In this document: positions 1 to 64,000 of the stretch, one piece after another
Layout of the letters: every line of letters starts with the position of its first letter
Position numbering within the stretch: the first letter of the stretch is position 1
Source: Maribellus sp. YY47
GTDB taxonomy: Bacteria; Bacteroidota; Bacteroidia; Bacteroidales; Prolixibacteraceae
DNA: 64,000 nt
Assembly (NCBI RefSeq): GCF_023111095.1
Contig: NZ_JALGYW010000010.1
Location: forward strand, 67,172 to 131,171
Reading direction: 5' to 3'
Made by a program: the position numbers and the translations under genes
Notes under the pieces: generated by a model
Told to the model about the DNA's origin: nothing
The model's input: the letters and a program-made list of their open reading frames with translations, nothing else
Database searches by the model: none

Positions 1-134
1 TCAGCAGTATTTACATGCACGGTGAAGCCTCCCTGAACCGCATTGTCCAGAGCCAGAGTCACGGTGATTGCTCCGCCATCTTCCTCTCCGCTTACATCCG
101 CAATAGTAACCGCTGCAGCATCGTCGTTTGTGAT
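1..134 (-). repeat. Calx-beta coding repeat, copy B
   Basis: Bases 1-134 are identical to 337-470, an offset of 336 bp, which is exactly 112 codons and so one Calx-beta repeat unit. Identity at the DNA level over 134 bp implies a recent duplication or gene conversion. The array probably continues to the left. Confidence 0.9.
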
Positions 135-3100
135 AGTTACGGTCGCCCCGTCCGAAATATTAACTGGTAATCCGACCAGGTTGGTCATGCTTACCGTCAG
201 AGTTTCGTCTGCTTCGAGTATGGCATCAGCCGTTGGAGTAACGGTGAAAGTTTGAGTTTCCAAAGCGTTACCGACAAAAGTGATTGTTTGTCCTGTTACG
301 GCAGTATAGTCGCTGTTTGCGATTGTGGCTGTTCCGTCAGCAGTATTTACATGCACGGTGAAGCCTCCCTGAACCGCATTGTCCAGAGCCAGAGTCACGG
401 TGATTGCTCCGCCATCTTCCTCTCCGCTTACATCCGCAATAGTAACCGCTGCAGCATCGTCGTTTGTGATGATACCTTCACCTTGTCCATCTGCAATAGT
501 TGCATTTTCTGGATTAGAAAGGTTTACAAAGAAAGTTTCATCGGCTTCCAATGCATTGTCATTACTTATGGGTACATCAACAGTTATCGAAGTATTTCCT
601 GCCGATATAATATATTGTGTTGTTGCAATTGCTGTATAATCGCTACCGGCTGTTGCTGTATTATCTGCTGTGGCAACATCAAAGGTTACATCGCAAACTA
701 CCGCATGTGATAATTCAACTGTAAAGTGTGCAGTTTCGGCGGCTTCTGAAACTCTTATATCGTTTATGCTTAAACTTGGTACAGGTTGTACTGTCCAGGT
801 TACATAGTTGTATAAACCATCGTTACATCCTGAACCTGATGCTTCCCGTCGTGTCCGTATCTTAATCATATCTGTGCCAACCATGCTTTCAGTTGCAACT
901 ATTGGATTACCAGTGGTATAAGTGCTCCAATTTGAACCTGCATCGACACTGTATTGATAAACATCAGTATATGAACCGGGAATTCCTCCGCTGCCTCCTG
1001 CAAAGGTTGCAGAAACCGAAGACCCAACACAAATAGAACTTCCGTCAGCCGGTGTTGGAATAATGGACTGAGATACCGGATCCTCGTAAATATTATAAGT
1101 TTTGGTAGTTGAGTAACCAACACTTCCGCATCCGTCAGTAATTTTTAAACGGTAACACATGGATGACAATGTAGAATTTAATGCGGGCGGATTGAAGCTT
1201 AAGGTATTTGTTGGTCCGGCGTCCTGCGCAACAGCGTTTGTCCATGAGTCGGAGCAATTCTCTGATTGTTCCCACTGATAAACATAGTTTCCATCACCAC
1301 CGGTAGGCTCACCAACTGTAAATGCTGCAGGATTACCTCCATCACAGAGATCCAATTCAGCTGATCCTCCAACCGTACCACTAGTAATTGTTGTGCCATA
1401 AACTCCAATTGTTGCAACCGACGAATTAGCTTCTGCACAGACACCACTTTGAACAACTGCCCTGAAATAAGTAGTTGCCGAAAGTGGACCAATGACTGTA
1501 CCTGTAAGCGTTGAACTGGTTTCTGAAATATCTACAGGTGAAGTAAAAACAAAGTCGCTGGATTTTTGCCATTTTATAATATCACCGATATTATCAACCA
1601 ATGTTAAATCAGAAGGTGCTGTGTTTGCACAAATATCTTGATCTGACGATACCGTTCCCCCAACGGTTAATGGATTCACCGTAATTGATTGCAAAGCGCT
1701 TGTTGTTCCTCCACAACCGCCTGATATGGTATATGTGATATTGGCAGTTCCTGCGCCAACTGCTGTAACTTCACCTGAAGTGGGATCAACAGTTGCAATT
1801 GTTAAATCACTGCTGCTCCATGCACCGGTTCCACCTCCCAATACTGCATTATTTGCCACATAAGCTGCGGAGTTACCTATACAAAGCGGTGAAGTTCCTG
1901 TTACAGATGAAACGGAAGCGTTAGGTAAGATCACTAAATCTACTGTATCCGATGTTTCTGAATTTACGTTTTGTCCGCAAGCCCGCGAAATAACAACATA
2001 GTAACTTCCTGCCATATCAGCAGTTAAAGCAGTCAAGTTGTATGTTGAAGAAGTCGCTCCGGGAATGGCATAATCATCTCCTCCTTCAATAACTTTATAC
2101 CATTGATAAGTTGCCTGAGCAATGGTACTTGCATTTACTGTTACCGAGAAACTTAAACCGGTTGTACCTAAACAGACATCTGTTATTGAAGATGGTTGAG
2201 AACTGATTTCAACGGCAGGACAACCTGCGAGGGGTACTATTTCTGCTGAACTGCTGTAAACAGTTCCACAATCATTGGTTACTCCACAACGAAAAAGTTT
2301 CCCGCCATCGTCGTAGGTTGGAACCCCAAAATTATAAATTGCTTCTGTAGCACCGGTAATATTTTCCCAGTCTCCATTTTCACCAATAGAACTGTTCCAG
2401 ATTTGCCATTGATAGGAATCGAAGTTTATAGCTTCTACACTGAATGATATAGGTGTATCTTCAGATATATATTGATCTTCAGGTTGAGTAGTAATTGTCG
2501 GACTTGGATTAAGGGTTACGCTGACAGGAGTTCTGGAGCTTTCGCAACCTTGTGCAGAAGTTTGGCTTACATAGTAGGTTGCGGAAGCTAAAGGAGTGGT
2601 GTTCTCTAAAACGGTACCATTAGTTGCAACATCGTACCATTTTAAGTTTATTCCGGTAGCCACAAGGTCTGCAACTGTCGGATTACTGGAAGCGCAGAAA
2701 GACTGAGCTAACGCAGCAGGAGTTTCTATCGAACCAATGACGGTTACTTTAGCTGTGCAGGTGCCTACGGCTCCACTGGCATCAACGATGGTAAGCGTAA
2801 CGATGTTTTCACCTGTATTTGCACAAGTGAACTTAGATGTAGAAAGGGTTGCATTTGCCCTGTTAATAGTACAATTATCACTCGAACCATTATCAACATC
2901 TATTGGATCGATCGATGCATTACCTGTTTCATCAAGTTCAACAGTTATGTCTTTGCAAACCGCAACCGGGTTTGTGTTTTCCAAAATAGTAGTCGCTGAA
3001 GATGTATTGTTTCCGGGCGTACCATCACTGCTTATTGTGGTTGTAGTCGCTGTGTTTGTGACCCCCGTTAACGGTGCATCTTCATTAGCTGTTACCTTTA

Positions 3101-4391
3101 AGGTTATTGTTGCCGACTCTCCATAATCGAGATAACTTGAATAGAATACTATTTCATTATCTGCTTGTGACTTCAATGACCAACCCGCGCCTAAATTATC
3201 TCCACTTACAATGTCATAAGTAACATTATTAAAGTCAGTGTTTAAATCAAGAATGTCTTTAATTTCAACTGCATTTGCTACTGCATAAATATTTGGATCT
3301 GATGAAATTTTGTTTGTTACTGTGATTGTATATTCAATATCAGAACAAGTCAGAACAGGTCCAACAGGTCCTGTTTTAGTAATTTCCAAATCTACTGGTA
3401 CCGTGGTGAAATTACGTATTGAATTAAAGTTTAAGTTTCCGTTAACACTAACCCCAGCATTGCAATTATCTATAGGTTCACCACTATCCATTGAGGCTGA
3501 AAAGTTACCATTGAGACCTCCCGCAGGAACAGTGGATTCTAAAACCACCCATATTTCGACAGGTATAACATCTCCGGGATTGAGTCCTGATACATTTATA
3601 GAGCCTTGAAAAACCTCATTTGCAGTGATAATATCTGATGTATAACTGCTAACTGTAGCTTGAGATGAAACGTCTTTACCGATTGTTATTCTGTCAGCAT
3701 TTACAAATGCCCCAACAACCTTTCTAGTGATATCGTAGCCAAAGTTTGAATCAAAGTTTATTTTGAAGTTAATTGCTCCTTCAGTACAAGGGAGATCGTT
3801 TGAGACGGTAATTAAAACTTCATAAGGTATTATTTGACCTAATCCCAGATAAGCATAATATGAATTAGTAATCGAATTTACAGGAGTTGAACTTGCTGTG
3901 TTCAAGGGGCTAGTACCTCTTCCAACCGGAGCTTCTACCTGGCTATAAACCTTCCTTGTATATGTTCCAGGCTGATATATGCTCAAATTAGCAGTATAGT
4001 ATGTTCTTCCGTCTGTAAATGTCGATTCTGCATACATTTCAGGGTATAACAGGCTTTGAGCCTGTAACCACATGGTTGTTCCCAGTTCAGTGTCGAATAC
4101 AAACCATTCATCGTAAATTTCCCCGTTTGCATCAGCAATTACTTTCCAGGGATCATGTGTGTGATCAGGAATAACGTCACCTATGTGGGTTATTGATAAC
4201 ACAACAGTATCGCCGGGAATCCAGCCTGAGCCTTGAATTACTACCCATTCGCCAGGCCAGTAGTCGTCCTTATCGGTGTAAATAGTTACTTCCTGTGCTG
4301 CCAAAATATTGGCGATCAGCATAAATATCCCCAATAACAGTAGCGTTACTACCCGGGATATTTTCACAGTTTGGTAAAGTTTTTTCATCAT
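1..4391 (-). CDS. Giant secreted adhesin, Ig-like/DUF11/HYR/Calx-beta multidomain protein (partial, continues past left edge)
   Basis: The frame is open from the ATG pair at 4391/4388 to base 1 without a stop, so about 1463 N-terminal residues are present and the C-terminus lies outside. Residues 1-32 form a signal peptide (Lys-rich start, then a Leu/Ile core, ending ...ILAAQ). A DUF11-like repeat (LEITKTGPV...CSDIEYTITVTN) follows near residues 330-445, then a HYR-like module near 465-550 (AVCKDITVELDETG), several Cys-containing Ig/PKD-like modules to about 1170, and Calx-beta repeats from about 1210 on (AVTIADVSGEEDGGAITVTL). Such proteins in Bacteroidota are usually exported by the type IX secretion system and act in adhesion; the sorting domain that would prove this is outside the window. 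The gene stands alone and is preceded by a long leader. Exact ligand unknown. Confidence 0.85.
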   Translation of the reverse strand, partial: MMKKLYQTVKISRVVTLLLLGIFMLIANILAAQEVTIYTDKDDYWPGEWVVIQGSGWIPGDTVVLSITHIGDVIPDHTHDPWKVIADANGEIYDEWFVFDTELGTTMWLQAQSLLYPEMYAESTFTDGRTYYTANLSIYQPGTYTRKVYSQVEAPVGRGTSPLNTASSTPVNSITNSYYAYLGLGQIIPYEVLITVSNDLPCTEGAINFKINFDSNFGYDITRKVVGAFVNADRITIGKDVSSQATVSSYTSDIITANEVFQGSINVSGLNPGDVIPVEIWVVLESTVPAGGLNGNFSASMDSGEPIDNCNAGVSVNGNLNFNSIRNFTTVPVDLEITKTGPVGPVLTCSDIEYTITVTNKISSDPNIYAVANAVEIKDILDLNTDFNNVTYDIVSGDNLGAGWSLKSQADNEIVFYSSYLDYGESATITLKVTANEDAPLTGVTNTATTTTISSDGTPGNNTSSATTILENTNPVAVCKDITVELDETGNASIDPIDVDNGSSDNCTINRANATLSTSKFTCANTGENIVTLTIVDASGAVGTCTAKVTVIGSIETPAALAQSFCASSNPTVADLVATGINLKWYDVATNGTVLENTTPLASATYYVSQTSAQGCESSRTPVSVTLNPSPTITTQPEDQYISEDTPISFSVEAINFDSYQWQIWNSSIGENGDWENITGATEAIYNFGVPTYDDGGKLFRCGVTNDCGTVYSSSAEIVPLAGCPAVEISSQPSSITDVCLGTTGLSFSVTVNASTIAQATYQWYKVIEGGDDYAIPGATSSTYNLTALTADMAGSYYVVISRACGQNVNSETSDTVDLVILPNASVSSVTGTSPLCIGNSAAYVANNAVLGGGTGAWSSSDLTIATVDPTSGEVTAVGAGTANITYTISGGCGGTTSALQSITVNPLTVGGTVSSDQDICANTAPSDLTLVDNIGDIIKWQKSSDFVFTSPVDISETSSTLTGTVIGPLSATTYFRAVVQSGVCAEANSSVATIGVYGTTITSGTVGGSAELDLCDGGNPAAFTVGEPTGGDGNYVYQWEQSENCSDSWTNAVAQDAGPTNTLSFNPPALNSTLSSMCYRLKITDGCGSVGYSTTKTYNIYEDPVSQSIIPTPADGSSICVGSSVSATFAGGSGGIPGSYTDVYQYSVDAGSNWSTYTTGNPIVATESMVGTDMIKIRTRREASGSGCNDGLYNYVTWTVQPVPSLSINDIRVSEAAETAHFTVELSHAVVCDVTFDVATADNTATAGSDYTAIATTQYIISAGNTSITVDVPISNDNALEADETFFVNLSNPENATIADGQGEGIITNDDAAAVTIADVSGEEDGGAITVTLALDNAVQGGFTVHVNTADGTATIANSDYTAVTGQTITFVGNALETQTFTVTPTADAILEADETLTVSMTNLVGLPVNISDGATVTITNDDAAAVTIADVSGEEDGGAITVTLALDNAVQGGFTVHVNTA
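337..470 (-). repeat. Calx-beta coding repeat, copy A
   Basis: This is the second copy of the 134-bp identical block at 1-134. Identity stops just after the GTTTGTGAT at its right end, where the older flanking repeat sequence has diverged. Confidence 0.9.
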
Positions 4392-5132
4392 GTTTGTTTT
4401 TGCGGTTATTTTTATTCGAATATTCTGCGTAAAAACATAGCCCTACCTCACCTTTGGGCAAGGCATAAACATAAAGCGTTTGGTTAAGAACCTGGGGTTT
4501 GTAGGCATACAATTACAGGCGATTGCCGTCCATAGCAGTTGGCCCGCAACGTTACCCTTTAGTTAGTCAAACTAACTTTCAGAGGTAGGTCTATCAATGG
4601 AAAAAAAATTATATTTTCCATATGTTCTGAATTGGAGTAAAGCTCTGTGATTGGTGTAGAAACCCTCATTTTTATCACTAATCACAGTATATAATTTATG
4701 AATAAATGTAATCCGATTGATATTTAGGCTTGTCCCATTTTGAAAAAAGCTATTCGAAAGCTATGAATGACTTGATTTTAGGAGAGAGTTTGACCTCACT
4801 TTTGCTATCGAAATTTTAAAGAAATTGGCATTTACAATTTAGGACTAATCATAATTACCTGAAAATGTGTTCATGGTATAGTCAACAATAGGAGTTTTGC
4901 ATTTTCGATAAAAAGTGCGAAAGCATGGTTAAACATTATTCTTTTATCGTTTTGAACAGGGCTCGCACCGAAAAGTAATTGATGTGCGTTACTCCAATCT
5001 ATAAACCGAAGTGTTACCCGCCGATAGAAATGCTGATTTTCTGCTTCTTCGGATTAAAAGAGAGCAGAGAAGTTACAGCAATTAACACATACTATTCAAA
5101 ATTTCACCAAGCCTGGAAATTTGACATTGTAC
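4392..5132. other. 741-bp intergenic region with GC-richer leader of the adhesin gene
   Basis: The part next to the adhesin start (about 4430-4580) is richer in G+C than the rest and holds short self-complementary stretches: GGTTAAGAACC at 4482-4492 and AGTTAG/CTAACT arms at 4561-4577. This looks like a structured 5' leader, but I could not match it to a known riboswitch. The remainder (4580-5132) is AT-rich and I see no gene or clear terminator in it. Confidence 0.4.
4561..4577 (-). promoter_or_regulatory. Small inverted repeat upstream of the adhesin gene
   Basis: AGTTAG-TCAAA-CTAACT forms a 6-bp stem with a 5-nt loop about 170 bp upstream of the adhesin start. It may be an operator or part of a leader fold. 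No protein or ligand can be named. Confidence 0.3.
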
Positions 5133-8054
5133 TTAAAGCAGCGCGTCGTATAACACCTCCACCGGATGCAGGGCTTTTTTACCGGTTCCATCTTTTATCT
5201 GGTGGCGGCACGAAGTTCCCGGCGCCGAAACGATGGTTTCTGCCTCGGCTTTTCTTACCGCCGGAAACAATACCATTTCACCAATTTTCATCGACAAATC
5301 GTAGTGCTCCTTTTCGTAGCCAAACGAACCGGCCATACCACAACATCCCGAAGGAATTTCTTCGACCGTATAGTTTTGGGGTAACGAAAGCATTTTTTTG
5401 GTTGGATCGGTCGATGCTACTGCTTTTTGCTGACAGTGCCCGTGGATCAGAATTTTTCGTTCTTCTGTAGTAAAAGCAGTGCTGTCGATATTTCCTTTTT
5501 CTACTTCTTTTGCAATAAATTCCTCGATAAGCAAGGAGTTTTCCCCGAGTTTTTCTGCGTCTTTTTGTAAGCTACCTTTTACCAGTTCGGGGTATTCATC
5601 ACGGAAAGCAAGAATGGCAGAAGGTTCAATGCCGACAAGCGGTGTTCCTGCAGTAATAATGTCTTTTAACAGCTTAACATTTTCGATAGCAATCTTTTGT
5701 GCCGTTTTTACCAGTCCTTTTGATAAAAAGGTACGGCCCGATTCTTTGGTTGCCGGAATTTTAACTTCGTAGCCGAGTTGGGTGAGCAGAAAAATGGCTT
5801 TGATCCCGATATCACTTTCGTTATAATTGGTAAACTCGTCGTTAAAGAGGTAAACCCTTCCTTTGGTTTCTGATTCGGGGTTTGGAAGCCCGTTCCCAAC
5901 CCAGCGATTCAGTGTAATTTTTGACAGGGAAGGAACATTTCTTTTGGCTGAAAATCCGATGGATTTTTTTAGCAGCGAAGTGTTCATTACAGCATTCGAT
6001 ATGGGGCGGAAAACCATCGCCAGTCGGTTTAATCTTGGCAGGTAGGCTATTAGCTTCGACCGGAGCGGAATTCCATGGATATCGTAGTAATGTTGGAGGA
6101 ATTCTGCCTTCAGTTTGGCCATATCGACATTCGACGGGCATTCGCTTTTACAGGCTTTACACGAAATACACAGGTCAAGTATGTCATAGATTTCGCGGTG
6201 GTCGAAAGCCTGCTCTTTTTCGTTGTTGTACAAAAATTCGCGAAGAATATTGGCTCGGCCACGCGTACTTTTGTCTTCGTCGCGGGTGGCCATAAAAGTA
6301 GGGCAGAGGGTTCCTCCAATTTTCGGAGATTTCCGGCAGTCGCCCGAGCCGTTGCATTTTTCAATGCTTCTGAAATAGCCCCGGTTGTTTGAGAAATCGA
6401 AGCTGGTGTCGTAATCCGGAATAGCTTTTCCCGGAATTACCCGCAGATTTTCAGTAATAGGCGGCGTATCCACAATTTTTCCGGGATTGAAAATATTATC
6501 GGGGTCCCAGGCTTTTTTGACCGACTTCACCAGTTGGTAGTTTTTTTCACCCAGCATAAACGGAATAAACTTCCCGCGTGCTCTGCCGTCGCCGTGTTCG
6601 CCACTCATCGAACCCCTGTATTTTTTTACCAGGGCAGCCACTTCATTCATCAGCGTATCGAAGAGTTCCACGTCTTTCGGATCTTTAAAATTGATCAACG
6701 GCCTGAAATGTATTTCGCCGGTGGCAATGTGTGCGTAGTAAATGCTGCTCAATCCGAGTTTTGCCAGGACCTTTTTAAGGTCGGCTATGTAATCTGGTAA
6801 ATACTCGGGGTGAACAGCCGTATCTTCGATTCCCGGAACACCTTTCCGATCGCCCGGAACATTCGCCAATAGCCCAAGGCCGGCGGTTCGCAGCGACCAA
6901 ACACGTTTAATGTTTTCTGGTCCTGTAATCAGGGGATAATGATAGCCGAGTCCCGCTTCTTTTAATTCGTTGGCAAGTGCTTCGGCAGTTGAGGTTAATT
7001 CTTCTTCGGTTTCAAATGAGAGTTCGATCATCAGCATGGCACCGGGATCTCCCTGTACAAACCACCTGTTTTTACGTTGTTCTATGTTTTGCTTGGCGGC
7101 CTGCATCACCGGATCGTCCATTAGCTCAATAGCCGTTGGCTTGTATTTTAGCGCGATCAGGTTGCCGTAGATCGATTCTTCCAGCGTTTCGAAATGCGCG
7201 CACAGCAAGCCGCGGTGCTTCGGTGGCAGCGGAATAACATTTAATTTCAGTTGGGTTGAAAGGGCAAGTGTACCTTCCGAACCTGCCAGTAGTTTGCAAA
7301 AGTTGAAACGTTCTTCGCCTTCGCTAAACATTTCCGAATCCATCAGCACATCAATGGCATACCCCATATTTCGCCGGGTGACCCGCGGATCCGGGAATTT
7401 ATCCCTGATTTCCTGTTGGTTCTCCGAGTCAGAGAGAATCTGGAAAATATTGGTGTAAATGGTCTTCTCCAAAGCATTGGGATTGCCATTCATTTTTGCC
7501 TTAAATTCTTCTTTGGTGAGTGGTTTAAAAGTGGTTTCCGAGCCATCCGATAAAATAGCGTCCACTTCCAGAATGTGTTCCCGCACACTTCCATACACCA
7601 GCGAATGCAGTCCGCAGGAATTGTTTCCGAGCATTCCTCCCACCACGCAACGGTTGGCAGTGGATGTTTCGGGGCCAAACTGCATCCCGTATTTTGCGAG
7701 GAACAGATTTAGTTCAGCCAATACCACACCGGGTTCAACAATTACATATTTCTCTTTTTCGTTGAACTCCAAAATGCGGTTCATGTATTTCGAAATGTCC
7801 ACCACAATTCCCGAACCCACCACCTGACCGGCCAGTGAAGTCCCTGCGCCGCGCGGAATAACTGAAGTTTGGTTGTCGCGGGCAAAGGCTATGATTTTTT
7901 TGATGTCTTCCTTGTTTTTCGGGCGGGTTACTGCCAGCGGCATTTCTTTGTACTGCGAAGCATCGGTTGAATACAAAACCCGTTGAACATTGTCGACGAA
8001 AAGATCGCCTTCGAGCTGCGATTTTAGTTCGTTAAATTTAGCTGTAGTTGTCAT
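5133..8054 (-). CDS. FAD-linked oxidase/Fe-S fusion, D-lactate (D-2-hydroxyacid) dehydrogenase type
   Basis: This 973-residue protein joins a GlcD/DLD-like flavoprotein to a GlcF-like iron-sulfur half. The N-terminal PCMH-type FAD-binding domain has PRGAGTSLAGQ and the GGMLGNNSCG loop (about 45-240); the FAD-oxidase C domain follows to about 560 with MSGEHGDGRARG. A cluster of Cys (CNGSGDCRK...GTLCP) and the ferredoxin-type CISCKACKSECP come next, and the C-terminus has CCG-domain motifs (GHCQQKA and SGCCGMAGSFG). The family oxidises D-lactate, glycolate or D-2-hydroxyglutarate and passes electrons to quinone or another carrier; the substrate cannot be read from sequence. I chose the ATG at 8054, not the one at 8099, because a promoter (TTG at 8106-8104, 21 nt, TACATTTG at 8082-8075) lies between them. 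Nothing next to it points to a pathway partner. Confidence 0.85.
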   Translation of the reverse strand: MTTTAKFNELKSQLEGDLFVDNVQRVLYSTDASQYKEMPLAVTRPKNKEDIKKIIAFARDNQTSVIPRGAGTSLAGQVVGSGIVVDISKYMNRILEFNEKEKYVIVEPGVVLAELNLFLAKYGMQFGPETSTANRCVVGGMLGNNSCGLHSLVYGSVREHILEVDAILSDGSETTFKPLTKEEFKAKMNGNPNALEKTIYTNIFQILSDSENQQEIRDKFPDPRVTRRNMGYAIDVLMDSEMFSEGEERFNFCKLLAGSEGTLALSTQLKLNVIPLPPKHRGLLCAHFETLEESIYGNLIALKYKPTAIELMDDPVMQAAKQNIEQRKNRWFVQGDPGAMLMIELSFETEEELTSTAEALANELKEAGLGYHYPLITGPENIKRVWSLRTAGLGLLANVPGDRKGVPGIEDTAVHPEYLPDYIADLKKVLAKLGLSSIYYAHIATGEIHFRPLINFKDPKDVELFDTLMNEVAALVKKYRGSMSGEHGDGRARGKFIPFMLGEKNYQLVKSVKKAWDPDNIFNPGKIVDTPPITENLRVIPGKAIPDYDTSFDFSNNRGYFRSIEKCNGSGDCRKSPKIGGTLCPTFMATRDEDKSTRGRANILREFLYNNEKEQAFDHREIYDILDLCISCKACKSECPSNVDMAKLKAEFLQHYYDIHGIPLRSKLIAYLPRLNRLAMVFRPISNAVMNTSLLKKSIGFSAKRNVPSLSKITLNRWVGNGLPNPESETKGRVYLFNDEFTNYNESDIGIKAIFLLTQLGYEVKIPATKESGRTFLSKGLVKTAQKIAIENVKLLKDIITAGTPLVGIEPSAILAFRDEYPELVKGSLQKDAEKLGENSLLIEEFIAKEVEKGNIDSTAFTTEERKILIHGHCQQKAVASTDPTKKMLSLPQNYTVEEIPSGCCGMAGSFGYEKEHYDLSMKIGEMVLFPAVRKAEAETIVSAPGTSCRHQIKDGTGKKALHPVEVLYDALL

Positions 8055-8074
8055 CTCAAAAATATTTTGAATTG

Positions 8075-8106
8075 CAAATGTATGTAAGATGTCATACAAG
8101 TGTCAA
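8075..8106 (-). promoter_or_regulatory. Promoter of the FAD/Fe-S dehydrogenase
   Basis: On the minus strand a TTG (8106-8104) is followed after 21 nt by TACATTTG (8082-8075), a full match to the Bacteroidota -7 form TAnnTTTG. It would start transcription about 13 nt upstream of the ATG at 8054, which excludes the upstream ATG at 8099 as the main start. Confidence 0.6.
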
Positions 8107-8294
8107 TTCTTTTTCTAATTTCTAAAAATAGAAAATAAGCAGACAAGAATTTGATGTATTGATTTTTTTATTCAACAGCGAATTCGACTGCCGGCGGAGC
8201 CTTCTGATCAGTAATGGTAGCTTTTTTTCTATTGCCCAATGTTAAGCAGGATAATATCTATATTCGGACCGTTTTTCATTCGTAATAAAGTTGT

Positions 8295-8591
8295 ATGGTA
8301 ACAGTATTGGTGTTAATGACTATTGGTATTCTTCTGGGAAGGTTTTTGGGCCGTATTCCCGTTTTACTGAAAGCGGTTGAGAAGTTAATTTCTTATGCCA
8401 TTTTTCTGCTTCTGTTTTTGTTGGGGATTTCGGTAGGGGTAAATAAAAACATTATTGATAACCTGGATAAAATAGGAATGAAAGCTGTATCCATAACTTT
8501 TGGGGCGGTAGCCGGAAGCGTACTGGTATTGTGGATATTGTACAAAACCCTGTTTTCAACCTATAGAAAGGAGGGGCAGAATGATAAATAG
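8295..8591 (+). CDS. LysO-type exporter, N-terminal half (DUF340 family)
   Basis: This 98-residue protein is almost all hydrophobic, with three predicted helices and the motif LLFLLGISVGVNKN near residues 38-51. It matches the N-terminal part of the YbjE/LysO lysine exporter family. In E. coli LysO is one chain of about 300 residues; here the two halves are separate genes, this one ending inside the next, which it overlaps by 11 bp (8581-8591). Translational coupling and co-assembly in the inner membrane are likely. Lysine as substrate is inferred from the family only. Confidence 0.7.
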   Translation: MVTVLVLMTIGILLGRFLGRIPVLLKAVEKLISYAIFLLLFLLGISVGVNKNIIDNLDKIGMKAVSITFGAVAGSVLVLWILYKTLFSTYRKEGQNDK

Positions 8592-9186
8592 TCTTATAAT
8601 TCTGGCGTTTTTTTCGATAGGTGTTCTGGCGGGCGTTTTTAATCTTTTGCCCGGGTTTATTGTCAAAAACGATTACAGCATGTATGCTCTTTATGCCCTC
8701 ATGTTTTTGGTGGGTATCAGTATTGGTGCCGATAGAAATTCGTGGAAGGTAATAAAACAGATGAATGTTAAAATTTTGCTGGTGCCTTTGGGGGTTGTGG
8801 TTGGTACGCTGGGAGGGGCCGCGTTAGCCGGGCTTTTCCTTTCTGATTTAAACATAAAAGAATCAATGGCTGTTGGTGCAGGTTTTGGTTATTACAGCTT
8901 GTCAAGCATTTTTATTACGCAGATTCATGGCGAAACGCTGGGGGTAATTGCCCTTTTATCAAATATTTTGCGCGAGATTTTTACTTTGCTGGCCACCCCG
9001 CTCTTGGTTGTGTATTTTGGCGAACTGGCCGGGATCGCATCGGGGGGCGCAACTTCGATGGATACCACAATGCCGGTTATCGTCAAATATTCAGGAAAAG
9101 AATGGGGGGTAATTGCTATTTTCAGTGGTGTGGTTTTAACTATAATCGTACCTTTTTTAGTGAGTTTTATTCTCGAAGTTTTATAG
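8581..9186 (+). CDS. LysO-type exporter, C-terminal half (DUF340 family)
   Basis: The 201-residue protein has about six hydrophobic helices and carries LMFLVGISIGADRNSW (41-56), which echoes the motif in the upstream half, and the family-typical AVGAGFGYYSLSSIFITQ and ILREIFTLLATPLL stretches. It corresponds to the main transport domain of LysO, a lysine (and toxic lysine analogue) exporter. Its ATG lies inside the 3' end of the preceding gene, so the pair is translated together. The gene converges with the lipoprotein at 9194 with only 7 bp between the stops. Confidence 0.75.
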   Translation: MINSLIILAFFSIGVLAGVFNLLPGFIVKNDYSMYALYALMFLVGISIGADRNSWKVIKQMNVKILLVPLGVVVGTLGGAALAGLFLSDLNIKESMAVGAGFGYYSLSSIFITQIHGETLGVIALLSNILREIFTLLATPLLVVYFGELAGIASGGATSMDTTMPVIVKYSGKEWGVIAIFSGVVLTIIVPFLVSFILEVL

Positions 9187-9193
9187 CTTTTAT

Positions 9194-10327
9194 TTACCTG
9201 TATCTTCTGAAAAACTGATCGAGATCGGCGCTCAGGTTATTGTAGATCGGACGAGTAAATTCAATAAAGAGATCCTGATGTGGCGGAAGAGGTAGTGCTT
9301 TATTTTTTGTGAGTGCGAACTGTTTTTCGGATAGTGCCTGTTCGTCGCCCACATAAATCGCATATTTGTTTTCCCAGGTGAACGATCCCGGAATAAGTTT
9401 ATCGCGCAGCAAGTTATTGGTATTGAAATCGATGATTCGATAACTTAAACTTCCTCCTGAAATCACTTTATCTGAGTACGTTTTTAGCTTTGCCTTGTAG
9501 GTTTTGTAGATGACCCTGGTCGTGTCTTTTGTCTCAACCTTTACTTTATTAATCAGTTCTTCTTCTTTCTCGCTGCGCACTAAATTGCCAACCGAGAAAT
9601 CGAAAAACTCCATTTGCACAATAAAATCGGGATGTTCGATTTTAAATTTTTGAGCTTGCTGCGGTGAATAAAAGTTGACTAAACTACTTTCGGGATACCT
9701 GTTGTGCAGAAATTCAAATACCTGGTTGTAAAAGAATTCGGAACTTAATTTATACGTTTTGGTTTGAACCGTAGCAGCCTCCACAATCACTCTGTAGGTG
9801 GCTATTTCTTTGGCGGTTGCCATTTCCTGCAACACATTTTGGTAGCCCGGAATTAACTGGTCTGCTCTTAAAAAGTGATTATAGGCGGTGCGTGCTGCTT
9901 CGCGGGTGTTTTGTTCCAAAAAATGAATTCCGGCCTGGTAGCGCTCTTCGGCAGCTTTCTCGTAAGCCATGCTCAGCTCCGAGGTAAAAACTGTAGGATT
10001 GGTAACAATTTTTCGGGTAGCAGGAGTGCTTCGTAATTGTTCGGATAAGCGGTTTACCTGTTGCATCACATTAATGGCCCGTTCCCATTTAAATGCCTCG
10101 TCCGACGAAAGCGCCATATCCAGCTCTTCTTGCGACCACTCCAGGGCGATGGGATAACCCTCTTTTACCACTGTTGTTGCTTTTTTGTTATCTGGATCCG
10201 ATTTTAAACGCTCAACAGCTTGTGATACCGCCTGGTAATAGTTGCCCTTTTGTAAGGCCTTTTTACCGCTGGAACACGAAAAGAAAAGAAGGGGGAGAAG
10301 TAGTAGAATCAGATTTTGCTTGTTCAT
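9194..10327 (-). CDS. Lipoprotein of unknown function
   Basis: The chosen start at 10327 gives MNKQNLILLLLPLLFFSCSS, a signal peptide with lipobox FFSC, so the mature protein is a lipoprotein. The first half has TPR-like helical repeats (GNYYQAVSQAVERLKSDPDN; EERYQAGIHFLEQNTREAARTAYNHF), the second half is beta-rich with no recognised domain. An ATG nine codons upstream (10354) is unlikely to be used because it lies inside the -7 element TATATTTG (10359-10352). I do not recognise a named family; similar TPR lipoproteins are common in Bacteroidota envelopes. Confidence 0.75.
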   Translation of the reverse strand: MNKQNLILLLLPLLFFSCSSGKKALQKGNYYQAVSQAVERLKSDPDNKKATTVVKEGYPIALEWSQEELDMALSSDEAFKWERAINVMQQVNRLSEQLRSTPATRKIVTNPTVFTSELSMAYEKAAEERYQAGIHFLEQNTREAARTAYNHFLRADQLIPGYQNVLQEMATAKEIATYRVIVEAATVQTKTYKLSSEFFYNQVFEFLHNRYPESSLVNFYSPQQAQKFKIEHPDFIVQMEFFDFSVGNLVRSEKEEELINKVKVETKDTTRVIYKTYKAKLKTYSDKVISGGSLSYRIIDFNTNNLLRDKLIPGSFTWENKYAIYVGDEQALSEKQFALTKNKALPLPPHQDLFIEFTRPIYNNLSADLDQFFRRYR

Positions 10328-10351
10328 CTTCAAGATTAAGATTTTATGCAA

Positions 10352-10359
10352 CAAATATA
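10352..10359 (-). promoter_or_regulatory. -7 promoter element of the 9194-10327 lipoprotein
   Basis: TATATTTG on the minus strand is a full match to TAnnTTTG, 24 bp before the ATG at 10327. No clear -33 element is seen at the right distance. Confidence 0.45.
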
Positions 10360-10750
10360 AACTTTTAAGCTTCTTTGAAAGAAATTTATTTCATATTCTG
10401 ATACTCATTCTGCATTTGGTTTTATTGAAAGCCAAGCAGATTTTATCCGGCTTAGTCATTCACAATCCCATCCTGAGTAAATTAAAGATGAAATATTTCA
10501 TTTTTCAATATGATGATTAATTTGACTCTGACAGAGTTATTGATCAATAACCTGGTGCGAAGCGCCGAATTATGTTTCAAGCTCACATTACGCCTGACGA
10601 AGAGTGGTGTTTCATGAAAGTTCGTGTTTCCGGATGAATGAAAACGGGCAACATTTAATTTAGCGATATAAAAGTCGTGAACAAGAAGAAAGTTGGTATG
10701 TGAGATCGATTTCTTTGTTTTTGGGAATTGCTCGGAAAAATAAAATCGCC
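10360..10750. other. Intergenic region without recognised features
   Basis: About 390 bp lie between the lipoprotein promoter and the end of the sirtuin gene. I see no ORF with family resemblance, no tRNA and no clear terminator. Confidence 0.4.
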
Positions 10751-11494
10751 TTAGAGGTAAAGCATTTCTCCAATCGCTGTCATTATCTCCGCAGCGTCGC
10801 CCAGCAGAAAAATATCAGTGATTTCGCGGGTGAAGTGTGTTTCCTCGATGTTGATCTCGATAATGGTTGCTCCGTGCTCTTTTGCCTTAACCGGAATTTC
10901 CGCTGCCGGAAGCACTTCTGCATTGGTTCCGATGATCAGAAAAACATCTGCTTTTGCGGCTTCTTCAAACGATCGCTTTTTCGCAAATGCAGGTATGGGC
11001 TCGTTGAAAAAAACAATATCAGGTTTGAGAATGCCCTTGCAAACAAAACAGGTTGGTGGAAGAAAATTCAGATCGGCGAAACTCATGTCGTATTCGGTAC
11101 TGCAGGCCGTACAAACCAGTTGCGTGTAGGTTCCGTGTATTTCGTATACATGTTTGCTCCCGGCTTTCTGATGCAAATGATCGATATTCTGCGTGATGAT
11201 CGATTCGAGATAGGAACGCTGCTGCATATGCGCCAAAACCTTGTGTGCTTCGTTCGGAAGAGCGTCTCCCAGTTTGTCGTAAAATATTTCCTTGATCTTT
11301 AGCCAGCTTTGCAAGGGCTTTTTTTTGAAAAATCCGATTTCCAGAAAAATGGGATCGGTGGTATTCCAAAGCCCGTTTTCACCCCGAAAAGGCGGTATTC
11401 CACTCGGTACCGAAATGCCTGCGCCCGTAAATGCCACTGCATACCTGGCTTTCCGAATGATCTCGGCCGCCTGTTTCACTTTTTCAATATCCAT
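10751..11494 (-). CDS. Sirtuin (NAD-dependent protein deacylase, Sir2/CobB family)
   Basis: The 247-residue protein has the Sir2 signatures in order: GAGIS at 24-28 with SGIPPFRG, QNIDHLH at 102-108, the catalytic His120 in HG, and a zinc site of Cys128, Cys131, Cys149 and Cys152. Sirtuins remove acyl groups from lysine using NAD+. Two usual motifs differ: FFNEP where FGE is typical (about 162-166), and GTNAEV where GTSL/GTSxxV is typical (189-194). It starts 36 bp after the stop of the Pat-like acetyltransferase gene on the same strand, which suggests that the two are co-transcribed and act as an acetylation/deacetylation pair on acetyl-CoA synthetase (15249-17171). Confidence 0.9.
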   Translation of the reverse strand: MDIEKVKQAAEIIRKARYAVAFTGAGISVPSGIPPFRGENGLWNTTDPIFLEIGFFKKKPLQSWLKIKEIFYDKLGDALPNEAHKVLAHMQQRSYLESIITQNIDHLHQKAGSKHVYEIHGTYTQLVCTACSTEYDMSFADLNFLPPTCFVCKGILKPDIVFFNEPIPAFAKKRSFEEAAKADVFLIIGTNAEVLPAAEIPVKAKEHGATIIEINIEETHFTREITDIFLLGDAAEIMTAIGEMLYL

Positions 11495-11530
11495 ATTGTT
11501 GTTTCCCGTGTTCCTATTACAAACCGGGTT

Positions 11531-14236
11531 TTAACTAATTTGTTCCTCTTCTTCCAGATTTTTACTTACCGATACGGTAGTGTCTTCGTTAAAGCGAATC
11601 TTAAAATTCAGTTTCCGGAATACAGAGATCATCGGTTTATTGTCGCGGGTGGTTTCGGCAACCAGTTTTTTAATTCCCCGACCTTTGGCAACGTTCAGAC
11701 AATATTTGGTGAGCGTATATCCCAGCTCTTTCTTTTGCCATGCATCGGTAATTAAAATGGCGTATTCCATAATTTCCACGTCGGGATCAGCAATCAAGCG
11801 GCCAACACCGATAATTTCTTTTGTGCCGTCTTCTTTTTCGTGTTCGGCAACAATGGCAATTTCACGGTCGTAATCGATGAAACAAAACTGCGAGGCAACT
11901 TCGTGCGAGTCAAAATAAAAATCATATCGGAAACGGTGATAAATCGATTCTTTCGAGCAACTTCCGAGCAAAACCAGCCACATGGGTTCGTCTTCCGGAC
12001 GAATGGGGCGCAACAACACCGGAGTGTCGTCTTTTAGTTTGCATTCGCAGATTAAACTTTCGGGATAAGGGCGTAAAACGAGATGAGAATATTCTTTTAC
12101 CGGAGTTTTCAAGATTTCTTCGTCTACTACTATCCGGGCATCCAGCGCAATAACATCGGTTGGCGTTACAATCAGCGGGTTGATGTCCAGTTCTTCTATT
12201 TCGGGATAATCAGCGGCCAGGTACGACATGCGAATCAGCACTTCAATCAGCTTGTCGATATTTTTCGGACTGTCGCCACGCCAGCCTTTTAGCAAGGGGT
12301 AAATTTTGAGTGAGCGAAGCATCTGCCGGGCCAAATGCTCGTTTAGCGGCGGAAATTCCAGCCTTTTGTCTTTAAATAATTCAGCGGTGGTGCCACCCAT
12401 TCCCACCAGCATAACCGTACCAAAAATCGGATCTTTTTTGGTGCCCAGGATCAATTCAATTCCGTCTTTGGTATCTACCATCCGTTGAACGGTAACTCCT
12501 TCGATTTTGGCATCAGGCCTTTTTTCGGCAGCTGTTTTTATCATATTGCGGAAAGTGGCCCGCACCATGTCTTCATTTTTGATGTTAAGCGCAACGCCTC
12601 CAACATCCGATTTGTGGGTTATATCAGGCGAATAAATTTTCAAAACCACGGGGTAACCTTTTTGTTCTGCAATCAGAACTGCTTCGTCTTCGCTTGCTGC
12701 GGGAGTGGGGTGGGTGGTGTCAATACCGTAGTCGTTGACCAGCATTTTAGAGTCGTCCTCGTTCAGTATTTTTGCTTTCGGGAAAACATCACTCAGGTAC
12801 TTTTTACGGAGTTCGTTCCGGTCGTATTGAAACGAAACGGGAACTTCGCGTGGTGTTTCATACAATATTTGCTGGTTTTCGGAATATTCCGAAAGGGTCA
12901 TAAAGGCACGGATCGCCTGCTCGGGTGTTCCGTAGCTCGAAATTCCGGCCTGGTTGAAAATTTGAATACCGTCGCGCATGGCAGTTCCCCCAAGCCACCC
13001 GGCCATAATTGATTTGGTGGTTTTAACCGACATTTCGGCAATGGCTTTGGCCGTTGCTGTCGGATCGGTCATTGCCTGTGGAGTAAGCAAAACCAAAACT
13101 GCGTCGACTTTTGAATCCTCCAAAACAATTTCGGTTGCTCTGGCAAAGCGTTCAGGTGTTGCATCTCCCAAAACATCCACCGGGTTACCGTGCGACCAGA
13201 AAGGAGGCAGGTAATCGTTTAGTTTTTGCATGGTTTCATCTGATAGGTTGACCAGTTTTCCTCCCATGGATATCAGCGAGTCGGTGGCCATTACACCCGG
13301 TCCGCCCGCATTGGTAATAATGGCCAGCCGGTTACCTTTGGGAATACGTTTTCTACCCACCAGGTCGGTAAAATCGAAGATGTTTCCAAAGTCAAAAACA
13401 CGGGCTAAACCTGCACGCCGAAACACGGCATCGTATATCGAATCTTCGGAAGCCATGGCGCCGGTGTGTGAGGCTGCAGCTGCCGCCGATTCCGGGAAAC
13501 GTCCGGATTTATAGACGATGATTGGTTTTTCGCGTGAGAAGGCCCTGGCCGCCGACATAAAGGTTCGCGCATCGGAAATCGACTCTACATAAAGTACGAT
13601 GGATTTGGTATTCGGATCCTGTCCAAAATAGTCGATAAGATCGCCAAAACTTACATCCATGGAATTCCCGATCGACACAAAATTGGAAAAGCCGATATTC
13701 GATTCGTAAGCCCAGTCGAGCACCGATGTGCACAAGGCTCCCGATTGCGAAATAAAAGCCACATGACCTTTCTTTGGCATTCCGGCGGCAAAACTTACAT
13801 TCATATTTAATCCCGGCACGAGTATTCCAAGACAGTTTGGGCCAATAATGCGCATATCGGGAAATTTGGCCTTTTCGGCTTTTACCTGCGCTTCCAGTTT
13901 TTTGCCTTCATCTCCCGATTCTTTAAATCCGGCCGACATAATGATTAATCCGTGAATGCCCGCTTCACCACATTCTCTCACCAGGTTCGGAACCCATTGT
14001 GCCGCCGTCATAATAACTGCCAGGTCGGGTGTTTTCGGAAGGCTTTTCACATCGGGGTAGCAGGGAATGCCAAATACCGCCTCTCGTTTTGGATTTACCG
14101 GGTAAACCACCCCGTTAAATCCGCCGCCCACCAGGTTGCGAAGGGTAATTCCTCCAACACTGTCGGGATTATTGGAAACTCCGATTAAGGCAATTCTTTT
14201 GGGTTTGAAAATGCTGTCGAGTTTTTTGATGGCCAT
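11531..14236 (-). CDS. Pat-like fusion: ADP-forming acyl-CoA synthetase domains plus C-terminal GNAT acetyltransferase
   Basis: This 901-residue protein begins with a CoA-binding Rossmann domain (FKPKRIALIGVS, 10-21), followed by flavodoxin-like ligase domains with IGPNCLGI (131-138) and ISQSGAL, an ATP-grasp domain (about 495-700, YPVVLKIYSPDITHKSDVGG) and a GNAT domain (about 735-890). This is the layout of the protein lysine acetyltransferase Pat/PatZ, which acetylates and silences acetyl-CoA synthetase. The phospho-carrier histidine of true ADP-forming acetyl-CoA synthetases is kept (SHTGA, His257), so synthetase activity is possible. The GNAT acetyl-CoA loop reads QKKELG where Q/RxxGxG/A is usual. 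It lies directly upstream of the sirtuin gene and downstream of acs-satP. Whether it is a regulator, an enzyme or both is open. Confidence 0.82.
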   Translation of the reverse strand: MAIKKLDSIFKPKRIALIGVSNNPDSVGGITLRNLVGGGFNGVVYPVNPKREAVFGIPCYPDVKSLPKTPDLAVIMTAAQWVPNLVRECGEAGIHGLIIMSAGFKESGDEGKKLEAQVKAEKAKFPDMRIIGPNCLGILVPGLNMNVSFAAGMPKKGHVAFISQSGALCTSVLDWAYESNIGFSNFVSIGNSMDVSFGDLIDYFGQDPNTKSIVLYVESISDARTFMSAARAFSREKPIIVYKSGRFPESAAAAASHTGAMASEDSIYDAVFRRAGLARVFDFGNIFDFTDLVGRKRIPKGNRLAIITNAGGPGVMATDSLISMGGKLVNLSDETMQKLNDYLPPFWSHGNPVDVLGDATPERFARATEIVLEDSKVDAVLVLLTPQAMTDPTATAKAIAEMSVKTTKSIMAGWLGGTAMRDGIQIFNQAGISSYGTPEQAIRAFMTLSEYSENQQILYETPREVPVSFQYDRNELRKKYLSDVFPKAKILNEDDSKMLVNDYGIDTTHPTPAASEDEAVLIAEQKGYPVVLKIYSPDITHKSDVGGVALNIKNEDMVRATFRNMIKTAAEKRPDAKIEGVTVQRMVDTKDGIELILGTKKDPIFGTVMLVGMGGTTAELFKDKRLEFPPLNEHLARQMLRSLKIYPLLKGWRGDSPKNIDKLIEVLIRMSYLAADYPEIEELDINPLIVTPTDVIALDARIVVDEEILKTPVKEYSHLVLRPYPESLICECKLKDDTPVLLRPIRPEDEPMWLVLLGSCSKESIYHRFRYDFYFDSHEVASQFCFIDYDREIAIVAEHEKEDGTKEIIGVGRLIADPDVEIMEYAILITDAWQKKELGYTLTKYCLNVAKGRGIKKLVAETTRDNKPMISVFRKLNFKIRFNEDTTVSVSKNLEEEEQIS

Positions 14237-14636
14237 GGTTGTTCGTTTTTGGTTGTAGTGATTTGTCTTTCACTTGATTTTTGCGCTGAAAACGTTTGGT
14301 TATTCATTGCTATAAATTTCACGAAAAAAAATCATCTTAGAAAATTCGCAGAATTTATTCCAATTTCTGATTTTGTTGATATAATGTTTTGTGATACAGT
14401 GATTTAGTTTATTGTTTCTTTTGGGCATGCTTAAAATGATGTTAAAAAACAACCTTGCGAATTGGTGTTTTAGAACATCTGTTTACCTAACGGAAGGCAA
14501 ATGTATCCGAAAAGCCCTTTAGACAAGTGACTGCCGGGATTCGATACGATTTAAACGATGCTAGACAGATATGGAGTGAAAAAGCAAAGGATGCCCGGCT
14601 TAAGCAAGACATCCTTTAATGCGATTTTAATTTAAA
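14237..14636. other. 400-bp region between satP and the Pat-like gene
   Basis: It contains the terminator hairpin behind satP (14586-14617) and, by position, must hold the promoter of the Pat-like gene. I found no clean TAnnTTTG element and no ORF of interest. Confidence 0.4.
14586..14617 (-). terminator. Terminator-like hairpin after acs-satP
   Basis: Read on the minus strand, AAAGGATG and CATCCTTT form an 8-bp stem around a loop that itself contains the palindrome GCTTAAGC, followed by GCTTTTTC. It begins about 20 nt after the satP stop. It would make pat-sirtuin a separate transcription unit from acs-satP. Confidence 0.6.
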
Positions 14637-15200
14637 TTATTTTCTATCGCAGATGGGTAGTATTGTTTTTCCCTGTGTTTCGTTTATTACTTCTGCCATG
14701 GCGAGGTAGATTGCTGATAATCCGCAAACAATACCTTCAAATCCGGCTATTTTTCCGATCAAGGCAGATCCCGACCAATCACGAATCGCCAAAAGGAAAA
14801 ATAAAATCCACAACGACAGAAAAATAAACTGTAGCACTCGGTTGTTCCCAAAAGTACCCAACCACATCATAAATGTAAATATGCCCCACATAAACAGGTA
14901 CCATCCCATAAATCCGGAAGGCGGACTTTCAAGCCATCCCATTTTCGGGAATACGATAAGAAATACCAGTGTAAGCCAGAAAAGTCCATAGGAAGTAAAA
15001 GCCGTGGTTCCAAAAGTATTCCCTTTGCGGAACTCCATAATACCGGCGATAATTTGTCCTATGCCTCCGTAAAAAACACCCATAGCGAGAATCATCGAGC
15101 CAAGCGGGAAGAAGCCTGCGTTATGGATATTTAGCAGAACAGTAGTCATACCGAAGCCCATCAAGCCCAGAGGAGCCGGATTGGATAGTTTGTTTTCCAT
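14637..15200 (-). CDS. satP: Acetate/succinate transporter, SatP/YaaH (GPR1/FUN34) family
   Basis: The 187-residue membrane protein has six predicted helices and the family signature NPAPLGL at residues 7-13. Members are small-carboxylate channels or proton symporters in the inner membrane, mainly for acetate. The gene starts 48 bp after the acetyl-CoA synthetase stop on the same strand, which supports acetate uptake as its role. A hairpin terminator follows it. Confidence 0.88.
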   Translation of the reverse strand: MENKLSNPAPLGLMGFGMTTVLLNIHNAGFFPLGSMILAMGVFYGGIGQIIAGIMEFRKGNTFGTTAFTSYGLFWLTLVFLIVFPKMGWLESPPSGFMGWYLFMWGIFTFMMWLGTFGNNRVLQFIFLSLWILFFLLAIRDWSGSALIGKIAGFEGIVCGLSAIYLAMAEVINETQGKTILPICDRK

Positions 15201-15248
15201 TTTTACAGTTTTAAGGTTTTTTAATGCCGTTTTTGTTTTTATACTGAA

Positions 15249-17171
15249 TTACCGTTTTACGGCTACTTTTGCTCCGTCGATAATCGCGTCAACTACTCCC
15301 GGGTCGAGAAGTGTTGAGGTATCGCCAAGATTGGTCGCATCACCTTCGCCGATCTTTCGAAGTATTCTTCGCATGATCTTTCCGGATCGGGTTTTAGGAA
15401 GGCCGCTAACAATCTGAATTTTATCGGGTTTGGCGATCGGTCCGATAAATTTGTTGACCGTCGCACGGATTTCATCTTCGATAGAAGCCATCTCTGCATC
15501 TGTCATATCTTCACAAATGACGTAGGCATAAATCCCTGAACCTTTTATTTCGTGCGGGTAACCTACCACAGCAGATTCAATTACTTTGGGATGCTGATTA
15601 ATGGCGTCTTCCACTTCGGCAGTACCAATCCGGTGCCCCGAAACGTTGATCACGTCGTCGATGCGGCCAATAATACGGTAATAACCTTCTTCGTCACGTT
15701 TGGCGCCGTCTCCGGTGAGGTAATATCCCGGGAACGAAGAAAAATAGGTTTGGTAGCAGCGTTGGTGATCCCCCCAGGTTGTGCGAAGCATTCCCGGCCA
15801 GGGGTGTTTGATACACAGAATTCCTTCCACGCTGTTTCCTTTTAGCTCATTTCCTTCATGATCGAGCAAAACAGGATGAATCCCCGGCAACGGCAAAGTG
15901 GCCAGAGATGGTTTGGTTGGCGTAATTCCGGCCAGGGGAGAAATCATGATTCCCCCGGTTTCCGTTTGCCACCAGGTATCTACTATCGGGCATTTCCCTT
16001 TGCCTACCAAATCGTGGTACCAGCGCCAGGCTTCTTCATTAATCGGTTCTCCCACGGTTCCAAGCACTTTCAGCGAGCTCAGGTCGTGTTTGGTGACCCA
16101 TGCATCACCTTGTGCCACTAAGGCACGAATGGCGGTAGGTGCGGTATAAAACTGGGTGATTTTGTATTTATCTACCACATCCCAGAAACGTCCGGCATCG
16201 GGCCAGGTCGGAACTCCTTCAAACATCACCGAAGTAGCCCCGGCCAGCAGGGGGCCGTAAACAATGTACGAGTGTCCGGTTACCCACCCAATATCGGCGG
16301 TGCACCAGTAAATGTCGCTGTCGGAGTATTGAAATACGTTTTTAAAGGTATACTCGGTGTAAACCATGTATCCTCCGGTTGTGTGAACCACTCCTTTGGG
16401 TTTTCCCGTCGATCCCGAAGTATAAAGAATAAAAAGCACATCTTCAGCATCCATGGTTTCAGCTTTGTTGTCCGTTGAAACGTCTTTGATGAGATCGTGC
16501 CACCAGATATCGCGTCCGTCTTCCCAGTCAACTTTTTCGCCGGTTCTTTTGAATACCACTGAATATTTTACTGATGGACATTTTTCAATGGCTTCGTCAA
16601 CAATGCTTTTTAGCGGGATGGATTTTGCACCTCGGAATCCTCCGTCGGAGGTGATAACCACCGAAGCCTCGGCGTCAATTACCCTGTCGGCAAGCGCAGT
16701 GGCCGAAAAACCTGCAAAAACGATGGAGTGAATCGCTCCAATTCGGGCGCAGGCCAGCATGGCTATGGCCAGTTCCGGAATCATCGGAAGATACAAAGCC
16801 ACGCGGTCTCCTTTCTTGACCCCCAGCTTTTTCAGTCCGTTGGCAAATTGTTTTACTTTTTCGAAAAGCTCACCGTAGGTAAGTTTAACTTCCTGTTCTG
16901 TAGGGTCGTTGGGTTCCCAGATAATGGCTACCTGGTCTTTACGGGTAAACAGGTTACGTTCAAAAATATTCTCGGTAATGTTCAGTTTCCCGTTTACAAA
17001 CCAGTTTACATCGGGAGATCCTTCGCCTTCAAATTTGTATTGAAGTACCTGGTCCCACTTTTTTTGCCAGTAGTGGCTTTCTGCAATGTTTCCCCAAAAC
17101 GTATCCGGATCGGCAATGCTTTCCTGGTACTTCCGGAAGTATTCTGCTAAGCTTGAGATTTTATTTACCAT
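15249..17171 (-). CDS. acs: Acetyl-CoA synthetase (AMP-forming)
   Basis: This 640-residue protein has the full length and motifs of Acs: an N-terminal ACAS domain ([16 protein letters not shown]), the P-loop-like [11 protein letters not shown], the EPINEEAW and [10 protein letters not shown] motifs, TGDGA, and the C-terminal PKTRSGK with the catalytic Lys598. It turns acetate, ATP and CoA into acetyl-CoA in the cytoplasm. Lys598 is the residue that Pat-type enzymes acetylate and sirtuins deacetylate, and both kinds of enzyme are encoded just downstream. The operon with satP suits growth on low acetate. A palindrome at 17289-17306 upstream is a possible regulator site. Confidence 0.95.
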
Positions 17172-17813
17172 AGCTATAATTTGTAAATTTTAATGATTTA
17201 ATAGATGGATGAATTCTTTGCATAAACATTACAGTTTACGGGCAGCAAAGTTCACAGATAATTTTTTGTAGATATCGAACGATAAACGGTCCTTGTTGAC
17301 AAGAACGTCATCATCCGATTTTTCGAAGAGTGCAGAAAAAAGTCGGTATGGCTGATTAAATCGAATCAAGTTGAAAAGGTTTCAGTTACAACTTTTTTGT
17401 TATGGTTATTCAAGTTAGCATAAAAATGCCTTTGATGAAAGTATCAGAGTATATTATAAAACAGCTGTTTGTTTTTGAACAATATATAGGGGTGAATTTG
17501 TTATCACTTGATTTTTCTGCTCCTTACTATCGTAATTTTTTCGAATGAATGGGGTAATTGTTCTTTATTAACAGGTATTGTAAGCTGAAAAAGGCGCTAA
17601 TTGCTTTTTTCTTGTTTAAAATTTTTTGACCTCAAAATGATCTAAAATATAACCAGAATTGAGGGATTTATTTTAATGTTTTGCCGAGCAGAGATTTGAA
17701 GTATCCATTTGTAAGCTGAAAAAATCTGATGATGGTATAAAACATATAAATGAATGAGAAATACAGCGCTTTGTCTCAGTGATTTGCCTTAATTTCATAT
17801 CAAAATTGAGAAC
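17172..17813. other. 642-bp divergent control region between acs and the ptb-buk pair
   Basis: The region contains an 18-bp imperfect palindrome (17289-17306) and, between it and acs, GAACTTTG on the minus strand (17253-17246), one mismatch from TAnnTTTG. No ORF with family resemblance is present. Promoters for both directions must lie here; the ptb-side promoter is not clear. Confidence 0.45.
17289..17306. promoter_or_regulatory. Candidate operator upstream of acs
   Basis: GTCCTTGTTGACAAGAAC is palindromic apart from one mismatched pair and the central G/T pair. It lies about 36-53 bp upstream of the weak -7 element of acs, a position where an activator or repressor often binds. The regulator is not in the window as far as I can tell. 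Confidence 0.35.
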
Positions 17814-18716
17814 ATGCAGATACGTAATTTTGAAGATCTGATCAGTGCCGTTCAGAAACAGACCGCCAGACGGGTGGTGGCTGTTAACGGTATCGACGAA
17901 AACACGCTTGAAGCGATGCAGGATGCTGTACAACTGGGATTTGTGAAACCTATAGTTACCGGAGATCGCGAAACCATCGAGAAGTCTTGCTCCAAGCTGG
18001 GGATCGATATCAGTTCGTACGAAATTATTCACGCTTCGGATTTGGAAGAAGCGACCGACAAGGCAGTAGAGTTGATCCACGAGGGGAAAGCGGATATTCT
18101 GATGAAGGGATTGATTCCGACCGATAAATTTATGCGGGTATTGTTGCGAAAGGAATACAACCTGATTCCCTCAAAAGGAACGCTGAGTCATATTGCCGTG
18201 GTTTCCAACCCAAACTACCACAAGCTCTTGTTGTTTAGCGATGCTGCCGTGTTGCCGTACCCCGATCTGAAACAGAAACTTTTAATTACTGATTACCTGA
18301 TATGTGCAGCCCGGGCCATGGGAATCGATAGACCCAAAGTAGCTGTTATTGCTCCAACCGAGCAAATTATCATTTCTATTCCGTCGTGTATGGATGGCGC
18401 TACCATTGCAAAAATGTCGGAACACGGGCAGATCGAACACGGCATGGTTGACGGTCCCATGGCGCTCGACGTGGCCATTAATAGTGACGCAGCTGCCATA
18501 AAAGGCTTTACTTCGCCGGTGGCGGGTGATGCCGATTGCTTGTTGTTCCCGAACATTGATGCTGCCAATGTATTTTACAAAACCAATTCGAAACTGGCCA
18601 AAGCCGAAATGTCGGGAATTATTGCCGGAGCTAAGGTGCCGGTTGTCGTTTCGTCGCGGGGCGATAGTAGAAAAACCAAGTTAAACTCTGTTGCTCTGGC
18701 ATCTTTAATAAGTTAG
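17814..18716 (+). CDS. ptb: Phosphate butyryltransferase/acetyltransferase family
   Basis: The 300-residue protein belongs to the PTA_PTB family and has the short Ptb length, not the ~330+ of Pta. Typical stretches are ADILMKGLIPTDKFMRVLL, KGTLSHIAVV, VAVIAPTEQI and DGPMALDVAI. It exchanges the CoA of butyryl-CoA (or a branched acyl-CoA) for phosphate. It is separated from the butyrate kinase gene by one base, so the pair works as acyl-CoA to acyl-phosphate to acid plus ATP, or the reverse for activation of fatty acids. The exact acyl chain is not readable from sequence. Confidence 0.88.
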   Translation: MQIRNFEDLISAVQKQTARRVVAVNGIDENTLEAMQDAVQLGFVKPIVTGDRETIEKSCSKLGIDISSYEIIHASDLEEATDKAVELIHEGKADILMKGLIPTDKFMRVLLRKEYNLIPSKGTLSHIAVVSNPNYHKLLLFSDAAVLPYPDLKQKLLITDYLICAARAMGIDRPKVAVIAPTEQIIISIPSCMDGATIAKMSEHGQIEHGMVDGPMALDVAINSDAAAIKGFTSPVAGDADCLLFPNIDAANVFYKTNSKLAKAEMSGIIAGAKVPVVVSSRGDSRKTKLNSVALASLIS

Positions 18717-18717
18717 A

Positions 18718-19797
18718 ATGATTCGGATTCTTGCCATAAATCCAGGTTCCACCTCCACCAAATTTGCTGTTTATTTCGAACGCGAATGTGTGCTCAATAA
18801 AACCATCCGGCATTCGCTCGAACAGCTGATTCACTATAAAAATGTGGAAGATCAGTTTGAATTCAGAAAAGGATTGATCATCGATGCCCTGGTGGAAGAA
18901 AAGATCGACGTGGATTCCATCAAATACATCATTGGACGTGGCGGTTTGACCTATCCGCTGGAATCGGGCGTTTACCGGGTAAATAATCTGATGCTGGAAC
19001 ATCTTCAGCAGGGAGTGATGGGACATCATGCAAGCAACCTTGGGCCGATGCTGGCCGATTATATTGCGTTGCAAATTCCGGGAGCGCAGGCGTTTATGGC
19101 CGATCCGGTGGTTACGGATGAGTTGCAGGATATCGCACGTTTTTCAGGTCATCCGATGCTCGAACGGCGTTCTATTTTTCATGCCTTAAATCAAAAAGCC
19201 ACCGCCCGTATTCATGCTAAAAAGGTTGGCCGGAAGTACAGAGATTTAAACCTGATCATTGCTCACCTGGGAGGAGGGATCTCGGTGGGAGCGCACAAAG
19301 GCGGGAGAGTAATTGATGTGAACAACGCACTGGATGGGGAAGGTTGTTTTAGCCCCGAACGTTCGGGAACTCTTCCGGCGGGCCAGTTGATCGATTTGTG
19401 TTTCAGCGGAAAGCTCGAACGCGACCAGGTACGAAGAATGGTGCTCGGAGAAGGCGGCTATGTTGCCTATCTCGGAACCAACGATGCGCGGGAAGTCGAG
19501 AATCGTGCCAAGAGCGGTGATGAGAAAGCACGTATGGTACAGGAAGCACTTTTTTACCAACTCAGCAAAATGATTGGTGAAATGGCGGTTGTCCTCGAAG
19601 GCAAAGTGGATGGCATTTTACTGACGGGCGGCTTGGCCTACAGTAAGGATCTGGTTGAATATGTTCAGAAAAGAACAGCATTTATTGCGAATGTTTTTGT
19701 TTATCCGGGCGAAGATGAACTCGATGCACTGGCCATGAATGCCTTGCTGGCCGCTCAGGGCGAAGTGGAAGTAAAGGAATATCAAGGCCGGAAATAA
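18718..19797 (+). CDS. buk: Butyrate kinase (acetate/butyrate kinase family)
   Basis: This 359-residue protein carries the acetokinase-fold phosphate motif NPGSTSTK (8-15), GRGGLTYP, and the conserved LNQKATARIHA and LIIAHLGGGISVGAH (about 179-193) stretches typical of Buk. It phosphorylates butyrate or branched short-chain acids, or makes ATP from the acyl-phosphate. Its start lies one base after the ptb stop, so the two are translationally linked. No terminator is obvious after it. Confidence 0.92.
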   Translation: MIRILAINPGSTSTKFAVYFERECVLNKTIRHSLEQLIHYKNVEDQFEFRKGLIIDALVEEKIDVDSIKYIIGRGGLTYPLESGVYRVNNLMLEHLQQGVMGHHASNLGPMLADYIALQIPGAQAFMADPVVTDELQDIARFSGHPMLERRSIFHALNQKATARIHAKKVGRKYRDLNLIIAHLGGGISVGAHKGGRVIDVNNALDGEGCFSPERSGTLPAGQLIDLCFSGKLERDQVRRMVLGEGGYVAYLGTNDAREVENRAKSGDEKARMVQEALFYQLSKMIGEMAVVLEGKVDGILLTGGLAYSKDLVEYVQKRTAFIANVFVYPGEDELDALAMNALLAAQGEVEVKEYQGRK

Positions 19798-20267
19798 AAG
19801 CCTGAATGCTTTAATGAAGGAATGAGCTTCGAGACCTGCACTTAGTGGATTACAGGCGCTTGGCGCATAACCAGACAGGGGCAAAGAGCAAGGGGCATGG
19901 AGCAGAGCATAGAGTCGCTGTTTATTGGTTACTTGTCATTCTGGGTAATGCAAAAATGCATCAATGTTATAATGCTAGAATAAGCCGCAAGCCACAAATG
20001 ATTGGTTATTCAATATTGGATATTGATTATTCAGTCTTCAATCTCATCAATCCATTCAATCTACCTCCATTTGTGTTTTTCAGCATAGTTCACTAAATTG
20101 TATCCACGTGATAGAACCGGGGAAAGGCAGTTTTACATTAAATCAACCATTATCATGTGCCCGGTTAACAAAACAAGACGCTTTGCATCTGTTGCAATTG
20201 GTATTCTGATTTTCGAGAACAGAATAGCTACACTTTCCAAATTAAAAAACTTTAAACCCCTCGAGTT
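19798..20267. other. 470-bp intergenic region, low complexity, no gene seen
   Basis: The left part contains GGGGCAAAGAGC/GGGGCATGGAGC-like degenerate repeats (about 19876-19912), and about 20003-20034 is an AT-rich, nearly self-complementary stretch (TTCAATATTGGATATTGA). Such intergenic debris is common in this group. I see no convincing ORF. Confidence 0.35.
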
Positions 20268-20978
20268 ATGGCATCCATAAATCGTTTTGCCGACTTGCAT
20301 TGTCATCCGCACAGGCGATCGTTCAATTGGCTGCATAAAAACCGCAGGCCCGAATCAAAACGTAAATACACGCCCTGGTGGATTATTCTGCCCAAAAGAA
20401 AAGCCGAAGAGAAGGGGAAGCGCGCGGCTGCTTATACGCAGTGTGATCTGGCCAAGATCAACAACGGACATCTCAAACTGGCTTTTGTTTCGCTTTATCC
20501 GCTCGGAAAGGGGTGGGTCACCGGACGAAAAGATTCGACCGAAGTGGTGGCAAGGAATCTGGAAAAATACCTGGGAGATAATCTGTTGAATGAAGCTGTG
20601 AGTGCTTTTCTAAACCGTTTTTTACAGTTTATCGGAAATGCCAAAGGAGGCGACCTGGCAGTTCGCGATTTTATTCAGGCTATCTACATGAAAATTCCTT
20701 TGCGAAGAATCAACTTTGTGCAAAGCAGGAAGTACAATTATTTCAATGAGTTAAAAGAGGAACGGGAGTTTCTATTGAAATCAAATGCGACGGAAAGCAG
20801 TACCAAACTATACATCCCGTTTTACAAACGAATTTTTGTCAGCAAAAAGAAGGTACTGAAGAAGGAAGCCGAAAGCCTTTCTGCAACAGGCGCTTATTAC
20901 CTGGCGTTGAACGGGGAAAACGTTGAAGAGATAATCGCACAGGACAAAACGGCATTTGTATTAACCATTGAGAGTTAA
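20268..20978 (+). pseudogene. C-terminally truncated M19-like (membrane dipeptidase family) hydrolase
   Basis: The protein starts MASINRFADLHCHPH, with the DLHCH metal-binding start of a Bacteroidota-specific branch of renal-dipeptidase-like hydrolases. Residues up to about 235 follow the family, but the chain stops at AFVLTIES, where complete members continue with the rest of the metal site (LTIEGAH and beyond); about half of the domain is absent. The stop overlaps the stop of the convergent LacI gene (20975-20978), so the missing part was probably lost in a rearrangement at this junction. Residual function is unlikely. The comparison with full-length relatives is from memory and should be aligned. 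Confidence 0.55.
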
Positions 20979-21991
20979 TTCTTAATGGAAGATTGACGCA
21001 CCACAAGGTCGATCGGGAGAACGATTCGTTTACTGATATTTTCACCTTTGACAAGCAGTTCAAAAAACAGTTCGGCTGCTGCTTTTCCCATTTCAAAGGT
21101 GGGGTGGCTAACCGAAGTTAAGGGCGGATCGACAACGATGGAATGAAATTCATCCGTAAAACCTGCCAAAGAAATATCGTCAGGAATTTTAAATCCCTGC
21201 TTTTTGATTTCGATCATCGCTGCAAATGCAATGGTATCGTTCATCCCGAAGATTGCATCCGGAGGGTTTGGTAGTTGCAGAAGCTGTTGTGTGGCTAACC
21301 TGGCTTCTTCAATACTGAGATTACAATTCACTAAAAGCTGAGGATCGAAATCAATATGACACTCTTCCAAACCTTTTAAGTAACCTATTTTCCGATTCCT
21401 GGAAATATTCAGATGCCCTGGTCCTGAAATGTAAGCGATTCTTCGACAGCCGTTTTCATAGAAATGTCGGGTGATCATTTGCGTAGCTTCTTCTCCGTTA
21501 GCCAAAACTGCGGGAACGCTAAGATCTTCACAAACCCGATCGAAAAACACCAGCGGAATTTCATTTTCAATAAGTTTATGAAAATGCGAAAATTCGTCGG
21601 TTTCCTGGCTCAAACACACAATCAGGCCTTCTACCCTTGAGTTGAGAAGATTATCTACCGATTCAATTTCTTTTTGCATCGACTCGTTGGAAGAAGAAAT
21701 AACGATGAAATACCCGTGTTCTTTGGCTACTTTTTCAATCCCTGAAATAATGGACGAATAGAAATGGGTATTGATATCAGGAACAATCACCCCGATCATT
21801 TTTGTTTGCTGGCGTAATAAACCCATGGCCAGCGGATTGGGAGTGTAATGCCGTTCATTGGCCAGTTGCTGAATTTTTCGGGTTAGCTCCGGACTGATAT
21901 CTGGATGATTTTTCAGAGCACGCGAAACTGTTGAAATGGAAACACCAAGTTCGGTTGCCAGGTCTTTCAAAGATGTATGTCGCTTGCTCAT
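20975..21991 (-). CDS. LacI-family transcriptional regulator
   Basis: The 338-residue protein has an N-terminal LacI helix-turn-helix and hinge helix (SLKDLATELGVSISTVSRAL at 7-26; YTPNPLAMGLLRQ) and a periplasmic-binding-protein-like sugar domain (MIGVIVPDINTHFYSSII to the C-terminal LPIDLVVRQSS). It faces the L-sugar operon at 22168-28905 across a 176-bp gap that holds a 28-bp palindrome, so it very probably represses or controls that operon and itself. The effector is likely a sugar or sugar phosphate of that pathway. Its -7 element TACATTTG lies at 22018-22011. Confidence 0.92.
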   Translation of the reverse strand: MSKRHTSLKDLATELGVSISTVSRALKNHPDISPELTRKIQQLANERHYTPNPLAMGLLRQQTKMIGVIVPDINTHFYSSIISGIEKVAKEHGYFIVISSSNESMQKEIESVDNLLNSRVEGLIVCLSQETDEFSHFHKLIENEIPLVFFDRVCEDLSVPAVLANGEEATQMITRHFYENGCRRIAYISGPGHLNISRNRKIGYLKGLEECHIDFDPQLLVNCNLSIEEARLATQQLLQLPNPPDAIFGMNDTIAFAAMIEIKKQGFKIPDDISLAGFTDEFHSIVVDPPLTSVSHPTFEMGKAAAELFFELLVKGENISKRIVLPIDLVVRQSSIKN

Positions 21992-22010
21992 TTTTATTGC
22001 TTATGATTAG

Positions 22011-22018
22011 CAAATGTA
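22011..22018 (-). promoter_or_regulatory. -7 promoter element of the LacI-family gene
   Basis: TACATTTG on the minus strand fully matches TAnnTTTG, 20 bp before the ATG. The palindrome at 22053-22080 lies just upstream of where the -33 element should be. Confidence 0.5.
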
Positions 22019-22052
22019 AAGAATTTTAATGTTTGAAAGCATTTTTTCTTTC

Positions 22053-22080
22053 CCGCAAAGCTTTGCGAAAAGCTTTGCGG
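22053..22080. promoter_or_regulatory. LacI-type operator: 28-bp perfect inverted repeat
   Basis: CCGCAAAGCTTT, then GCGA, then AAAGCTTTGCGG: two perfect 12-bp arms with a 4-nt centre. A second perfect palindrome, CGCAAAGCTTTGCG (22054-22067), is nested in it. It lies between the divergent lacI-type gene and the epimerase operon, as expected for a LacI-family operator serving both. Confidence 0.75.
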
Positions 22081-22167
22081 AAATTTTGCTTAAAGTGCAG
22101 TATTGCAGGCAACTAAAAGTTTTGTGAGATTTGTGATTGAAAACAAATAACCATAAAATATTTTAAA

Positions 22168-23148
22168 ATGAAAAAGAGAGCGTTAGTTGCGGGTGCAGGA
22201 GGTTTTATTGCCGGTCATTTAACCCGAAAATTACTGGAAATGGGCTACGAAGTAAGGGCCGTAGATAAGAAACCGATCAACACGTGGTATCAGGTACACG
22301 ATGAGGCTGATAACCTGGTGCTGGATTTGAATTCAAAGGAAAATTGTTACGCGGCTGTTAATGGTAATTACGAAGTGTTTAACCTGGCAGCCGATATGGG
22401 CGGTATGGGATTTATTGAAAGCCATAAAGCTGATTGCATGTTGAGTGTGCTGATCAATACTCATTTGCTGATGGCAGCGCGCGATTTAGGGGCAACACGG
22501 TTTTTTTATGCATCTTCAGCGTGTGTATACAATGGTGAAAAACAAACCGATCCTAATAATCCCGGACTGAAAGAATCGGATGCTTATCCTGCCCTGGCTG
22601 AAGATGGTTACGGCTGGGAAAAATTGTTTTCGGAAAGGATGTGTCGTCATTTTCGCGAAGATTATGGCATTACAACCCGGGTAGCGCGTTTTCATAATGT
22701 CTACGGGCCTTACGGTACTTTTGATGGCGGACGGGAAAAAGCTCCGGCTGCCATGTGCCGGAAAATAATAGAAGGTGAGTTGTATGGGAAAGACGAGATT
22801 ATTATCTGGGGAGACGGTGAGCAGACCCGCTCGTTTATGTACATCGACGATTGTGTGGAAGGCATTCTGAAGATAATGTACAGCAACATTGAAGAACCGA
22901 TCAATCTGGGAAGTGATGAAATGGTTTCCATCAATCAGTTGGTTGACATAGTGGAAGACATTGCCGGATTCAAGCTTAGAAGAACATACGACCTTGACGC
23001 ACCTAAAGGAGTACGAGGCCGCAACAGCGATAACACTTTAATCAGGGAATACCTCAACTGGGCGCCTTCGTATCCGCTTTCGGAAGGAATGAAAAAGACC
23101 TATGCCTGGATTAAGGAACAAATGCTCTCTGGAAACAAAGTTTACTAA
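22168..23148 (+). CDS. GDP-mannose 3,5-epimerase-like SDR
   Basis: This 326-residue extended SDR has the NAD motif GAGGFIAG (9-16) and resembles plant GDP-mannose 3,5-epimerase along its length (AADMGGMGFIESH, FFYASSACVY, KESDAYP, RFHNVYGPYGTFDGGREKAP, QTRSFMYIDDCVEG, GSDEMVSINQLV, GVRGRNSDN). The plant catalytic residues Cys145, Tyr174, Lys178 and Lys217 correspond to Cys119, Tyr148, Lys152 and Lys191 here, all at a constant offset of 26. The enzyme would make GDP-L-galactose (and GDP-L-gulose) from GDP-mannose. It is the first gene of the LacI-controlled operon, which also holds GDP-mannose synthesis (26070-27149). Confidence 0.85.
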   Translation: MKKRALVAGAGGFIAGHLTRKLLEMGYEVRAVDKKPINTWYQVHDEADNLVLDLNSKENCYAAVNGNYEVFNLAADMGGMGFIESHKADCMLSVLINTHLLMAARDLGATRFFYASSACVYNGEKQTDPNNPGLKESDAYPALAEDGYGWEKLFSERMCRHFREDYGITTRVARFHNVYGPYGTFDGGREKAPAAMCRKIIEGELYGKDEIIIWGDGEQTRSFMYIDDCVEGILKIMYSNIEEPINLGSDEMVSINQLVDIVEDIAGFKLRRTYDLDAPKGVRGRNSDNTLIREYLNWAPSYPLSEGMKKTYAWIKEQMLSGNKVY

Positions 23149-23218
23149 TCTGAAAGGGTAGAAGCGTGAGTTTTGAGAAGCTTCATAACTCATGCTTCAC
23201 TGTTTTAAAAACTGAATT

Positions 23219-24355
23219 ATGAGCGACAAAATAGTAATGGTAAGCGGATGTTACGATCTGCTTCATGCCGGACATATCGCCTTTTTTAAAACTGCTGCGC
23301 AATACGGTAAGCTTCATGTTTACGTTGGTCAGGATGAGAACATTCGTTTATTGAAAGGGAAAGCTCCTTATTTTTCGCAGGAAGAACGAAGGTTCATGGT
23401 GGGGGCAGTAAGGTATGTGGAAAATGCCAGCATTGCGTCAGGTTCGGGAATGCTCGATTTTGAACAGGACATGAAAGATCTGAAACCGGATATTTTTATT
23501 GTGAATCATGATGGTTTTACTGAAGGGAAAAAACAATTGTGCGAACAAAATGGGGTGGAGCTGATCGTACTTGACAGAACTCCCGAAGAAGGTCTACCCA
23601 CACGCTCAAGTTCCGGTTCAAAAAAAGATTTGAAGTTTCCTTACCGGGTTTGTTTAGCCGGTGGCTGGATCGATCAGCCATGGGTTTCTGAAATACACCC
23701 GGGTTCAGTTGTTGTCGCACAAATATGGCCAACAATTGATTTCAACGATCGTTCGGGTATGGCCACAAGTTCCCGTAAAGTCGCTCTTGAGTTATGGGGA
23801 GACCGATACCCCGAAGGTGATCCGGTTCGCAATGCGCAGTTGCTTTTTGGTGCTGAAAATCCCCCGGGATCGGAGTACATTGCCGGTACGCAGGATCATA
23901 TCGGTTTGTTGTTGCCCGGCATTTCGAGGCTTGATTACGACGGGAAATTCTGGCCCAAACACATTGAAAATACAATTGATACTGAAACGTGCAATTGGTT
24001 GTCGTCAGTATTAAATTTTGCGCCACTTCAGCCGCGGCCCGAAGGTTACGATCCGATTCAGAAAAGAAATCTGGATTCAAAAATTATCAGGCGTTTGGGT
24101 GAATCGGGAAAAGCTTGTTACGAAGCGATTTTAAAAAAAGATGTCCACCAACTGGGGGAGTCCATGAAAGCTACGTTTTTGGCCTGGAGCGAAATGCTTC
24201 CTTACACCGTTCCTGGATGGGTAATGCAAGAAATGGAAGCAAATTATTTTCCAAAATATAGTGGAGCCATAACATCCGGGAGTGGCGGCGGTTATGTGGT
24301 TTTTCCATCAGAGGAAGAAATTGAGGGCACCTTTAAAATCAAGGTCAGAGTATAG
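23219..24355 (+). CDS. Bifunctional cytidylyltransferase-fold nucleotidyltransferase / GHMP sugar kinase fusion
   Basis: Residues 1-138 are a cytidylyltransferase-like domain with the start GCYDLLHAGH (10-19, HxGH motif) and TRSSS at 128-132. Residues 141-378 resemble a GHMP kinase of the HddA/fucokinase kind: RVCLAGGWIDQPW near 143, SGMATSS at 179-185, GTQD at 223-226 and the late glycine loop TSGSGGGY. The predicted job is to phosphorylate a free or phosphorylated sugar at C1 and then form an NDP-sugar. The L-fucose enzyme FKP joins the same two activities but in this same general order with an unrelated pyrophosphorylase domain. The neighbours (GDP-mannose 3,5-epimerase, fucose-type permease, mutarotase) suggest an L-galactose-, L-gulose- or L-fucose-like substrate. 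The 240-residue kinase part is short for the family. Confidence 0.72.
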   Translation: MSDKIVMVSGCYDLLHAGHIAFFKTAAQYGKLHVYVGQDENIRLLKGKAPYFSQEERRFMVGAVRYVENASIASGSGMLDFEQDMKDLKPDIFIVNHDGFTEGKKQLCEQNGVELIVLDRTPEEGLPTRSSSGSKKDLKFPYRVCLAGGWIDQPWVSEIHPGSVVVAQIWPTIDFNDRSGMATSSRKVALELWGDRYPEGDPVRNAQLLFGAENPPGSEYIAGTQDHIGLLLPGISRLDYDGKFWPKHIENTIDTETCNWLSSVLNFAPLQPRPEGYDPIQKRNLDSKIIRRLGESGKACYEAILKKDVHQLGESMKATFLAWSEMLPYTVPGWVMQEMEANYFPKYSGAITSGSGGGYVVFPSEEEIEGTFKIKVRV

Positions 24356-24382
24356 AACTTTCTCAAGCAAAAAACCAAAACT

Positions 24383-26038
24383 ATGAACAAACAAATTCTT
24401 TCGATAGCCTTTTTCAGTCTCTTTTTTTCTATTGCTTGTGTTGCTCAGGATATTGAACGCGAACGCCCAAAGGATTGGGAAAGCCTGGTAAAAGGAGGTG
24501 CTTTTATCGACAGGTTTGAACCAATTCCTGTTTTAGGTGAATTAAGATCGGATGTTTGGGGCTGGAAAGCAGTACTGCCGCGCTATGTCGATAATGGAAT
24601 TGAGGATTCGGATTGGTCGTACTGGGGAGGAAATATCATTGTTGGTTCCGACAGTCTTTATCATTTGATTGTTTGTCGCTGGCCGGAAAAAAATGAGAAA
24701 GGCCATATGTACTGGAGTAACTCAGAAGTAGTGCAGGCTGTTTCCAAAAATCGTTTTGGCCCCTACACCGTTGAAGGTGAGGCCATAGGGAAAGGGCATA
24801 ATCCGGAGGTATTTCAATTAAAAGATGGCAGGTATGTTATATATGTAATTGGTGCCTGTTATATCTCTGATTCTTTAAACGGTCCATGGGAAAAGCAGCA
24901 TTTTGAATTTGATCCGCGGGACAGAAAGATTATTGAAGGATTATCAAACCTGACATTTACAAAACGCGAAGATGGATCAGTTTTGATGATTTGCCGCGGC
25001 GGGGGAGTCTGGATTAGTCAGACCGGAATTTCACCTTACTATCAGGTTAGTAACAAGAGTGCCTATCCTGCTTTTGACGGCCGTTATGAAGACCCCGTGG
25101 TTTGGAGAACCGGATTTCAATACCACATGATCGTCAACGATTGGTATGGCCGAATTGCATACTACCTGCGGTCGAAAGACGGAATAAACTGGAAACTTGA
25201 ACCGGGAGAGGCCTACGAACCCGGGATTGCCAATTATACAGATGGTACAAAGGAAGAGTGGTATAAATACGAACGTTTAAAGATTTTACAGGATGAGTGG
25301 GGAAGAGCTATTCAGGCCAATTTTGCGGTAATCGATACTTCGAAGTGGGGCGATCTGGGGAATGACCGTCATAGTTCAAAGAATATTTCAATTCCTTTAG
25401 TGAAAGAGCGTTTTATTTCAGTTCTGAATAAAAAGAAGATTGAGTCTAAAACAGAAACCATCGGATTAAAAATTTCAGCAGAGAACGATTTTGATCCGTT
25501 AACAGAAATAAATGTTGAATCGCTGAGATTTGGAGCTTCCGAGGAAGTAAACTTTGGCGGGGGATGCAAAGCACTTTCTTCGTCAGCCGATGGGAAAGAT
25601 TTGATCGTCAACTTTGACGGGAACGGAAATGGTTTTACCGATGTAGATTTTGCAGGGAAATTGGTTGGTGAAACCAATCAGGGGAAGCTGATAATCGGAT
25701 ATTCAAAGCTACCGGGAGTCGAGTACCTTGAATCCTTTTTATCAGCCCGAAAACCTGTTCTTTCCATGGCAGGCGATCAAATGGAATTAAAGTTTGAGGT
25801 TCAGAACTTTGGGCAGGTTGAGTCGGCGGTTTCTGAATGGGAAATTGCGGTGGGAACAGGTTCTGATACAATCGTTTTAAACGGAAAGATTGGAAGTTTA
25901 AAACCGTACGAGAAAACAGAAATTGTAAAGAAGATTTCAAAAAGTATTCAAAAGGAAAAGGAAATTCCGGCGACGATTACTTTAAAGAATAATCGGCAGA
26001 AATTACCAATTTTTGAGGGGAAAATAAATTTGGATTAG
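24383..26038 (+). CDS. Secreted beta-propeller glycoside hydrolase (GH43/GH117-like)
   Basis: A signal peptide (residues 1-21, ending ACVAQ) starts this 551-residue protein. Residues 40-340 look like a five-bladed propeller glycosidase: DWSYWGGNIIVG, GHNPEVFQLKDGRYVIYVIG, GRYEDPVVW, YHMIVNDWYGRIAYYLRSKDG and QANFAVID, with acidic residues at the blade starts as in GH43/GH117-type enzymes. Residues 350-551 form a beta-sandwich extension. It is placed between the kinase fusion and manC with short gaps, so it probably frees the sugar that the operon imports. GH117 enzymes act on 3,6-anhydro-L-galactose, which fits an L-galactose theme, but the family assignment here is by eye only. Confidence 0.6.
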   Translation: MNKQILSIAFFSLFFSIACVAQDIERERPKDWESLVKGGAFIDRFEPIPVLGELRSDVWGWKAVLPRYVDNGIEDSDWSYWGGNIIVGSDSLYHLIVCRWPEKNEKGHMYWSNSEVVQAVSKNRFGPYTVEGEAIGKGHNPEVFQLKDGRYVIYVIGACYISDSLNGPWEKQHFEFDPRDRKIIEGLSNLTFTKREDGSVLMICRGGGVWISQTGISPYYQVSNKSAYPAFDGRYEDPVVWRTGFQYHMIVNDWYGRIAYYLRSKDGINWKLEPGEAYEPGIANYTDGTKEEWYKYERLKILQDEWGRAIQANFAVIDTSKWGDLGNDRHSSKNISIPLVKERFISVLNKKKIESKTETIGLKISAENDFDPLTEINVESLRFGASEEVNFGGGCKALSSSADGKDLIVNFDGNGNGFTDVDFAGKLVGETNQGKLIIGYSKLPGVEYLESFLSARKPVLSMAGDQMELKFEVQNFGQVESAVSEWEIAVGTGSDTIVLNGKIGSLKPYEKTEIVKKISKSIQKEKEIPATITLKNNRQKLPIFEGKINLD

Positions 26039-26069
26039 TATTTTCACCGGTCCATAGAAATCTTTACCA

Positions 26070-27149
26070 ATGAATATGCTATATACCCTTATCATGGCTG
26101 GCGGTTCAGGAACCAGATTCTGGCCCAGAAGCAAAAACGCACGACCCAAACAATACCTGAATATTTTTGGGGACAATTCGCTGTTGGAGGAAACCATTGA
26201 CCGTTTTGCGACCTTCACCGAAAAAGAAAACATTTACATCGTTTCGAGTGCCACACAGTCAGAAGTGCTGGAGAAGCAGGCATCCATGCTTCCCAAGGCA
26301 AACCTGATTTATGAGCCTGTTGGAAGAAACACTTTACCCTGTATCGGATTGGCGGCGATGTATGCCGAAAAAGAAAATCCGGATGGGATTATGGTGGTTT
26401 CTCCGTCAGATCACCTGATTCAGAACAACGAACTTTTTAAAGACACGGTGCTGGCCGCCGTAAAAATTGCCGATGAACGCAATGGTATTGTCACTATTGG
26501 AATTACGCCTTCGTATCCGGCAACCGGGTATGGCTATGTTCAGACTGCCGAGGATATTACGGGGAAAGAAAAGATCCGCCAGTTTAAAGTGGCTCGTTTC
26601 GTGGAGAAACCCAACGAAGAAGTAGCTTCGGAATACCTGAAACAAGGAGGCTTTTTCTGGAACAGCGGCTTATTTGTGTTCAAAGTTTCAGTGTTTTTGG
26701 AAGCAGTTGAAAAATTCGCTCCGGCTCTGTACGCCGATTTGCGGAAAATTCAGGCTGATTTAGGAAAACCGGAATATCCTCAAACACTCGATACGATTTA
26801 TCGCGCTGTAGAAAGCATTTCGGTGGATTACGGAATTATGGAACATGCTGAAAACATATACCTGGTGGAGGGAAATTTCGACTGGAACGACCTCGGGAGC
26901 TGGGAGTCGGTTTACCTGACCGATAAAAAGGATGAGAATGGAAATGCGGGCGCCGGTGAAGCTATAATGGTGGATACCCAAAACTCGTATGTTTATTCCG
27001 ACGAAGGACTGGTTGCAGTGGTCGGGCTCGAAGATGTGATTGTGGTGAAAGACGGCAACACAACCCTGGTGTGCAGGCGCGATAAAGCCGAAGATGTGAA
27101 AAAGATTGTGGAACAACTTAAGAAAGATAACAAAAACCAATACCTGTAA
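26070..27149 (+). CDS. manC: Mannose-1-phosphate guanylyltransferase
   Basis: The 359-residue protein has the sugar-nucleotidyltransferase start LIMAGGSGTRFWPRS (7-21), PKQY, VVSPSDHLI, the FVEKP motif, and NSGLFVF, all typical of ManC-type GDP-mannose pyrophosphorylases. It lacks the C-terminal isomerase domain of longer bifunctional ManC. The product GDP-mannose is the substrate of the epimerase encoded at 22168-23148, which supports a short de novo route to GDP-L-galactose within this operon. It could also serve general GDP-mannose or GDP-fucose supply. Confidence 0.92.
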   Translation: MNMLYTLIMAGGSGTRFWPRSKNARPKQYLNIFGDNSLLEETIDRFATFTEKENIYIVSSATQSEVLEKQASMLPKANLIYEPVGRNTLPCIGLAAMYAEKENPDGIMVVSPSDHLIQNNELFKDTVLAAVKIADERNGIVTIGITPSYPATGYGYVQTAEDITGKEKIRQFKVARFVEKPNEEVASEYLKQGGFFWNSGLFVFKVSVFLEAVEKFAPALYADLRKIQADLGKPEYPQTLDTIYRAVESISVDYGIMEHAENIYLVEGNFDWNDLGSWESVYLTDKKDENGNAGAGEAIMVDTQNSYVYSDEGLVAVVGLEDVIVVKDGNTTLVCRRDKAEDVKKIVEQLKKDNKNQYL

Positions 27150-27170
27150 AATTTCAACCAATAAAACTTC

Positions 27171-27205
27171 TCAGGTGCTGTTGTGAACTAAAAGATTGCA
27201 CCTGA
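27171..27205 (+). promoter_or_regulatory. Intercistronic hairpin between manC and the permease gene
   Basis: TCAGGTGC (27171-27178) and GCACCTGA (27198-27205) form an 8-bp stem with a 19-nt loop. No T-run follows, so it looks more like an RNA-stability or processing element than a terminator. It could set different mRNA levels on its two sides. Confidence 0.4.
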
Positions 27206-27228
27206 AATCAAATTTAAACTAAAACCAA

Positions 27229-28548
27229 ATGAAAGATACTAAGAAAATTGTCGTGGATAGGAAGATTCTTGTCCCGTTTATTCTTATTACAAGCCTGTTT
27301 GCTTTGTGGGGCTTTGCCAACGATATTACCAACCCGATGGTGGCAGCTTTTAAAACTGTAATGGAAATATCGAATGCAAAAGCTGCCCTCGTTCAATTTG
27401 CTTTTTATGGCGGATATGCAACCATGGCCATTCCTGCCGCGCTTATTATTAAACGGTATTCGTATAAACTTGGAATTATTATAGGATTGGGATTATACGC
27501 AATTGGTGCCTTACTCTTTTATCCGGCCGCCCGTTTCGAAATTTTCGGCTTCTTTCTGGTTTCGTTGTACATTCTCACTTTTGGGTTGGCTTTTCTTGAA
27601 ACAACCGCCAATCCTTATATTTTGTCGATGGGCTCGCCCGAAACTGCAACCCGTCGTTTGAACCTGGCGCAATCTTTTAATCCGATGGGCTCATTAATGG
27701 GAATGATCATAGCCTCCCAAGTGGTGTTGCCAAGTTTGCGGTCTGATGCGAGAGATGATACTGGTAACCTGGTGTTCGATAGCCTGAGTGCGGCTGAGAA
27801 AGCTGTCATCCGTACCGAGGACCTGGCTGCAATTCGCAATCCTTATGTTATTTTAGGCTTTGTGGTTATTTTAATGTTGGTGATTATTGCTTTTTCAAAA
27901 ATGCCGGTACGCCAAAGTGCAGACCATGAGATTCACGCCTGGGATTCATTTAAGCGTTTAATAAAAAACAAAATTTATCGCGAAGGAGTTATTGCGCAGG
28001 TTTTTTATGTGGGAACTCAAATCATGTGCTGGACTTTTATCATTCAATACGCCGAAAACCTGGGACTAACAAAAGCAGAAGCACAACGATACAATATTGT
28101 GGCAATGGTTTTATTTCTTTCCAGCCGTTTTATCAGTACTGCTCTGATGAAATATTTAAATGCTCGTTTTATGCTGATGTTATTTGCCATTGGAGGCATG
28201 TTAACGATAAGCGGAGTAATTTTGATTCAGGGAATGCCCGGCTTGTATTTACTGGTGGCAACCTCTGCTTTTATGTCGCTTATGTTCCCGACAATTTACG
28301 GAATTGCTCTCGAAGATATTGGAGATGATGCAACGCTGGGAGCGGCCGGTTTGGTGATGGCCATTGTAGGTGGCGCTTTGTTGCCCATTCTTCAGGCAAA
28401 TATTATCGATATAGGCGGAAATGCTTATGATGATTTTAAGTTGTTTGGCTTCATCCCGGAAGTTAACTTCTCATTTATTTTGCCTTTTATTTGTTTTGCT
28501 GTAATTGCCAATTATGGCCGCCGGACTTATAAGGCACTAAAATCTTAA
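27229..28548 (+). CDS. Sugar:H+ symporter, FucP (L-fucose permease) family
   Basis: This 439-residue protein has twelve predicted helices and family motifs such as FALWGFANDITNPMVAAFK (19-37), GYATMAIPAALIIKRYSYKLGI and the intramembrane acid in FLETTANPYI. FucP imports L-fucose and also takes L-galactose, so it fits an operon that handles an L-galacto-configured sugar. No fucose isomerase, kinase or aldolase is encoded nearby. Other members carry glucose or galactose, so the substrate is inferred from context. Confidence 0.85.
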   Translation: MKDTKKIVVDRKILVPFILITSLFALWGFANDITNPMVAAFKTVMEISNAKAALVQFAFYGGYATMAIPAALIIKRYSYKLGIIIGLGLYAIGALLFYPAARFEIFGFFLVSLYILTFGLAFLETTANPYILSMGSPETATRRLNLAQSFNPMGSLMGMIIASQVVLPSLRSDARDDTGNLVFDSLSAAEKAVIRTEDLAAIRNPYVILGFVVILMLVIIAFSKMPVRQSADHEIHAWDSFKRLIKNKIYREGVIAQVFYVGTQIMCWTFIIQYAENLGLTKAEAQRYNIVAMVLFLSSRFISTALMKYLNARFMLMLFAIGGMLTISGVILIQGMPGLYLLVATSAFMSLMFPTIYGIALEDIGDDATLGAAGLVMAIVGGALLPILQANIIDIGGNAYDDFKLFGFIPEVNFSFILPFICFAVIANYGRRTYKALKS

Positions 28549-28557
28549 AAAATAGAA

Positions 28558-28905
28558 ATGGAATACAAAAGATATTGCAAAACCTTGAAACTGGTTGACG
28601 ATCCGGAGTTGATCAGTGCCTATAAAAAGGTACATGCTCCCGGAGCAGTGTGGCCCGAAATAACCCAGGGAATGAGGGAAGTTGGAATCACCGACATGGA
28701 AATCTATTTACTGGGAGAAACGCTTTTTATGATCATGGAAACGGTCGCTGATTTTGATCACGAAACAGCAATGGCCGAATTGGCTTCCAAGCCCCGGCAA
28801 TCGGAGTGGGAAGCTTATGTTTCCCAATTTCAAAAGACGAGTGAAAGTGCCAGTGCCAATGAAAAATGGCAGCTAATGGAACGTATTTATAAAATGGATC
28901 AATAG
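28558..28905 (+). CDS. L-rhamnose/L-fucose mutarotase family protein (RhaM fold)
   Basis: The 115-residue protein shows the DUF718/RhaM pattern: YKKVHAPGAVWPEI with His26 at the place of the catalytic His22 of RhaM, the central MEIYLLGETLFMIMET strand pair, and a C-terminal EKWQLMERIY. These proteins interconvert sugar anomers. It is the last gene of the operon, 9 bp after the permease, and would give the anomer that the kinase needs. It differs clearly from the RhaM at 48062-48376. Confidence 0.8.
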   Translation: MEYKRYCKTLKLVDDPELISAYKKVHAPGAVWPEITQGMREVGITDMEIYLLGETLFMIMETVADFDHETAMAELASKPRQSEWEAYVSQFQKTSESASANEKWQLMERIYKMDQ

Positions 28906-28930
28906 CGTATTTCAGGCGCAATTCAATAAA

Positions 28931-28958
28931 AAAAAGGGGGTGACAACACCCCCTTTTT
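28931..28958. terminator. Bidirectional rho-independent terminator
   Basis: AAAAAGGGGGTG - ACAA - CACCCCCTTTTT is a perfect 12-bp stem with A and T tracts on the two sides. It lies between the convergent mutarotase and FadL-like genes and can end transcription from both. Confidence 0.9.
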
Positions 28959-28984
28959 AGATTACCACTTAACTGAATTTTTGC

Positions 28985-30493
28985 CTAAAACCTGAATCCC
29001 AGTGTAAGCAAAATATTTTGATTTGTATTTTCTCGGTTCACCTGGTAATAGTTGGGTTGAACGCTTCCGTCAGATATTTTCGACAAACTATTGGTGTACG
29101 CAACATTTATCGAGAATGCATTTACCGAATATCCAAAACCGGCTGAGATGGCCGAAATATTATCGGTTAAAGTCGATTGGGCATCCAATGTGCTTTTGAA
29201 CGGGTTGCCGTAATTCTCGTATCCTGCCCTGATCGCAAACTGGTTGGTCAATTTGTATTCAGCTCCCAGTCTGATATTCATTACACTTTTAAAATTTTGA
29301 CTCATAACCGAGTTGAGGTCATTGAAGTTATCCGAGCCGCTTCCTCCGTTTCTGTATCGCATCGAAGCATAATCCATGTATTCGGCATCAACACTAATCA
29401 GCCCTCTTTTATTGAAAACGACAGCGCCACTCATTACCACTTTTAACGGTGTGCGAAAATCGTAGCTGTATACATTTCTTCCCGGATCAACGGCTCCATC
29501 CTGCTGTTCTGACGACTGCATTTCAAGGATTGATTCTTCATCAATGTTGTAGAATGTAGGCGAGTGGAACGCAAGCCCTAAGCGAACGTTTTGAGTTGGT
29601 TTGTAGATTCCTCCGATTTTGAAGTTAAAACCACTGCCTTCCATATAATAGTCGTCCCAATATGTGAGATCTCCACCATTTTCAAAATTTTCTTCGTAAA
29701 CCGTATTTGAAGAATAGACGATATCGTGAAATCCTAAGGTTGCTCCCAGGTAAAAATTGTGATTGAAATTTAAGCTTAAATTGAATACATACTCGTCAAT
29801 GTGACCGTCCTGAGAGAATGATTTTCTCTGATCAACGGCTTCATCCTGGAGAAGTATGCTCTGGTATAATCCATCAATGTTATTGTTATTCCCATCGACT
29901 TGCGGGTCAATTAAATAATTATCCCACGCCAGTTTTGTGGGCCAGTCTCTGTACTGGATATCACCAATTGCCTGAGACAGATAATTCATCGTAAGCGGAT
30001 CGTTATTTTGGTATTCGATGTTCGCATAATTGACAATAGCATCGAGATACGATTCAGATGAGTTATTGTAATTGGCAAAGGCGTTATTTTTGAAATTGGC
30101 CAATCGGTTGTAACCGATGCCGTAGTTTACACTTACGATACCTGCTTCAGACCGGTTGGTTTTGAAGGTGCCCACTGCTCCAACATTGTTTAGCATGAAA
30201 TTCTGGTCATTGTCGGAGAAGGTAGTACCGCCCATCTTCATTTTTGACTTATTGACATAGTATCCGGGAGTGATGACAAATTCTCCGGACTGGTAAATGG
30301 CGCTACCTGCGGGGTTGATGCTAAGGGAGGTAAAATCGCCGCCAAGCGCGCCAAAAGCATTTCCCATACCGGCCGATCGTGCCGTTCCCTGTATATGGTT
30401 AAACGACATACGATAAGCATCTGCAAAATTCTGGGCCATCAAAAAACCAGGTAATACGATTAAGATGGCAAGTAAAACGGAATATCGTTTCAT
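28985..30493 (-). CDS. Outer-membrane beta-barrel, OmpP1/FadL family
   Basis: A signal peptide (1-20, ending FLMAQ) precedes a 480-residue beta-rich chain that begins with the FadL-type hatch (GTARSAGMGNAFGALGGDFTSLSINPAGSAIY). Alternating amphipathic strands follow to the terminal LLTLGFRF, with the C-terminal aromatic residue of outer-membrane proteins. FadL-type channels take up hydrophobic compounds such as long-chain fatty acids. It lies 46 bp behind the low-complexity lipoprotein gene on the same strand and is probably co-transcribed with it. Confidence 0.85.
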   Translation of the reverse strand: MKRYSVLLAILIVLPGFLMAQNFADAYRMSFNHIQGTARSAGMGNAFGALGGDFTSLSINPAGSAIYQSGEFVITPGYYVNKSKMKMGGTTFSDNDQNFMLNNVGAVGTFKTNRSEAGIVSVNYGIGYNRLANFKNNAFANYNNSSESYLDAIVNYANIEYQNNDPLTMNYLSQAIGDIQYRDWPTKLAWDNYLIDPQVDGNNNNIDGLYQSILLQDEAVDQRKSFSQDGHIDEYVFNLSLNFNHNFYLGATLGFHDIVYSSNTVYEENFENGGDLTYWDDYYMEGSGFNFKIGGIYKPTQNVRLGLAFHSPTFYNIDEESILEMQSSEQQDGAVDPGRNVYSYDFRTPLKVVMSGAVVFNKRGLISVDAEYMDYASMRYRNGGSGSDNFNDLNSVMSQNFKSVMNIRLGAEYKLTNQFAIRAGYENYGNPFKSTLDAQSTLTDNISAISAGFGYSVNAFSINVAYTNSLSKISDGSVQPNYYQVNRENTNQNILLTLGFRF

Positions 30494-30539
30494 GGCATTA
30501 GTGTTTTATGATTCTTTACTTCGAATTATGAAGATCATT

Positions 30540-31994
30540 TTATCTGCGTCCACCACTACTTCTGGAAGACGAGCCCGAAGAACTTCTGCTTCCTGAACTA
30601 CTGCTACCTGAAGATCTGCTAGAGCTTCCAGAAGAGTAGGATGAGCCGGAAGAAGATGATGATGAGCTACTCCTGTAACTGCTGCTACTGCTGCTACGGG
30701 ATGGTGTGCTGTAGCTGCTGCCCGACTTGGTAGAACTGGTAGACGACGGAGCACTGTACGTTCTTGACGAAGTTCCGCTGCTTGTACTTTTGTTGTATGT
30801 CGAACTGGCTCTGTAAGTCCGGTTGTAAGAAGACGATGAACGAGGTGAAGTATACGTGCTACTCGATTTGGTAGTATTGCTTACCACTCTTGGTTTAGAG
30901 TAATCGCTTTTTACACTCGAACTGCTACTCGGTCTGGTGTAAACCCTGTTAGTAGTGGTTGTTCCCGGACGAGTGTAGTTTTGTGTAGTGGACCTGTTTT
31001 CGCTTCTAACCGAAGACGTATTGGTGTTGCTGTTGGTTGTACTTCTGGTATATTCTCCCGATCTGCGGCCTTCGGTCAGGACTCTTGACGAGGTGCCCGA
31101 TTTGAGATCGCCTGATGTGCTTCTAACGTTCGTCCCGGTAGTTCTCCTTGTTGAGGTCGTCGCGCTTTTAACATCGCCTGAAGCAGTAGTTCTGCGGCTT
31201 CCTGCAATCGCCGAAGCATCGCGGGTACCTACACTCCTGGCCACTCCTGAGCCGGTAGCCGTGCGTCTTCCATACCTGACGTTTTCTCTGTCAGCGGTCG
31301 ACCATCCCGGGTAGTAACCTCCTCCCCAATAGCCGCCACCCCAGTAGCCACTTCCGTAGTATCCTCCATAATATCCACCATACCAGGGTGACCCCCAGCT
31401 GTAGTAGGGAGAATAATAGTTCCATCTGCTCCACGGGCTATACCACCAGCTGCTCAAACCCCAGCCCCAGTTCCATGATAATGACCATGATGGGCCGTAC
31501 CATGAGGAATAATAGTAAGGATCGTAATAGAAGGGATCATAATATGACCAGCTGTCCCAGTAAAACGGATCGTAGAAATAGGGATTATGGAAACGACGGA
31601 TGCGATAGGCATAATCCAGTTCGTCGCCATCGTAGTAATTATTGATGACGTATTTCATTTCATCATCATTATAATAGACGGTTGTATCACTATCCTGCAA
31701 CTCCATTTGGTCCATGTTGTAACGCAATACATCAGCATCTTTTTCAGTGCCGTCAAAGATGTAGTTGTTCATTGTTGATCCATCGTCATTTCTTTCGATC
31801 TGGCTGATGATCATGGCGTTTCCTGATTTTTCGGCAGGCTGGGCAACAGGGGCTTCAGCAATGCTTACAGGAGGCGGTACGTCGCCAGGAGTAAAGTAGA
31901 CATCGTCGGAATATGAGCTGGAAACGTAGCTCCCGGTTGTACAGGCACCCAGGAACAGCGCCATAGAAACTAATATTGTTAATCTTGATTTCAT
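30540..31994 (-). CDS. Low-complexity lipoprotein: Tyr/Trp/Gly-rich centre and Ser/Arg-rich tail
   Basis: Residues 1-18 form a lipoprotein signal with lipobox LGAC. Residues 19-125 are ordinary sequence with many Asp; about 125-232 are extremely rich in Tyr, Trp, Pro, Ser and Gly (for example YDPYYYSSWYGPSW, GGYWGGGYWGGGYY); from about 235 to 484 the chain is almost only Ser, Thr, Arg, Gly and Tyr. I do not recognise a catalytic domain. Such a composition suggests a surface-exposed, sticky or structural, possibly intrinsically disordered, protein. A real Shine-Dalgarno (GGGAGGA, 32007-32001) stands 6 nt before the ATG, which is rare in this group and points to strong translation. The FadL-like gene follows by 46 bp. 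Confidence 0.75.
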   Translation of the reverse strand: MKSRLTILVSMALFLGACTTGSYVSSSYSDDVYFTPGDVPPPVSIAEAPVAQPAEKSGNAMIISQIERNDDGSTMNNYIFDGTEKDADVLRYNMDQMELQDSDTTVYYNDDEMKYVINNYYDGDELDYAYRIRRFHNPYFYDPFYWDSWSYYDPFYYDPYYYSSWYGPSWSLSWNWGWGLSSWWYSPWSRWNYYSPYYSWGSPWYGGYYGGYYGSGYWGGGYWGGGYYPGWSTADRENVRYGRRTATGSGVARSVGTRDASAIAGSRRTTASGDVKSATTSTRRTTGTNVRSTSGDLKSGTSSRVLTEGRRSGEYTRSTTNSNTNTSSVRSENRSTTQNYTRPGTTTTNRVYTRPSSSSSVKSDYSKPRVVSNTTKSSSTYTSPRSSSSYNRTYRASSTYNKSTSSGTSSRTYSAPSSTSSTKSGSSYSTPSRSSSSSSYRSSSSSSSSGSSYSSGSSSRSSGSSSSGSRSSSGSSSRSSGGRR

Positions 31995-32000
31995 AACCTA

Positions 32001-32007
32001 TCCTCCC
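32001..32007 (-). promoter_or_regulatory. Strong Shine-Dalgarno before the low-complexity lipoprotein
   Basis: GGGAGGA on the minus strand is placed 6 nt before the ATG at 31994. Most other genes in the window have AT-rich starts without such a sequence. Confidence 0.6.
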
Positions 32008-32091
32008 TTTATTTAATGTCAATAATAATTACTTTCTTTGTAAGCTCAAAATTTAATTTATAAAAACAAAATCTGTACCAAAGATTTGATT

Positions 32092-33567
32092 ATGGCTAAG
32101 GAACTTACGTCGCGGAGCGAAAATTATTCACAATGGTACCAGGATCTGGTGATCAAAGCAGATCTCGCTGAGAACTCAGCTGTTAGAGGGTGCATGGTGA
32201 TTAAACCCTATGGATACGCCATTTGGGAGAAAATGCAGGCTCAACTGGATAGAATGTTTAAAGATACGGGGCACGTGAATGCGTACTTCCCTTTGTTTAT
32301 CCCAAAATCTTTTTTTAGCAAGGAAGCCGATCATGTTGAAGGTTTTGCAAAAGAATGTGCGGTGGTTACCCATTATCGTTTGAAAAATGATGAGGAGAAT
32401 GGTGGAGTTGTGGTGGATCCCAGTGCCAAACTGGAAGAAGAACTGATCGTTCGTCCGACTTCAGAAACCATTATCTGGAATACCTATAAAAACTGGATTC
32501 AATCGTACCGCGATCTTCCGATCCTGATCAATCAGTGGGCGAATGTGGTGCGTTGGGAAATGCGTACCCGCTTGTTTTTGCGTACTGCGGAATTTTTATG
32601 GCAGGAAGGTCATACCGCACACGCCACCAAACAGGAGGCGATCGAGGAAACCGAAAAGATGATTAATGTTTACGCTGAATTTGCCGAGAATTACATGGCG
32701 GTTCCGGTTATAAAAGGAATAAAATCGCCCAACGAACGTTTTGCCGGAGCACTGGAAACGTACTCTATCGAAGCGTTGATGCAGGACGGAAAAGCCTTAC
32801 AATCGGGGACATCTCACTTTTTAGGGCAGAATTTTGCAAAGGCTTTTGATGTGACTTTTGCCAACAAGGAAGGGAAAGAAGAACATGTGTGGGCAACTTC
32901 CTGGGGGGTTTCAACCCGTTTGATGGGAGCGTTGATTATGGCGCACTCCGACGATAACGGATTGGTACTGCCACCAAAACTTGCACCTTACCAGGTGGTA
33001 ATTGTTCCGATTTACCGCCAACTGGAGCAGCTGGCAACCATCAGCGAAAAAGTGGATGAAATCATCGACAAGCTGAAAGCTAAAGGCATTTCAGTGAAAT
33101 ACGATAACAGCGATAACCGCAAACCGGGTTGGAAATTTGCAGAGTACGAGCTAAAAGGAGTTCCGGTGCGTTTGGCTCTTGGTCCGCGCGACCTCGAAAA
33201 CGGAACCGTTGAGGTGGCTCGTCGCGACACACTCGAGAAAACGTCTGCACAATTGGACGGAATCGAAGATTATGTAGAACAACTGTTGGAAGACATTCAG
33301 TCTAACATTTTTAAGAAAGCCTACGATTACCGCGAAGCGCATATCACCAAAGTGGATTCGTGGGAGGAGTTTAAGGATGTACTGAAAAACAAAGGCGGTT
33401 TTATCTCGGCACACTGGGACGGAACACCCGAAACCGAAGAAAGAATCAAGGACGAAACCAAGGCAACCATACGCTGTATGCCGCTCGAATTCGAGCCCGA
33501 AGAAGGCAAGTGTGTTTATTCCGGTAAACCGTCGGGCCGAAGAGTTCTTTTTGCTCTGGCTTATTAA
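32092..33567 (+). CDS. proS: Prolyl-tRNA synthetase, archaeal/eukaryotic-type
   Basis: The 491-residue enzyme lacks the editing insertion of the long bacterial form. Class II motifs are seen: [12 protein letters not shown], the motif 2 region [25 protein letters not shown], and motif 3 in [18 protein letters not shown]. An anticodon-binding domain follows (VVIVPIYR...) and a C-terminal zinc-domain-like part ends in ALAY, as in the archaeal type. I use the ATG at 32092; a TTG two codons earlier is the only other choice. A terminator follows at 33591. Confidence 0.95.
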
Positions 33568-33590
33568 AAAAATATACTTGAACAACATAG

Positions 33591-33620
33591 GAAAGCAGCT
33601 GAAAAGCTGCTTTCTTTTTT
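33591..33620 (+). terminator. Rho-independent terminator of proS
   Basis: GAAAGCAGCT - GAAA - AGCTGCTTTC is a perfect 10-bp stem with a GNRA loop, followed by a run of T. It lies 23 bp after the proS stop. Confidence 0.92.
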
Positions 33621-33659
33621 AGACGGCTTTTGCTACTTTTATCCATCAAACATAAATAA

Positions 33660-34346
33660 ATGAACGATAAAGAAATAAGGGCTTCGTTTTTGGAAGCCCT
33701 GGTAATTAAATCGAGCGTAAAACAGGAAGTGTACAACAACACGGTAAAAACGTTTACGATCATTAAAAAAGTGCTGGCACAGCTCGAAAGAGACTACCAC
33801 AAAGCGATTCAAAACCGCGTGCCCAATGCGTCTATGCCTTATTACAAAGACCGCGGCCCATTCGAAGCGGAGTTTAAAGTAGCGGGCGACCTCTTGTTTT
33901 TTAGTATGCACTCCAATGTTTTCCAGTTCGACGATAAACATCCTGTTTGGAACACGCAGTACCTGAAAGACGACCCGATGTGTTCGTACTGCGGAACCAT
34001 CAATATCTATAATTTTCTGGCCGACTCGTTTAAATACGACCGGATGAACGACATCGGCTACCTGGTTGCGCGGATTTTTGTCAACAAAGACAACCACTTT
34101 TTTGTAGAAGGAAAGAACCAGACCGACGAGGTGGTAAAAGATTTCGCCATCGATACCATTTCGCCCGGGGTATTGCGGCAAATTATTGAAACAGCCATTC
34201 AGTTTAGCATCGAATTCGATCTTTTACTGCCGCATTACGACCAGGTAAGTATGGCTACGGTAGAGCAAATGAAGCAAAAGATCAGTCACTCAAAAATGTC
34301 AACCGGGAAAAGGCTGGGCTTTACTTTCAGCTCCGACGATGTCTGA
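33660..34346 (+). CDS. Conserved hypothetical cytoplasmic protein
   Basis: This 228-residue protein has no signal peptide or membrane segment. It begins with a helical, charged region (EIRASFLEALVIKSSVKQEVYNN), has a CSYCG pair near residues 108-112, and ends with helices and a Lys-rich stretch (MKQKISHSKMSTGKRLGF). I do not recognise a Pfam family; similar proteins of unknown function occur in Bacteroidota. It has the coding look of a real gene (clean start, no overlapping alternative) and stands alone behind the proS terminator. A near-match -7 (TACTTTTA, 33634-33641) is placed well for its ATG. Confidence 0.7.
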   Translation: MNDKEIRASFLEALVIKSSVKQEVYNNTVKTFTIIKKVLAQLERDYHKAIQNRVPNASMPYYKDRGPFEAEFKVAGDLLFFSMHSNVFQFDDKHPVWNTQYLKDDPMCSYCGTINIYNFLADSFKYDRMNDIGYLVARIFVNKDNHFFVEGKNQTDEVVKDFAIDTISPGVLRQIIETAIQFSIEFDLLLPHYDQVSMATVEQMKQKISHSKMSTGKRLGFTFSSDDV

Positions 34347-34447
34347 CCGTTTCAGCCAATTTTTATTTGACTGAGGCATAATTGAGGGGAGTGTGAAAAC
34401 CTAACGAATTGACGTTTGCTGCTTTGTCGCCGCGTAAAATTATCTGT

Positions 34448-34858
34448 CTAAAACTCGGATAGTAACTTATCGATGACAGCATTGATATCTTGCATATCGT
34501 TTTCGAAGGTTGTTTTAAAATTTTCCCAGTCTTCCTGCCTGATGTTTTTTATATCATGCATTCGCTTGTTGATGGAAGCTTGTTTGGCTTCAAATTCATC
34601 AAGGGCAGCATTTTGGGCATCGGTTAGTGCTTCACCTTTTTTTATTTTGTCATTCAAATCACGCACTTTCTGATTGATATTGGCAAGCTCTTCGTTGGCT
34701 TTGGCCAGCAAATCGCAGTGAGCCTGGTGAAGTTCTTCACTTATCGTAGTTTCAACGGCATTCGACCGTTGATCGCTTTTCTTTTGGGAGTTGCTATTAC
34801 ATGCCGAAAAGACGACGATGCACATTCCTGCTATAAAAATCCATTTTAGTTTTTTCAT
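34448..34858 (-). CDS. Small helical lipoprotein
   Basis: The 136-residue protein has a lipoprotein signal with lipobox FSAC (Cys20) and then a short Ser/Gln/Lys-rich linker and a long, strongly charged alpha-helical region (about 40-136, heptad-like; ANEELANINQKVRDLNDKIKKG) that likely forms a coiled coil. It resembles small Bacteroidota envelope lipoproteins of unknown function. Two exact 16-bp direct repeats lie in its upstream region (34878-34893 and 34955-34970). Confidence 0.75.
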   Translation of the reverse strand: MKKLKWIFIAGMCIVVFSACNSNSQKKSDQRSNAVETTISEELHQAHCDLLAKANEELANINQKVRDLNDKIKKGEALTDAQNAALDEFEAKQASINKRMHDIKNIRQEDWENFKTTFENDMQDINAVIDKLLSEF

Positions 34859-34877
34859 GGTTAATTGATTTTAAGTT

Positions 34878-34893
34878 CATTTTTATGTTCGCT
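34878..34893. repeat. 16-bp direct repeat, copy 1
   Basis: CATTTTTATGTTCGCT occurs here and again at 34955-34970, a spacing of 77 bp, both upstream of the small lipoprotein gene. It may be a regulator binding site or the trace of a local duplication. Confidence 0.6.
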
Positions 34894-34954
34894 ATTACGG
34901 ACTTAAACCAAGATGGTTGTGCTTTTGAATATGTTTTATAGTTAAGTTTTATAG

Positions 34955-34970
34955 CATTTTTATGTTCGCT
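34955..34970. repeat. 16-bp direct repeat, copy 2
   Basis: This is the exact second copy of CATTTTTATGTTCGCT found at 34878-34893. Confidence 0.6.
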
Positions 34971-35089
34971 TGTAAATGGTTTACTCAAAGTAGTTGCTTG
35001 GGTCTTTATTCGCCCTGCTTTTGTTAAGGAGTAAGGCATATACTGGGTTTCAGCCCCGGCAAAAAATAGCCGCCGGTATTTTAATTTTG

Positions 35090-35097
35090 TATATTTG
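35090..35097 (+). promoter_or_regulatory. -7 promoter element of pepT-tilS
   Basis: TATATTTG fully matches TAnnTTTG and lies 38 bp before the pepT ATG, giving a leader of about 32 nt. No clear -33 element is seen. Confidence 0.5.
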
Positions 35098-35135
35098 AAG
35101 CTTATAAAAATTTGGAAAGCAATTAGTGATATAAT

Positions 35136-36359
35136 ATGGAAAAAGTAGCAGAACGATTTATCAGATATGCCCAACAATACACCACTTCTGATCCTGAAAG
35201 CACAACCTATCCGAGTACCGGACGTCAGTTGGATTTTATGAGAAAACTGGTGGAAGAACTTACCGAAATAGGACTGGAAGAGGTGGAAATGGATGAGTAC
35301 GGTTATGTAACGGCCACTATTCCTGCCAACGGTGTAGAAAACAGTCGTGTGGTTGGATTTATAGCGCATGTCGACACCAGCCCAGATTTTTCGGGTGAAA
35401 ATGTAAATCCGCAGATCATTACAAAATACGACGGCAAACCGGTGGAGCTCAAGAACGGAGTGGTGATCGATCCGAAAGATTTTCCTGAGATCTTAAATTA
35501 CAAGGGCCAGGACATCATTACGGCCGATGGTACCACCTTGCTCGGTGCTGACGATAAAGCCGGGGTCGCCGAAATTGTTACAGCCGCCGAGATTTTGCTA
35601 AAAATGAAAAGCCTGAAGCACGGGAAAATTCGCATTGCGTTTACGCCCGATGAGGAAATTGGAAAAGGAACCGATCATTTTGATGTCAAAAAATTCGGGG
35701 CCGATTTTGCCTATACGCTGGATGGCGGAGAAATTGGCGAACTGGAGTTTGAAAACTTCAATGCTGCCGGGGCGAAAATCAAAATCAGCGGACGCAGTGT
35801 GCATCCCGGAGCAGCTAAAAATAAGATGGTAAACGCGTTGCTCGTGGCGCACAAACTGGTGGGTATGTTGCCGCCCACTCAGCGTCCGGAGCATACCGAA
35901 AAATACGAAGGTTTCTTTCATTTGCTGTCGCTGAACGGAAATGTGGAAAAAGCCGAATTGCAGTATTTGATTCGCGACCACAGTCTCGAAAAGTTTGAGG
36001 AAAAGAAGAAACTGCTGAAAGAAGTGGTTCAGCTGATTAACCTGGAATACGGCAAACCGCTGGTGGAACTGAAGCTAGAAGACCAGTATTACAACATGCG
36101 TCAGAAAATTGAACCCGTGATGCACGTGATTGATATTGCCCAGGAGGCGATGAAACTGGCCGGAGTAGAACCAAAAATAAAAGCCATTCGTGGCGGAACC
36201 GATGGCGCGCGTTTGAGTTACGATGGTTTGCCCTGCCCGAATGTATTTGCCGGCGGCCATAATTTCCACGGACCCTATGAGTTTGTTCCGATTCCTTCGA
36301 TGGTAAAAGCCGTAGAAGTGATTCTCAACATCGTACAACTGGTTGGCAAACACAAGTAA
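35136..36359 (+). CDS. pepT: Peptidase T (tripeptide aminopeptidase, M20 family)
   Basis: The 407-residue protein has the M20 metal motifs of PepT: HVD at 78-80 (same numbering as E. coli His78/Asp80), GADDKAG, DEEIGKG, and a C-terminal GGHNFHGP region. The dimerisation domain lies near 205-310 (GRSVHPGAAKNKMVNAL). It removes the N-terminal residue from tripeptides in the cytoplasm and needs two zinc ions. The tilS GTG start lies 3 bp after its stop, so the two share a transcript. Confidence 0.95.
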   Translation: MEKVAERFIRYAQQYTTSDPESTTYPSTGRQLDFMRKLVEELTEIGLEEVEMDEYGYVTATIPANGVENSRVVGFIAHVDTSPDFSGENVNPQIITKYDGKPVELKNGVVIDPKDFPEILNYKGQDIITADGTTLLGADDKAGVAEIVTAAEILLKMKSLKHGKIRIAFTPDEEIGKGTDHFDVKKFGADFAYTLDGGEIGELEFENFNAAGAKIKISGRSVHPGAAKNKMVNALLVAHKLVGMLPPTQRPEHTEKYEGFFHLLSLNGNVEKAELQYLIRDHSLEKFEEKKKLLKEVVQLINLEYGKPLVELKLEDQYYNMRQKIEPVMHVIDIAQEAMKLAGVEPKIKAIRGGTDGARLSYDGLPCPNVFAGGHNFHGPYEFVPIPSMVKAVEVILNIVQLVGKHK

Positions 36360-36362
36360 ACC

Positions 36363-37682
36363 GTGCAGGCACAATTCATTCAAAATATAAAGGAAAAACA
36401 GCTGATCGCCCCGGGCGAGAAAGTGTTGCTGGCGGTTAGCGGCGGCATCGACAGCATGGTGCTGTTGCACCTCTTCGAAAAGTCGGAGCTGGAATACGGC
36501 GTGGCACACTGTAACTTTCAGCTGCGTGGCGACGAGTCGGACGGCGACGAACGTTTTGTTCGGGAGTACGTGCAAATGCACGGAATTCCTTCGTTTTTCG
36601 AAACCTTCGACACCACGGAGTACGCCCGCGTGAGTGGGATTTCCATTGAAATGGCAGCCCGCGAACTGCGTTATGCCTTTTTTGAACGAATTCGTTGCGA
36701 ACACCACTACAACTGGATCGCCACTGCGCATCACCAGGACGACCTGATCGAAACTTTCTTTCTGAACCTTTCGCGGAAAACGGGGATAAAAGGCTTGACC
36801 GGAATCAAGGACAAAGCAGGGTTTCTGATTCGTCCGCTTTTGTTTGCCGGAAGGGAAGAGATTGAACAGTATGCCGCCCAGAATTACCTGGAGTACCGCG
36901 AAGACTCTACGAACAGTGAAGTGGTGTACCAGCGTAACTTTTTGCGGCATAAAATTCTTCCTTTGTTTAGCGAGCTGAATCCGGCTTTTAAAAAGAACCT
37001 GCTGGCCAGTATCGATAACCTGCGCGATGCCGAACAAGTGTACACTTCGGTGCTGAACCGTAATAAAGAGCAGGTGGTGGAAGACGAGAATGGTGAAATC
37101 CGGATCAGCATCGAAAAGCTCCGCACCACACCCTTTCCTCAGTTACTTTTGTTGGAGGCGCTTTCGCTGCTGCATTTTAATCCTTCGGTGATCGATGAGG
37201 TATTTCAAAGCCTGGATGCCGAACCCGGGAAACAGTTTTTCTCGCCCACGCACCGCCTGGTAAAAGACCGCGAGTTTTTATTCGTAGCACCGCTTAAGGA
37301 GCAAAGCGAGCAACTGTTTTATATCGAGGAATCAGACATTGAGCTGTTTAAACCGATTCAGCTGAGCATCGAAAAAACAGGGGCTGCCGGTTTTAACATC
37401 ATAAAATCTCCCGATGTCGCCTGTATCGATCTCGACACAATTCAGTTTCCGCTGTTGATTCGGAAATGGAAACAGGGCGATTACTTCCAACCGCTGGGGA
37501 TGAAGGGAATGAAAAAGGTAAGCGACTTTTTTATCGACCAGAAAATTCCGCTTCACGAAAAAGAAAACACCTGGTTGCTGTGCAGCGGCAAAAAAATCGT
37601 CTGGATTATGGGGCGCCGCCTCGACGATCGTTTTAAAGTAAGCCCCGAAACGCAACGGATACTGGTGCTACGAATGGACTAA
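36363..37682 (+). CDS. tilS: tRNA(Ile)-lysidine synthase
   Basis: The 439-residue protein has the PP-loop SGGIDS at 26-31, HCNFQLRGDESD, the AxxHHxDD motif (TAHHQDDLIETF), and a C-terminal TilS domain (FQPLGMKGMKKVSDFFIDQKIP). It changes C34 of the AUA-reading tRNA(Ile) to lysidine, an essential step in decoding. The start is a GTG 3 bp after pepT; no in-frame ATG precedes the PP-loop. Confidence 0.95.
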   Translation: MQAQFIQNIKEKQLIAPGEKVLLAVSGGIDSMVLLHLFEKSELEYGVAHCNFQLRGDESDGDERFVREYVQMHGIPSFFETFDTTEYARVSGISIEMAARELRYAFFERIRCEHHYNWIATAHHQDDLIETFFLNLSRKTGIKGLTGIKDKAGFLIRPLLFAGREEIEQYAAQNYLEYREDSTNSEVVYQRNFLRHKILPLFSELNPAFKKNLLASIDNLRDAEQVYTSVLNRNKEQVVEDENGEIRISIEKLRTTPFPQLLLLEALSLLHFNPSVIDEVFQSLDAEPGKQFFSPTHRLVKDREFLFVAPLKEQSEQLFYIEESDIELFKPIQLSIEKTGAAGFNIIKSPDVACIDLDTIQFPLLIRKWKQGDYFQPLGMKGMKKVSDFFIDQKIPLHEKENTWLLCSGKKIVWIMGRRLDDRFKVSPETQRILVLRMD

Positions 37683-38186
37683 AGAATGTCCTTTGGTGGA
37701 AGATGGGTATTAAGCGGTCAATTTCCTTCGTTGGGTACCATTTCTAACTGCCCTGTAGGGTTTCTACCTGCCCTGTAGGGTTTTTACCCGTCCAGTATGG
37801 TCAGACCCTCCCAGTTAGAAATTTGGTGCTTCCTGTTGTACAGGGAAAGGAAAAAATGCAATAGGACGCCTCAAATCCCTACTGGAAAGCCCAAAAGTGT
37901 TACAGGGAGACATAATAGAGGACAGGGAGTGGAAATTCTTTAATTTTCATTGATATAAAGGAAAAAAGAACATTTTACTGATGCAGGTGTGCGCGACCTG
38001 TGTGAAGAGTTCAATTTTAAGAAGTTTTATTAGTGGTTAAAACTGAAGATTGAATTCACACTACTCATTGGTGCCCGGTGATGCTTTTCTGTTGAATACC
38101 ATAACCTTAACTTGATGTTTTTTTTACACGGAATTTTTCGCTGGCGGGAAAAAAACGCTCATCTTCGCGCAAAATTTTAAAAAAGT
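37683..38186. other. 504-bp intergenic region with structured repeat element
   Basis: The left part holds a 20-bp tandem repeat inside a 10-bp inverted repeat (37741-37821, listed separately). Further CCCTACTGG and TACAGGGA words follow to about 37930 and look like decayed copies. The right part is AT-rich and must contain the promoter of the phosphatase gene. No ORF is credible. Confidence 0.5.
37741..37821. repeat. 20-bp tandem repeats enclosed by a 10-bp inverted repeat
   Basis: CTGCCCTGTAGGGTTT occurs at 37748-37763 and 37768-37783, a 20-bp period, with a degenerate third unit from about 37788. The block is framed by TTTCTAACTG (37741-37750) and its exact complement CAGTTAGAAA (37812-37821). 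Each unit contains the small palindrome CCCTGTAGGG. It is too short and too regular for a CRISPR array and looks like an interspersed or REP-like element. Confidence 0.65.
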
Positions 38187-38819
38187 ATGGCTACCGAGAT
38201 TACCATTATCCGACACGGCGAAACCCTCTGGAACGTACAACAGCGTATACAGGGGCAGCGTAACAGCCAGTTGAGCGAAAACGGTATTTTACAGGCCGAA
38301 TTGGTGGCAAAAGCACTGACGAAGCGTGAATTTGATGTGCTGATCAGTAGCGACCTGGAAAGAGCGGTTGAAACAGCACGTATCATCAATAGCCAACTTT
38401 TGCTGCCGTATGAAACCAATGCTGCTCTGCGCGAACGTTCTTTTGGCAAGGTGGAGGGAATGAGTTTGGCCGAGATAAAAGAGAACTTTCCCGATGAATA
38501 CCGGAGCTATAAACAACGCGACCCAAAGTTTGCATTTACGGGCGGCGAAACCATTGAGCAGCTTTACCAACGCGTAACATCGGAAATAGAAACCCTAGCC
38601 CGCAAATATGCTGACCAAAAGGTGTTACTTGTTTCGCATGGGCTGGTACTTGAGATGATGATGTACAGAACCTTTTCGGTTCCCCTGGATAATCCGCGGG
38701 TTTTCTCGATCAATAATTCTTCGATCAGCTCGTTTTACATCGACGGTAACAATTGGTTTTTAAAAGAATGGGGCGTGATTGAACACCTGGTTTCGCTCAA
38801 TGTATTAAATGAATTGTAA
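38187..38819 (+). CDS. Histidine phosphatase family protein (phosphoglycerate-mutase-like)
   Basis: The 210-residue protein has the catalytic RHGET at 9-13, the SSDLERAVETA and LRERSFGKVEG motifs, and the second histidine in VSHGLVLEM. This is the layout of cofactor-dependent-mutase-like phosphatases (PhoE/CobC/GpmB type). The substrate is not clear from sequence. It stands alone, converging with the TRIC-like gene. Confidence 0.88.
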   Translation: MATEITIIRHGETLWNVQQRIQGQRNSQLSENGILQAELVAKALTKREFDVLISSDLERAVETARIINSQLLLPYETNAALRERSFGKVEGMSLAEIKENFPDEYRSYKQRDPKFAFTGGETIEQLYQRVTSEIETLARKYADQKVLLVSHGLVLEMMMYRTFSVPLDNPRVFSINNSSISSFYIDGNNWFLKEWGVIEHLVSLNVLNEL

Positions 38820-38867
38820 CACACGCCAGGAGAATTTTTGGGTCTGCGGGAGTTTAACGATGCACAT

Positions 38868-39503
38868 TTACTCGTCTTCCGAATCCTCGTCTTCTTTCAC
38901 AAAAATAATGGGGAGAGACCATTTGTAATATACCGCCAGAACCCGCATCACGATGATCATCAGAATAGGAACGAGCTGAACCAGGATAAAATCGAAGCCC
39001 GCTTTTCGCAGCAACAAATAACAAATACCGCCAAGCACGGTTACGGTTGCATAAATCTCCTTCCGGAAAATAACGGGTACTTCGTTGGCAAAAATATCAC
39101 GGATTACCCCGCCAAACGACCCGGTGATGGTTCCCAAAACAATACAACTCACAAATCCAAAACCGTGCTGAAGCGCAATTTCCACCCCTGCAATGGTAAA
39201 CAGTCCGAGTCCGGCGCTGTCGAACAGCATGATGGTTTTACGCAGGTAGGTGAGTTTTTTGCGGAAAAGAATGGCAAACAGGGTACCGGCAGCGATCACA
39301 TACAGGTACTCGGGTTCCACCAGCCAAAAGGCGGTACGTTTCTCGATCAGCATATCGCGAATGGTACCTCCGCCCACTGCGGTGGTAAAGGCCAGGATCA
39401 GAACGCCAAACGGATCGAGCTTCTTTTTCATGGCGATTAAAGCGCCCGAAATGGCAAAAGCAAAGGTCCCGAGGATGTTGATGTACTGAAGCAATGTTTC
39501 CAT
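38868..39503 (-). CDS. TRIC-type/YicG-like membrane protein (UPF0126)
   Basis: The protein of 211 residues has seven hydrophobic helices arranged as two similar halves, each with a glycine motif: FTTAVGGGTIRDML in the first half and ITGSFGGVIRDIF in the second. This is the UPF0126/TRIC family; bacterial members are potassium- or glycine-permeable channels. The C-terminus is acidic (EDEDSEDE). I start at the ATG at 39503 because the -33/-7 promoter (39570-39541) sits just upstream; a TTG three codons earlier is the alternative. Confidence 0.85.
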   Translation of the reverse strand: METLLQYINILGTFAFAISGALIAMKKKLDPFGVLILAFTTAVGGGTIRDMLIEKRTAFWLVEPEYLYVIAAGTLFAILFRKKLTYLRKTIMLFDSAGLGLFTIAGVEIALQHGFGFVSCIVLGTITGSFGGVIRDIFANEVPVIFRKEIYATVTVLGGICYLLLRKAGFDFILVQLVPILMIIVMRVLAVYYKWSLPIIFVKEDEDSEDE

Positions 39504-39540
39504 ATCTTCCAAAGGTTAAAATAAAGGTTGCAGTGAACTG

Positions 39541-39570
39541 CAAAAGTAATGCATATTTAAAGATAAGCAA
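39541..39570 (-). promoter_or_regulatory. Promoter of the TRIC-like gene
   Basis: On the minus strand TTG (39570-39568) is followed after 19 nt by TACTTTTG (39548-39541), a full TAnnTTTG match. The leader would be about 30 nt. Confidence 0.6.
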
Positions 39571-39753
39571 CGGGGCTTTTGGCCTGTTTCCCTTTGGAGC
39601 ATGAAAAAACAAAATTTCAGAAAGAGTATCAAAATGAAATCACAAGTAGTGATCAAAAGCTTATCGCTAACCGCTAAACAGTTTCAAAAGTAGATCAATC
39701 CTGTTGAACCATATTCCTGTAAATACAGAAGGTGAATAACCGATGGTCTTAAC

Positions 39754-41238
39754 TTATCGGATTTGCGCCTGCATCATAGTTCTTATGTCGCCGGTTTGGT
39801 AGAGTTCTTTTACGAAGCTTTTATACAAATCGGTGAACGTTTCATTTTTAATCAGGTCTCCAAACAGATCTTTTTGTGCCAGGAAAGCTGTCGGGGTGTT
39901 TTCGGTATCGCTGGCCGCCTGATGCAACTGAGGATGCAGTGCGTCGATAATTTCAAGCGCGCGCTTGTTCCGATCCACTTCCTTGTCGCAGTAATAGCAC
40001 CAGGCCGCAAGTACGAGTGTGGCAAAGCGGATGCTGCCTCCGCGATTTAAATTTTCCAGAACTGTAGGAATCAAAAACTTCGGCAGTTTGGCCGAACTTT
40101 CGGAACAAATACGGGCAACACTGTCTTTGATGTTGGGATTGGTGAAACGTTCCTCTAGTACGTCTTTGTATTTTTCGAGATCAATACCTTCCACCGCATC
40201 CAAAACCGGAGTGGCTTCCAGATCCATAAACCGGCGCATAAAAGTGGAGAAAATACGGTCCTCCATACAGGCATTGATCGTCGGGTGGCCGTGAATGGCT
40301 CCGGGAATTCCCAGTACAGAGTGTCCGGCATTCAACAAGCGGATTTTCATTTTTTCGTAGGGCGAAACATCGGTGACAAACTGCACACCCAGTTTTTCGA
40401 GCGGCGGTCTTCCGTTGCAAAAATCATCTTCAATTACCCACTGGATAAATGGCTCGCAGGTCACCGGCCATTCGTCGCTTATCCCGTGTGTTTCCTGTAA
40501 ATACTGACTGTCGTCGCTGGTTGTGACGGGGGTAATCCGATCGACCATGGTATTCGGAAAACTTACCTTTTCGTTGATCCATGAGGCCAGTTCCGGATCT
40601 TGTTGCTCCGTAAAGGTAAGCACCATCTCACGTGCCATTTTTCCGTTGTGCTGAATATTGTCGCACGACAAGATGGTAAATGGCGGTAATCCGTTGGCGC
40701 GGCGTTGCCTTAATGCTGCGGTCAGGTAGCCGTAAACGGTTTTGGGCGCATCGGGCTGTGCAAGGTCGTGTTGAATATCCGGATGGTCAAAATCGAATTT
40801 ACCGGTGGCGGGATTAAAGTTGTAACCTCCTTCGGTAATCGTCAGAGAAACAATTTTGGTTTCGGCCGCGGCCATTTTATCGATTGCCGCTTGTGGCGCG
40901 TCGGTTGCCAGAATAAAATCGTTTATTGCACCAACCACCGAACTTTCGATTTTTTCGTCGGGGTGGCGAGTAATCAGCGTGTATAGGAAATCCTGTTTTT
41001 TAAGTACTTCATACATCTTACGGTCGTTTTCCCGCAAACCGATGCCACAAATTCCCCAATCGGTGACGCCGTATTTTTCCAAAAGCTGATGGATGTACCA
41101 CGCCTGGTGGGAGCGGTGAAAACCACCTACACCAATGTGGACGATACCGGAAGTTATCTTTTGCCTGTCGTAGGTTGGAGATGAAATTCGTGTTGCTATT
41201 TGACCAAGGTTGGCTTGATTTAATTTCAGGATTTCCAT
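39754..41238 (-). CDS. Mannitol 2-dehydrogenase family (polyol-specific long-chain dehydrogenase)
   Basis: This 494-residue protein has an N-terminal NAD domain with GIVHIGVGGFHRSHQAWY (31-48) and the catalytic pattern of the long-chain polyol dehydrogenases, Lys298-x4-Asn303-x2-His306 in MKIRLLNAGHS. Family members oxidise mannitol, arabinitol or related polyols to ketoses, or reduce fructuronate or tagaturonate. It lies 10 bp behind a permease gene on the same strand, so a transport-plus-oxidation operon is likely. The substrate is not fixed by sequence. Confidence 0.88.
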   Translation of the reverse strand: MEILKLNQANLGQIATRISSPTYDRQKITSGIVHIGVGGFHRSHQAWYIHQLLEKYGVTDWGICGIGLRENDRKMYEVLKKQDFLYTLITRHPDEKIESSVVGAINDFILATDAPQAAIDKMAAAETKIVSLTITEGGYNFNPATGKFDFDHPDIQHDLAQPDAPKTVYGYLTAALRQRRANGLPPFTILSCDNIQHNGKMAREMVLTFTEQQDPELASWINEKVSFPNTMVDRITPVTTSDDSQYLQETHGISDEWPVTCEPFIQWVIEDDFCNGRPPLEKLGVQFVTDVSPYEKMKIRLLNAGHSVLGIPGAIHGHPTINACMEDRIFSTFMRRFMDLEATPVLDAVEGIDLEKYKDVLEERFTNPNIKDSVARICSESSAKLPKFLIPTVLENLNRGGSIRFATLVLAAWCYYCDKEVDRNKRALEIIDALHPQLHQAASDTENTPTAFLAQKDLFGDLIKNETFTDLYKSFVKELYQTGDIRTMMQAQIR

Positions 41239-41248
41239 TTGTTCTTTT

Positions 41249-42970
41249 TTAATTTGATGCTTTTAATGATTTTCCCCGTTGCATGGCCCAGTAAGCGGTA
41301 ACAAAGTAGGTGATGGTACAGATAAATCCGTAGAGGTAAAATGTTTCGCGGTTCGTGATGTAGGTTGTTTCGCTGGAACTTCCGAACAAAACAATTCCGG
41401 ACAGAATAAGCGTAACGCCAAGCGCCACGATTGAAATTCCGTTTAGTATTTTGGAAAAGACCGTCGTATCTTTTATCTGATGTGGCTCGGTTTGAGCTTT
41501 TTGTTCCTGGAAGCGTTCGATTAGTTCATTCCGGGCAATTTCCTTTGCTTCTTCTTCGGGGTATTTTCCGCGGGCGCCATACCTGCCGGCTAGGAAGGTA
41601 TACAACAGAATGGTAAATATCCAGGTCGGTACAAAGAGATAGTAAAACGACATTACTCCTAAAATATCGAGCCCGAAGCCAAGCACAAGGCCAAGTCCCC
41701 ACGAAACCACAGCAGGAACGCTGTTGGCTAGCTGTTTGTACGACCTCCAGTAGCGGGTGTACCCGATTCGCGGAAAGATCTGATGTTCGGCAAAGACAAT
41801 CGCACCAACCGGCACCACTAAAAGTCCGGCGTAGGTTAACAGCGGCAAAATTTGCGAAAAAACAAAGGGGAAAAAGGCAATCACAATCATAGCCATCCCT
41901 ACGATAAACGTTGCACTTTTTCTCGATAGTTTGGTAAAAACGGATTGAGCTGCCAAACCGGCGCGGTATAAATTTGTGATAGCTGTGGTCCATCCGGCAA
42001 CAATAACAATCACAAAGCCCGACCATCCCAACGCATAATACGCCACATCTCCCGGATCGAGTTCAACGATGGTTTTTCCAAGGATCACAGCAGCGCCGGC
42101 ACCCATAATCCCTGCCGATATCCAGGCAATGTAATGCCCGAACATCATCCCGGTACTGGTGGCGAGACCGTATATCTTTTTCTTGGCAAAACGCAGCAAA
42201 GCCATATCAATTAATCCAACGTGGGTAATGGTATTGGCCGCCCAGCCAAAACCGGCAACTTCAAGAATCCCGATACCGGGTTCGCCCTTGCTGTTGATCC
42301 CCGTCCAAACCGACAGGTCACCCATATGGATGAATTCGGCCCAGCTTCCGGGAAGGGTTTTTCCAAGCACTCCGAGCGACAGTGCCGGCAACAATACCAG
42401 TGCTCCGCTGATGAACATCGTAAACAGCCAGGGAGCACAGATTCCGGAGAATTCGGAGACAGCATTGAACCCGAATATCGCTACTGAAACGACGACCAGC
42501 CCTACAATGCCCACAACCAGTACAAACCAGAAGTTGGTGGGGTACCAGTCGAGTTGTGCGGGTATTCCAAACACAAAGCGCACGGCTGTTGCCGAAACCG
42601 TCACCATCGCCGCCGAAATCACCGTGAAAATGATCACATTGGCCCAGTCGTATAGTTTCGACATGTATTTTCCCGCAATTTTATTCAGATAGGTATACAA
42701 ACTCAGGCGGGTTTCTACCGCAATAGGTGCGGTGATAAACGTCCAGCTAAGTACAGCAAGGATGTTGCCGATAAGTAATCCGACTATAATATCCATTGTT
42801 TTGGCGCCAAGCGCCACAAAGGTGGCTCCAATAACAAACTCGGTTGCGGCAACGTGTTCGGCTGCATACAAACCGGCAAAGTGCTGCCAGCCGTGAAGTT
42901 TATTTTTTGCAACAGGTAGTTGTTCCTCGTGAAGCTTTTCGAGTGCCTGAAATTCGTTCGTTTGGCTCAT
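41249..42970 (-). CDS. NCS1-like (purine/cytosine permease-type) transporter
   Basis: The 573-residue protein has about twelve to fourteen hydrophobic helices, with VIGATFVALGAKTMDIIVGLLIGNILAV near the N-terminus as in nucleobase:cation-symport-1 proteins, and a charged loop near 455-490 (YPEEEAKEIARNELIERFQEQ) before the last helices. It is the first gene of a two-gene unit with a polyol dehydrogenase, so its cargo is more likely a polyol or sugar acid than a nucleobase; this is an inference from context. Confidence 0.7.
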   Translation of the reverse strand: MSQTNEFQALEKLHEEQLPVAKNKLHGWQHFAGLYAAEHVAATEFVIGATFVALGAKTMDIIVGLLIGNILAVLSWTFITAPIAVETRLSLYTYLNKIAGKYMSKLYDWANVIIFTVISAAMVTVSATAVRFVFGIPAQLDWYPTNFWFVLVVGIVGLVVVSVAIFGFNAVSEFSGICAPWLFTMFISGALVLLPALSLGVLGKTLPGSWAEFIHMGDLSVWTGINSKGEPGIGILEVAGFGWAANTITHVGLIDMALLRFAKKKIYGLATSTGMMFGHYIAWISAGIMGAGAAVILGKTIVELDPGDVAYYALGWSGFVIVIVAGWTTAITNLYRAGLAAQSVFTKLSRKSATFIVGMAMIVIAFFPFVFSQILPLLTYAGLLVVPVGAIVFAEHQIFPRIGYTRYWRSYKQLANSVPAVVSWGLGLVLGFGLDILGVMSFYYLFVPTWIFTILLYTFLAGRYGARGKYPEEEAKEIARNELIERFQEQKAQTEPHQIKDTTVFSKILNGISIVALGVTLILSGIVLFGSSSETTYITNRETFYLYGFICTITYFVTAYWAMQRGKSLKASN

Positions 42971-43370
42971 TTTAATGATTTAGTTATGAAAGCGGTTTTA
43001 GTTTATGTTTTAGAACGCGTTAAAGTACAATCTTTTTTTTATATATCGTTTTCTTGGCGAAGTTTGTTGAATGTGTATAGTAACGAAATTACATTTGTTT
43101 CGAAATCTTGTTTTTCGATATTATATAATGATGTTAAAGAAGGCGTATATGGTCTTTTGTCTCAAGCAGAGAGAGTTAGGGTTGCTTTGGTTGTGTTTTC
43201 TTCGTTTTTTTGCTTTTTGTCAGCGTTATAGTTTTAATTGAAGAGAAGGATTGAGCGAAATTATGTTTATTTTAATGAACTCAAAACCGACCGTTGTCGT
43301 AGAAACGCAGTGGTCGGAAAATTTTAGACCGAAGACCTGAATCAAGTAAAACTAAACATTCAAAAGCTAA
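42971..43370. other. 400-bp AT-rich divergent control region
   Basis: It separates the permease operon (minus) from the GH36 gene (plus). A plus-strand TACATTTG at 43090-43097 fits TAnnTTTG but lies 270 bp before the GH36 start; TATGTTTA near 43263 is a weaker but better placed candidate. No ORF is credible. Confidence 0.35.
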
Positions 43371-45419
43371 ATGAAAAAACAACTACGATCGTTTACGTGG
43401 ATGATTACCACGATTCTTTATATTATTATGTGTTCCTTTTTTTCGCAGGCGCAAAACATTCAGCGTTTGGCGGTTCCCGAAGATGTTACCCAGTGGATTA
43501 AGACTTCGTTTGGCAAAGGAAAGCTACCTCCGCTTTCGTTTGTTTATGAAGGCAAACATTCTGCAGATTTTTTGAAAAAATGGAAATACTCTTGGCTCCA
43601 GGAAGTGAGTGAGGAACCCAACGTGGTGAAATATACAGTGTCGTACCTTGATCCGGAAAGTGGATTAAGACTTGATTGCCACATCTCTGGTTTCAACGAT
43701 GTTAATACAGTGGAATGGGTGCTCAACTTTACCAACACTTCAGGCAATAACTCATCCACGCTGGAGCAGGTAAAAGTGATCGATTTCACGGTGCAACCCA
43801 AAACGACTGGTAGATTTACGCTGTATCATACCAACGGAAGCGATGCCAAACGTTCAGATTTTCAACCGTTGTCAACTGTTTTGAAAACCGGTGAACCCCT
43901 TCGTTTTCAGCCGGCCGGCGGTCGCTCGTCGGATGCGTCAGGCTTTCCTTTCTTTAACCTCGAAACACCCGACCATACCGGAATCGTTACAGCCATTGGC
44001 TGGAGTGGCAACTGGTTTTTCGAACTCGAACAAAACATCGATAAAGCAACTACGCTAAGTGCGGGAATGGCGAATATGAAACTTTTTCTTCAACCCGGAG
44101 AGACCATTCGTACGCCCTCGGTTTGTATGCTTTTCTGGCAAAGCGAAGACCGGATGACCGGACACAATCAATTCCGGCGCTTCCTGCTGACTCATAAGGT
44201 TCGAAAAATCGACGGACAGTTTGCCGAATACCCGTTGTGCGGCGGTTTTAACTGGGGCGATCCGTATCCGTGTAACGAATATTCGTGCTTAACTGAAGAT
44301 TACGCTTGTGCGCTGATTAACCGGTACAAGCAATTTGGCATCACGCCCGAAGTGTTTTGGCTCGATGCAGGGTGGTACACCGGAGGAGGAAACTGGTACG
44401 AAAATACCGGGAACTGGACCATCGATTCCACCCGTTTCCCCAACGGATTAACACCACTTTCGGACGCAGCACATCGTGTGGGCGCAAAATTTATGGTGTG
44501 GTTTGAACCCGAAAGGGTGCATGTGCATTCCGAATTTGCCAACAAACATCCGGAATGGATGCTTTACGAAGCCAGTAACAAAGACAATTATCTTTTTGAT
44601 TTGGGAAATGCAGAAGCCCGCCAATGGCTCATGAAATATTTTGGCGATTTTATCGAGCAGAACGGCATTGATTATTATCGCCAGGATTTCAATATCCGGC
44701 CTGAAGCATTCTGGACAGCAAACGACGAACCCGGACGAACTGGCCTGAAGGAAATCCGCTACATCGAAGGATTGTATGCCTATTGGGATTATTTACTGAA
44801 ACGTTTCCCAAACTTACTGATCGACAACTGCGCCAGTGGCGGGCGTCGCCTCGATCTGGAAACGGTTTCGCGCAGTGCTCCGCTGTGGCGTACCGACTAT
44901 CAATATGGCGAGCCCAACGGCTACCAGTGTCACACCTACGGGCTGAACTTCTTTCTACCCTTAAGCGGAACCGGAGTAAACCGTACCGATGCGTTTTCGT
45001 TTCGTTCGAGTTTGGGGAGTGCGGTGGTTTTGAACTGGAAACTTACCAATGCTGATATGTCGATTCCGGAGATGCAACAGTGCGTGGCCGCTTTTAAGGA
45101 ATTGCGCCCGTATTATTATGAAGATTATTATCCCTTAACCGGGATTGGTGATTTAACCGGCGACGATGTATGGTTGGCCTATCAGTTAAACAAACCATCC
45201 GACGACTCTGGTATTGTGCTGGGGTTCCGCAGAAAAGACAATACGGTTGGTAGCCTTGAGGTGCAGTTGCGGGGTCTGGATGCTAACGCTGTTTATTCGG
45301 TTTATAACGACAACGACAAAAGCTTGGTAGAAAGAACCGGGAAGGAGTTGGCTGAAGGCATCGTTCTAGAAATCGGTAAAGCGCCCGGATCGATATTGCT
45401 GAAGTACCGGAAAAAATAA
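43371..45419 (+). CDS. Secreted alpha-galactosidase, GH36 family
   Basis: A signal peptide (1-27, ending FFSQAQ) starts this 682-residue enzyme. The N-terminal beta-supersandwich is followed by a TIM barrel with FWLDAGWYTGG, FMVWFEPERV, the nucleophile Asp439 in YYRQDFN, DNCASGGRR and the acid/base Asp509 in WRTDY, all typical of GH36 (clan GH-D). It would cut alpha-linked galactose from oligosaccharides in the periplasm or outside. Other alpha-linked sugars, such as N-acetylgalactosamine, are known for the family. It stands alone between the polyol operon and a gene remnant. Confidence 0.88.
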   Translation: MKKQLRSFTWMITTILYIIMCSFFSQAQNIQRLAVPEDVTQWIKTSFGKGKLPPLSFVYEGKHSADFLKKWKYSWLQEVSEEPNVVKYTVSYLDPESGLRLDCHISGFNDVNTVEWVLNFTNTSGNNSSTLEQVKVIDFTVQPKTTGRFTLYHTNGSDAKRSDFQPLSTVLKTGEPLRFQPAGGRSSDASGFPFFNLETPDHTGIVTAIGWSGNWFFELEQNIDKATTLSAGMANMKLFLQPGETIRTPSVCMLFWQSEDRMTGHNQFRRFLLTHKVRKIDGQFAEYPLCGGFNWGDPYPCNEYSCLTEDYACALINRYKQFGITPEVFWLDAGWYTGGGNWYENTGNWTIDSTRFPNGLTPLSDAAHRVGAKFMVWFEPERVHVHSEFANKHPEWMLYEASNKDNYLFDLGNAEARQWLMKYFGDFIEQNGIDYYRQDFNIRPEAFWTANDEPGRTGLKEIRYIEGLYAYWDYLLKRFPNLLIDNCASGGRRLDLETVSRSAPLWRTDYQYGEPNGYQCHTYGLNFFLPLSGTGVNRTDAFSFRSSLGSAVVLNWKLTNADMSIPEMQQCVAAFKELRPYYYEDYYPLTGIGDLTGDDVWLAYQLNKPSDDSGIVLGFRRKDNTVGSLEVQLRGLDANAVYSVYNDNDKSLVERTGKELAEGIVLEIGKAPGSILLKYRKK

Positions 45420-45915
45420 GTCGTTTGCTGATGTAACAGTAAATGAAACAAAGACTTTAAACGGAGGCCGGATCGGTTGATGGCGAAGGAGAGAAACCTG
45501 TTTGGCTGATTGCAGAACTGTACCATGTTGCTATGGAAGAGCCCTATTGGGAAGGAACATTGGATGCCACCTGCGAAGGTAAAAATGAAGACTGGAGAGC
45601 ATTTCAGGGTTTTGTGGTGGCTTCTGAATGTAACAAGAACAAGAAATACCCGAAACGTCTTGAAGCGGTAATGTACCGCAGTTGCAGACAAATGATCGAT
45701 CCTTCCGGCTCGCAGGGAGAATAATTTAAGCAGACCAACTTTGCACAACGCGGCAATATGAACAACGTTTATAAATTGAGAGGAGGCTATTCAGTAGACT
45801 GGACAGTATTTTGGATTACGGCCCATTTTTTACATGCTGCAGCCCAATTTTCTGAAATGGGCGTTGATTTGGATAGTGGTTTCTGACAAACATTCCCATC
45901 CCGACAACGCTCTTC
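45420..45915. other. 496-bp region with a gene remnant and no intact gene
   Basis: It holds the coding-like fragment at 45461-45724. The remaining right part (45725-45915) shows no ORF or clear terminator. Confidence 0.4.
45461..45724 (+). pseudogene. Remnant of a protein-coding gene (3' fragment)
   Basis: A frame open from the TAA at 45458 to 45724 reads like real protein: EAGSVDGEGEKPVWLIAEL, then MEEPYWEGTLDATCEGKNED, and a tail rich in Lys and Arg. Only an internal ATG (45533) could start it, leaving 63 residues. The frame just upstream (VNETKTLNGGRIG then stop) seems to continue the same sequence with a frameshift near 45475. I do not recognise the family. It lies behind the GH36 gene and may be the decayed end of a once longer gene there. 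Confidence 0.4.
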
Positions 45916-46797
45916 TTATTGGTTCCCTCCAATTCTTTTTCTGAACTCAGAAGGATTCATTCCCACTTTTTTCTTAAAGATAAGGCTGAAATAATGGATG
46001 GTTTGAAAACCCAGTTCCAAACTGATTTCCTTGATGCTTTTGTTGGTGGTAACCAGGAGTTCTTTGGCCCGCATCACCCTAAGTTGCAAATGATACTGAC
46101 CCGGAGAAACCCCGGTGTATTTTTTAAACATCTTCCGAAAGTAGGAGTATCCAACATTTTGCTGTTCTGCCAGCTCTTCCAGGTTAATCTCGCTGTTGAT
46201 GTTCTGGCGCATCGCAAAACGAACTTCTTCAATTACCTTGGCAATTCTTTTTCCTGAGAATCCTTTCTGCTTCTCAAAGGAAATGATGTAGCCCAGTAGT
46301 TTGACCACCATTCCGGAAGCAATTTGCTGATATCCGGGTTGCTCTTTGCGCACAAAGTCCATTATTTTTAAATGGGTGTCAATAATTTCCTCTTTAATGC
46401 CCAGTTGCAAGACCGGTTGCCGGCTGTTAAAAACTGGATTTGACAAAAAGTGGTCGGCGATCTGGCCTTTGAACCCCACATAATTTTCGGTCCATCCTGT
46501 TTTGCTTAAGGGTTTATACCGGTGCCATTCGTTCGGAAGTATCACAAGCAGCGAACCTTCTTTAACCGGAAACCGACCATAGCGGTTTTCAAATATACCG
46601 CCTCCTTCCGAAATGTAATTGAGCTGATACTCATGCAGTACACGTCCTCCTTCCCACGAGAAAGTGTATTCTGATGGGTGTGCTGCCGGTGGGTATAATG
46701 TGTTGGGTTTAATGCTGGCAGAACCTGCCACGCTTAAATGAATTCCCCAGGAAAGATCCTCGTCGCTGGTCGTTAAATATTTAAATTGCCGTTTCAT
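45916..46797 (-). CDS. AraC-family transcriptional regulator (probable rhamnose-locus activator)
   Basis: The 293-residue protein has an N-terminal cupin-like sensing domain (about 20-150; HPSEYTFSWEGGRVLHEYQLNYISEGGGIFEN, LVILPNEWHRY) and a C-terminal AraC double helix-turn-helix (about 190-290; NLEELAEQQNVGYSYFRKMFKKYTGVSPGQYHLQLR and SIKEISLELGFQTIHYFSLIFKKKVGMNPSEFRK). It is divergent from rhaT-rhaM-rhaA with a 131-bp gap, so control of those genes in response to L-rhamnose or a related sugar is likely. Confidence 0.92.
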   Translation of the reverse strand: MKRQFKYLTTSDEDLSWGIHLSVAGSASIKPNTLYPPAAHPSEYTFSWEGGRVLHEYQLNYISEGGGIFENRYGRFPVKEGSLLVILPNEWHRYKPLSKTGWTENYVGFKGQIADHFLSNPVFNSRQPVLQLGIKEEIIDTHLKIMDFVRKEQPGYQQIASGMVVKLLGYIISFEKQKGFSGKRIAKVIEEVRFAMRQNINSEINLEELAEQQNVGYSYFRKMFKKYTGVSPGQYHLQLRVMRAKELLVTTNKSIKEISLELGFQTIHYFSLIFKKKVGMNPSEFRKRIGGNQ

Positions 46798-46840
46798 TGA
46801 TTTAGTGCCAAAAAATATAAATATAAGCTCATTTTCTGTA

Positions 46841-46871
46841 TTGATAGAAATTCTTCCGGCATATATTTTTG
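46841..46871 (+). promoter_or_regulatory. Promoter of rhaT-rhaM-rhaA
   Basis: TTG at 46841-46843 is followed after 20 nt by TATTTTTG (46864-46871), a full TAnnTTTG match. The leader to the rhaT ATG would be about 50 nt. Confidence 0.55.
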
Positions 46872-46928
46872 TTAGAACTAAAACGCTAACGAATCAATAA
46901 AAAATAACTACAAATTAATCAAATCATT

Positions 46929-48062
46929 ATGCAAGCACTTTTAGGTATTATTTTTCATTCCCTTGGAGGTATGTCTTCAGGCAGTTGGTATATGCCGTAC
47001 GATTGGGTGAAGAAATGGCGTTGGGAAATTTACTGGATTACCGGTGGTCTTTTCTCGTGGCTGATTATGCCTTTTATTGCCGTTTTAATTACCATCCCAA
47101 ACTGGCAGGGAATTTTGCAGGCTGCTGACGGAACCGTTATTCGCAATACTTACATCATGGGTCTATTGTGGGGAATCGGTGGGTTAACCTACGGATTGGC
47201 TATTCGATACCTTGGAATGTCGCTGGGAAACTCAGTATTGCTGGGGATTACTTCGGTAGTTGGTTCGCTGGGCTTACCCATCTTACGGAATATTCCGGGA
47301 GTAGCCGAATTGCTGCCCAATGGACTTTCCTTTACAGATCTGTTTAACAGCCCGGGAGGTAGAATCGTCTTACTTGGTATTGCCATTTTGTTGGTGGGGA
47401 TCATTCTTAGCGGTCGTGCCGGCATCATGAAGGATAAAGATTTAAAAGGACATAAAGAGGGAGTAAACACTGAGTTTAAACTGGCGTTTGGGCTTTTTAT
47501 CGCTATTGTGTCTGGCGTGTTGAGTGCCTTCTTTAGTTTCGGGATTGACGCCGGAAAAGAAATGGGTGTCGCTGCCAGGGATTTGGCGGTTCAGGCCAGT
47601 TATCCTTTTCTTGCAGCCGGAGACAATGGTGGAGCTGTAACCTATCTTTTTGAAAATAATATCATCTTCTTTGTGATTCTTTGGGGAGGTTTAACTACTA
47701 ACCTGATCTGGTCTATTGCCTTGATTTTCAAAAATAAAACAGGCGGCGATTTTGTCGATAAAAAAGCGCCGCTGATTAGCAACTATTTGTTTTGTGCACT
47801 CGCTGGAACTACCTGGTTTTTGCAGTTCTTCTTCTATGGAATGGGCGAAACAAAAATTGGTAACGGAGCCAGTTCCTGGACGCTACACATGGCAACTATA
47901 ATTCTGACCGCCAACCTCTGGGGATTTTGGCGCAAGGAATGGAAAGGAGTTTCAAAAAAGACTTACTGGACCATTCTTATTGGAATCGGAACCATTCTTT
48001 TATCGGTAATTGTAATCGGTGTTGCAAAATGGTTGTATCCTGAATTAAATGCGCTGGGATAA
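46929..48062 (+). CDS. rhaT: L-rhamnose/H+ symporter
   Basis: The 377-residue protein has ten predicted helices and RhaT features such as the start IIFHSLGGMSSGSWYMPYDWVKKWRWEIYW, LLWGIGGLTYGLAIRYLGMSLGNSVLLG and the late NGASSWTLHMATIILTANLWG. It imports L-rhamnose (or L-lyxose) with a proton. Its stop overlaps the ATG of the mutarotase gene by one base. The other genes of the unit, rhaM and rhaA, agree with this role. Confidence 0.9.
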   Translation: MQALLGIIFHSLGGMSSGSWYMPYDWVKKWRWEIYWITGGLFSWLIMPFIAVLITIPNWQGILQAADGTVIRNTYIMGLLWGIGGLTYGLAIRYLGMSLGNSVLLGITSVVGSLGLPILRNIPGVAELLPNGLSFTDLFNSPGGRIVLLGIAILLVGIILSGRAGIMKDKDLKGHKEGVNTEFKLAFGLFIAIVSGVLSAFFSFGIDAGKEMGVAARDLAVQASYPFLAAGDNGGAVTYLFENNIIFFVILWGGLTTNLIWSIALIFKNKTGGDFVDKKAPLISNYLFCALAGTTWFLQFFFYGMGETKIGNGASSWTLHMATIILTANLWGFWRKEWKGVSKKTYWTILIGIGTILLSVIVIGVAKWLYPELNALG

Positions 48063-48376
48063 TGAAGCGAGTGGCATTTAAAATGTATCTCAACGAAGGG
48101 CAAAAGGAAGCGTATCAGAAAAGACACAATGAGATTTGGCCCGAATTGAAGAAACTGCTGAAAGATTCAGGGGTGAGTGAATATTCCATCTTTCTGGATG
48201 AAGAAACCAACACCTTGTTTGCGTTTCAAAAGGTTGCCGGTGATGGCGGATCGCAGGATCTGGGGCAAAACGAAATCGTTCAGCGCTGGTGGAAATTTAT
48301 GAGCGATATTATGAAGACAAACGAAGATAATTCGCCGGTGTCGGTGGAGTTACCGGAAGTATTTTACATGGAATAA
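48062..48376 (+). CDS. rhaM: L-rhamnose mutarotase
   Basis: This 104-residue protein closely follows E. coli RhaM, including YQKRHNEIWPEL with the catalytic His22, YSIFLDEETNTLFAF, QRWWKFMSDIM and the end SVELPEVFYME. It interconverts alpha- and beta-L-rhamnose so that the isomerase receives the right anomer. Start and stop are tightly packed between rhaT (1-bp overlap) and rhaA (20 bp). Confidence 0.93.
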   Translation: MKRVAFKMYLNEGQKEAYQKRHNEIWPELKKLLKDSGVSEYSIFLDEETNTLFAFQKVAGDGGSQDLGQNEIVQRWWKFMSDIMKTNEDNSPVSVELPEVFYME

Positions 48377-48396
48377 ATCAAAAAAATATTAATAAA

Positions 48397-49662
48397 ATGA
48401 GCAATACTGATAGCATCAAAAAAGCCTACGAACTGGCAAAGGAAAGATATGCTGCAATTGGGGTAGATACTGAAGCTGCGTTGAAAAAAATGAGCGAATT
48501 AACCATTTCGCTGCACTGTTGGCAAACCGATGATGTGGGTGGGTTTGAAACGCCTGATGCAACACTTTCTGGTGGTATACAAACTACCGGTAACTATCCG
48601 GGCAAGGCAAAATCAGTGGCAGATGTTCGCCAGGATTTGGAAAAAGTAATGTCGATGCTTCCCGGAAAACAGCGGGTAAACTTACACGCAATTTATGGCG
48701 AGTTTCAGGGCGAATTTGTTGACCGCGACCAGATCGAATTAAAACATTTTCAGGGCTGGATCGACTGGTGTAAAGGACTGGGAATTGGAATGGATTTTAA
48801 CGGATCGTTCTTCGCCCATCCAAAAGCAGCCGAAGGATTTACGCTGTCAAGCAAAAATGAAGAAATCCGTCAGTTTTGGGTGGAACACCTGAAACGGTGC
48901 CGGGCCATTTCTGCAGAAGCCGGAAAGCAGTTGGGAACTCCTTGCGTGCATAATACCTGGGTTCCGGATGGGTCAAAAGATACTCCGATCGACAGAAACG
49001 GATACCGCACATTGTTGCAAAAGTCGCTGGATGAAGGTATGGCGACAAAGTACCCGAAAGAATACATGAAAGATGCTGTTGAAAGTAAAACTTTCGGTAT
49101 TGGTCTTGAATCGATGACAGTTGGTTCAAATGAATTCTATGTTGGCTATGCGGTTAAAAACAATATTCTTGTGTGTATTGACAATGGCCACTACCATCCA
49201 ACAGAAATTGCAGGAGATAAAATTTCAGCCGTTCTTCAATACGTTGACGAATTGTTATTGCATGTAACGCGTCCTATACGTTGGGACTCCGACCATGTTG
49301 TTACGCTTAACGAGGAGATCCAGTTAATTGCATCTGAAATTGTTCGTAACGATTTTATGGGTCGTGTAAACGTTGGTCTTGATTTCTTCGATGCCTCAAT
49401 CAACCGTATTGGTGCTTACGTAACCGGTACTCGCGCTGCTCAAAAAGCATTTCTGATTGCTGCACTTGAGCCGACAAAAGACTTGATTGAACTGGAAACA
49501 GGGGGGAAATATTTCGAACGTTTAGCAATGCTGGAAGAATTAAAAACAATGCCTTTCAGCGCTGTTTGGGATTACTACTGTTTGCAGGAGAATGTTCCGG
49601 TTGGCGCCGACTACATTGCTGAAATTCAGAAATATGAAAATGAGGTTTTAATGTATAGATAA
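48397..49662 (+). CDS. rhaA: L-rhamnose isomerase
   Basis: The 421-residue enzyme matches the E. coli RhaA type from end to end: ISLHCWQTDDVGGFE, GGIQTTGNYPGKA, LNLHAIY-like VNLHAIYGE, AVESKTFGIGLESMTVGSNEFY, the metal-binding IDNGHYHPTE, and HVTRPIRWDSDHVV. It converts L-rhamnose to L-rhamnulose in the cytoplasm with Mn/Zn ions. Rhamnulokinase and rhamnulose-1-phosphate aldolase are not in the window. A terminator follows it. Confidence 0.95.
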   Translation: MSNTDSIKKAYELAKERYAAIGVDTEAALKKMSELTISLHCWQTDDVGGFETPDATLSGGIQTTGNYPGKAKSVADVRQDLEKVMSMLPGKQRVNLHAIYGEFQGEFVDRDQIELKHFQGWIDWCKGLGIGMDFNGSFFAHPKAAEGFTLSSKNEEIRQFWVEHLKRCRAISAEAGKQLGTPCVHNTWVPDGSKDTPIDRNGYRTLLQKSLDEGMATKYPKEYMKDAVESKTFGIGLESMTVGSNEFYVGYAVKNNILVCIDNGHYHPTEIAGDKISAVLQYVDELLLHVTRPIRWDSDHVVTLNEEIQLIASEIVRNDFMGRVNVGLDFFDASINRIGAYVTGTRAAQKAFLIAALEPTKDLIELETGGKYFERLAMLEELKTMPFSAVWDYYCLQENVPVGADYIAEIQKYENEVLMYR

Positions 49663-49683
49663 TTGACGTTTTATTTTTGTGCG

Positions 49684-49710
49684 AAAAGGGGGCGAAAGTC
49701 CCCTTTTTTT
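49684..49710 (+). terminator. Rho-independent terminator of the rha operon
   Basis: AAAAGGGGGC - GAAA - GTCCCCTTTT forms a stem with one G-T pair and a GNRA loop, followed by more T. It begins about 20 nt after the rhaA stop. Confidence 0.92.
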
Positions 49711-49844
49711 GTGACAATTTGACGAGCTTTTATTCGCTGAATGTTTGATGGAGTTTTCACGGGAAAAGAAATGTGTTACTTAACTTTTGTAAGCAGGTTT
49801 TGTAAATACATTTATAGAACATAAGTATTAATCAACGAGAATAT

Positions 49845-49852
49845 TACCTTTG
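49845..49852 (+). promoter_or_regulatory. -7 promoter element of the DUF4861 lipoprotein
   Basis: TACCTTTG fully matches TAnnTTTG, 42 bp before the ATG at 49894. The -33 element is not clear. Confidence 0.5.
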
Positions 49853-49893
49853 AACTCCGTGTAGCTTTTTAAGACCAATTAACTTAAATCAAT

Positions 49894-51162
49894 ATGAAGA
49901 CTAAAGCAAGTGTAGTATTAATTGCTGTTGTTGCCCTTTTTGCATGTAAACAGGAGCATTATGTTTCGTTTAAAAATTCTATTCCGGAAGATCGTTCGGA
50001 TGAAGTGGTGATTCTGACACGTGAGCAGGTGGCTGAAAAAGTCGAAATCAAAGAAGGATTTTTGCCGATATTCAGAGTGGGAGAAGAAACACTTCCTTCT
50101 CAGGTGGATGATATGAACGGTGACGGGCAATGGGACGAAATAGCGGTACTTCTCAGTTTTAAAGCCAACGAGGAGAAAAAAGCTGTGCTTGAAATGGTGC
50201 CCGAAGCCGAATATCCCTCCTTTGAAAAACGTACCAATGTTCGTCTGGGTATTCATCAGCAAGATGGTTCGTACAAGGAATTTGATCATTACACTGCCAT
50301 ACCGTACACCGAGCCTTTTAAAATTATTGCACAGGGCGAAAGTGTCAGCTGGGAAAACGATAAAATAGCATTCAGGGTTTATTTTGACTGCCGCAACGTA
50401 AAAGATCTGTTTGGCAAGTTAAAGCCCGGAATGATCATCGATAAGATTCATACACCGGAAATTAAGGATTATCACAAACTGAACGACTGGGGAATGGATG
50501 TACTGCATTGCGGTAGTTCGTTGGGTTCGGGTGGTATTGCCTTAATGAAAAACGATTCGTTGTATCGGCTTGGTTCAACCGACAATTATGAATATCAGAA
50601 AATTACAGAAGGACCGGTTCGTTCGGTTTTCGACCTCATTTACAAAGGCTGGCATGTTGACGGCGAGAACCTGGAAGCAGTTGAACGAATTTCAATTTAT
50701 CCGGGCAAATACTGGTTTCAATCGGAAGTGACTGTAAAAGGACTTCCCGAAGGAGCCGAAGTGGTAACCGGTATGGTAACCAGCCTGCTAAAACGTGAGC
50801 CTTTCGAATTTCAGGCCGACGATTTTCAATGCATCGGAACCCACGATGTGCAGTCGCTGAATAACGATGAACTGGGAATGGCCGTGCTGGTTCCCAAAGC
50901 TGAAGCAGGAAAAATTGGCCGCACTACCGATATTGATTTCTTTAAGCTGGGCTATCAGACGGTAGTTGAAAAGGGTTTTAGTAATATTATTTCGGAAACC
51001 TATTACATTGCACAGAAAGCTGAAAACAACCAACCCGCCCGGCATTACTTTGCGGCCGTTTGGGGCTTGGATAAGGAGCAATGGAAAACCGAGGAAGGCT
51101 TCAAAGCATATTTAAAAGAAGAGGCAAAAAGCTTGTCATCTCCGATTGAGGTCCAGTTATAG
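49894..51162 (+). CDS. DUF4861 family lipoprotein
   Basis: A lipoprotein signal with lipobox LFAC (Cys18) precedes a 400-residue beta-rich domain with the DUF4861 pattern: SQVDDMNGDGQWDEIAVL near 68-85, FDHYTAIPYTEPFKI, LGSGGIAL and ISETYYIAQKAENNQPARHYFAAVWGL near the end. Proteins of this family occur in loci for plant or algal acidic polysaccharides, but their activity is not generally established. It lies behind the rha terminator with its own promoter, so a role in handling a rhamnose-containing glycan is a guess from position. Confidence 0.72.
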   Translation: MKTKASVVLIAVVALFACKQEHYVSFKNSIPEDRSDEVVILTREQVAEKVEIKEGFLPIFRVGEETLPSQVDDMNGDGQWDEIAVLLSFKANEEKKAVLEMVPEAEYPSFEKRTNVRLGIHQQDGSYKEFDHYTAIPYTEPFKIIAQGESVSWENDKIAFRVYFDCRNVKDLFGKLKPGMIIDKIHTPEIKDYHKLNDWGMDVLHCGSSLGSGGIALMKNDSLYRLGSTDNYEYQKITEGPVRSVFDLIYKGWHVDGENLEAVERISIYPGKYWFQSEVTVKGLPEGAEVVTGMVTSLLKREPFEFQADDFQCIGTHDVQSLNNDELGMAVLVPKAEAGKIGRTTDIDFFKLGYQTVVEKGFSNIISETYYIAQKAENNQPARHYFAAVWGLDKEQWKTEEGFKAYLKEEAKSLSSPIEVQL

Positions 51163-51187
51163 GTAAATCACATTCTTTTTGAAGGAG

Positions 51188-51236
51188 TCTGTTAGTCGAT
51201 GATCAGTATGAAATTGGCTAACAGATTTTTTTTTTT
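51188..51236 (+). terminator. Rho-independent terminator of the DUF4861 gene
   Basis: TCTGTTAG (51188-51195) and CTAACAGA (51218-51225) form an 8-bp stem followed by eleven T. Confidence 0.85.
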
Positions 51237-51310
51237 GATACGTAATTTGAAAAGATATCTTAGAAAAAAGAATAATAAAACGAAATGATATGGAGGTGTT
51301 TCGAAACGAT

Positions 51311-51325
51311 GAAAGTGCCACTTTC
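51311..51325. promoter_or_regulatory. 15-bp perfect palindrome upstream of the ECF sigma gene
   Basis: GAAAGTG-C-CACTTTC has perfect 7-bp arms and sits about 190 bp upstream of the sigma-factor promoter. It may be an operator for the polysaccharide locus; the binding protein is unknown. Confidence 0.3.
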
Positions 51326-51504
51326 GTTACTTTTTATCTGTTGATAAAGCACTTTTTTATCGAAAAAACTCAAGAAGAGTGATTAAATAAAATGCATGAT
51401 ATGGAATATCTATAGAAACCATTGAAATGCGTATGACTATATTAAGTTGTCATATTTTGAGTTAAGTTTAAAAAAAGACTGGAAGTTTAAATACAGAAAT
51501 ATTA

Positions 51505-51512
51505 TACTTTTG
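51505..51512 (+). promoter_or_regulatory. -7 promoter element of the ECF sigma gene
   Basis: TACTTTTG fully matches TAnnTTTG and lies 32 bp before the TTG start at 51544. Confidence 0.5.
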
Positions 51513-51543
51513 TGACTTTCAATTAAACCTAAAACCTAATTAA

Positions 51544-52119
51544 TTGGATCAGAATGAAGGAGAAATAGAACTAATAAGGGCTCTGAAAAAGGGTGACACA
51601 AATGCCTTTGAAGAGCTGTTTCAAAGATATCATAAGAAGTTATATAGTTTTCTTTTCCAGTTGTTGCGATCAAAAGAAGATGCTGAAGAAATAGTTCAGG
51701 ATACCTTTGTCAAAATTTGGGAGAAACGGGAAAACTTCATAGAAGGTTATTCTTTTGATTCTTTTCTTTTCACAATTGCAAAAAACTCATTTTTAAATTT
51801 GACCAGAAAAAGAGTTAATGGTCGAATTTTTGAGAATCATCTTGATTTTTTGGAAGAAGCTTCTACATTAAAAACTGACGACTATGTTATCTATCAGGAA
51901 ACAAGAGATATCATAGATCACATTATTGAAAAAATGCCTCCAAAACGAAAAGAAATATTTCTTCTGCGAAGAATTGAAGGGCTTTCAAGAAAGGAGATTG
52001 CGGATAAATTGGGAATTTCAATTATAACAGTCGATGGTCAATTGACAAAAGCTAATATTCACATAAAAGGCGAGTTGAAGAAATACAGTCTTTTTCTTCT
52101 AATTCTATTTCTGGGTTAA
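51544..52119 (+). CDS. ECF sigma factor (SusCD-locus type)
   Basis: The 191-residue protein has sigma region 2 (AFEELFQRYHKKLYSFLFQLLRSKEDAEEIVQDTFVKIWEKR, about 19-60) and region 4 (PPKRKEIFLLRRIEGLSRKEIADKLGISIITVDGQLTKANIHIK, about 131-175), with a hydrophobic C-terminal tail. The start must be the TTG at 51544: an in-frame TAA stands directly before it and the first in-frame ATG lies after region 2. It is followed by its FecR anti-sigma gene and an STN-containing SusC, the standard trans-envelope signalling set, so it probably turns on the downstream susCD genes when the glycan is imported. Confidence 0.92.
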   Translation: MDQNEGEIELIRALKKGDTNAFEELFQRYHKKLYSFLFQLLRSKEDAEEIVQDTFVKIWEKRENFIEGYSFDSFLFTIAKNSFLNLTRKRVNGRIFENHLDFLEEASTLKTDDYVIYQETRDIIDHIIEKMPPKRKEIFLLRRIEGLSRKEIADKLGISIITVDGQLTKANIHIKGELKKYSLFLLILFLG

Positions 52120-52213
52120 ATACAGGTAGTTTCTTCGGGACAAAGCAAATTTTTTTTGATCATGAGTAATAGTAAATGTGTTTTTATGTGTATTACATAT
52201 AAACAGGCATTAA

Positions 52214-53206
52214 ATGAATCAAAAGAAAATAAATGTAATTAGAAGATTCTTCAGCAAATCGTATAGTGACGATGATTTGAAGAGCCTGTTCCAATGGCTT
52301 AACAGTGAGAAAGGAACTTGGGAAATCACTGAAACTTTAAATGAGAATTGGAAATCTTTTGAATGGGACGATAATCCAGCATCTATTGAATCAGCTAAAA
52401 TGCTGATGAATATCAAAAATGGTATACTTAATCGTAAAACGTTACAATTTCGCAATAGAGTAATAAAGCTATTACCCTATGCAGCTGTTTTTCTTGTTAT
52501 TTTGGGATTCATCATTATCCTTACATCCCAGGGAAAAATAAACAATAATCAATATACTTCAGTAATTACTGAAAACGGCCAAAGAACTAAGGTCGTTTTA
52601 CCCGATAGTTCAATAGTTTGGTTAAATTCAGGTACAACTCTGTCTTATAATTATTCACAGAAAGATAGAAGGAGTATTATTTTAAAAGGTCAGGGTTTTT
52701 TCCAGGTAAAAAGAAATGAGAGCAAACCATTTGTGGTTCAATGCGACGAAATTAAGGTTACCGTGTTGGGAACGACATTTGATGTGAACAACTATCCTGA
52801 GAATAAAAAGATATTTGTTGTACTTGAATCAGGTAGTGTTGAGTTAAATCATAATAATACCAATTACATACTAAAACCGGGTGAAATAGCGGATTATGAT
52901 GAAAAAAACAAAAGCATTAGCATAAATGATGCCGATATTCAAAAGTATATCTCTTGGAAAGATGGTAAACTAATCTTTCGAAATGATCCGATGGAACTTG
53001 TTATAAAAGAGCTGGAAAGATGGTATAATATCAAAATTATAGTAAAAGACCCCGAAGTGTATAATTCTATTTTTACAGGGACTGTCATTAATAAAGACTA
53101 TTCACGAATCTTTAAGTTGATAGAATATTCTTGCCCTGTGCACTGCGAAGTTATGAATAACACTGCCCCCGAAGAAATACCCATAGTCATTATAACGAAG
53201 AAATAA
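52214..53206 (+). CDS. FecR-family anti-sigma factor
   Basis: The 330-residue protein has a short cytoplasmic N-terminal part, one membrane helix (about 87-106, LLPYAAVFLVILGFIIIL), a periplasmic FecR domain (about 118-215; ENGQRTKVVLPDSSIVWLNSGTTLSYNY, FFQVKRNESKPFVV) and a C-terminal DUF4974/STN-like domain (about 255-328). It holds the sigma factor inactive until the signalling domain of the SusC-like transporter interacts with it. It lies 94 bp after the sigma gene and 158 bp before susC. Confidence 0.93.
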   Translation: MNQKKINVIRRFFSKSYSDDDLKSLFQWLNSEKGTWEITETLNENWKSFEWDDNPASIESAKMLMNIKNGILNRKTLQFRNRVIKLLPYAAVFLVILGFIIILTSQGKINNNQYTSVITENGQRTKVVLPDSSIVWLNSGTTLSYNYSQKDRRSIILKGQGFFQVKRNESKPFVVQCDEIKVTVLGTTFDVNNYPENKKIFVVLESGSVELNHNNTNYILKPGEIADYDEKNKSISINDADIQKYISWKDGKLIFRNDPMELVIKELERWYNIKIIVKDPEVYNSIFTGTVINKDYSRIFKLIEYSCPVHCEVMNNTAPEEIPIVIITKK

Positions 53207-53265
53207 ATAACTAAAACTAAATAAATTAAACATATGCTAATGAACAACTAATTGATCTAAAAAAA

Positions 53266-53285
53266 GGAGATGCTGCAACATCTCC
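53266..53285 (+). promoter_or_regulatory. Hairpin between the anti-sigma and susC genes
   Basis: GGAGATG (53266-53272) and CATCTCC (53279-53285) form a perfect 7-bp stem with a 6-nt loop and an A-tract before it. The T-run after it is interrupted (CTTCTAAAATTTTT), so it may be a weak terminator that lowers transport-gene transcription from the regulator promoter, or an mRNA processing site. Confidence 0.5.
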
Positions 53286-53364
53286 CTTCTAAAATTTTTA
53301 TGCCTCACTGTTAGGACCTGGAGGCAAAAATCAATTTGAACATTAATCAAATCAAAACAAATTT

Positions 53365-56300
53365 ATGAAAAAAAAATGTTGTATAACGGTTTCTGAGTTA
53401 TACGAAACAATGAATTCAAAAGCACTGAGGATTATGAGGATTGTTTTGTTTTTACTTTTCGTAAGTATAACACAAGCTTTTGCTTTTGACAGTTATGCTC
53501 AAAGTGCTCGATTGAGCTTAAGCTTGAAGGATGAGGCGATCGTAACTATTCTTAACAAAATAGAAGATTTGTCTGACTATTATTTTATGTACGATGCAAC
53601 CGTAGTGAATGTTAATCAAAAAAGAAGTATTAATTGTGAAAACAAAGCAATTGCAAGTGTATTAGACGAGTTGTTTCACGAATCAGGAATCATCTATAAA
53701 ATTGATGATCATGTAATCGTTCTAACTGAGACTCGCACAAATGCAGGAAATAACGTTAATCAGTACGGGCAGCAAGTAAAAAAAGTATCAGGAATAGTAT
53801 CAGACGTTGACGGGCTTCCTTTGCCTGGTGTAACAATCACAGTTGTGGGGACTACGCGAGGCGTGATAACAGACAACGATGGGTCATATACTATCGATGC
53901 TAAATCATCCGATAAATTAGTTTTTTCATTTATTGGGATGGAAAGCCAGGAGATAGAAGTCGGCAATCAGGTTACCATCAATGTTAAAATGCAAGATAAG
54001 ACCGAAGAACTGGATGATGTAACCGTAGTTGCTTTTGGTAAACAACGAAAGGAAAGTGTAATTGCATCAATTGAAACTGTTAAGGCATCGGATCTGAAAA
54101 TTTCTTCATCGAATCTTACCACCGCTTTTGCAGGGAAAATCCCGGGAATTATTTCATATCAGTCAACAGGCGAACCAGGAGCCGATAATGCCCAGTTTTT
54201 TGTGCGTGGTGTTACTACCTTCGGATACAAAACAGATCCTCTTATTCTTATCGATGGATTTGAGGCAAGTACTGATGACTTAGCTCGCATTCAACCGGAT
54301 GACATCGAAAGTTTCTCGGTATTAAAAGATGCATCGGCCACGGTACTTTATGGTGCACGTGGAGCAAACGGGATCATTGTTGTAAGTACAAAAAGCGGAT
54401 CAGAAGGGAAAGTTAAGATCTCTGCTCGTGTTGACTTTAATGTTGCAACACCTACCAAAATGCTTGATCTGCTTGATGGAGTGGAATATATGCGCCTTTA
54501 CAATCAGGCCCTGGTTTCTCGTTACGACGATATGACACATGAAGTAGATGAAATTCCTACTCCACCATGGTATAGTGAAGAGAAAATCAGGGCGACAGAA
54601 CGTGGGGATAATCCGATGATTTATCCTAATGTGGATTGGTATGATATGTTGTTTAAGAATGGTACTACGAACAAGAAGGCCAATATAAATCTATCTGGAG
54701 GAGGAAAATCGGCGCATTATTATGTGGCAGGAGGCATTGACAACGAAACAGGATTGTTGAAAATCGACAACCAGGATAATCTTAACAATTTCAATAGTAA
54801 TATTAACATTGTTCGCGTTCATTTACGTAGTAATGTGAGTTTTAACTTAGGTCCAACAACCAAATTAGACACACGAATTTACGGTCGTTTTGAAAAATAT
54901 AATGGACCTTATACCAGTGCCAGTTCCATCTTTAACCAGGTAATGGATAGCAACCCTGTTGATTTCCCTGCGGTTTGGGAGCCTGATGAGCGTAATCAAT
55001 CGACTCGATGGACTCTTTTTGGTAATGCCGATCCAATGAAAACGAACCCTTTTGCAGAGATGGTTCGTGGTTACCGAGAGAACAACCAAAGTACTATTTC
55101 AGTGCAGGCGACTTTAATGCAAGACCTGGATTTTATTACCCCTGATTTAAAATTGCAGGTGAAAGCCTCAGCCAATACCTGGAATTACAATTCGGGAGCC
55201 AGAAGATATTCTCCGGTTTATTATGCATTGGAACAATATGACCCTTTTACTGAAGATTATGCTCTGTATAATCTGACCCCAAATAACATTCCCTACTTAG
55301 GTGATACGGAAGCGAGTAGGGACGGGAATACCCATTTTTATTTCGAAGGCAGATTGAACTGGGATAAAACCTGGGACAAGCATACTTTATCGTTAATGAC
55401 CGTTGGAATTAAAGAAGAAAAAATTCTGACCGACGGACAGGGAGGTACCATTTATTATACTTTGCCAGAACGAAACCTGGGAAATTCAGGACGTTTTTCC
55501 TACAATTACGATAAACGTTATTTTCTTGAATATGCCTATGGATATAACGGATCGGAAAAATTCTATGGCAAAAAGCGCTTTGGTTTTTTCCCATCATACG
55601 GGGTAAGCTGGATTCCATCGAACGAAGCATTTTGGGGAGCAGGCTTGCAGAATATTGTTAGTTTGTTGAAAGTGAAGTTTACTTACGGTAAAGTAGGTAA
55701 CGATGCCATTGCAAATCGTGAAGGCCGCTTCTTTTATTTATCGCGACTCGAAAGTGGTGGAGGTGAATATCAGTGGGGAAGAATATTTAGCCAATCCTAT
55801 TCCGGTTTTCAGTTTGCGCGTTATGCCAATCCCGATATTTCGTGGGAGGTGGCTGACAAATATAATCTCGGATTAGAATTGGGATTATTTAAAGATGAAG
55901 CATTGAAACTTCAGGTTGATTTATTCGAAGACCATCGTAATAATATTTACATGGTACGTGAGAATTTTCCTGAAACTGCAGGTTTCCAGACTTCTATACA
56001 TGGGAATGTTGGAAAAGTATTGTCAAAAGGTATCGATGGCTCATTAGACTTTAAATATTCTTTTGGTTCCCATTTTTGGCTAATGTCGAGAGCAAACTTT
56101 ACTTATGCTACCAATAAATACCTGGAGAAAGACGAGAAAAATTACAGAGATGAATATTTAAGTGCAATTGGGCATCCGATTAACCAAACCTGGGGTTTGA
56201 TAGCCGAAAGACTTTTTGTTGACCAGGCAGAAATAGACAATTCTCCGCGGCAGGAATTTGGGTCGTACATGAGAGGAGATATAAAATATCTGGATGTGAA

Positions 56301-56826
56301 CAACGATGGTGTCATAAACAACAATGACCGTGTTCCTATGGGCTATCCTACGGTTCCGGAGATTCAGTATGGTTTCGGTATGTCAGCGGGGTATAAAAAT
56401 TTCGACTTTTCATTCTTCTTTCAGGGGAATGCCAGAGTTTCATTTTATATAAATCCAGGGGGTATTGCTCCTTTTGTTAACCGTCGGAACGCACCGGAGA
56501 TTATCGCTCGTGATTCATGGAGCGAAACCAATCCCGATGTACATGCTTTTTGGCCACGATTGGCTACCTATCAAGTGAATAATAATATTCAACAGTCATC
56601 CTGGTGGTTAAGAGAGGGGAGCTTCATACGTCTTAAAACAGTGGAATTAGGGTATAACCTGCCAGTTGCCAAACGGTTGGGGATGGAGAGCCTTCGCCTT
56701 TACTTAAGCGGAGAAAATATATTTACCATTAGTGCCTTTAAACTTTGGGATCCTGAGATGGGTGGAAATGGATTAGCTTATCCGATTAACCGACGGTTTA
56801 ATGTCGGATTACAATTAAACTTCTAA
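53365..56826 (+). CDS. SusC-like TonB-dependent outer-membrane transporter with STN signalling domain
   Basis: This 1153-residue protein has an N-terminal signal near residues 20-45, an STN domain (about 48-125; LSLSLKDEAIVTILNKIEDLSDYYFMYD), a CarboxypepD_reg-like domain (about 135-215; VSGIVSDVDGLPLPGVTITVVGTTRGVITDNDGSYTI), a TonB plug (about 220-345; GVTTFGYKTDPLILIDGFEAS, SVLKDASATVLYGARGANGIIVVSTKSG) and a barrel to the terminal VGLQLNF. It would pull oligosaccharides into the periplasm with energy from TonB and signal to FecR through the STN domain. The SusD partner follows by 15 bp. Confidence 0.97.
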   Translation: MKKKCCITVSELYETMNSKALRIMRIVLFLLFVSITQAFAFDSYAQSARLSLSLKDEAIVTILNKIEDLSDYYFMYDATVVNVNQKRSINCENKAIASVLDELFHESGIIYKIDDHVIVLTETRTNAGNNVNQYGQQVKKVSGIVSDVDGLPLPGVTITVVGTTRGVITDNDGSYTIDAKSSDKLVFSFIGMESQEIEVGNQVTINVKMQDKTEELDDVTVVAFGKQRKESVIASIETVKASDLKISSSNLTTAFAGKIPGIISYQSTGEPGADNAQFFVRGVTTFGYKTDPLILIDGFEASTDDLARIQPDDIESFSVLKDASATVLYGARGANGIIVVSTKSGSEGKVKISARVDFNVATPTKMLDLLDGVEYMRLYNQALVSRYDDMTHEVDEIPTPPWYSEEKIRATERGDNPMIYPNVDWYDMLFKNGTTNKKANINLSGGGKSAHYYVAGGIDNETGLLKIDNQDNLNNFNSNINIVRVHLRSNVSFNLGPTTKLDTRIYGRFEKYNGPYTSASSIFNQVMDSNPVDFPAVWEPDERNQSTRWTLFGNADPMKTNPFAEMVRGYRENNQSTISVQATLMQDLDFITPDLKLQVKASANTWNYNSGARRYSPVYYALEQYDPFTEDYALYNLTPNNIPYLGDTEASRDGNTHFYFEGRLNWDKTWDKHTLSLMTVGIKEEKILTDGQGGTIYYTLPERNLGNSGRFSYNYDKRYFLEYAYGYNGSEKFYGKKRFGFFPSYGVSWIPSNEAFWGAGLQNIVSLLKVKFTYGKVGNDAIANREGRFFYLSRLESGGGEYQWGRIFSQSYSGFQFARYANPDISWEVADKYNLGLELGLFKDEALKLQVDLFEDHRNNIYMVRENFPETAGFQTSIHGNVGKVLSKGIDGSLDFKYSFGSHFWLMSRANFTYATNKYLEKDEKNYRDEYLSAIGHPINQTWGLIAERLFVDQAEIDNSPRQEFGSYMRGDIKYLDVNNDGVINNNDRVPMGYPTVPEIQYGFGMSAGYKNFDFSFFFQGNARVSFYINPGGIAPFVNRRNAPEIIARDSWSETNPDVHAFWPRLATYQVNNNIQQSSWWLREGSFIRLKTVELGYNLPVAKRLGMESLRLYLSGENIFTISAFKLWDPEMGGNGLAYPINRRFNVGLQLNF

Positions 56827-56841
56827 CCAAAATAAACAAAA

Positions 56842-58836
56842 ATGATGTACGCATTTATTAAAAATATTAGAAGATACGTAATTACTGCAATCGTTTTACT
56901 TTTCTTCTCTTCGTGTAGCGATTTCCTGGATATTGTGCCAGACAATACGATTACACTGGAAGACTATTTTGCAAATAAGGAAAAAGCTTACAATGCTTTA
57001 AGTAATGTTTATGCAGGTATTCCCAATAATCATTTAATTCACAATACAGAGTGGCTGTTGGGAGACGACTGGCTCGGGCAACGTGACGCCACAAAAGCAC
57101 AGAGTGGCTTAGTCGGAACACGTATTATGGAAGGAAACCAAAATACTACAAGTGTGTTACTTGGCTATTGGCAAGGTTCTAATTATGCAACAGACTTGTA
57201 TGAGGTGATTCGATCGGCCAACACTTTTCTGGAATATATTCATTTAGTAAAAGATCTTTCGGATGATGAGAGGGCTCAATGGATTGCGCAGGTAAAGTTT
57301 CTGAAAGCTTATTACCATTTTATCTTGATTCAGCATTACGGGCCAATTACTTTGATAAAAGAGAACGTGCAGCCCAATGCTGGTTCTGAAGAATTATTTG
57401 TCAACCGCTCAAAAATCGATGATTGCTTTGATTATGTTCTTGAATTAATCGATGAAGCTATTCCCAACCTGGATGACGAAACGATGGAAGATGAGCTGGG
57501 GATGATCAATCAATCTATTGCGAAAGCTATTAAGGCACGTGTCTTACTTTTTAGAGCAAGTCCTTTGTTCAATGGCAATAAAGATTTATATGGCGACTTT
57601 TATGATCATGATGGAGAACCATACTTTCCGATGGATGAGGAGGGATCACAAGTATGGACACAAAAATGGAAAGACGCATTGGTTGCTGTAAATGAAGCAA
57701 TAAATAATTGTGAAACAGAAGGATTCGGATTATACGAATATGAAGAACAGCCATATAAGTTTGATATGGAAGATTGGAAAAACAACACTGAGGCGATGAA
57801 ACGTTTATACTCGCTTAGGCTGTTGATTGTTGATCCATGGAATAAAGAATGTATCTGGGGGCGCACCTACCGAACCGGGCAGAGTGGAACCATTCAGGAT
57901 GCAAGTAACATTCGGTTACCCCGCACTTTTACAAATGGAGTACAGGAAACTACTGGTAATTCGTGGAACTGGGCCGGAGCAACTTTTCAGATGGTAAATA
58001 GGTATTATTCTAAAAATGGTCTGCCCATCGAAGTCGATAAGACTTTTGATAAAAACAATATGTATCGCCTTGTATCTACTCCATCACAAGATTCTTCGGA
58101 ATATGAACCACTTCGTGGAATTCTGCAGCCCGATTTTATGACAGTGAGTATGTATTTAAACCGCGAACCTCGTTTTTATGCCAATTTAGGAATAACAGGA
58201 GGCTATTGGCGCGGACATCAATACCGGATTGATACAGAAATGTATGGCGGTACCCCCGGTGGATATGATCCTAGCGTTAGTGCGACAGATTTTATGTGGA
58301 CAGGCGTTGGTGTTCAGAAATTTGTACATCCCGAGTCAAAATCAGGAAGTTGGATTCGTCAGATACATTTCCCGTATCCGATTATCCGTATGGCCGATCT
58401 TTACCTGATGAAGGCAGAAATACTTAACGAGCTGAACGGCCCGGGGCAGGAAGTTTATGATGAAATAAACAAGATCCGCCAGCGCGCAGGGATTCCCAAT
58501 GTTGAGGACGTTTGGTCTAATCCTAACTTGTGTAATAGTTTGTATCTAAATTGGCATCAGGATAAAGATGGGTTAAGGGAGATTATATTAAGAGAGCGTA
58601 GTATTGAATTTGCCTTTGAAGGAAGCCGTTATTGGGATGTAGTTCGCTACAAAAAAGCAACCGCTGAATTTAATACCCCGGTTACGGGATGGACAGGAAA
58701 TGCTTATGGTCAGCAGAATTTTTTCCGTTTAGAGGTCAAGCAGCGCCGTCAATTTCTTAACCGAAATTATTTATGGCCACTTTCTTTGAATGAAATGAAT
58801 ACCAATGCTAACCTTATTCAAAATCCCGGATGGTAA
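56842..58836 (+). CDS. SusD-like surface glycan-binding lipoprotein
   Basis: The 664-residue protein has a lipobox FSSC (about residue 25) and the SusD fold: an N-terminal TPR-like part (EKAYNALSNVYAGIPNN; ARWIAQVKFLKAYYHF-like stretch), and the C-terminal MADLYLMKAEILNELNG and LREIILRERSIEFAFEGSRYWDVVRYKKA signatures. It caps the SusC channel and binds the glycan at the cell surface. It follows susC directly and is followed by three more lipoprotein genes of the locus. Confidence 0.96.
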   Translation: MMYAFIKNIRRYVITAIVLLFFSSCSDFLDIVPDNTITLEDYFANKEKAYNALSNVYAGIPNNHLIHNTEWLLGDDWLGQRDATKAQSGLVGTRIMEGNQNTTSVLLGYWQGSNYATDLYEVIRSANTFLEYIHLVKDLSDDERAQWIAQVKFLKAYYHFILIQHYGPITLIKENVQPNAGSEELFVNRSKIDDCFDYVLELIDEAIPNLDDETMEDELGMINQSIAKAIKARVLLFRASPLFNGNKDLYGDFYDHDGEPYFPMDEEGSQVWTQKWKDALVAVNEAINNCETEGFGLYEYEEQPYKFDMEDWKNNTEAMKRLYSLRLLIVDPWNKECIWGRTYRTGQSGTIQDASNIRLPRTFTNGVQETTGNSWNWAGATFQMVNRYYSKNGLPIEVDKTFDKNNMYRLVSTPSQDSSEYEPLRGILQPDFMTVSMYLNREPRFYANLGITGGYWRGHQYRIDTEMYGGTPGGYDPSVSATDFMWTGVGVQKFVHPESKSGSWIRQIHFPYPIIRMADLYLMKAEILNELNGPGQEVYDEINKIRQRAGIPNVEDVWSNPNLCNSLYLNWHQDKDGLREIILRERSIEFAFEGSRYWDVVRYKKATAEFNTPVTGWTGNAYGQQNFFRLEVKQRRQFLNRNYLWPLSLNEMNTNANLIQNPGW

Positions 58837-58861
58837 TCGTTAAAAGAGTTAAAAAGCATAA

Positions 58862-60196
58862 ATGAATCATCTCATGCAAAAAACAATAAAAATATACATA
58901 GGATTCTTGGTAGCTCTTCTAATAAGTTTCGCTGCCTGTAAAGAAAATGAACGTTTCGAACTTGGATATAGTGACGATACTCCTCCATCTGCCCCGGAGT
59001 TTCTGAGGTATAAACCGACTTACGGAGGGGCACGAATTTACTATAATAAGCCAGTAGATAAAGATCTTCTTTCTATTGATGCTACTTATTTGAGTTCAAA
59101 AGGGAAAGAGATGTGGTTTTCTGTATCTTATTTTGAGGACTATATAGATGTTTACGGATTTGATACAGAAAAACCGTATACAATTCAATTGTTTGCAGTA
59201 GACCGGGCAGGTAATCAATCTGAGAAGATACCAGTTACAGTTGAACCTTTAGAGCCGGCAGTTCAGCAAGTGGCCAGTACAATATATTGCATTGCGGGAT
59301 TTAGTTCTTTTTATATAAACTGGGAAAATGGGTTAATGCAGAGTATGAATATTTTCCTTGATTACTCTTATAAAAACGCAGAGAATCAATTGGTGGAAAA
59401 TCATGTAATCTATACCTCTCGTGAAGCCGAAGAGCGCAGATTTATCCGCGATCCCGGACTTTCAGAGTCAACACCGGTTAATGTAACAGTCCGGGTAGAG
59501 GATGAATTTGGGAATACAAGCAATACCCTGGAAATTGGAACCTTAGCTTTGCTGGGCGATGAAAAGATCCCCAAAGATGCGTGGCAAATCCCCGGGACGA
59601 ATGATTCTACAATAGTCAACAGAAACGGTGAAGTCGTTAATACTGGAGTTCCAATGGGATTTTTCAACGGACTGGAAGGGCGTGATTATATGGTAATTGA
59701 CGATATAATAAGCGACGGTACTTTTGTCAATTTTACCCATACCTACGGATGGGGACGAACCGGCAATTCAAGAGACGGTAATATGCCCTGGAATTACATA
59801 ATAGATTTAGGCGACTATTACGAGTTGAGCCGTATTGTTACACACCAAAGGTACAGGCACACCGGTGCTACCGAGTACAGTGGGCGCGAAGACTATTACA
59901 GGGCAGAGAATGTTGGAATTTATGCAATGTGGCGTTGGGATGAAGACACACAACAGTGGGACTCTATTACTACGAATAAAATCACTTTCCCGGTCGATTT
60001 GCCTGATCGTCAATACAGAATATTGGGTCGGCAGGGCGACATGGCCTATATGTATCCCGAGGCTCCAAAATTCACCAAACCAACACGCTGGTTCCGCTAC
60101 GAAGCTATTGCTGGTTTTAATGATAACTATGAGTCGCTCAATGCAAACTGTTTATCTGAAATCACTCTTTACGGAAGAAAGGCTGAAGGTTATTAA
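58862..60196 (+). CDS. Surface lipoprotein, DUF4959/DUF5000-like
   Basis: The 444-residue protein has a lipobox SFAAC and a fibronectin-like DUF4959 domain (about 38-125; PPSAPEFLRYKPTYGGARIYYNKPVDKDLL, YTIQLFAVDRAGNQSEKIPVTV), a middle DUF5126-like Ig domain, and a C-terminal galactose-binding-like (F5/8 or DUF5000) domain (about 285-440; WNYIIDLGDYYELSRIVTHQRYRHTGATEY). Such proteins stand in the SusE/SusF position and probably bind glycan outside the cell. Binding target unknown. Confidence 0.8.
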   Translation: MNHLMQKTIKIYIGFLVALLISFAACKENERFELGYSDDTPPSAPEFLRYKPTYGGARIYYNKPVDKDLLSIDATYLSSKGKEMWFSVSYFEDYIDVYGFDTEKPYTIQLFAVDRAGNQSEKIPVTVEPLEPAVQQVASTIYCIAGFSSFYINWENGLMQSMNIFLDYSYKNAENQLVENHVIYTSREAEERRFIRDPGLSESTPVNVTVRVEDEFGNTSNTLEIGTLALLGDEKIPKDAWQIPGTNDSTIVNRNGEVVNTGVPMGFFNGLEGRDYMVIDDIISDGTFVNFTHTYGWGRTGNSRDGNMPWNYIIDLGDYYELSRIVTHQRYRHTGATEYSGREDYYRAENVGIYAMWRWDEDTQQWDSITTNKITFPVDLPDRQYRILGRQGDMAYMYPEAPKFTKPTRWFRYEAIAGFNDNYESLNANCLSEITLYGRKAEGY

Positions 60197-60216
60197 CTTA
60201 CTTATTAAGACTAAAA

Positions 60217-62112
60217 ATGATGAAAATATTTTTAAATAAACAAAATACGCTTGTTCGTCTTGTTGGCGTATTTATAGGTATATTCCTGATATCACTGATA
60301 TATAGTTCTTGTGTCAATGGTATTTACGATAATATTAAAGAGTTTTCAACCGAAGAGATCGTTTATCCTGCTGCATTTGATACCTGTTTTGGCACCATTG
60401 GCTACGAGAGAGTAGAAATCGATTTAAGAAAAGACGGACGTATACCTGCCAGTAAAATTACAATGGGAAAAGCTAAAAAAACGGTTGTAGTTTATGATGA
60501 AAATACCCCCGACCCAAAGGTAATTGAAATTGACAGTGTTTGTTCGTACGTAAACATTACAGGATTAACAGAACCTAGACTGTATCGTTTTAATATCTAT
60601 ACCGAAGATGAATATGGAGACAGATCAATCCCTCAGGAAATATCGCTGATTCCGTATACGTCATACGATCGCGATGTGTTGAAATTAGGGATTTTAGATC
60701 CTACCGTTTCGGTTGCTCCAAATGCTCTGATTATGGAATGGCCTACCGGCCTAAACACCATAATGATGGAATATCACGGTTTGCAATATCAATATGAAGA
60801 TCAAAGTGGAGAATCCCAGCATGGTATACGTTCAAAAGAGCCACGTATTTATTGCGGCAATCTCCCTGCTGGACAGGAAATGACCTTCAACATGAAATAT
60901 AAGGTACTTCCTATACTTGATGGTGGTTCAAAACTTCTTGATACGCTGGAAATAGAAAAACCGTACATTGTTCAAATGCCAACTCCCGAACAGCAGTTTA
61001 TTCCTCAGGAATTAAAGATTCTGTTAGCGAACGGCATTAATACATTCACAACAGAGGCCGTAAAGGATATTACTGAATTAACATACCCGATGAATATGAC
61101 TACGTTTGCGGATTTATTTTTCTTCCCAGGCGTTTCATATCTTAACCTTACGGGGAAGGGATTGCCCGGAACCCTGGAGTCGCTGACCTATGCAAGAAAC
61201 AATGAATATAGTATTGTTGGTGGTGGAGCATGGCAGGAATTCATGATGCCGGTTGATCAGCCATCCAAGATAAAAGGGCCAGAAAGTTTGCAAACCCTGA
61301 AAGACATGTTGGATGCGGGACAAATTACACACATTAAGTACATTCCAAAATCTATGGGATTGGATTTTGATAGGTTTTTGGAGCCTTATGTTCAGTCAGG
61401 TGTGGTGGAATTACTTACAAATGATAATCCGTTTTTTCCTGATCATGTATTTGTCGATCCGCAATTTTTTGCGAATGGAACGGTACAGGACAATAATTGG
61501 AAGATGAAATTAGCTTATTCCGGTGATTTTTTACCCAGGGGAGGATTAGCTGATATCGGTAAATTTAATCCACAGAGCGATATTGTAAATGGGCAGGCGG
61601 TTGATTTGCATTTGGAACAACTGATTCAGAGCGATGGTGAAAATATTTATCGGGGAATTGTCGAAAATTACAGACCCTCATTCTTTTTTGCTCTGCCCCG
61701 GCAGTGGCGTTTTGATAATGCACGATACCCCTACCTGAAGTTTAAAATGTTCATTGGTTGTGATAAGTCTTTGGTATCAAACGTTGGAGGAAATAAACGT
61801 AATGTATACCGGGCGCCATGGATACGTCCGATGAACAGATTATGGTCGTTTAGTCAAAATAGTGACTACGGGCAGGAAAATTGGGATTCCGGTCGTAATG
61901 AATCCATGACTGATGACGAGATCCAGAACTCGTGGCATGAGTATACAATAAATATGAGCAACAATGACGGGGGAGATAACTCCAATCGGCGTAATCGTGT
62001 TTATGTTGTAAATATCGGGCATGAAGATGGAGTGACATGGACTTATGATGCAAATAATCAGGTTGTTATTTATATTGCTGACGTCCGTTTGTGTAAAACC
62101 CCTAATGATTAA
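60217..62112 (+). CDS. Surface lipoprotein, DUF4998-like
   Basis: The 631-residue protein has a lipobox YSSC and a DUF4998-type N-terminal domain with Ig/fibronectin-like repeats (NGIYDNIKEFSTEEIVYPAAFDTCFGTIGYERVEIDL; DSVCSYVNITGLTEPRLYRFNIYTEDEYGDRSIPQE). The middle (about 265-420) contains a leucine-rich-like stretch, and the C-terminal part (about 420-628) looks like a carbohydrate-binding beta-sandwich ending before VIYIADVRLCK. It probably binds the same glycan as SusD. No catalytic motif is seen. Confidence 0.7.
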   Translation: MMKIFLNKQNTLVRLVGVFIGIFLISLIYSSCVNGIYDNIKEFSTEEIVYPAAFDTCFGTIGYERVEIDLRKDGRIPASKITMGKAKKTVVVYDENTPDPKVIEIDSVCSYVNITGLTEPRLYRFNIYTEDEYGDRSIPQEISLIPYTSYDRDVLKLGILDPTVSVAPNALIMEWPTGLNTIMMEYHGLQYQYEDQSGESQHGIRSKEPRIYCGNLPAGQEMTFNMKYKVLPILDGGSKLLDTLEIEKPYIVQMPTPEQQFIPQELKILLANGINTFTTEAVKDITELTYPMNMTTFADLFFFPGVSYLNLTGKGLPGTLESLTYARNNEYSIVGGGAWQEFMMPVDQPSKIKGPESLQTLKDMLDAGQITHIKYIPKSMGLDFDRFLEPYVQSGVVELLTNDNPFFPDHVFVDPQFFANGTVQDNNWKMKLAYSGDFLPRGGLADIGKFNPQSDIVNGQAVDLHLEQLIQSDGENIYRGIVENYRPSFFFALPRQWRFDNARYPYLKFKMFIGCDKSLVSNVGGNKRNVYRAPWIRPMNRLWSFSQNSDYGQENWDSGRNESMTDDEIQNSWHEYTINMSNNDGGDNSNRRNRVYVVNIGHEDGVTWTYDANNQVVIYIADVRLCKTPND

Positions 62113-62131
62113 TAACATTCAATTTAGACTC

Positions 62132-63943
62132 ATGAATATATTTAGAATTTACAAGTCGATTATATATTTTGCGATTGCAACAACCACTCTTTTTATTGCT
62201 TGTGATCGTGATAATGATGATGATATTCCGGTGATTGAAGAGGATGTTTATACACCGGTAGAGATGACTCCTGTAAGTGGCCTCCGTATCGCGTGGGACT
62301 ATAGCTCTATGCAGCAGTTGGCTGAAAAAGGTAATACTCCGGAAATGATACGTCTTTCCGACTCGTCGTTAGTGATGGTATACGCATCAGAAGGAAGCAT
62401 TTATCAGAAAAAAAGTTGGAATAATGGGCTTTCGTGGGATAATCCTTCTGTTTTATTTCCAAAATCGACACATAAAGGTATCGATGGCGATTATGACCTT
62501 ACTTATACTGATCTGATGGTTCAGCCAACCATCATACTTTTAAGCGATGGTGACTTATTGGCTGCCTGTGGGGTTAGATACAGTTATACGGTTTCTGACA
62601 CTGAAATTAACTTTCCGGCCTCCATCCTGGTAAGGCGCATATCGGGAAATGGGACAGTGATGGAGCCAGTTCAGGAAGTATATTCAAATTTGGGATGTGA
62701 GTATCCCGACTTTTTAGAACTTCCTAGCGGTGTTGTTCAACTTTACTTTTCAAACGGTTCTTCTTCTGTTAATATTGAAATGATGAGTTCCACTGCTTTA
62801 GTAGTAGAGACGATAGCACAAAGAATCGAAATGTTAAGTTCTGAGGATGGTGGAGAAACTTGGTCCAGTTCTCTTGAAGAATATGGCCCGGATGGCATTT
62901 ATTCTGCCTGGACGGGAAGTAAGGTTATTGCATCTCGTTTAAATAAGAATAATAATTGCCCCGCTGCGTCTATTGTAAACAACAATATTGTGGTTGCTTT
63001 TGGTGATAACAATACTGTTACCTATAAACCGTATATCGTTCGCAGCACTGTCGCTGATAATTGGTCATACGCGATTACCGGGGATACTCCTGATCGCGAT
63101 TATGCCCTTTATGAAATTTTGCCGGAAAAGTACAATATGGGAGTTCCGGATTTGATTTCACTCCCGCAGGGAGAGTCTGTTTTGTCGTATGAAACCGATG
63201 CAGGAAGAACCAGTGATAAGAAAATAATGGAAGTAGCAATAAGTAATGAGAATGCGATGGATTTCAAACATCGTACACGTCCTTTCCCTTTTACTCAGGA
63301 TGTAGAAGCGATAGGGAATTCGTTACTGAATTTTAATGATAGTTCTGTTGTTGCGCTAACTTCATCAGATTTTCAAAATAATGAAGTTTTAGCTCCTTGG
63401 ATGATTAAGGGATATTTGATTGATGAACTCACGATAAATAAGAGAGAAATTGAAGACCACCCGATTTTTGTAGGTGGACAGTCTGACGCAAATATTAGGG
63501 TAGGACTTGGTATAGATGAAAACAATCTCTATTTTGAGGTTATAGCCAATGATCAGACTCCGGTTAGCGCGGAAACAGGCACTGAGAGTGGAGATGGTAT
63601 CTACCTGTATATTGATGCGGCAAACCGATCATTACTTGATGTAGATACAGGAATTTCGAAATTCTGGATTTCCTCAACAGGCGAAGTACTTCGTTGGGAC
63701 GGAAAAGAAGGTGTTTGGATAGTTGCTTCTTCTGATGGGATTGACGTAATTGAAACAACGACAGATTCGGGTTATAAACTGGCAATTACATTACCCAAAA
63801 ATAAGTTGGTCAATTTTAGTACCAGCGTTATTCGTTTTGGTGTTGGTTTAACAGATTATGTCACACCTGAACAAGGAAAAACGGAATTATTAGCACTCTG
63901 TGAGGATATGCGTTCCAGCACATGGTTAAAAGTAACTTTTTAA
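62132..63943 (+). CDS. Lipoprotein with sialidase-like propeller and CBM9-like C-terminal domain
   Basis: I start at the ATG at 62132, which gives a clean lipoprotein signal (MNIFRIYKSIIYFAIATTTLFIAC); the ATG at 62045 lies inside the previous gene. Residues 60-430 have BNR/sialidase-type features: an early Arg in EMIRLSDSSLVMVYASEG, SWNNGLSWDNPSVLF, and SSEDGGETWSSS, the Asp-box pattern SxDxGxTW. The last part (about 445-600; DANIRVGLGIDENNLYFEVIANDQ, GDGIYLYIDAA) resembles a CBM9-type xylan- or glycan-binding domain. It may be the surface hydrolase of the locus, with an exo-acting role, or a binding protein that has lost activity. Confidence 0.7.
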   Translation: MNIFRIYKSIIYFAIATTTLFIACDRDNDDDIPVIEEDVYTPVEMTPVSGLRIAWDYSSMQQLAEKGNTPEMIRLSDSSLVMVYASEGSIYQKKSWNNGLSWDNPSVLFPKSTHKGIDGDYDLTYTDLMVQPTIILLSDGDLLAACGVRYSYTVSDTEINFPASILVRRISGNGTVMEPVQEVYSNLGCEYPDFLELPSGVVQLYFSNGSSSVNIEMMSSTALVVETIAQRIEMLSSEDGGETWSSSLEEYGPDGIYSAWTGSKVIASRLNKNNNCPAASIVNNNIVVAFGDNNTVTYKPYIVRSTVADNWSYAITGDTPDRDYALYEILPEKYNMGVPDLISLPQGESVLSYETDAGRTSDKKIMEVAISNENAMDFKHRTRPFPFTQDVEAIGNSLLNFNDSSVVALTSSDFQNNEVLAPWMIKGYLIDELTINKREIEDHPIFVGGQSDANIRVGLGIDENNLYFEVIANDQTPVSAETGTESGDGIYLYIDAANRSLLDVDTGISKFWISSTGEVLRWDGKEGVWIVASSDGIDVIETTTDSGYKLAITLPKNKLVNFSTSVIRFGVGLTDYVTPEQGKTELLALCEDMRSSTWLKVTF

Positions 63944-64000
63944 ACTAGCATTAGTATGATGTAAGAAGTTAGTTAAAGAAATAGAATAGACAAGGTTTTG

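Follow-up and report, generated by a model that had tools for sequence, protein, structure and literature searches.

The Leloir/Isselbacher route for D-galactose combines a mutarotase, an anomeric GHMP kinase, nucleotidyl transfer, an NAD-dependent epimerase and an NTP-regenerating pyrophosphorylase. L-galactose is an L-hexose found in pectin, mucilage and red-algal galactan. GDP-mannose 3,5-epimerase (GME) has so far been known from the synthesis of vitamin C, cell wall, LPS and antibiotics. Fkp is reported to take L-galactose and yield GDP-L-galactose, with an affinity about 100-fold weaker than for L-fucose (PMC11982464).

We examined a window of 64,000 nucleotides from Maribellus sp. YY47, in which import, mutarotase, kinase, nucleotidyltransferase, epimerase and pyrophosphorylase functions are coded together, as judged at the level of protein families. 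We propose, with a probability of roughly 0.6, that these genes form a catabolic operon, controlled by a repressor, for L-galactose freed from the glycans of plants or algae. Its substrate, nucleotide and direction we infer from gene families, conserved gene order, an operator, active-site residues and a contrast among neighbourhoods. A sequence-only reading had instead suggested that GDP-L-galactose is built by ManC and GME, and scavenged by FucP, RhaM and the fusion protein FUS, for surface glycans under one repressor; this alternative we consider unlikely.

Operon layout and control

All six ORFs of the gene set described earlier were recovered where they had been placed, in one direction (+), with intergenic gaps of 70, 27, 31, 79 and 9 bases from gene 1 to gene 6. 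GME (22168..23148, +; Epimerase family) is followed by FUS (23219..24355, +), a fusion of a cytidylyltransferase-fold domain and a GHMP sugar kinase. The third gene (24383..26038, +) encodes a 551-aa beta-propeller glycosidase, judged by eye to be secreted. Its propeller fold resembles those of GH117, GH62 and GH43, and it has no Pfam match; TM scores in the plain Foldseek list were low, and a PDB sequence search gave nothing useful. This glycosidase lies outside the conserved set: of 64 related loci, L029 alone had a gene labelled as its homologue. The ManC-type mannose-1-phosphate guanylyltransferase (26070..27149, +; PF00483, PF22640) is without an isomerase domain and scored 327.9 bits (1e-97) against TIGR01479, below the cut-off of 372.95. 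The FucP-type L-sugar:H+ symporter (27229..28548, +) reached 576.7 bits with TIGR00885 (cut-off 280.4), and the RhaM/FucM-type L-sugar mutarotase (28558..28905, +; PF05336, 3.3e-29) had the L-fucose mutarotase 7byu as its best PDB match (5.2e-6). A terminator-like hairpin with a 12-pair stem (28931..28958) separates the operon from a convergent outer-membrane-protein gene; the scan found 9 hairpins against a shuffle mean of 7.6 and was overall not clearly above shuffles.

Family assignments confirmed that GME, ManC and a kinase/nucleotidyltransferase share one operon. Text searches of the literature found nothing alike in print, in agreement with the earlier view that this make-up had not been described, and likewise no pathway of the kind proposed. 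The claim that no fucose isomerase is present proved correct for the locus, where a profile search found no FucI, FucK or FucA in the operon, but not for the genome, which encodes FucI elsewhere, above the TIGR01089 cut-off and beside a GntR-type regulator gene.

A LacI-family repressor (20975..21991, -; PF00356 and Peripla_BP) is encoded divergently. Its operator, the nested palindrome CGCAAAGCTTTGCGAAAAGCTTTGCG (22054..22079), is the only such site in the window (mean of 0.00 in 100 shuffles), and is the sole exact match to CGCAAASCTTTGCG across the 5.04 Mb genome. LacI orthologues more than 50% identical were found in 18 of 64 related loci, and the operator was present in all 18. The core GCAAASCWTTGC, which is shorter and was picked after these promoters had been seen, gave 38 matches in the 1.0 Mb of the 64 related loci compared to 0.6 expected under a first-order Markov model, overlapping pairs being counted as one match. 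All 38 lay no more than 500 bp upstream of GME (32), FucP (4) or GH2 (2). With a divergent LacI and its own conserved operator, control by one repressor stands. Regulation by LacI and uptake of the sugar are typical features of catabolic systems, and this, together with the operator sites before permease and glycosidase genes, argues against a role in surface glycans.

Residues of the epimerase and the fusion protein

Comparison of GME with the PDB gave five GME entries at 3.7e-97 (2c59) to 2.6e-96, while the best non-GME entry was at 1.9e-28. S117, C119, Y148, K152, N177, K191, R221 and R283 correspond to published catalytic or binding residues, including the Ser/Tyr/Lys triad (S117, Y148, K152), the C119-K191 acid/base pair and R283, and 52-53 of the 53 relatives with 70% identity or more retain them, with gaps accounting for the rest. 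GDP-fucose synthase has a His base and a Lys where GME has a Lys base and an Arg; the latter combination, which separates the two enzymes, was conserved among the GME relatives. The enzyme would interconvert GDP-mannose and GDP-L-galactose, and an activated L-galactose-like sugar as the theme of the operon was supported. The published GME equilibrium, reported as about 80:15:5 in favour of GDP-mannose, opposes the forward direction that synthesis for surface glycans would need.

FUS has 378 residues, with an N-terminal CTP_transf_like domain (PF01467) and a C-terminal part that has no Pfam match and was assigned to the GHMP kinases by profile and fold. The closest solved relative of the kinase half by sequence was the fucokinase half of Fkp. 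Counterparts of the Fkp sugar contacts R592, W599, D601, G759, Q761 and D762 were kept in all FUS rows, 57/57 in the GME-linked clade and 41/41 in a sister clade (8 of the 41 being duplicates; L085, L099 and L120 were dropped from this alignment). In the window FUS they are R143, W150 and D152 by alignment and G223, Q225 and D226 by GxQD spacing only; Fkp T602 is Q153. Given these Fkp-type residues, a heptose or glycerol-phosphate substrate appears unlikely. The nucleotidyl domain was nearest to CTP enzymes. FUS may nevertheless use GTP, because GME adjoins it and Gmd/Fcl adjoin part of the sister clade, and we propose that it is a putative L-galactose kinase/L-galactose-1-phosphate guanylyltransferase.

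The FUS protein search gave 3749 matches, of which the best 120 were listed. In a tree of 101 rows (93 different), GME-linked and sister FUS split at 100/99. L085, though counted with the sister loci, was placed next to the GME-linked clade on a long branch and has glycosyltransferases nearby. A same-genus genome (G567) carries one FUS from each clade, and the two clades therefore need not share one task.

Neighbourhoods of related loci

Of 85 relatives, 80 were kept. The close-clade set comprised 62 loci with FUS at least 55% identical, and the sister set 24 loci (14 from kept relatives and 10 fetched regions, L085 included). The GME-only set covered 9 of 25 genomes with GME but without FUS, mostly the most similar ones. 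The loci are related to one another and the counts are not independent.

In 54 of 62 close-clade loci GME and FUS were no more than two genes apart, and the gene order is therefore not due to chance. FUS starts less than 400 bases from a contig end in three of the other eight; in five (L021, L051, L065, L074, L096) GME was absent despite upstream room. ManC, RhaM and FucP lay within seven genes of FUS in only 25, 19 and 13 of 64 loci, and three further loci had a longer FucP-like protein near FUS. The expected co-occurrence of the six genes thus held strongly for GME with FUS and in part for the others, and the same gene order, GME-FUS above all, extended to other Bacteroidota and beyond.

GH29 and GH95 enzymes (alpha-L-fucosidase-type) are mostly L-fucose-active. 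They occurred within five genes in 41/62 close-clade, 5/24 sister-FUS and 0/9 GME-only loci; 21 of the 62, some on short contigs, had neither, and neither is in the window operon. Glycosyltransferases showed the opposite pattern: 1/62, 3/24 and 8/9, respectively. These counts come from models that used E. coli WcaI, WcaL and WcaE as seeds, which may miss families. The difference between close and sister clades (1/62 vs 3/24) was not significant (p 0.064). No glycosyltransferase or polymer export gene was found next to GME in the operon. These contrasts go against surface glycans as the purpose of the system, a part of the sequence-only reading that did not survive.

Synthesis for surface glycans does have points in its favour: textbooks give the reactions in the forward direction, glycan clusters do contain other bacterial GME genes, and for Amuc_1591 of Akkermansia, a protein of the same design, a role in supplying L-fucose for LPS has been proposed (PMC13313206). 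In addition, Gmd and Fcl adjoin FUS in 4 of 24 sister loci, and in L168 GME, FUS, Gmd and Fcl all occur together. A combination of de novo and salvage routes, as first suggested, thus fits the sister clade better than the window operon. With part of its members next to Gmd/Fcl or close to FucP, the sister clade has the look of an L-fucose salvage system. Fcl counts in neighbourhoods were set aside, as they included GME itself. Pfam scans of neighbours covered 112 of 231 candidate genes (29 loci; 15 long genes dropped) and then 95 of 162, with the top 25 families tabulated; Gmd in 11 of 95 is an upper bound because PF16363 also matches GME-like proteins. A 1075-aa gene in L073, at first guessed to be SusC, proved to be GH2, and the 499-aa proteins encoded next to it carry fasciclin domains.

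An L-fucose system, in which GDP-L-fucose from FUS would be diverted by GME or another step, is less likely still. FucP, the L-fucose-type mutarotase, GH29 and the Fkp-like kinase residues are all compatible with it, but two residues past the motif Arg a Cys stands in 55/57 GME-linked FUS, where all 41 sister FUS and Fkp have Asp. The FucI encoded elsewhere in the genome also counts against it. Near the 62 close-clade loci, models seeded from E. coli found FucI in three (L036, confirmed by Pfam; L039; L043) and FucK and FucA in none, and at those three loci both systems therefore coexist. Moreover, GME acting on GDP-L-fucose would give GDP-D-rhamnose, no usual catabolite. Another substrate such as L-gulose or D-arabinose is very improbable: GDP-L-gulose is reported as a further GME product and D-arabinose is reportedly accepted by Fkp, but Fkp substrates are reported to be restricted by C2-C5 configuration (PMC11982464), L-gulose differs at C3, the reported contact point of the conserved Asp in Fkp, and D-arabinose, a pentose, would not be converted to GDP-mannose.

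Proposed route and comparison with known systems

L-galactose would be freed by secreted glycosidases, imported via FucP and its anomers interconverted by the RhaM/FucM-type mutarotase. The GHMP domain of FUS would form L-galactose-1-phosphate with ATP, the cytidylyltransferase-fold domain would yield GDP-L-galactose, and GME in reverse would produce GDP-D-mannose. From this and pyrophosphate, ManC in reverse would release mannose-1-phosphate and GTP, and phosphomannomutase and phosphomannose isomerase, coded elsewhere, would lead to fructose-6-phosphate and glycolysis, so that the operon would carry net flux from the free sugar towards a sugar phosphate. The genome offers plausible enzymes for the final steps: two PGM/PMM-family proteins are candidates for the mutase, and the type I PMI domain (PF20511) had one match genome-wide. 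PF01238, which marks the C-terminal PMI domain only, had 0 matches in the genome. We prefer this catabolic route because it explains every gene, whereas a biosynthetic one accounts neither for the glycosidases nor for the lack of glycosyltransferases. On the other side, the same genes can run forward, and the ManC step requires pyrophosphate.

We lean slightly towards a third, nucleotide-sugar route for L-galactose, with reverse GME as an L-to-D gateway, a new fused kinase/guanylyltransferase family and a sister clade that salvages L-fucose with no domain of the Fkp type. Such a route would occur in Bacteroidota, Ignavibacteriota, Calditrichota and Planctomycetota, the latter three represented solely by MAGs. 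If true, bacterial GME genes would have a second, degradative role, and bacteria would bring an L-hexose to a D-sugar of glycolysis at a net cost of one ATP. The unnamed FUS protein family would gain a substrate class, and neighbourhood could let annotators separate degradative from biosynthetic GME.

Like FUS, Fkp of Bacteroides fragilis joins a kinase to a nucleotidyltransferase for a sugar of L-fuco configuration, and the GHMP parts are homologous. The nucleotidyl half of FUS, however, belongs to another family (PF01467) in a protein of only 378 residues; PF07959 (Fucose_pyrophosphorylase) was absent from FUS and had 0 matches in the whole genome. Amuc_1591, a proposed fucose-nucleotidyltransferase, shares the two-domain design of FUS and the sister clade, but was proposed for LPS and is predicted to form one transcription unit with murJ (PMC13313206); the likeness noted is one of design, and no Akkermansia name appeared among the best 120 of 3537 matches in a third protein search.

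The plant Smirnoff-Wheeler route to ascorbate also uses GDP-mannose pyrophosphorylase and GME, and about half of the residues of A. thaliana GME, by eye, are common with the window GME. Unlike that route, the operon chemistry is proposed to run backwards, and Pfam/TIGRFAM profiles assigned none of the operon's proteins to a GDP-L-galactose phosphorylase or L-galactose dehydrogenase family. The Lgu pathway of Luteolibacter LG18 likewise catabolises L-galactose, but by a dehydrogenase route to D-tagaturonate, and 'GDP' is absent from the main text of that paper (PMC12632266). Profiles run on the operon found no Lgu-type L-galactose dehydrogenase or L-galactonate enzymes. In its logic the operon resembles the Leloir/Isselbacher route, with which it shares a mutarotase, an anomeric GHMP kinase, nucleotidyl transfer, an NAD-dependent nucleotide-sugar epimerase and an NTP-regenerating pyrophosphorylase, and from which it would differ in its L-galactose substrate, double 3,5-epimerisation, probable GDP carrier, fused kinase and transferase, and FucP-type import.

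The operon, its epimerase and its surroundings

The positions proposed for the six genes in the sequence-only reading were confirmed, and the genome bearing them measures 5.04 Mb. A divergent LacI-family gene lies 5' of the operon, with a nested palindrome (22054-22079) between the two; on the 3' side come a terminator-like hairpin and an outer-membrane-protein gene in convergent orientation. The end of a 236-aa ORF (20268-20978) shares 4 bases with the end of the lacI gene, and this ORF had no matches in Pfam or NCBIfam.

The five top solved relatives of the epimerase (22168-23148) were all GDP-mannose 3,5-epimerases (GME), with E-values between 3.7e-97 and 2.6e-96; no other family scored better than 1.9e-28. 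A review lists the key GME residues as S143, C145, Y174, K178, N203, K217, R243 and R306 (PMC8787198). Their equivalents here are S117, C119, Y148, K152, N177, K191, R221 and R283, conserved in 52-53 of 53 relatives at least 70% identical, the absent cells being gaps. The propeller glycosidase (24383-26038) belongs to a large family of 3345 homologues and appears to have a GH117-like fold; its family was matched neither by Pfam nor by PDB sequence search. The window also carries, at 53365-62112, a SusC/SusD pair with DUF4959/DUF5126/DUF5000 and DUF4998 proteins, which is a glycan-uptake locus apart from the operon.

Gene neighborhoods and the operator

Neighbors were counted over a span of seven genes at 64 loci encoding relatives, at least 55% identical, of FUS, the cytidylyltransferase-fold/GHMP kinase fusion (23219-24355). 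GME was found at 56 loci, of which 54 have it directly upstream of FUS. LacI-family genes were present at 31, a GH29-type protein at 30 (identified through Pfam on representatives), ManC at 25, RhaM at 19 and FucP at 13, with a longer FucP-like protein at 3 more.

Within five genes, GH29 or GH95 occurred at 41/62 loci of the close, GME-linked clade, at 5/24 loci with sister FUS and at 0/9 GME loci without FUS. For GT4/GT2 glycosyltransferases the corresponding counts were 1/62, 3/24 and 8/9. With loci treated as independent, which as relatives they are not, the close clade differed from GME-only loci in both GH29/GH95 (Fisher p 1.9e-4) and glycosyltransferases (7.5e-9), and from the sister clade in GH29/GH95 (2.3e-4) but not significantly in glycosyltransferases (0.064). 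Pfam neighbor scans agreed with these counts: alpha-L-fucosidase matched 21/112 neighbor genes for the close clade, whose 25 leading families (out of 110) included no glycosyltransferase. Among neighbor genes of GME-only loci, 12/63 matched glycosyltransferase group 1, and among those of sister FUS, 11/95 matched GDP_Man_Dehyd.

Three loci without FUS (L159, L160, L161; genomes G146, G344, G147) encode a GME 66-69% identical to that of the window, with a glycosyltransferase no more than five genes away; these epimerases are closely related to the GME proposed to be catabolic and lie in a different context. In L038 and L073, 499-aa proteins are located between FUS and ManC, and both of those in L073 are fasciclin-domain proteins by Pfam.

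The operator core GCAAASCWTTGC, picked post hoc from these very promoters, had 38 matches across the 1.0 Mb that the related loci span, where 0.6 would be expected, with overlapping tandem sites counted singly. Each of the 38 preceded GME (32), FucP (4) or a 1075-aa GH2 gene (2) by no more than 500 bases. The matches were spread over 23 of the 64 loci: all 18 with a LacI protein more than 50% identical and 5 of the remaining 46. The longer core had a single exact match in the genome of the window, at the operon's operator, so the repressor looks local.

Two clades of the fusion protein

Among the matches listed, the nearest FUS proteins were 82-86% identical, and their named hosts were Prolixibacteraceae, chiefly Draconibacterium. 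Full-length relatives were found in 4/395 sampled genomes of the phylum and, at 39% identity or more, in 22/198 of the order; of these 22, only the window's genome and G567, of the same genus, had FUS of the GME-linked clade. GME (E <=1e-60) was present in 23 phylum and 7 order genomes from the same samples, adjoining FUS in 3 (own, G176, G078) and 2 (own, G567), respectively.

The FUS tree (101 rows, 93 different) showed two clades, with split support of 100/99. The first, 57 rows plus L085 on a long branch, includes the window FUS and all GME-labelled rows. Its rows, mostly from MAGs, represent Bacteroidota, Ignavibacteriota, Calditrichota and Planctomycetota, where GME is present, and Verrucomicrobiota, with a single row that lacks GME. 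The sister clade (43 rows) extends to Chloroflexota and Armatimonadota, and G567 has one FUS from each. Position 145 was Cys in 55/57 first-clade rows versus Asp in 41/41 sister rows, and is a candidate substrate switch.

Gmd and Fcl were near FUS at 4/24 sister loci (L169:7454-10889; L168:9389-12605, where GME, FUS, Gmd and Fcl are consecutive; L173; L176), and in L172 a sister-set FUS lies near FucU and FucP. This suggests that at least part of the sister clade couples L-fucose salvage to de novo GDP-L-fucose synthesis.

Supporting enzymes and comparison with known systems

The genome encodes two proteins matched at family level to PGM/PMM and one PMI catalytic domain, so the steps downstream of mannose-1-phosphate are plausibly covered. 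It also has a further ManC-like gene (35% identical). An L-fucose isomerase above the curated cut-off is encoded outside the operon with a GntR-type regulator gene adjoining, giving L-fucose a separate isomerase. Near the L-galactose-type operons of L036, L039 and L043 there is also an L-fucose isomerase (L036:1224-3014), as if the two sugars were handled in parallel.

The domain of Fkp, the Bacteroides fragilis fucokinase/fucose-1-P guanylyltransferase, was absent from the window's genome (PF07959). Fkp has D594 at the equivalent of FUS position 145, an Asp like the sister clade. The sister FUS near Gmd/Fcl is probably an enzyme that salvages L-fucose independently of Fkp, both within and outside Bacteroidota. 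Akkermansia Amuc_1591, which resembles FUS in its two-domain design, has a fucose-nucleotidyltransferase role proposed from genetics (PMC13313206). None of the literature matches listed, from a scope with subscription papers and preprints mostly outside it, described a nucleotide-sugar route of L-galactose breakdown. Bacterial GME is tied in the literature to LPS and antibiotics, and L-galactose catabolism, in the papers covered, proceeds via dehydrogenases (PMC12632266).
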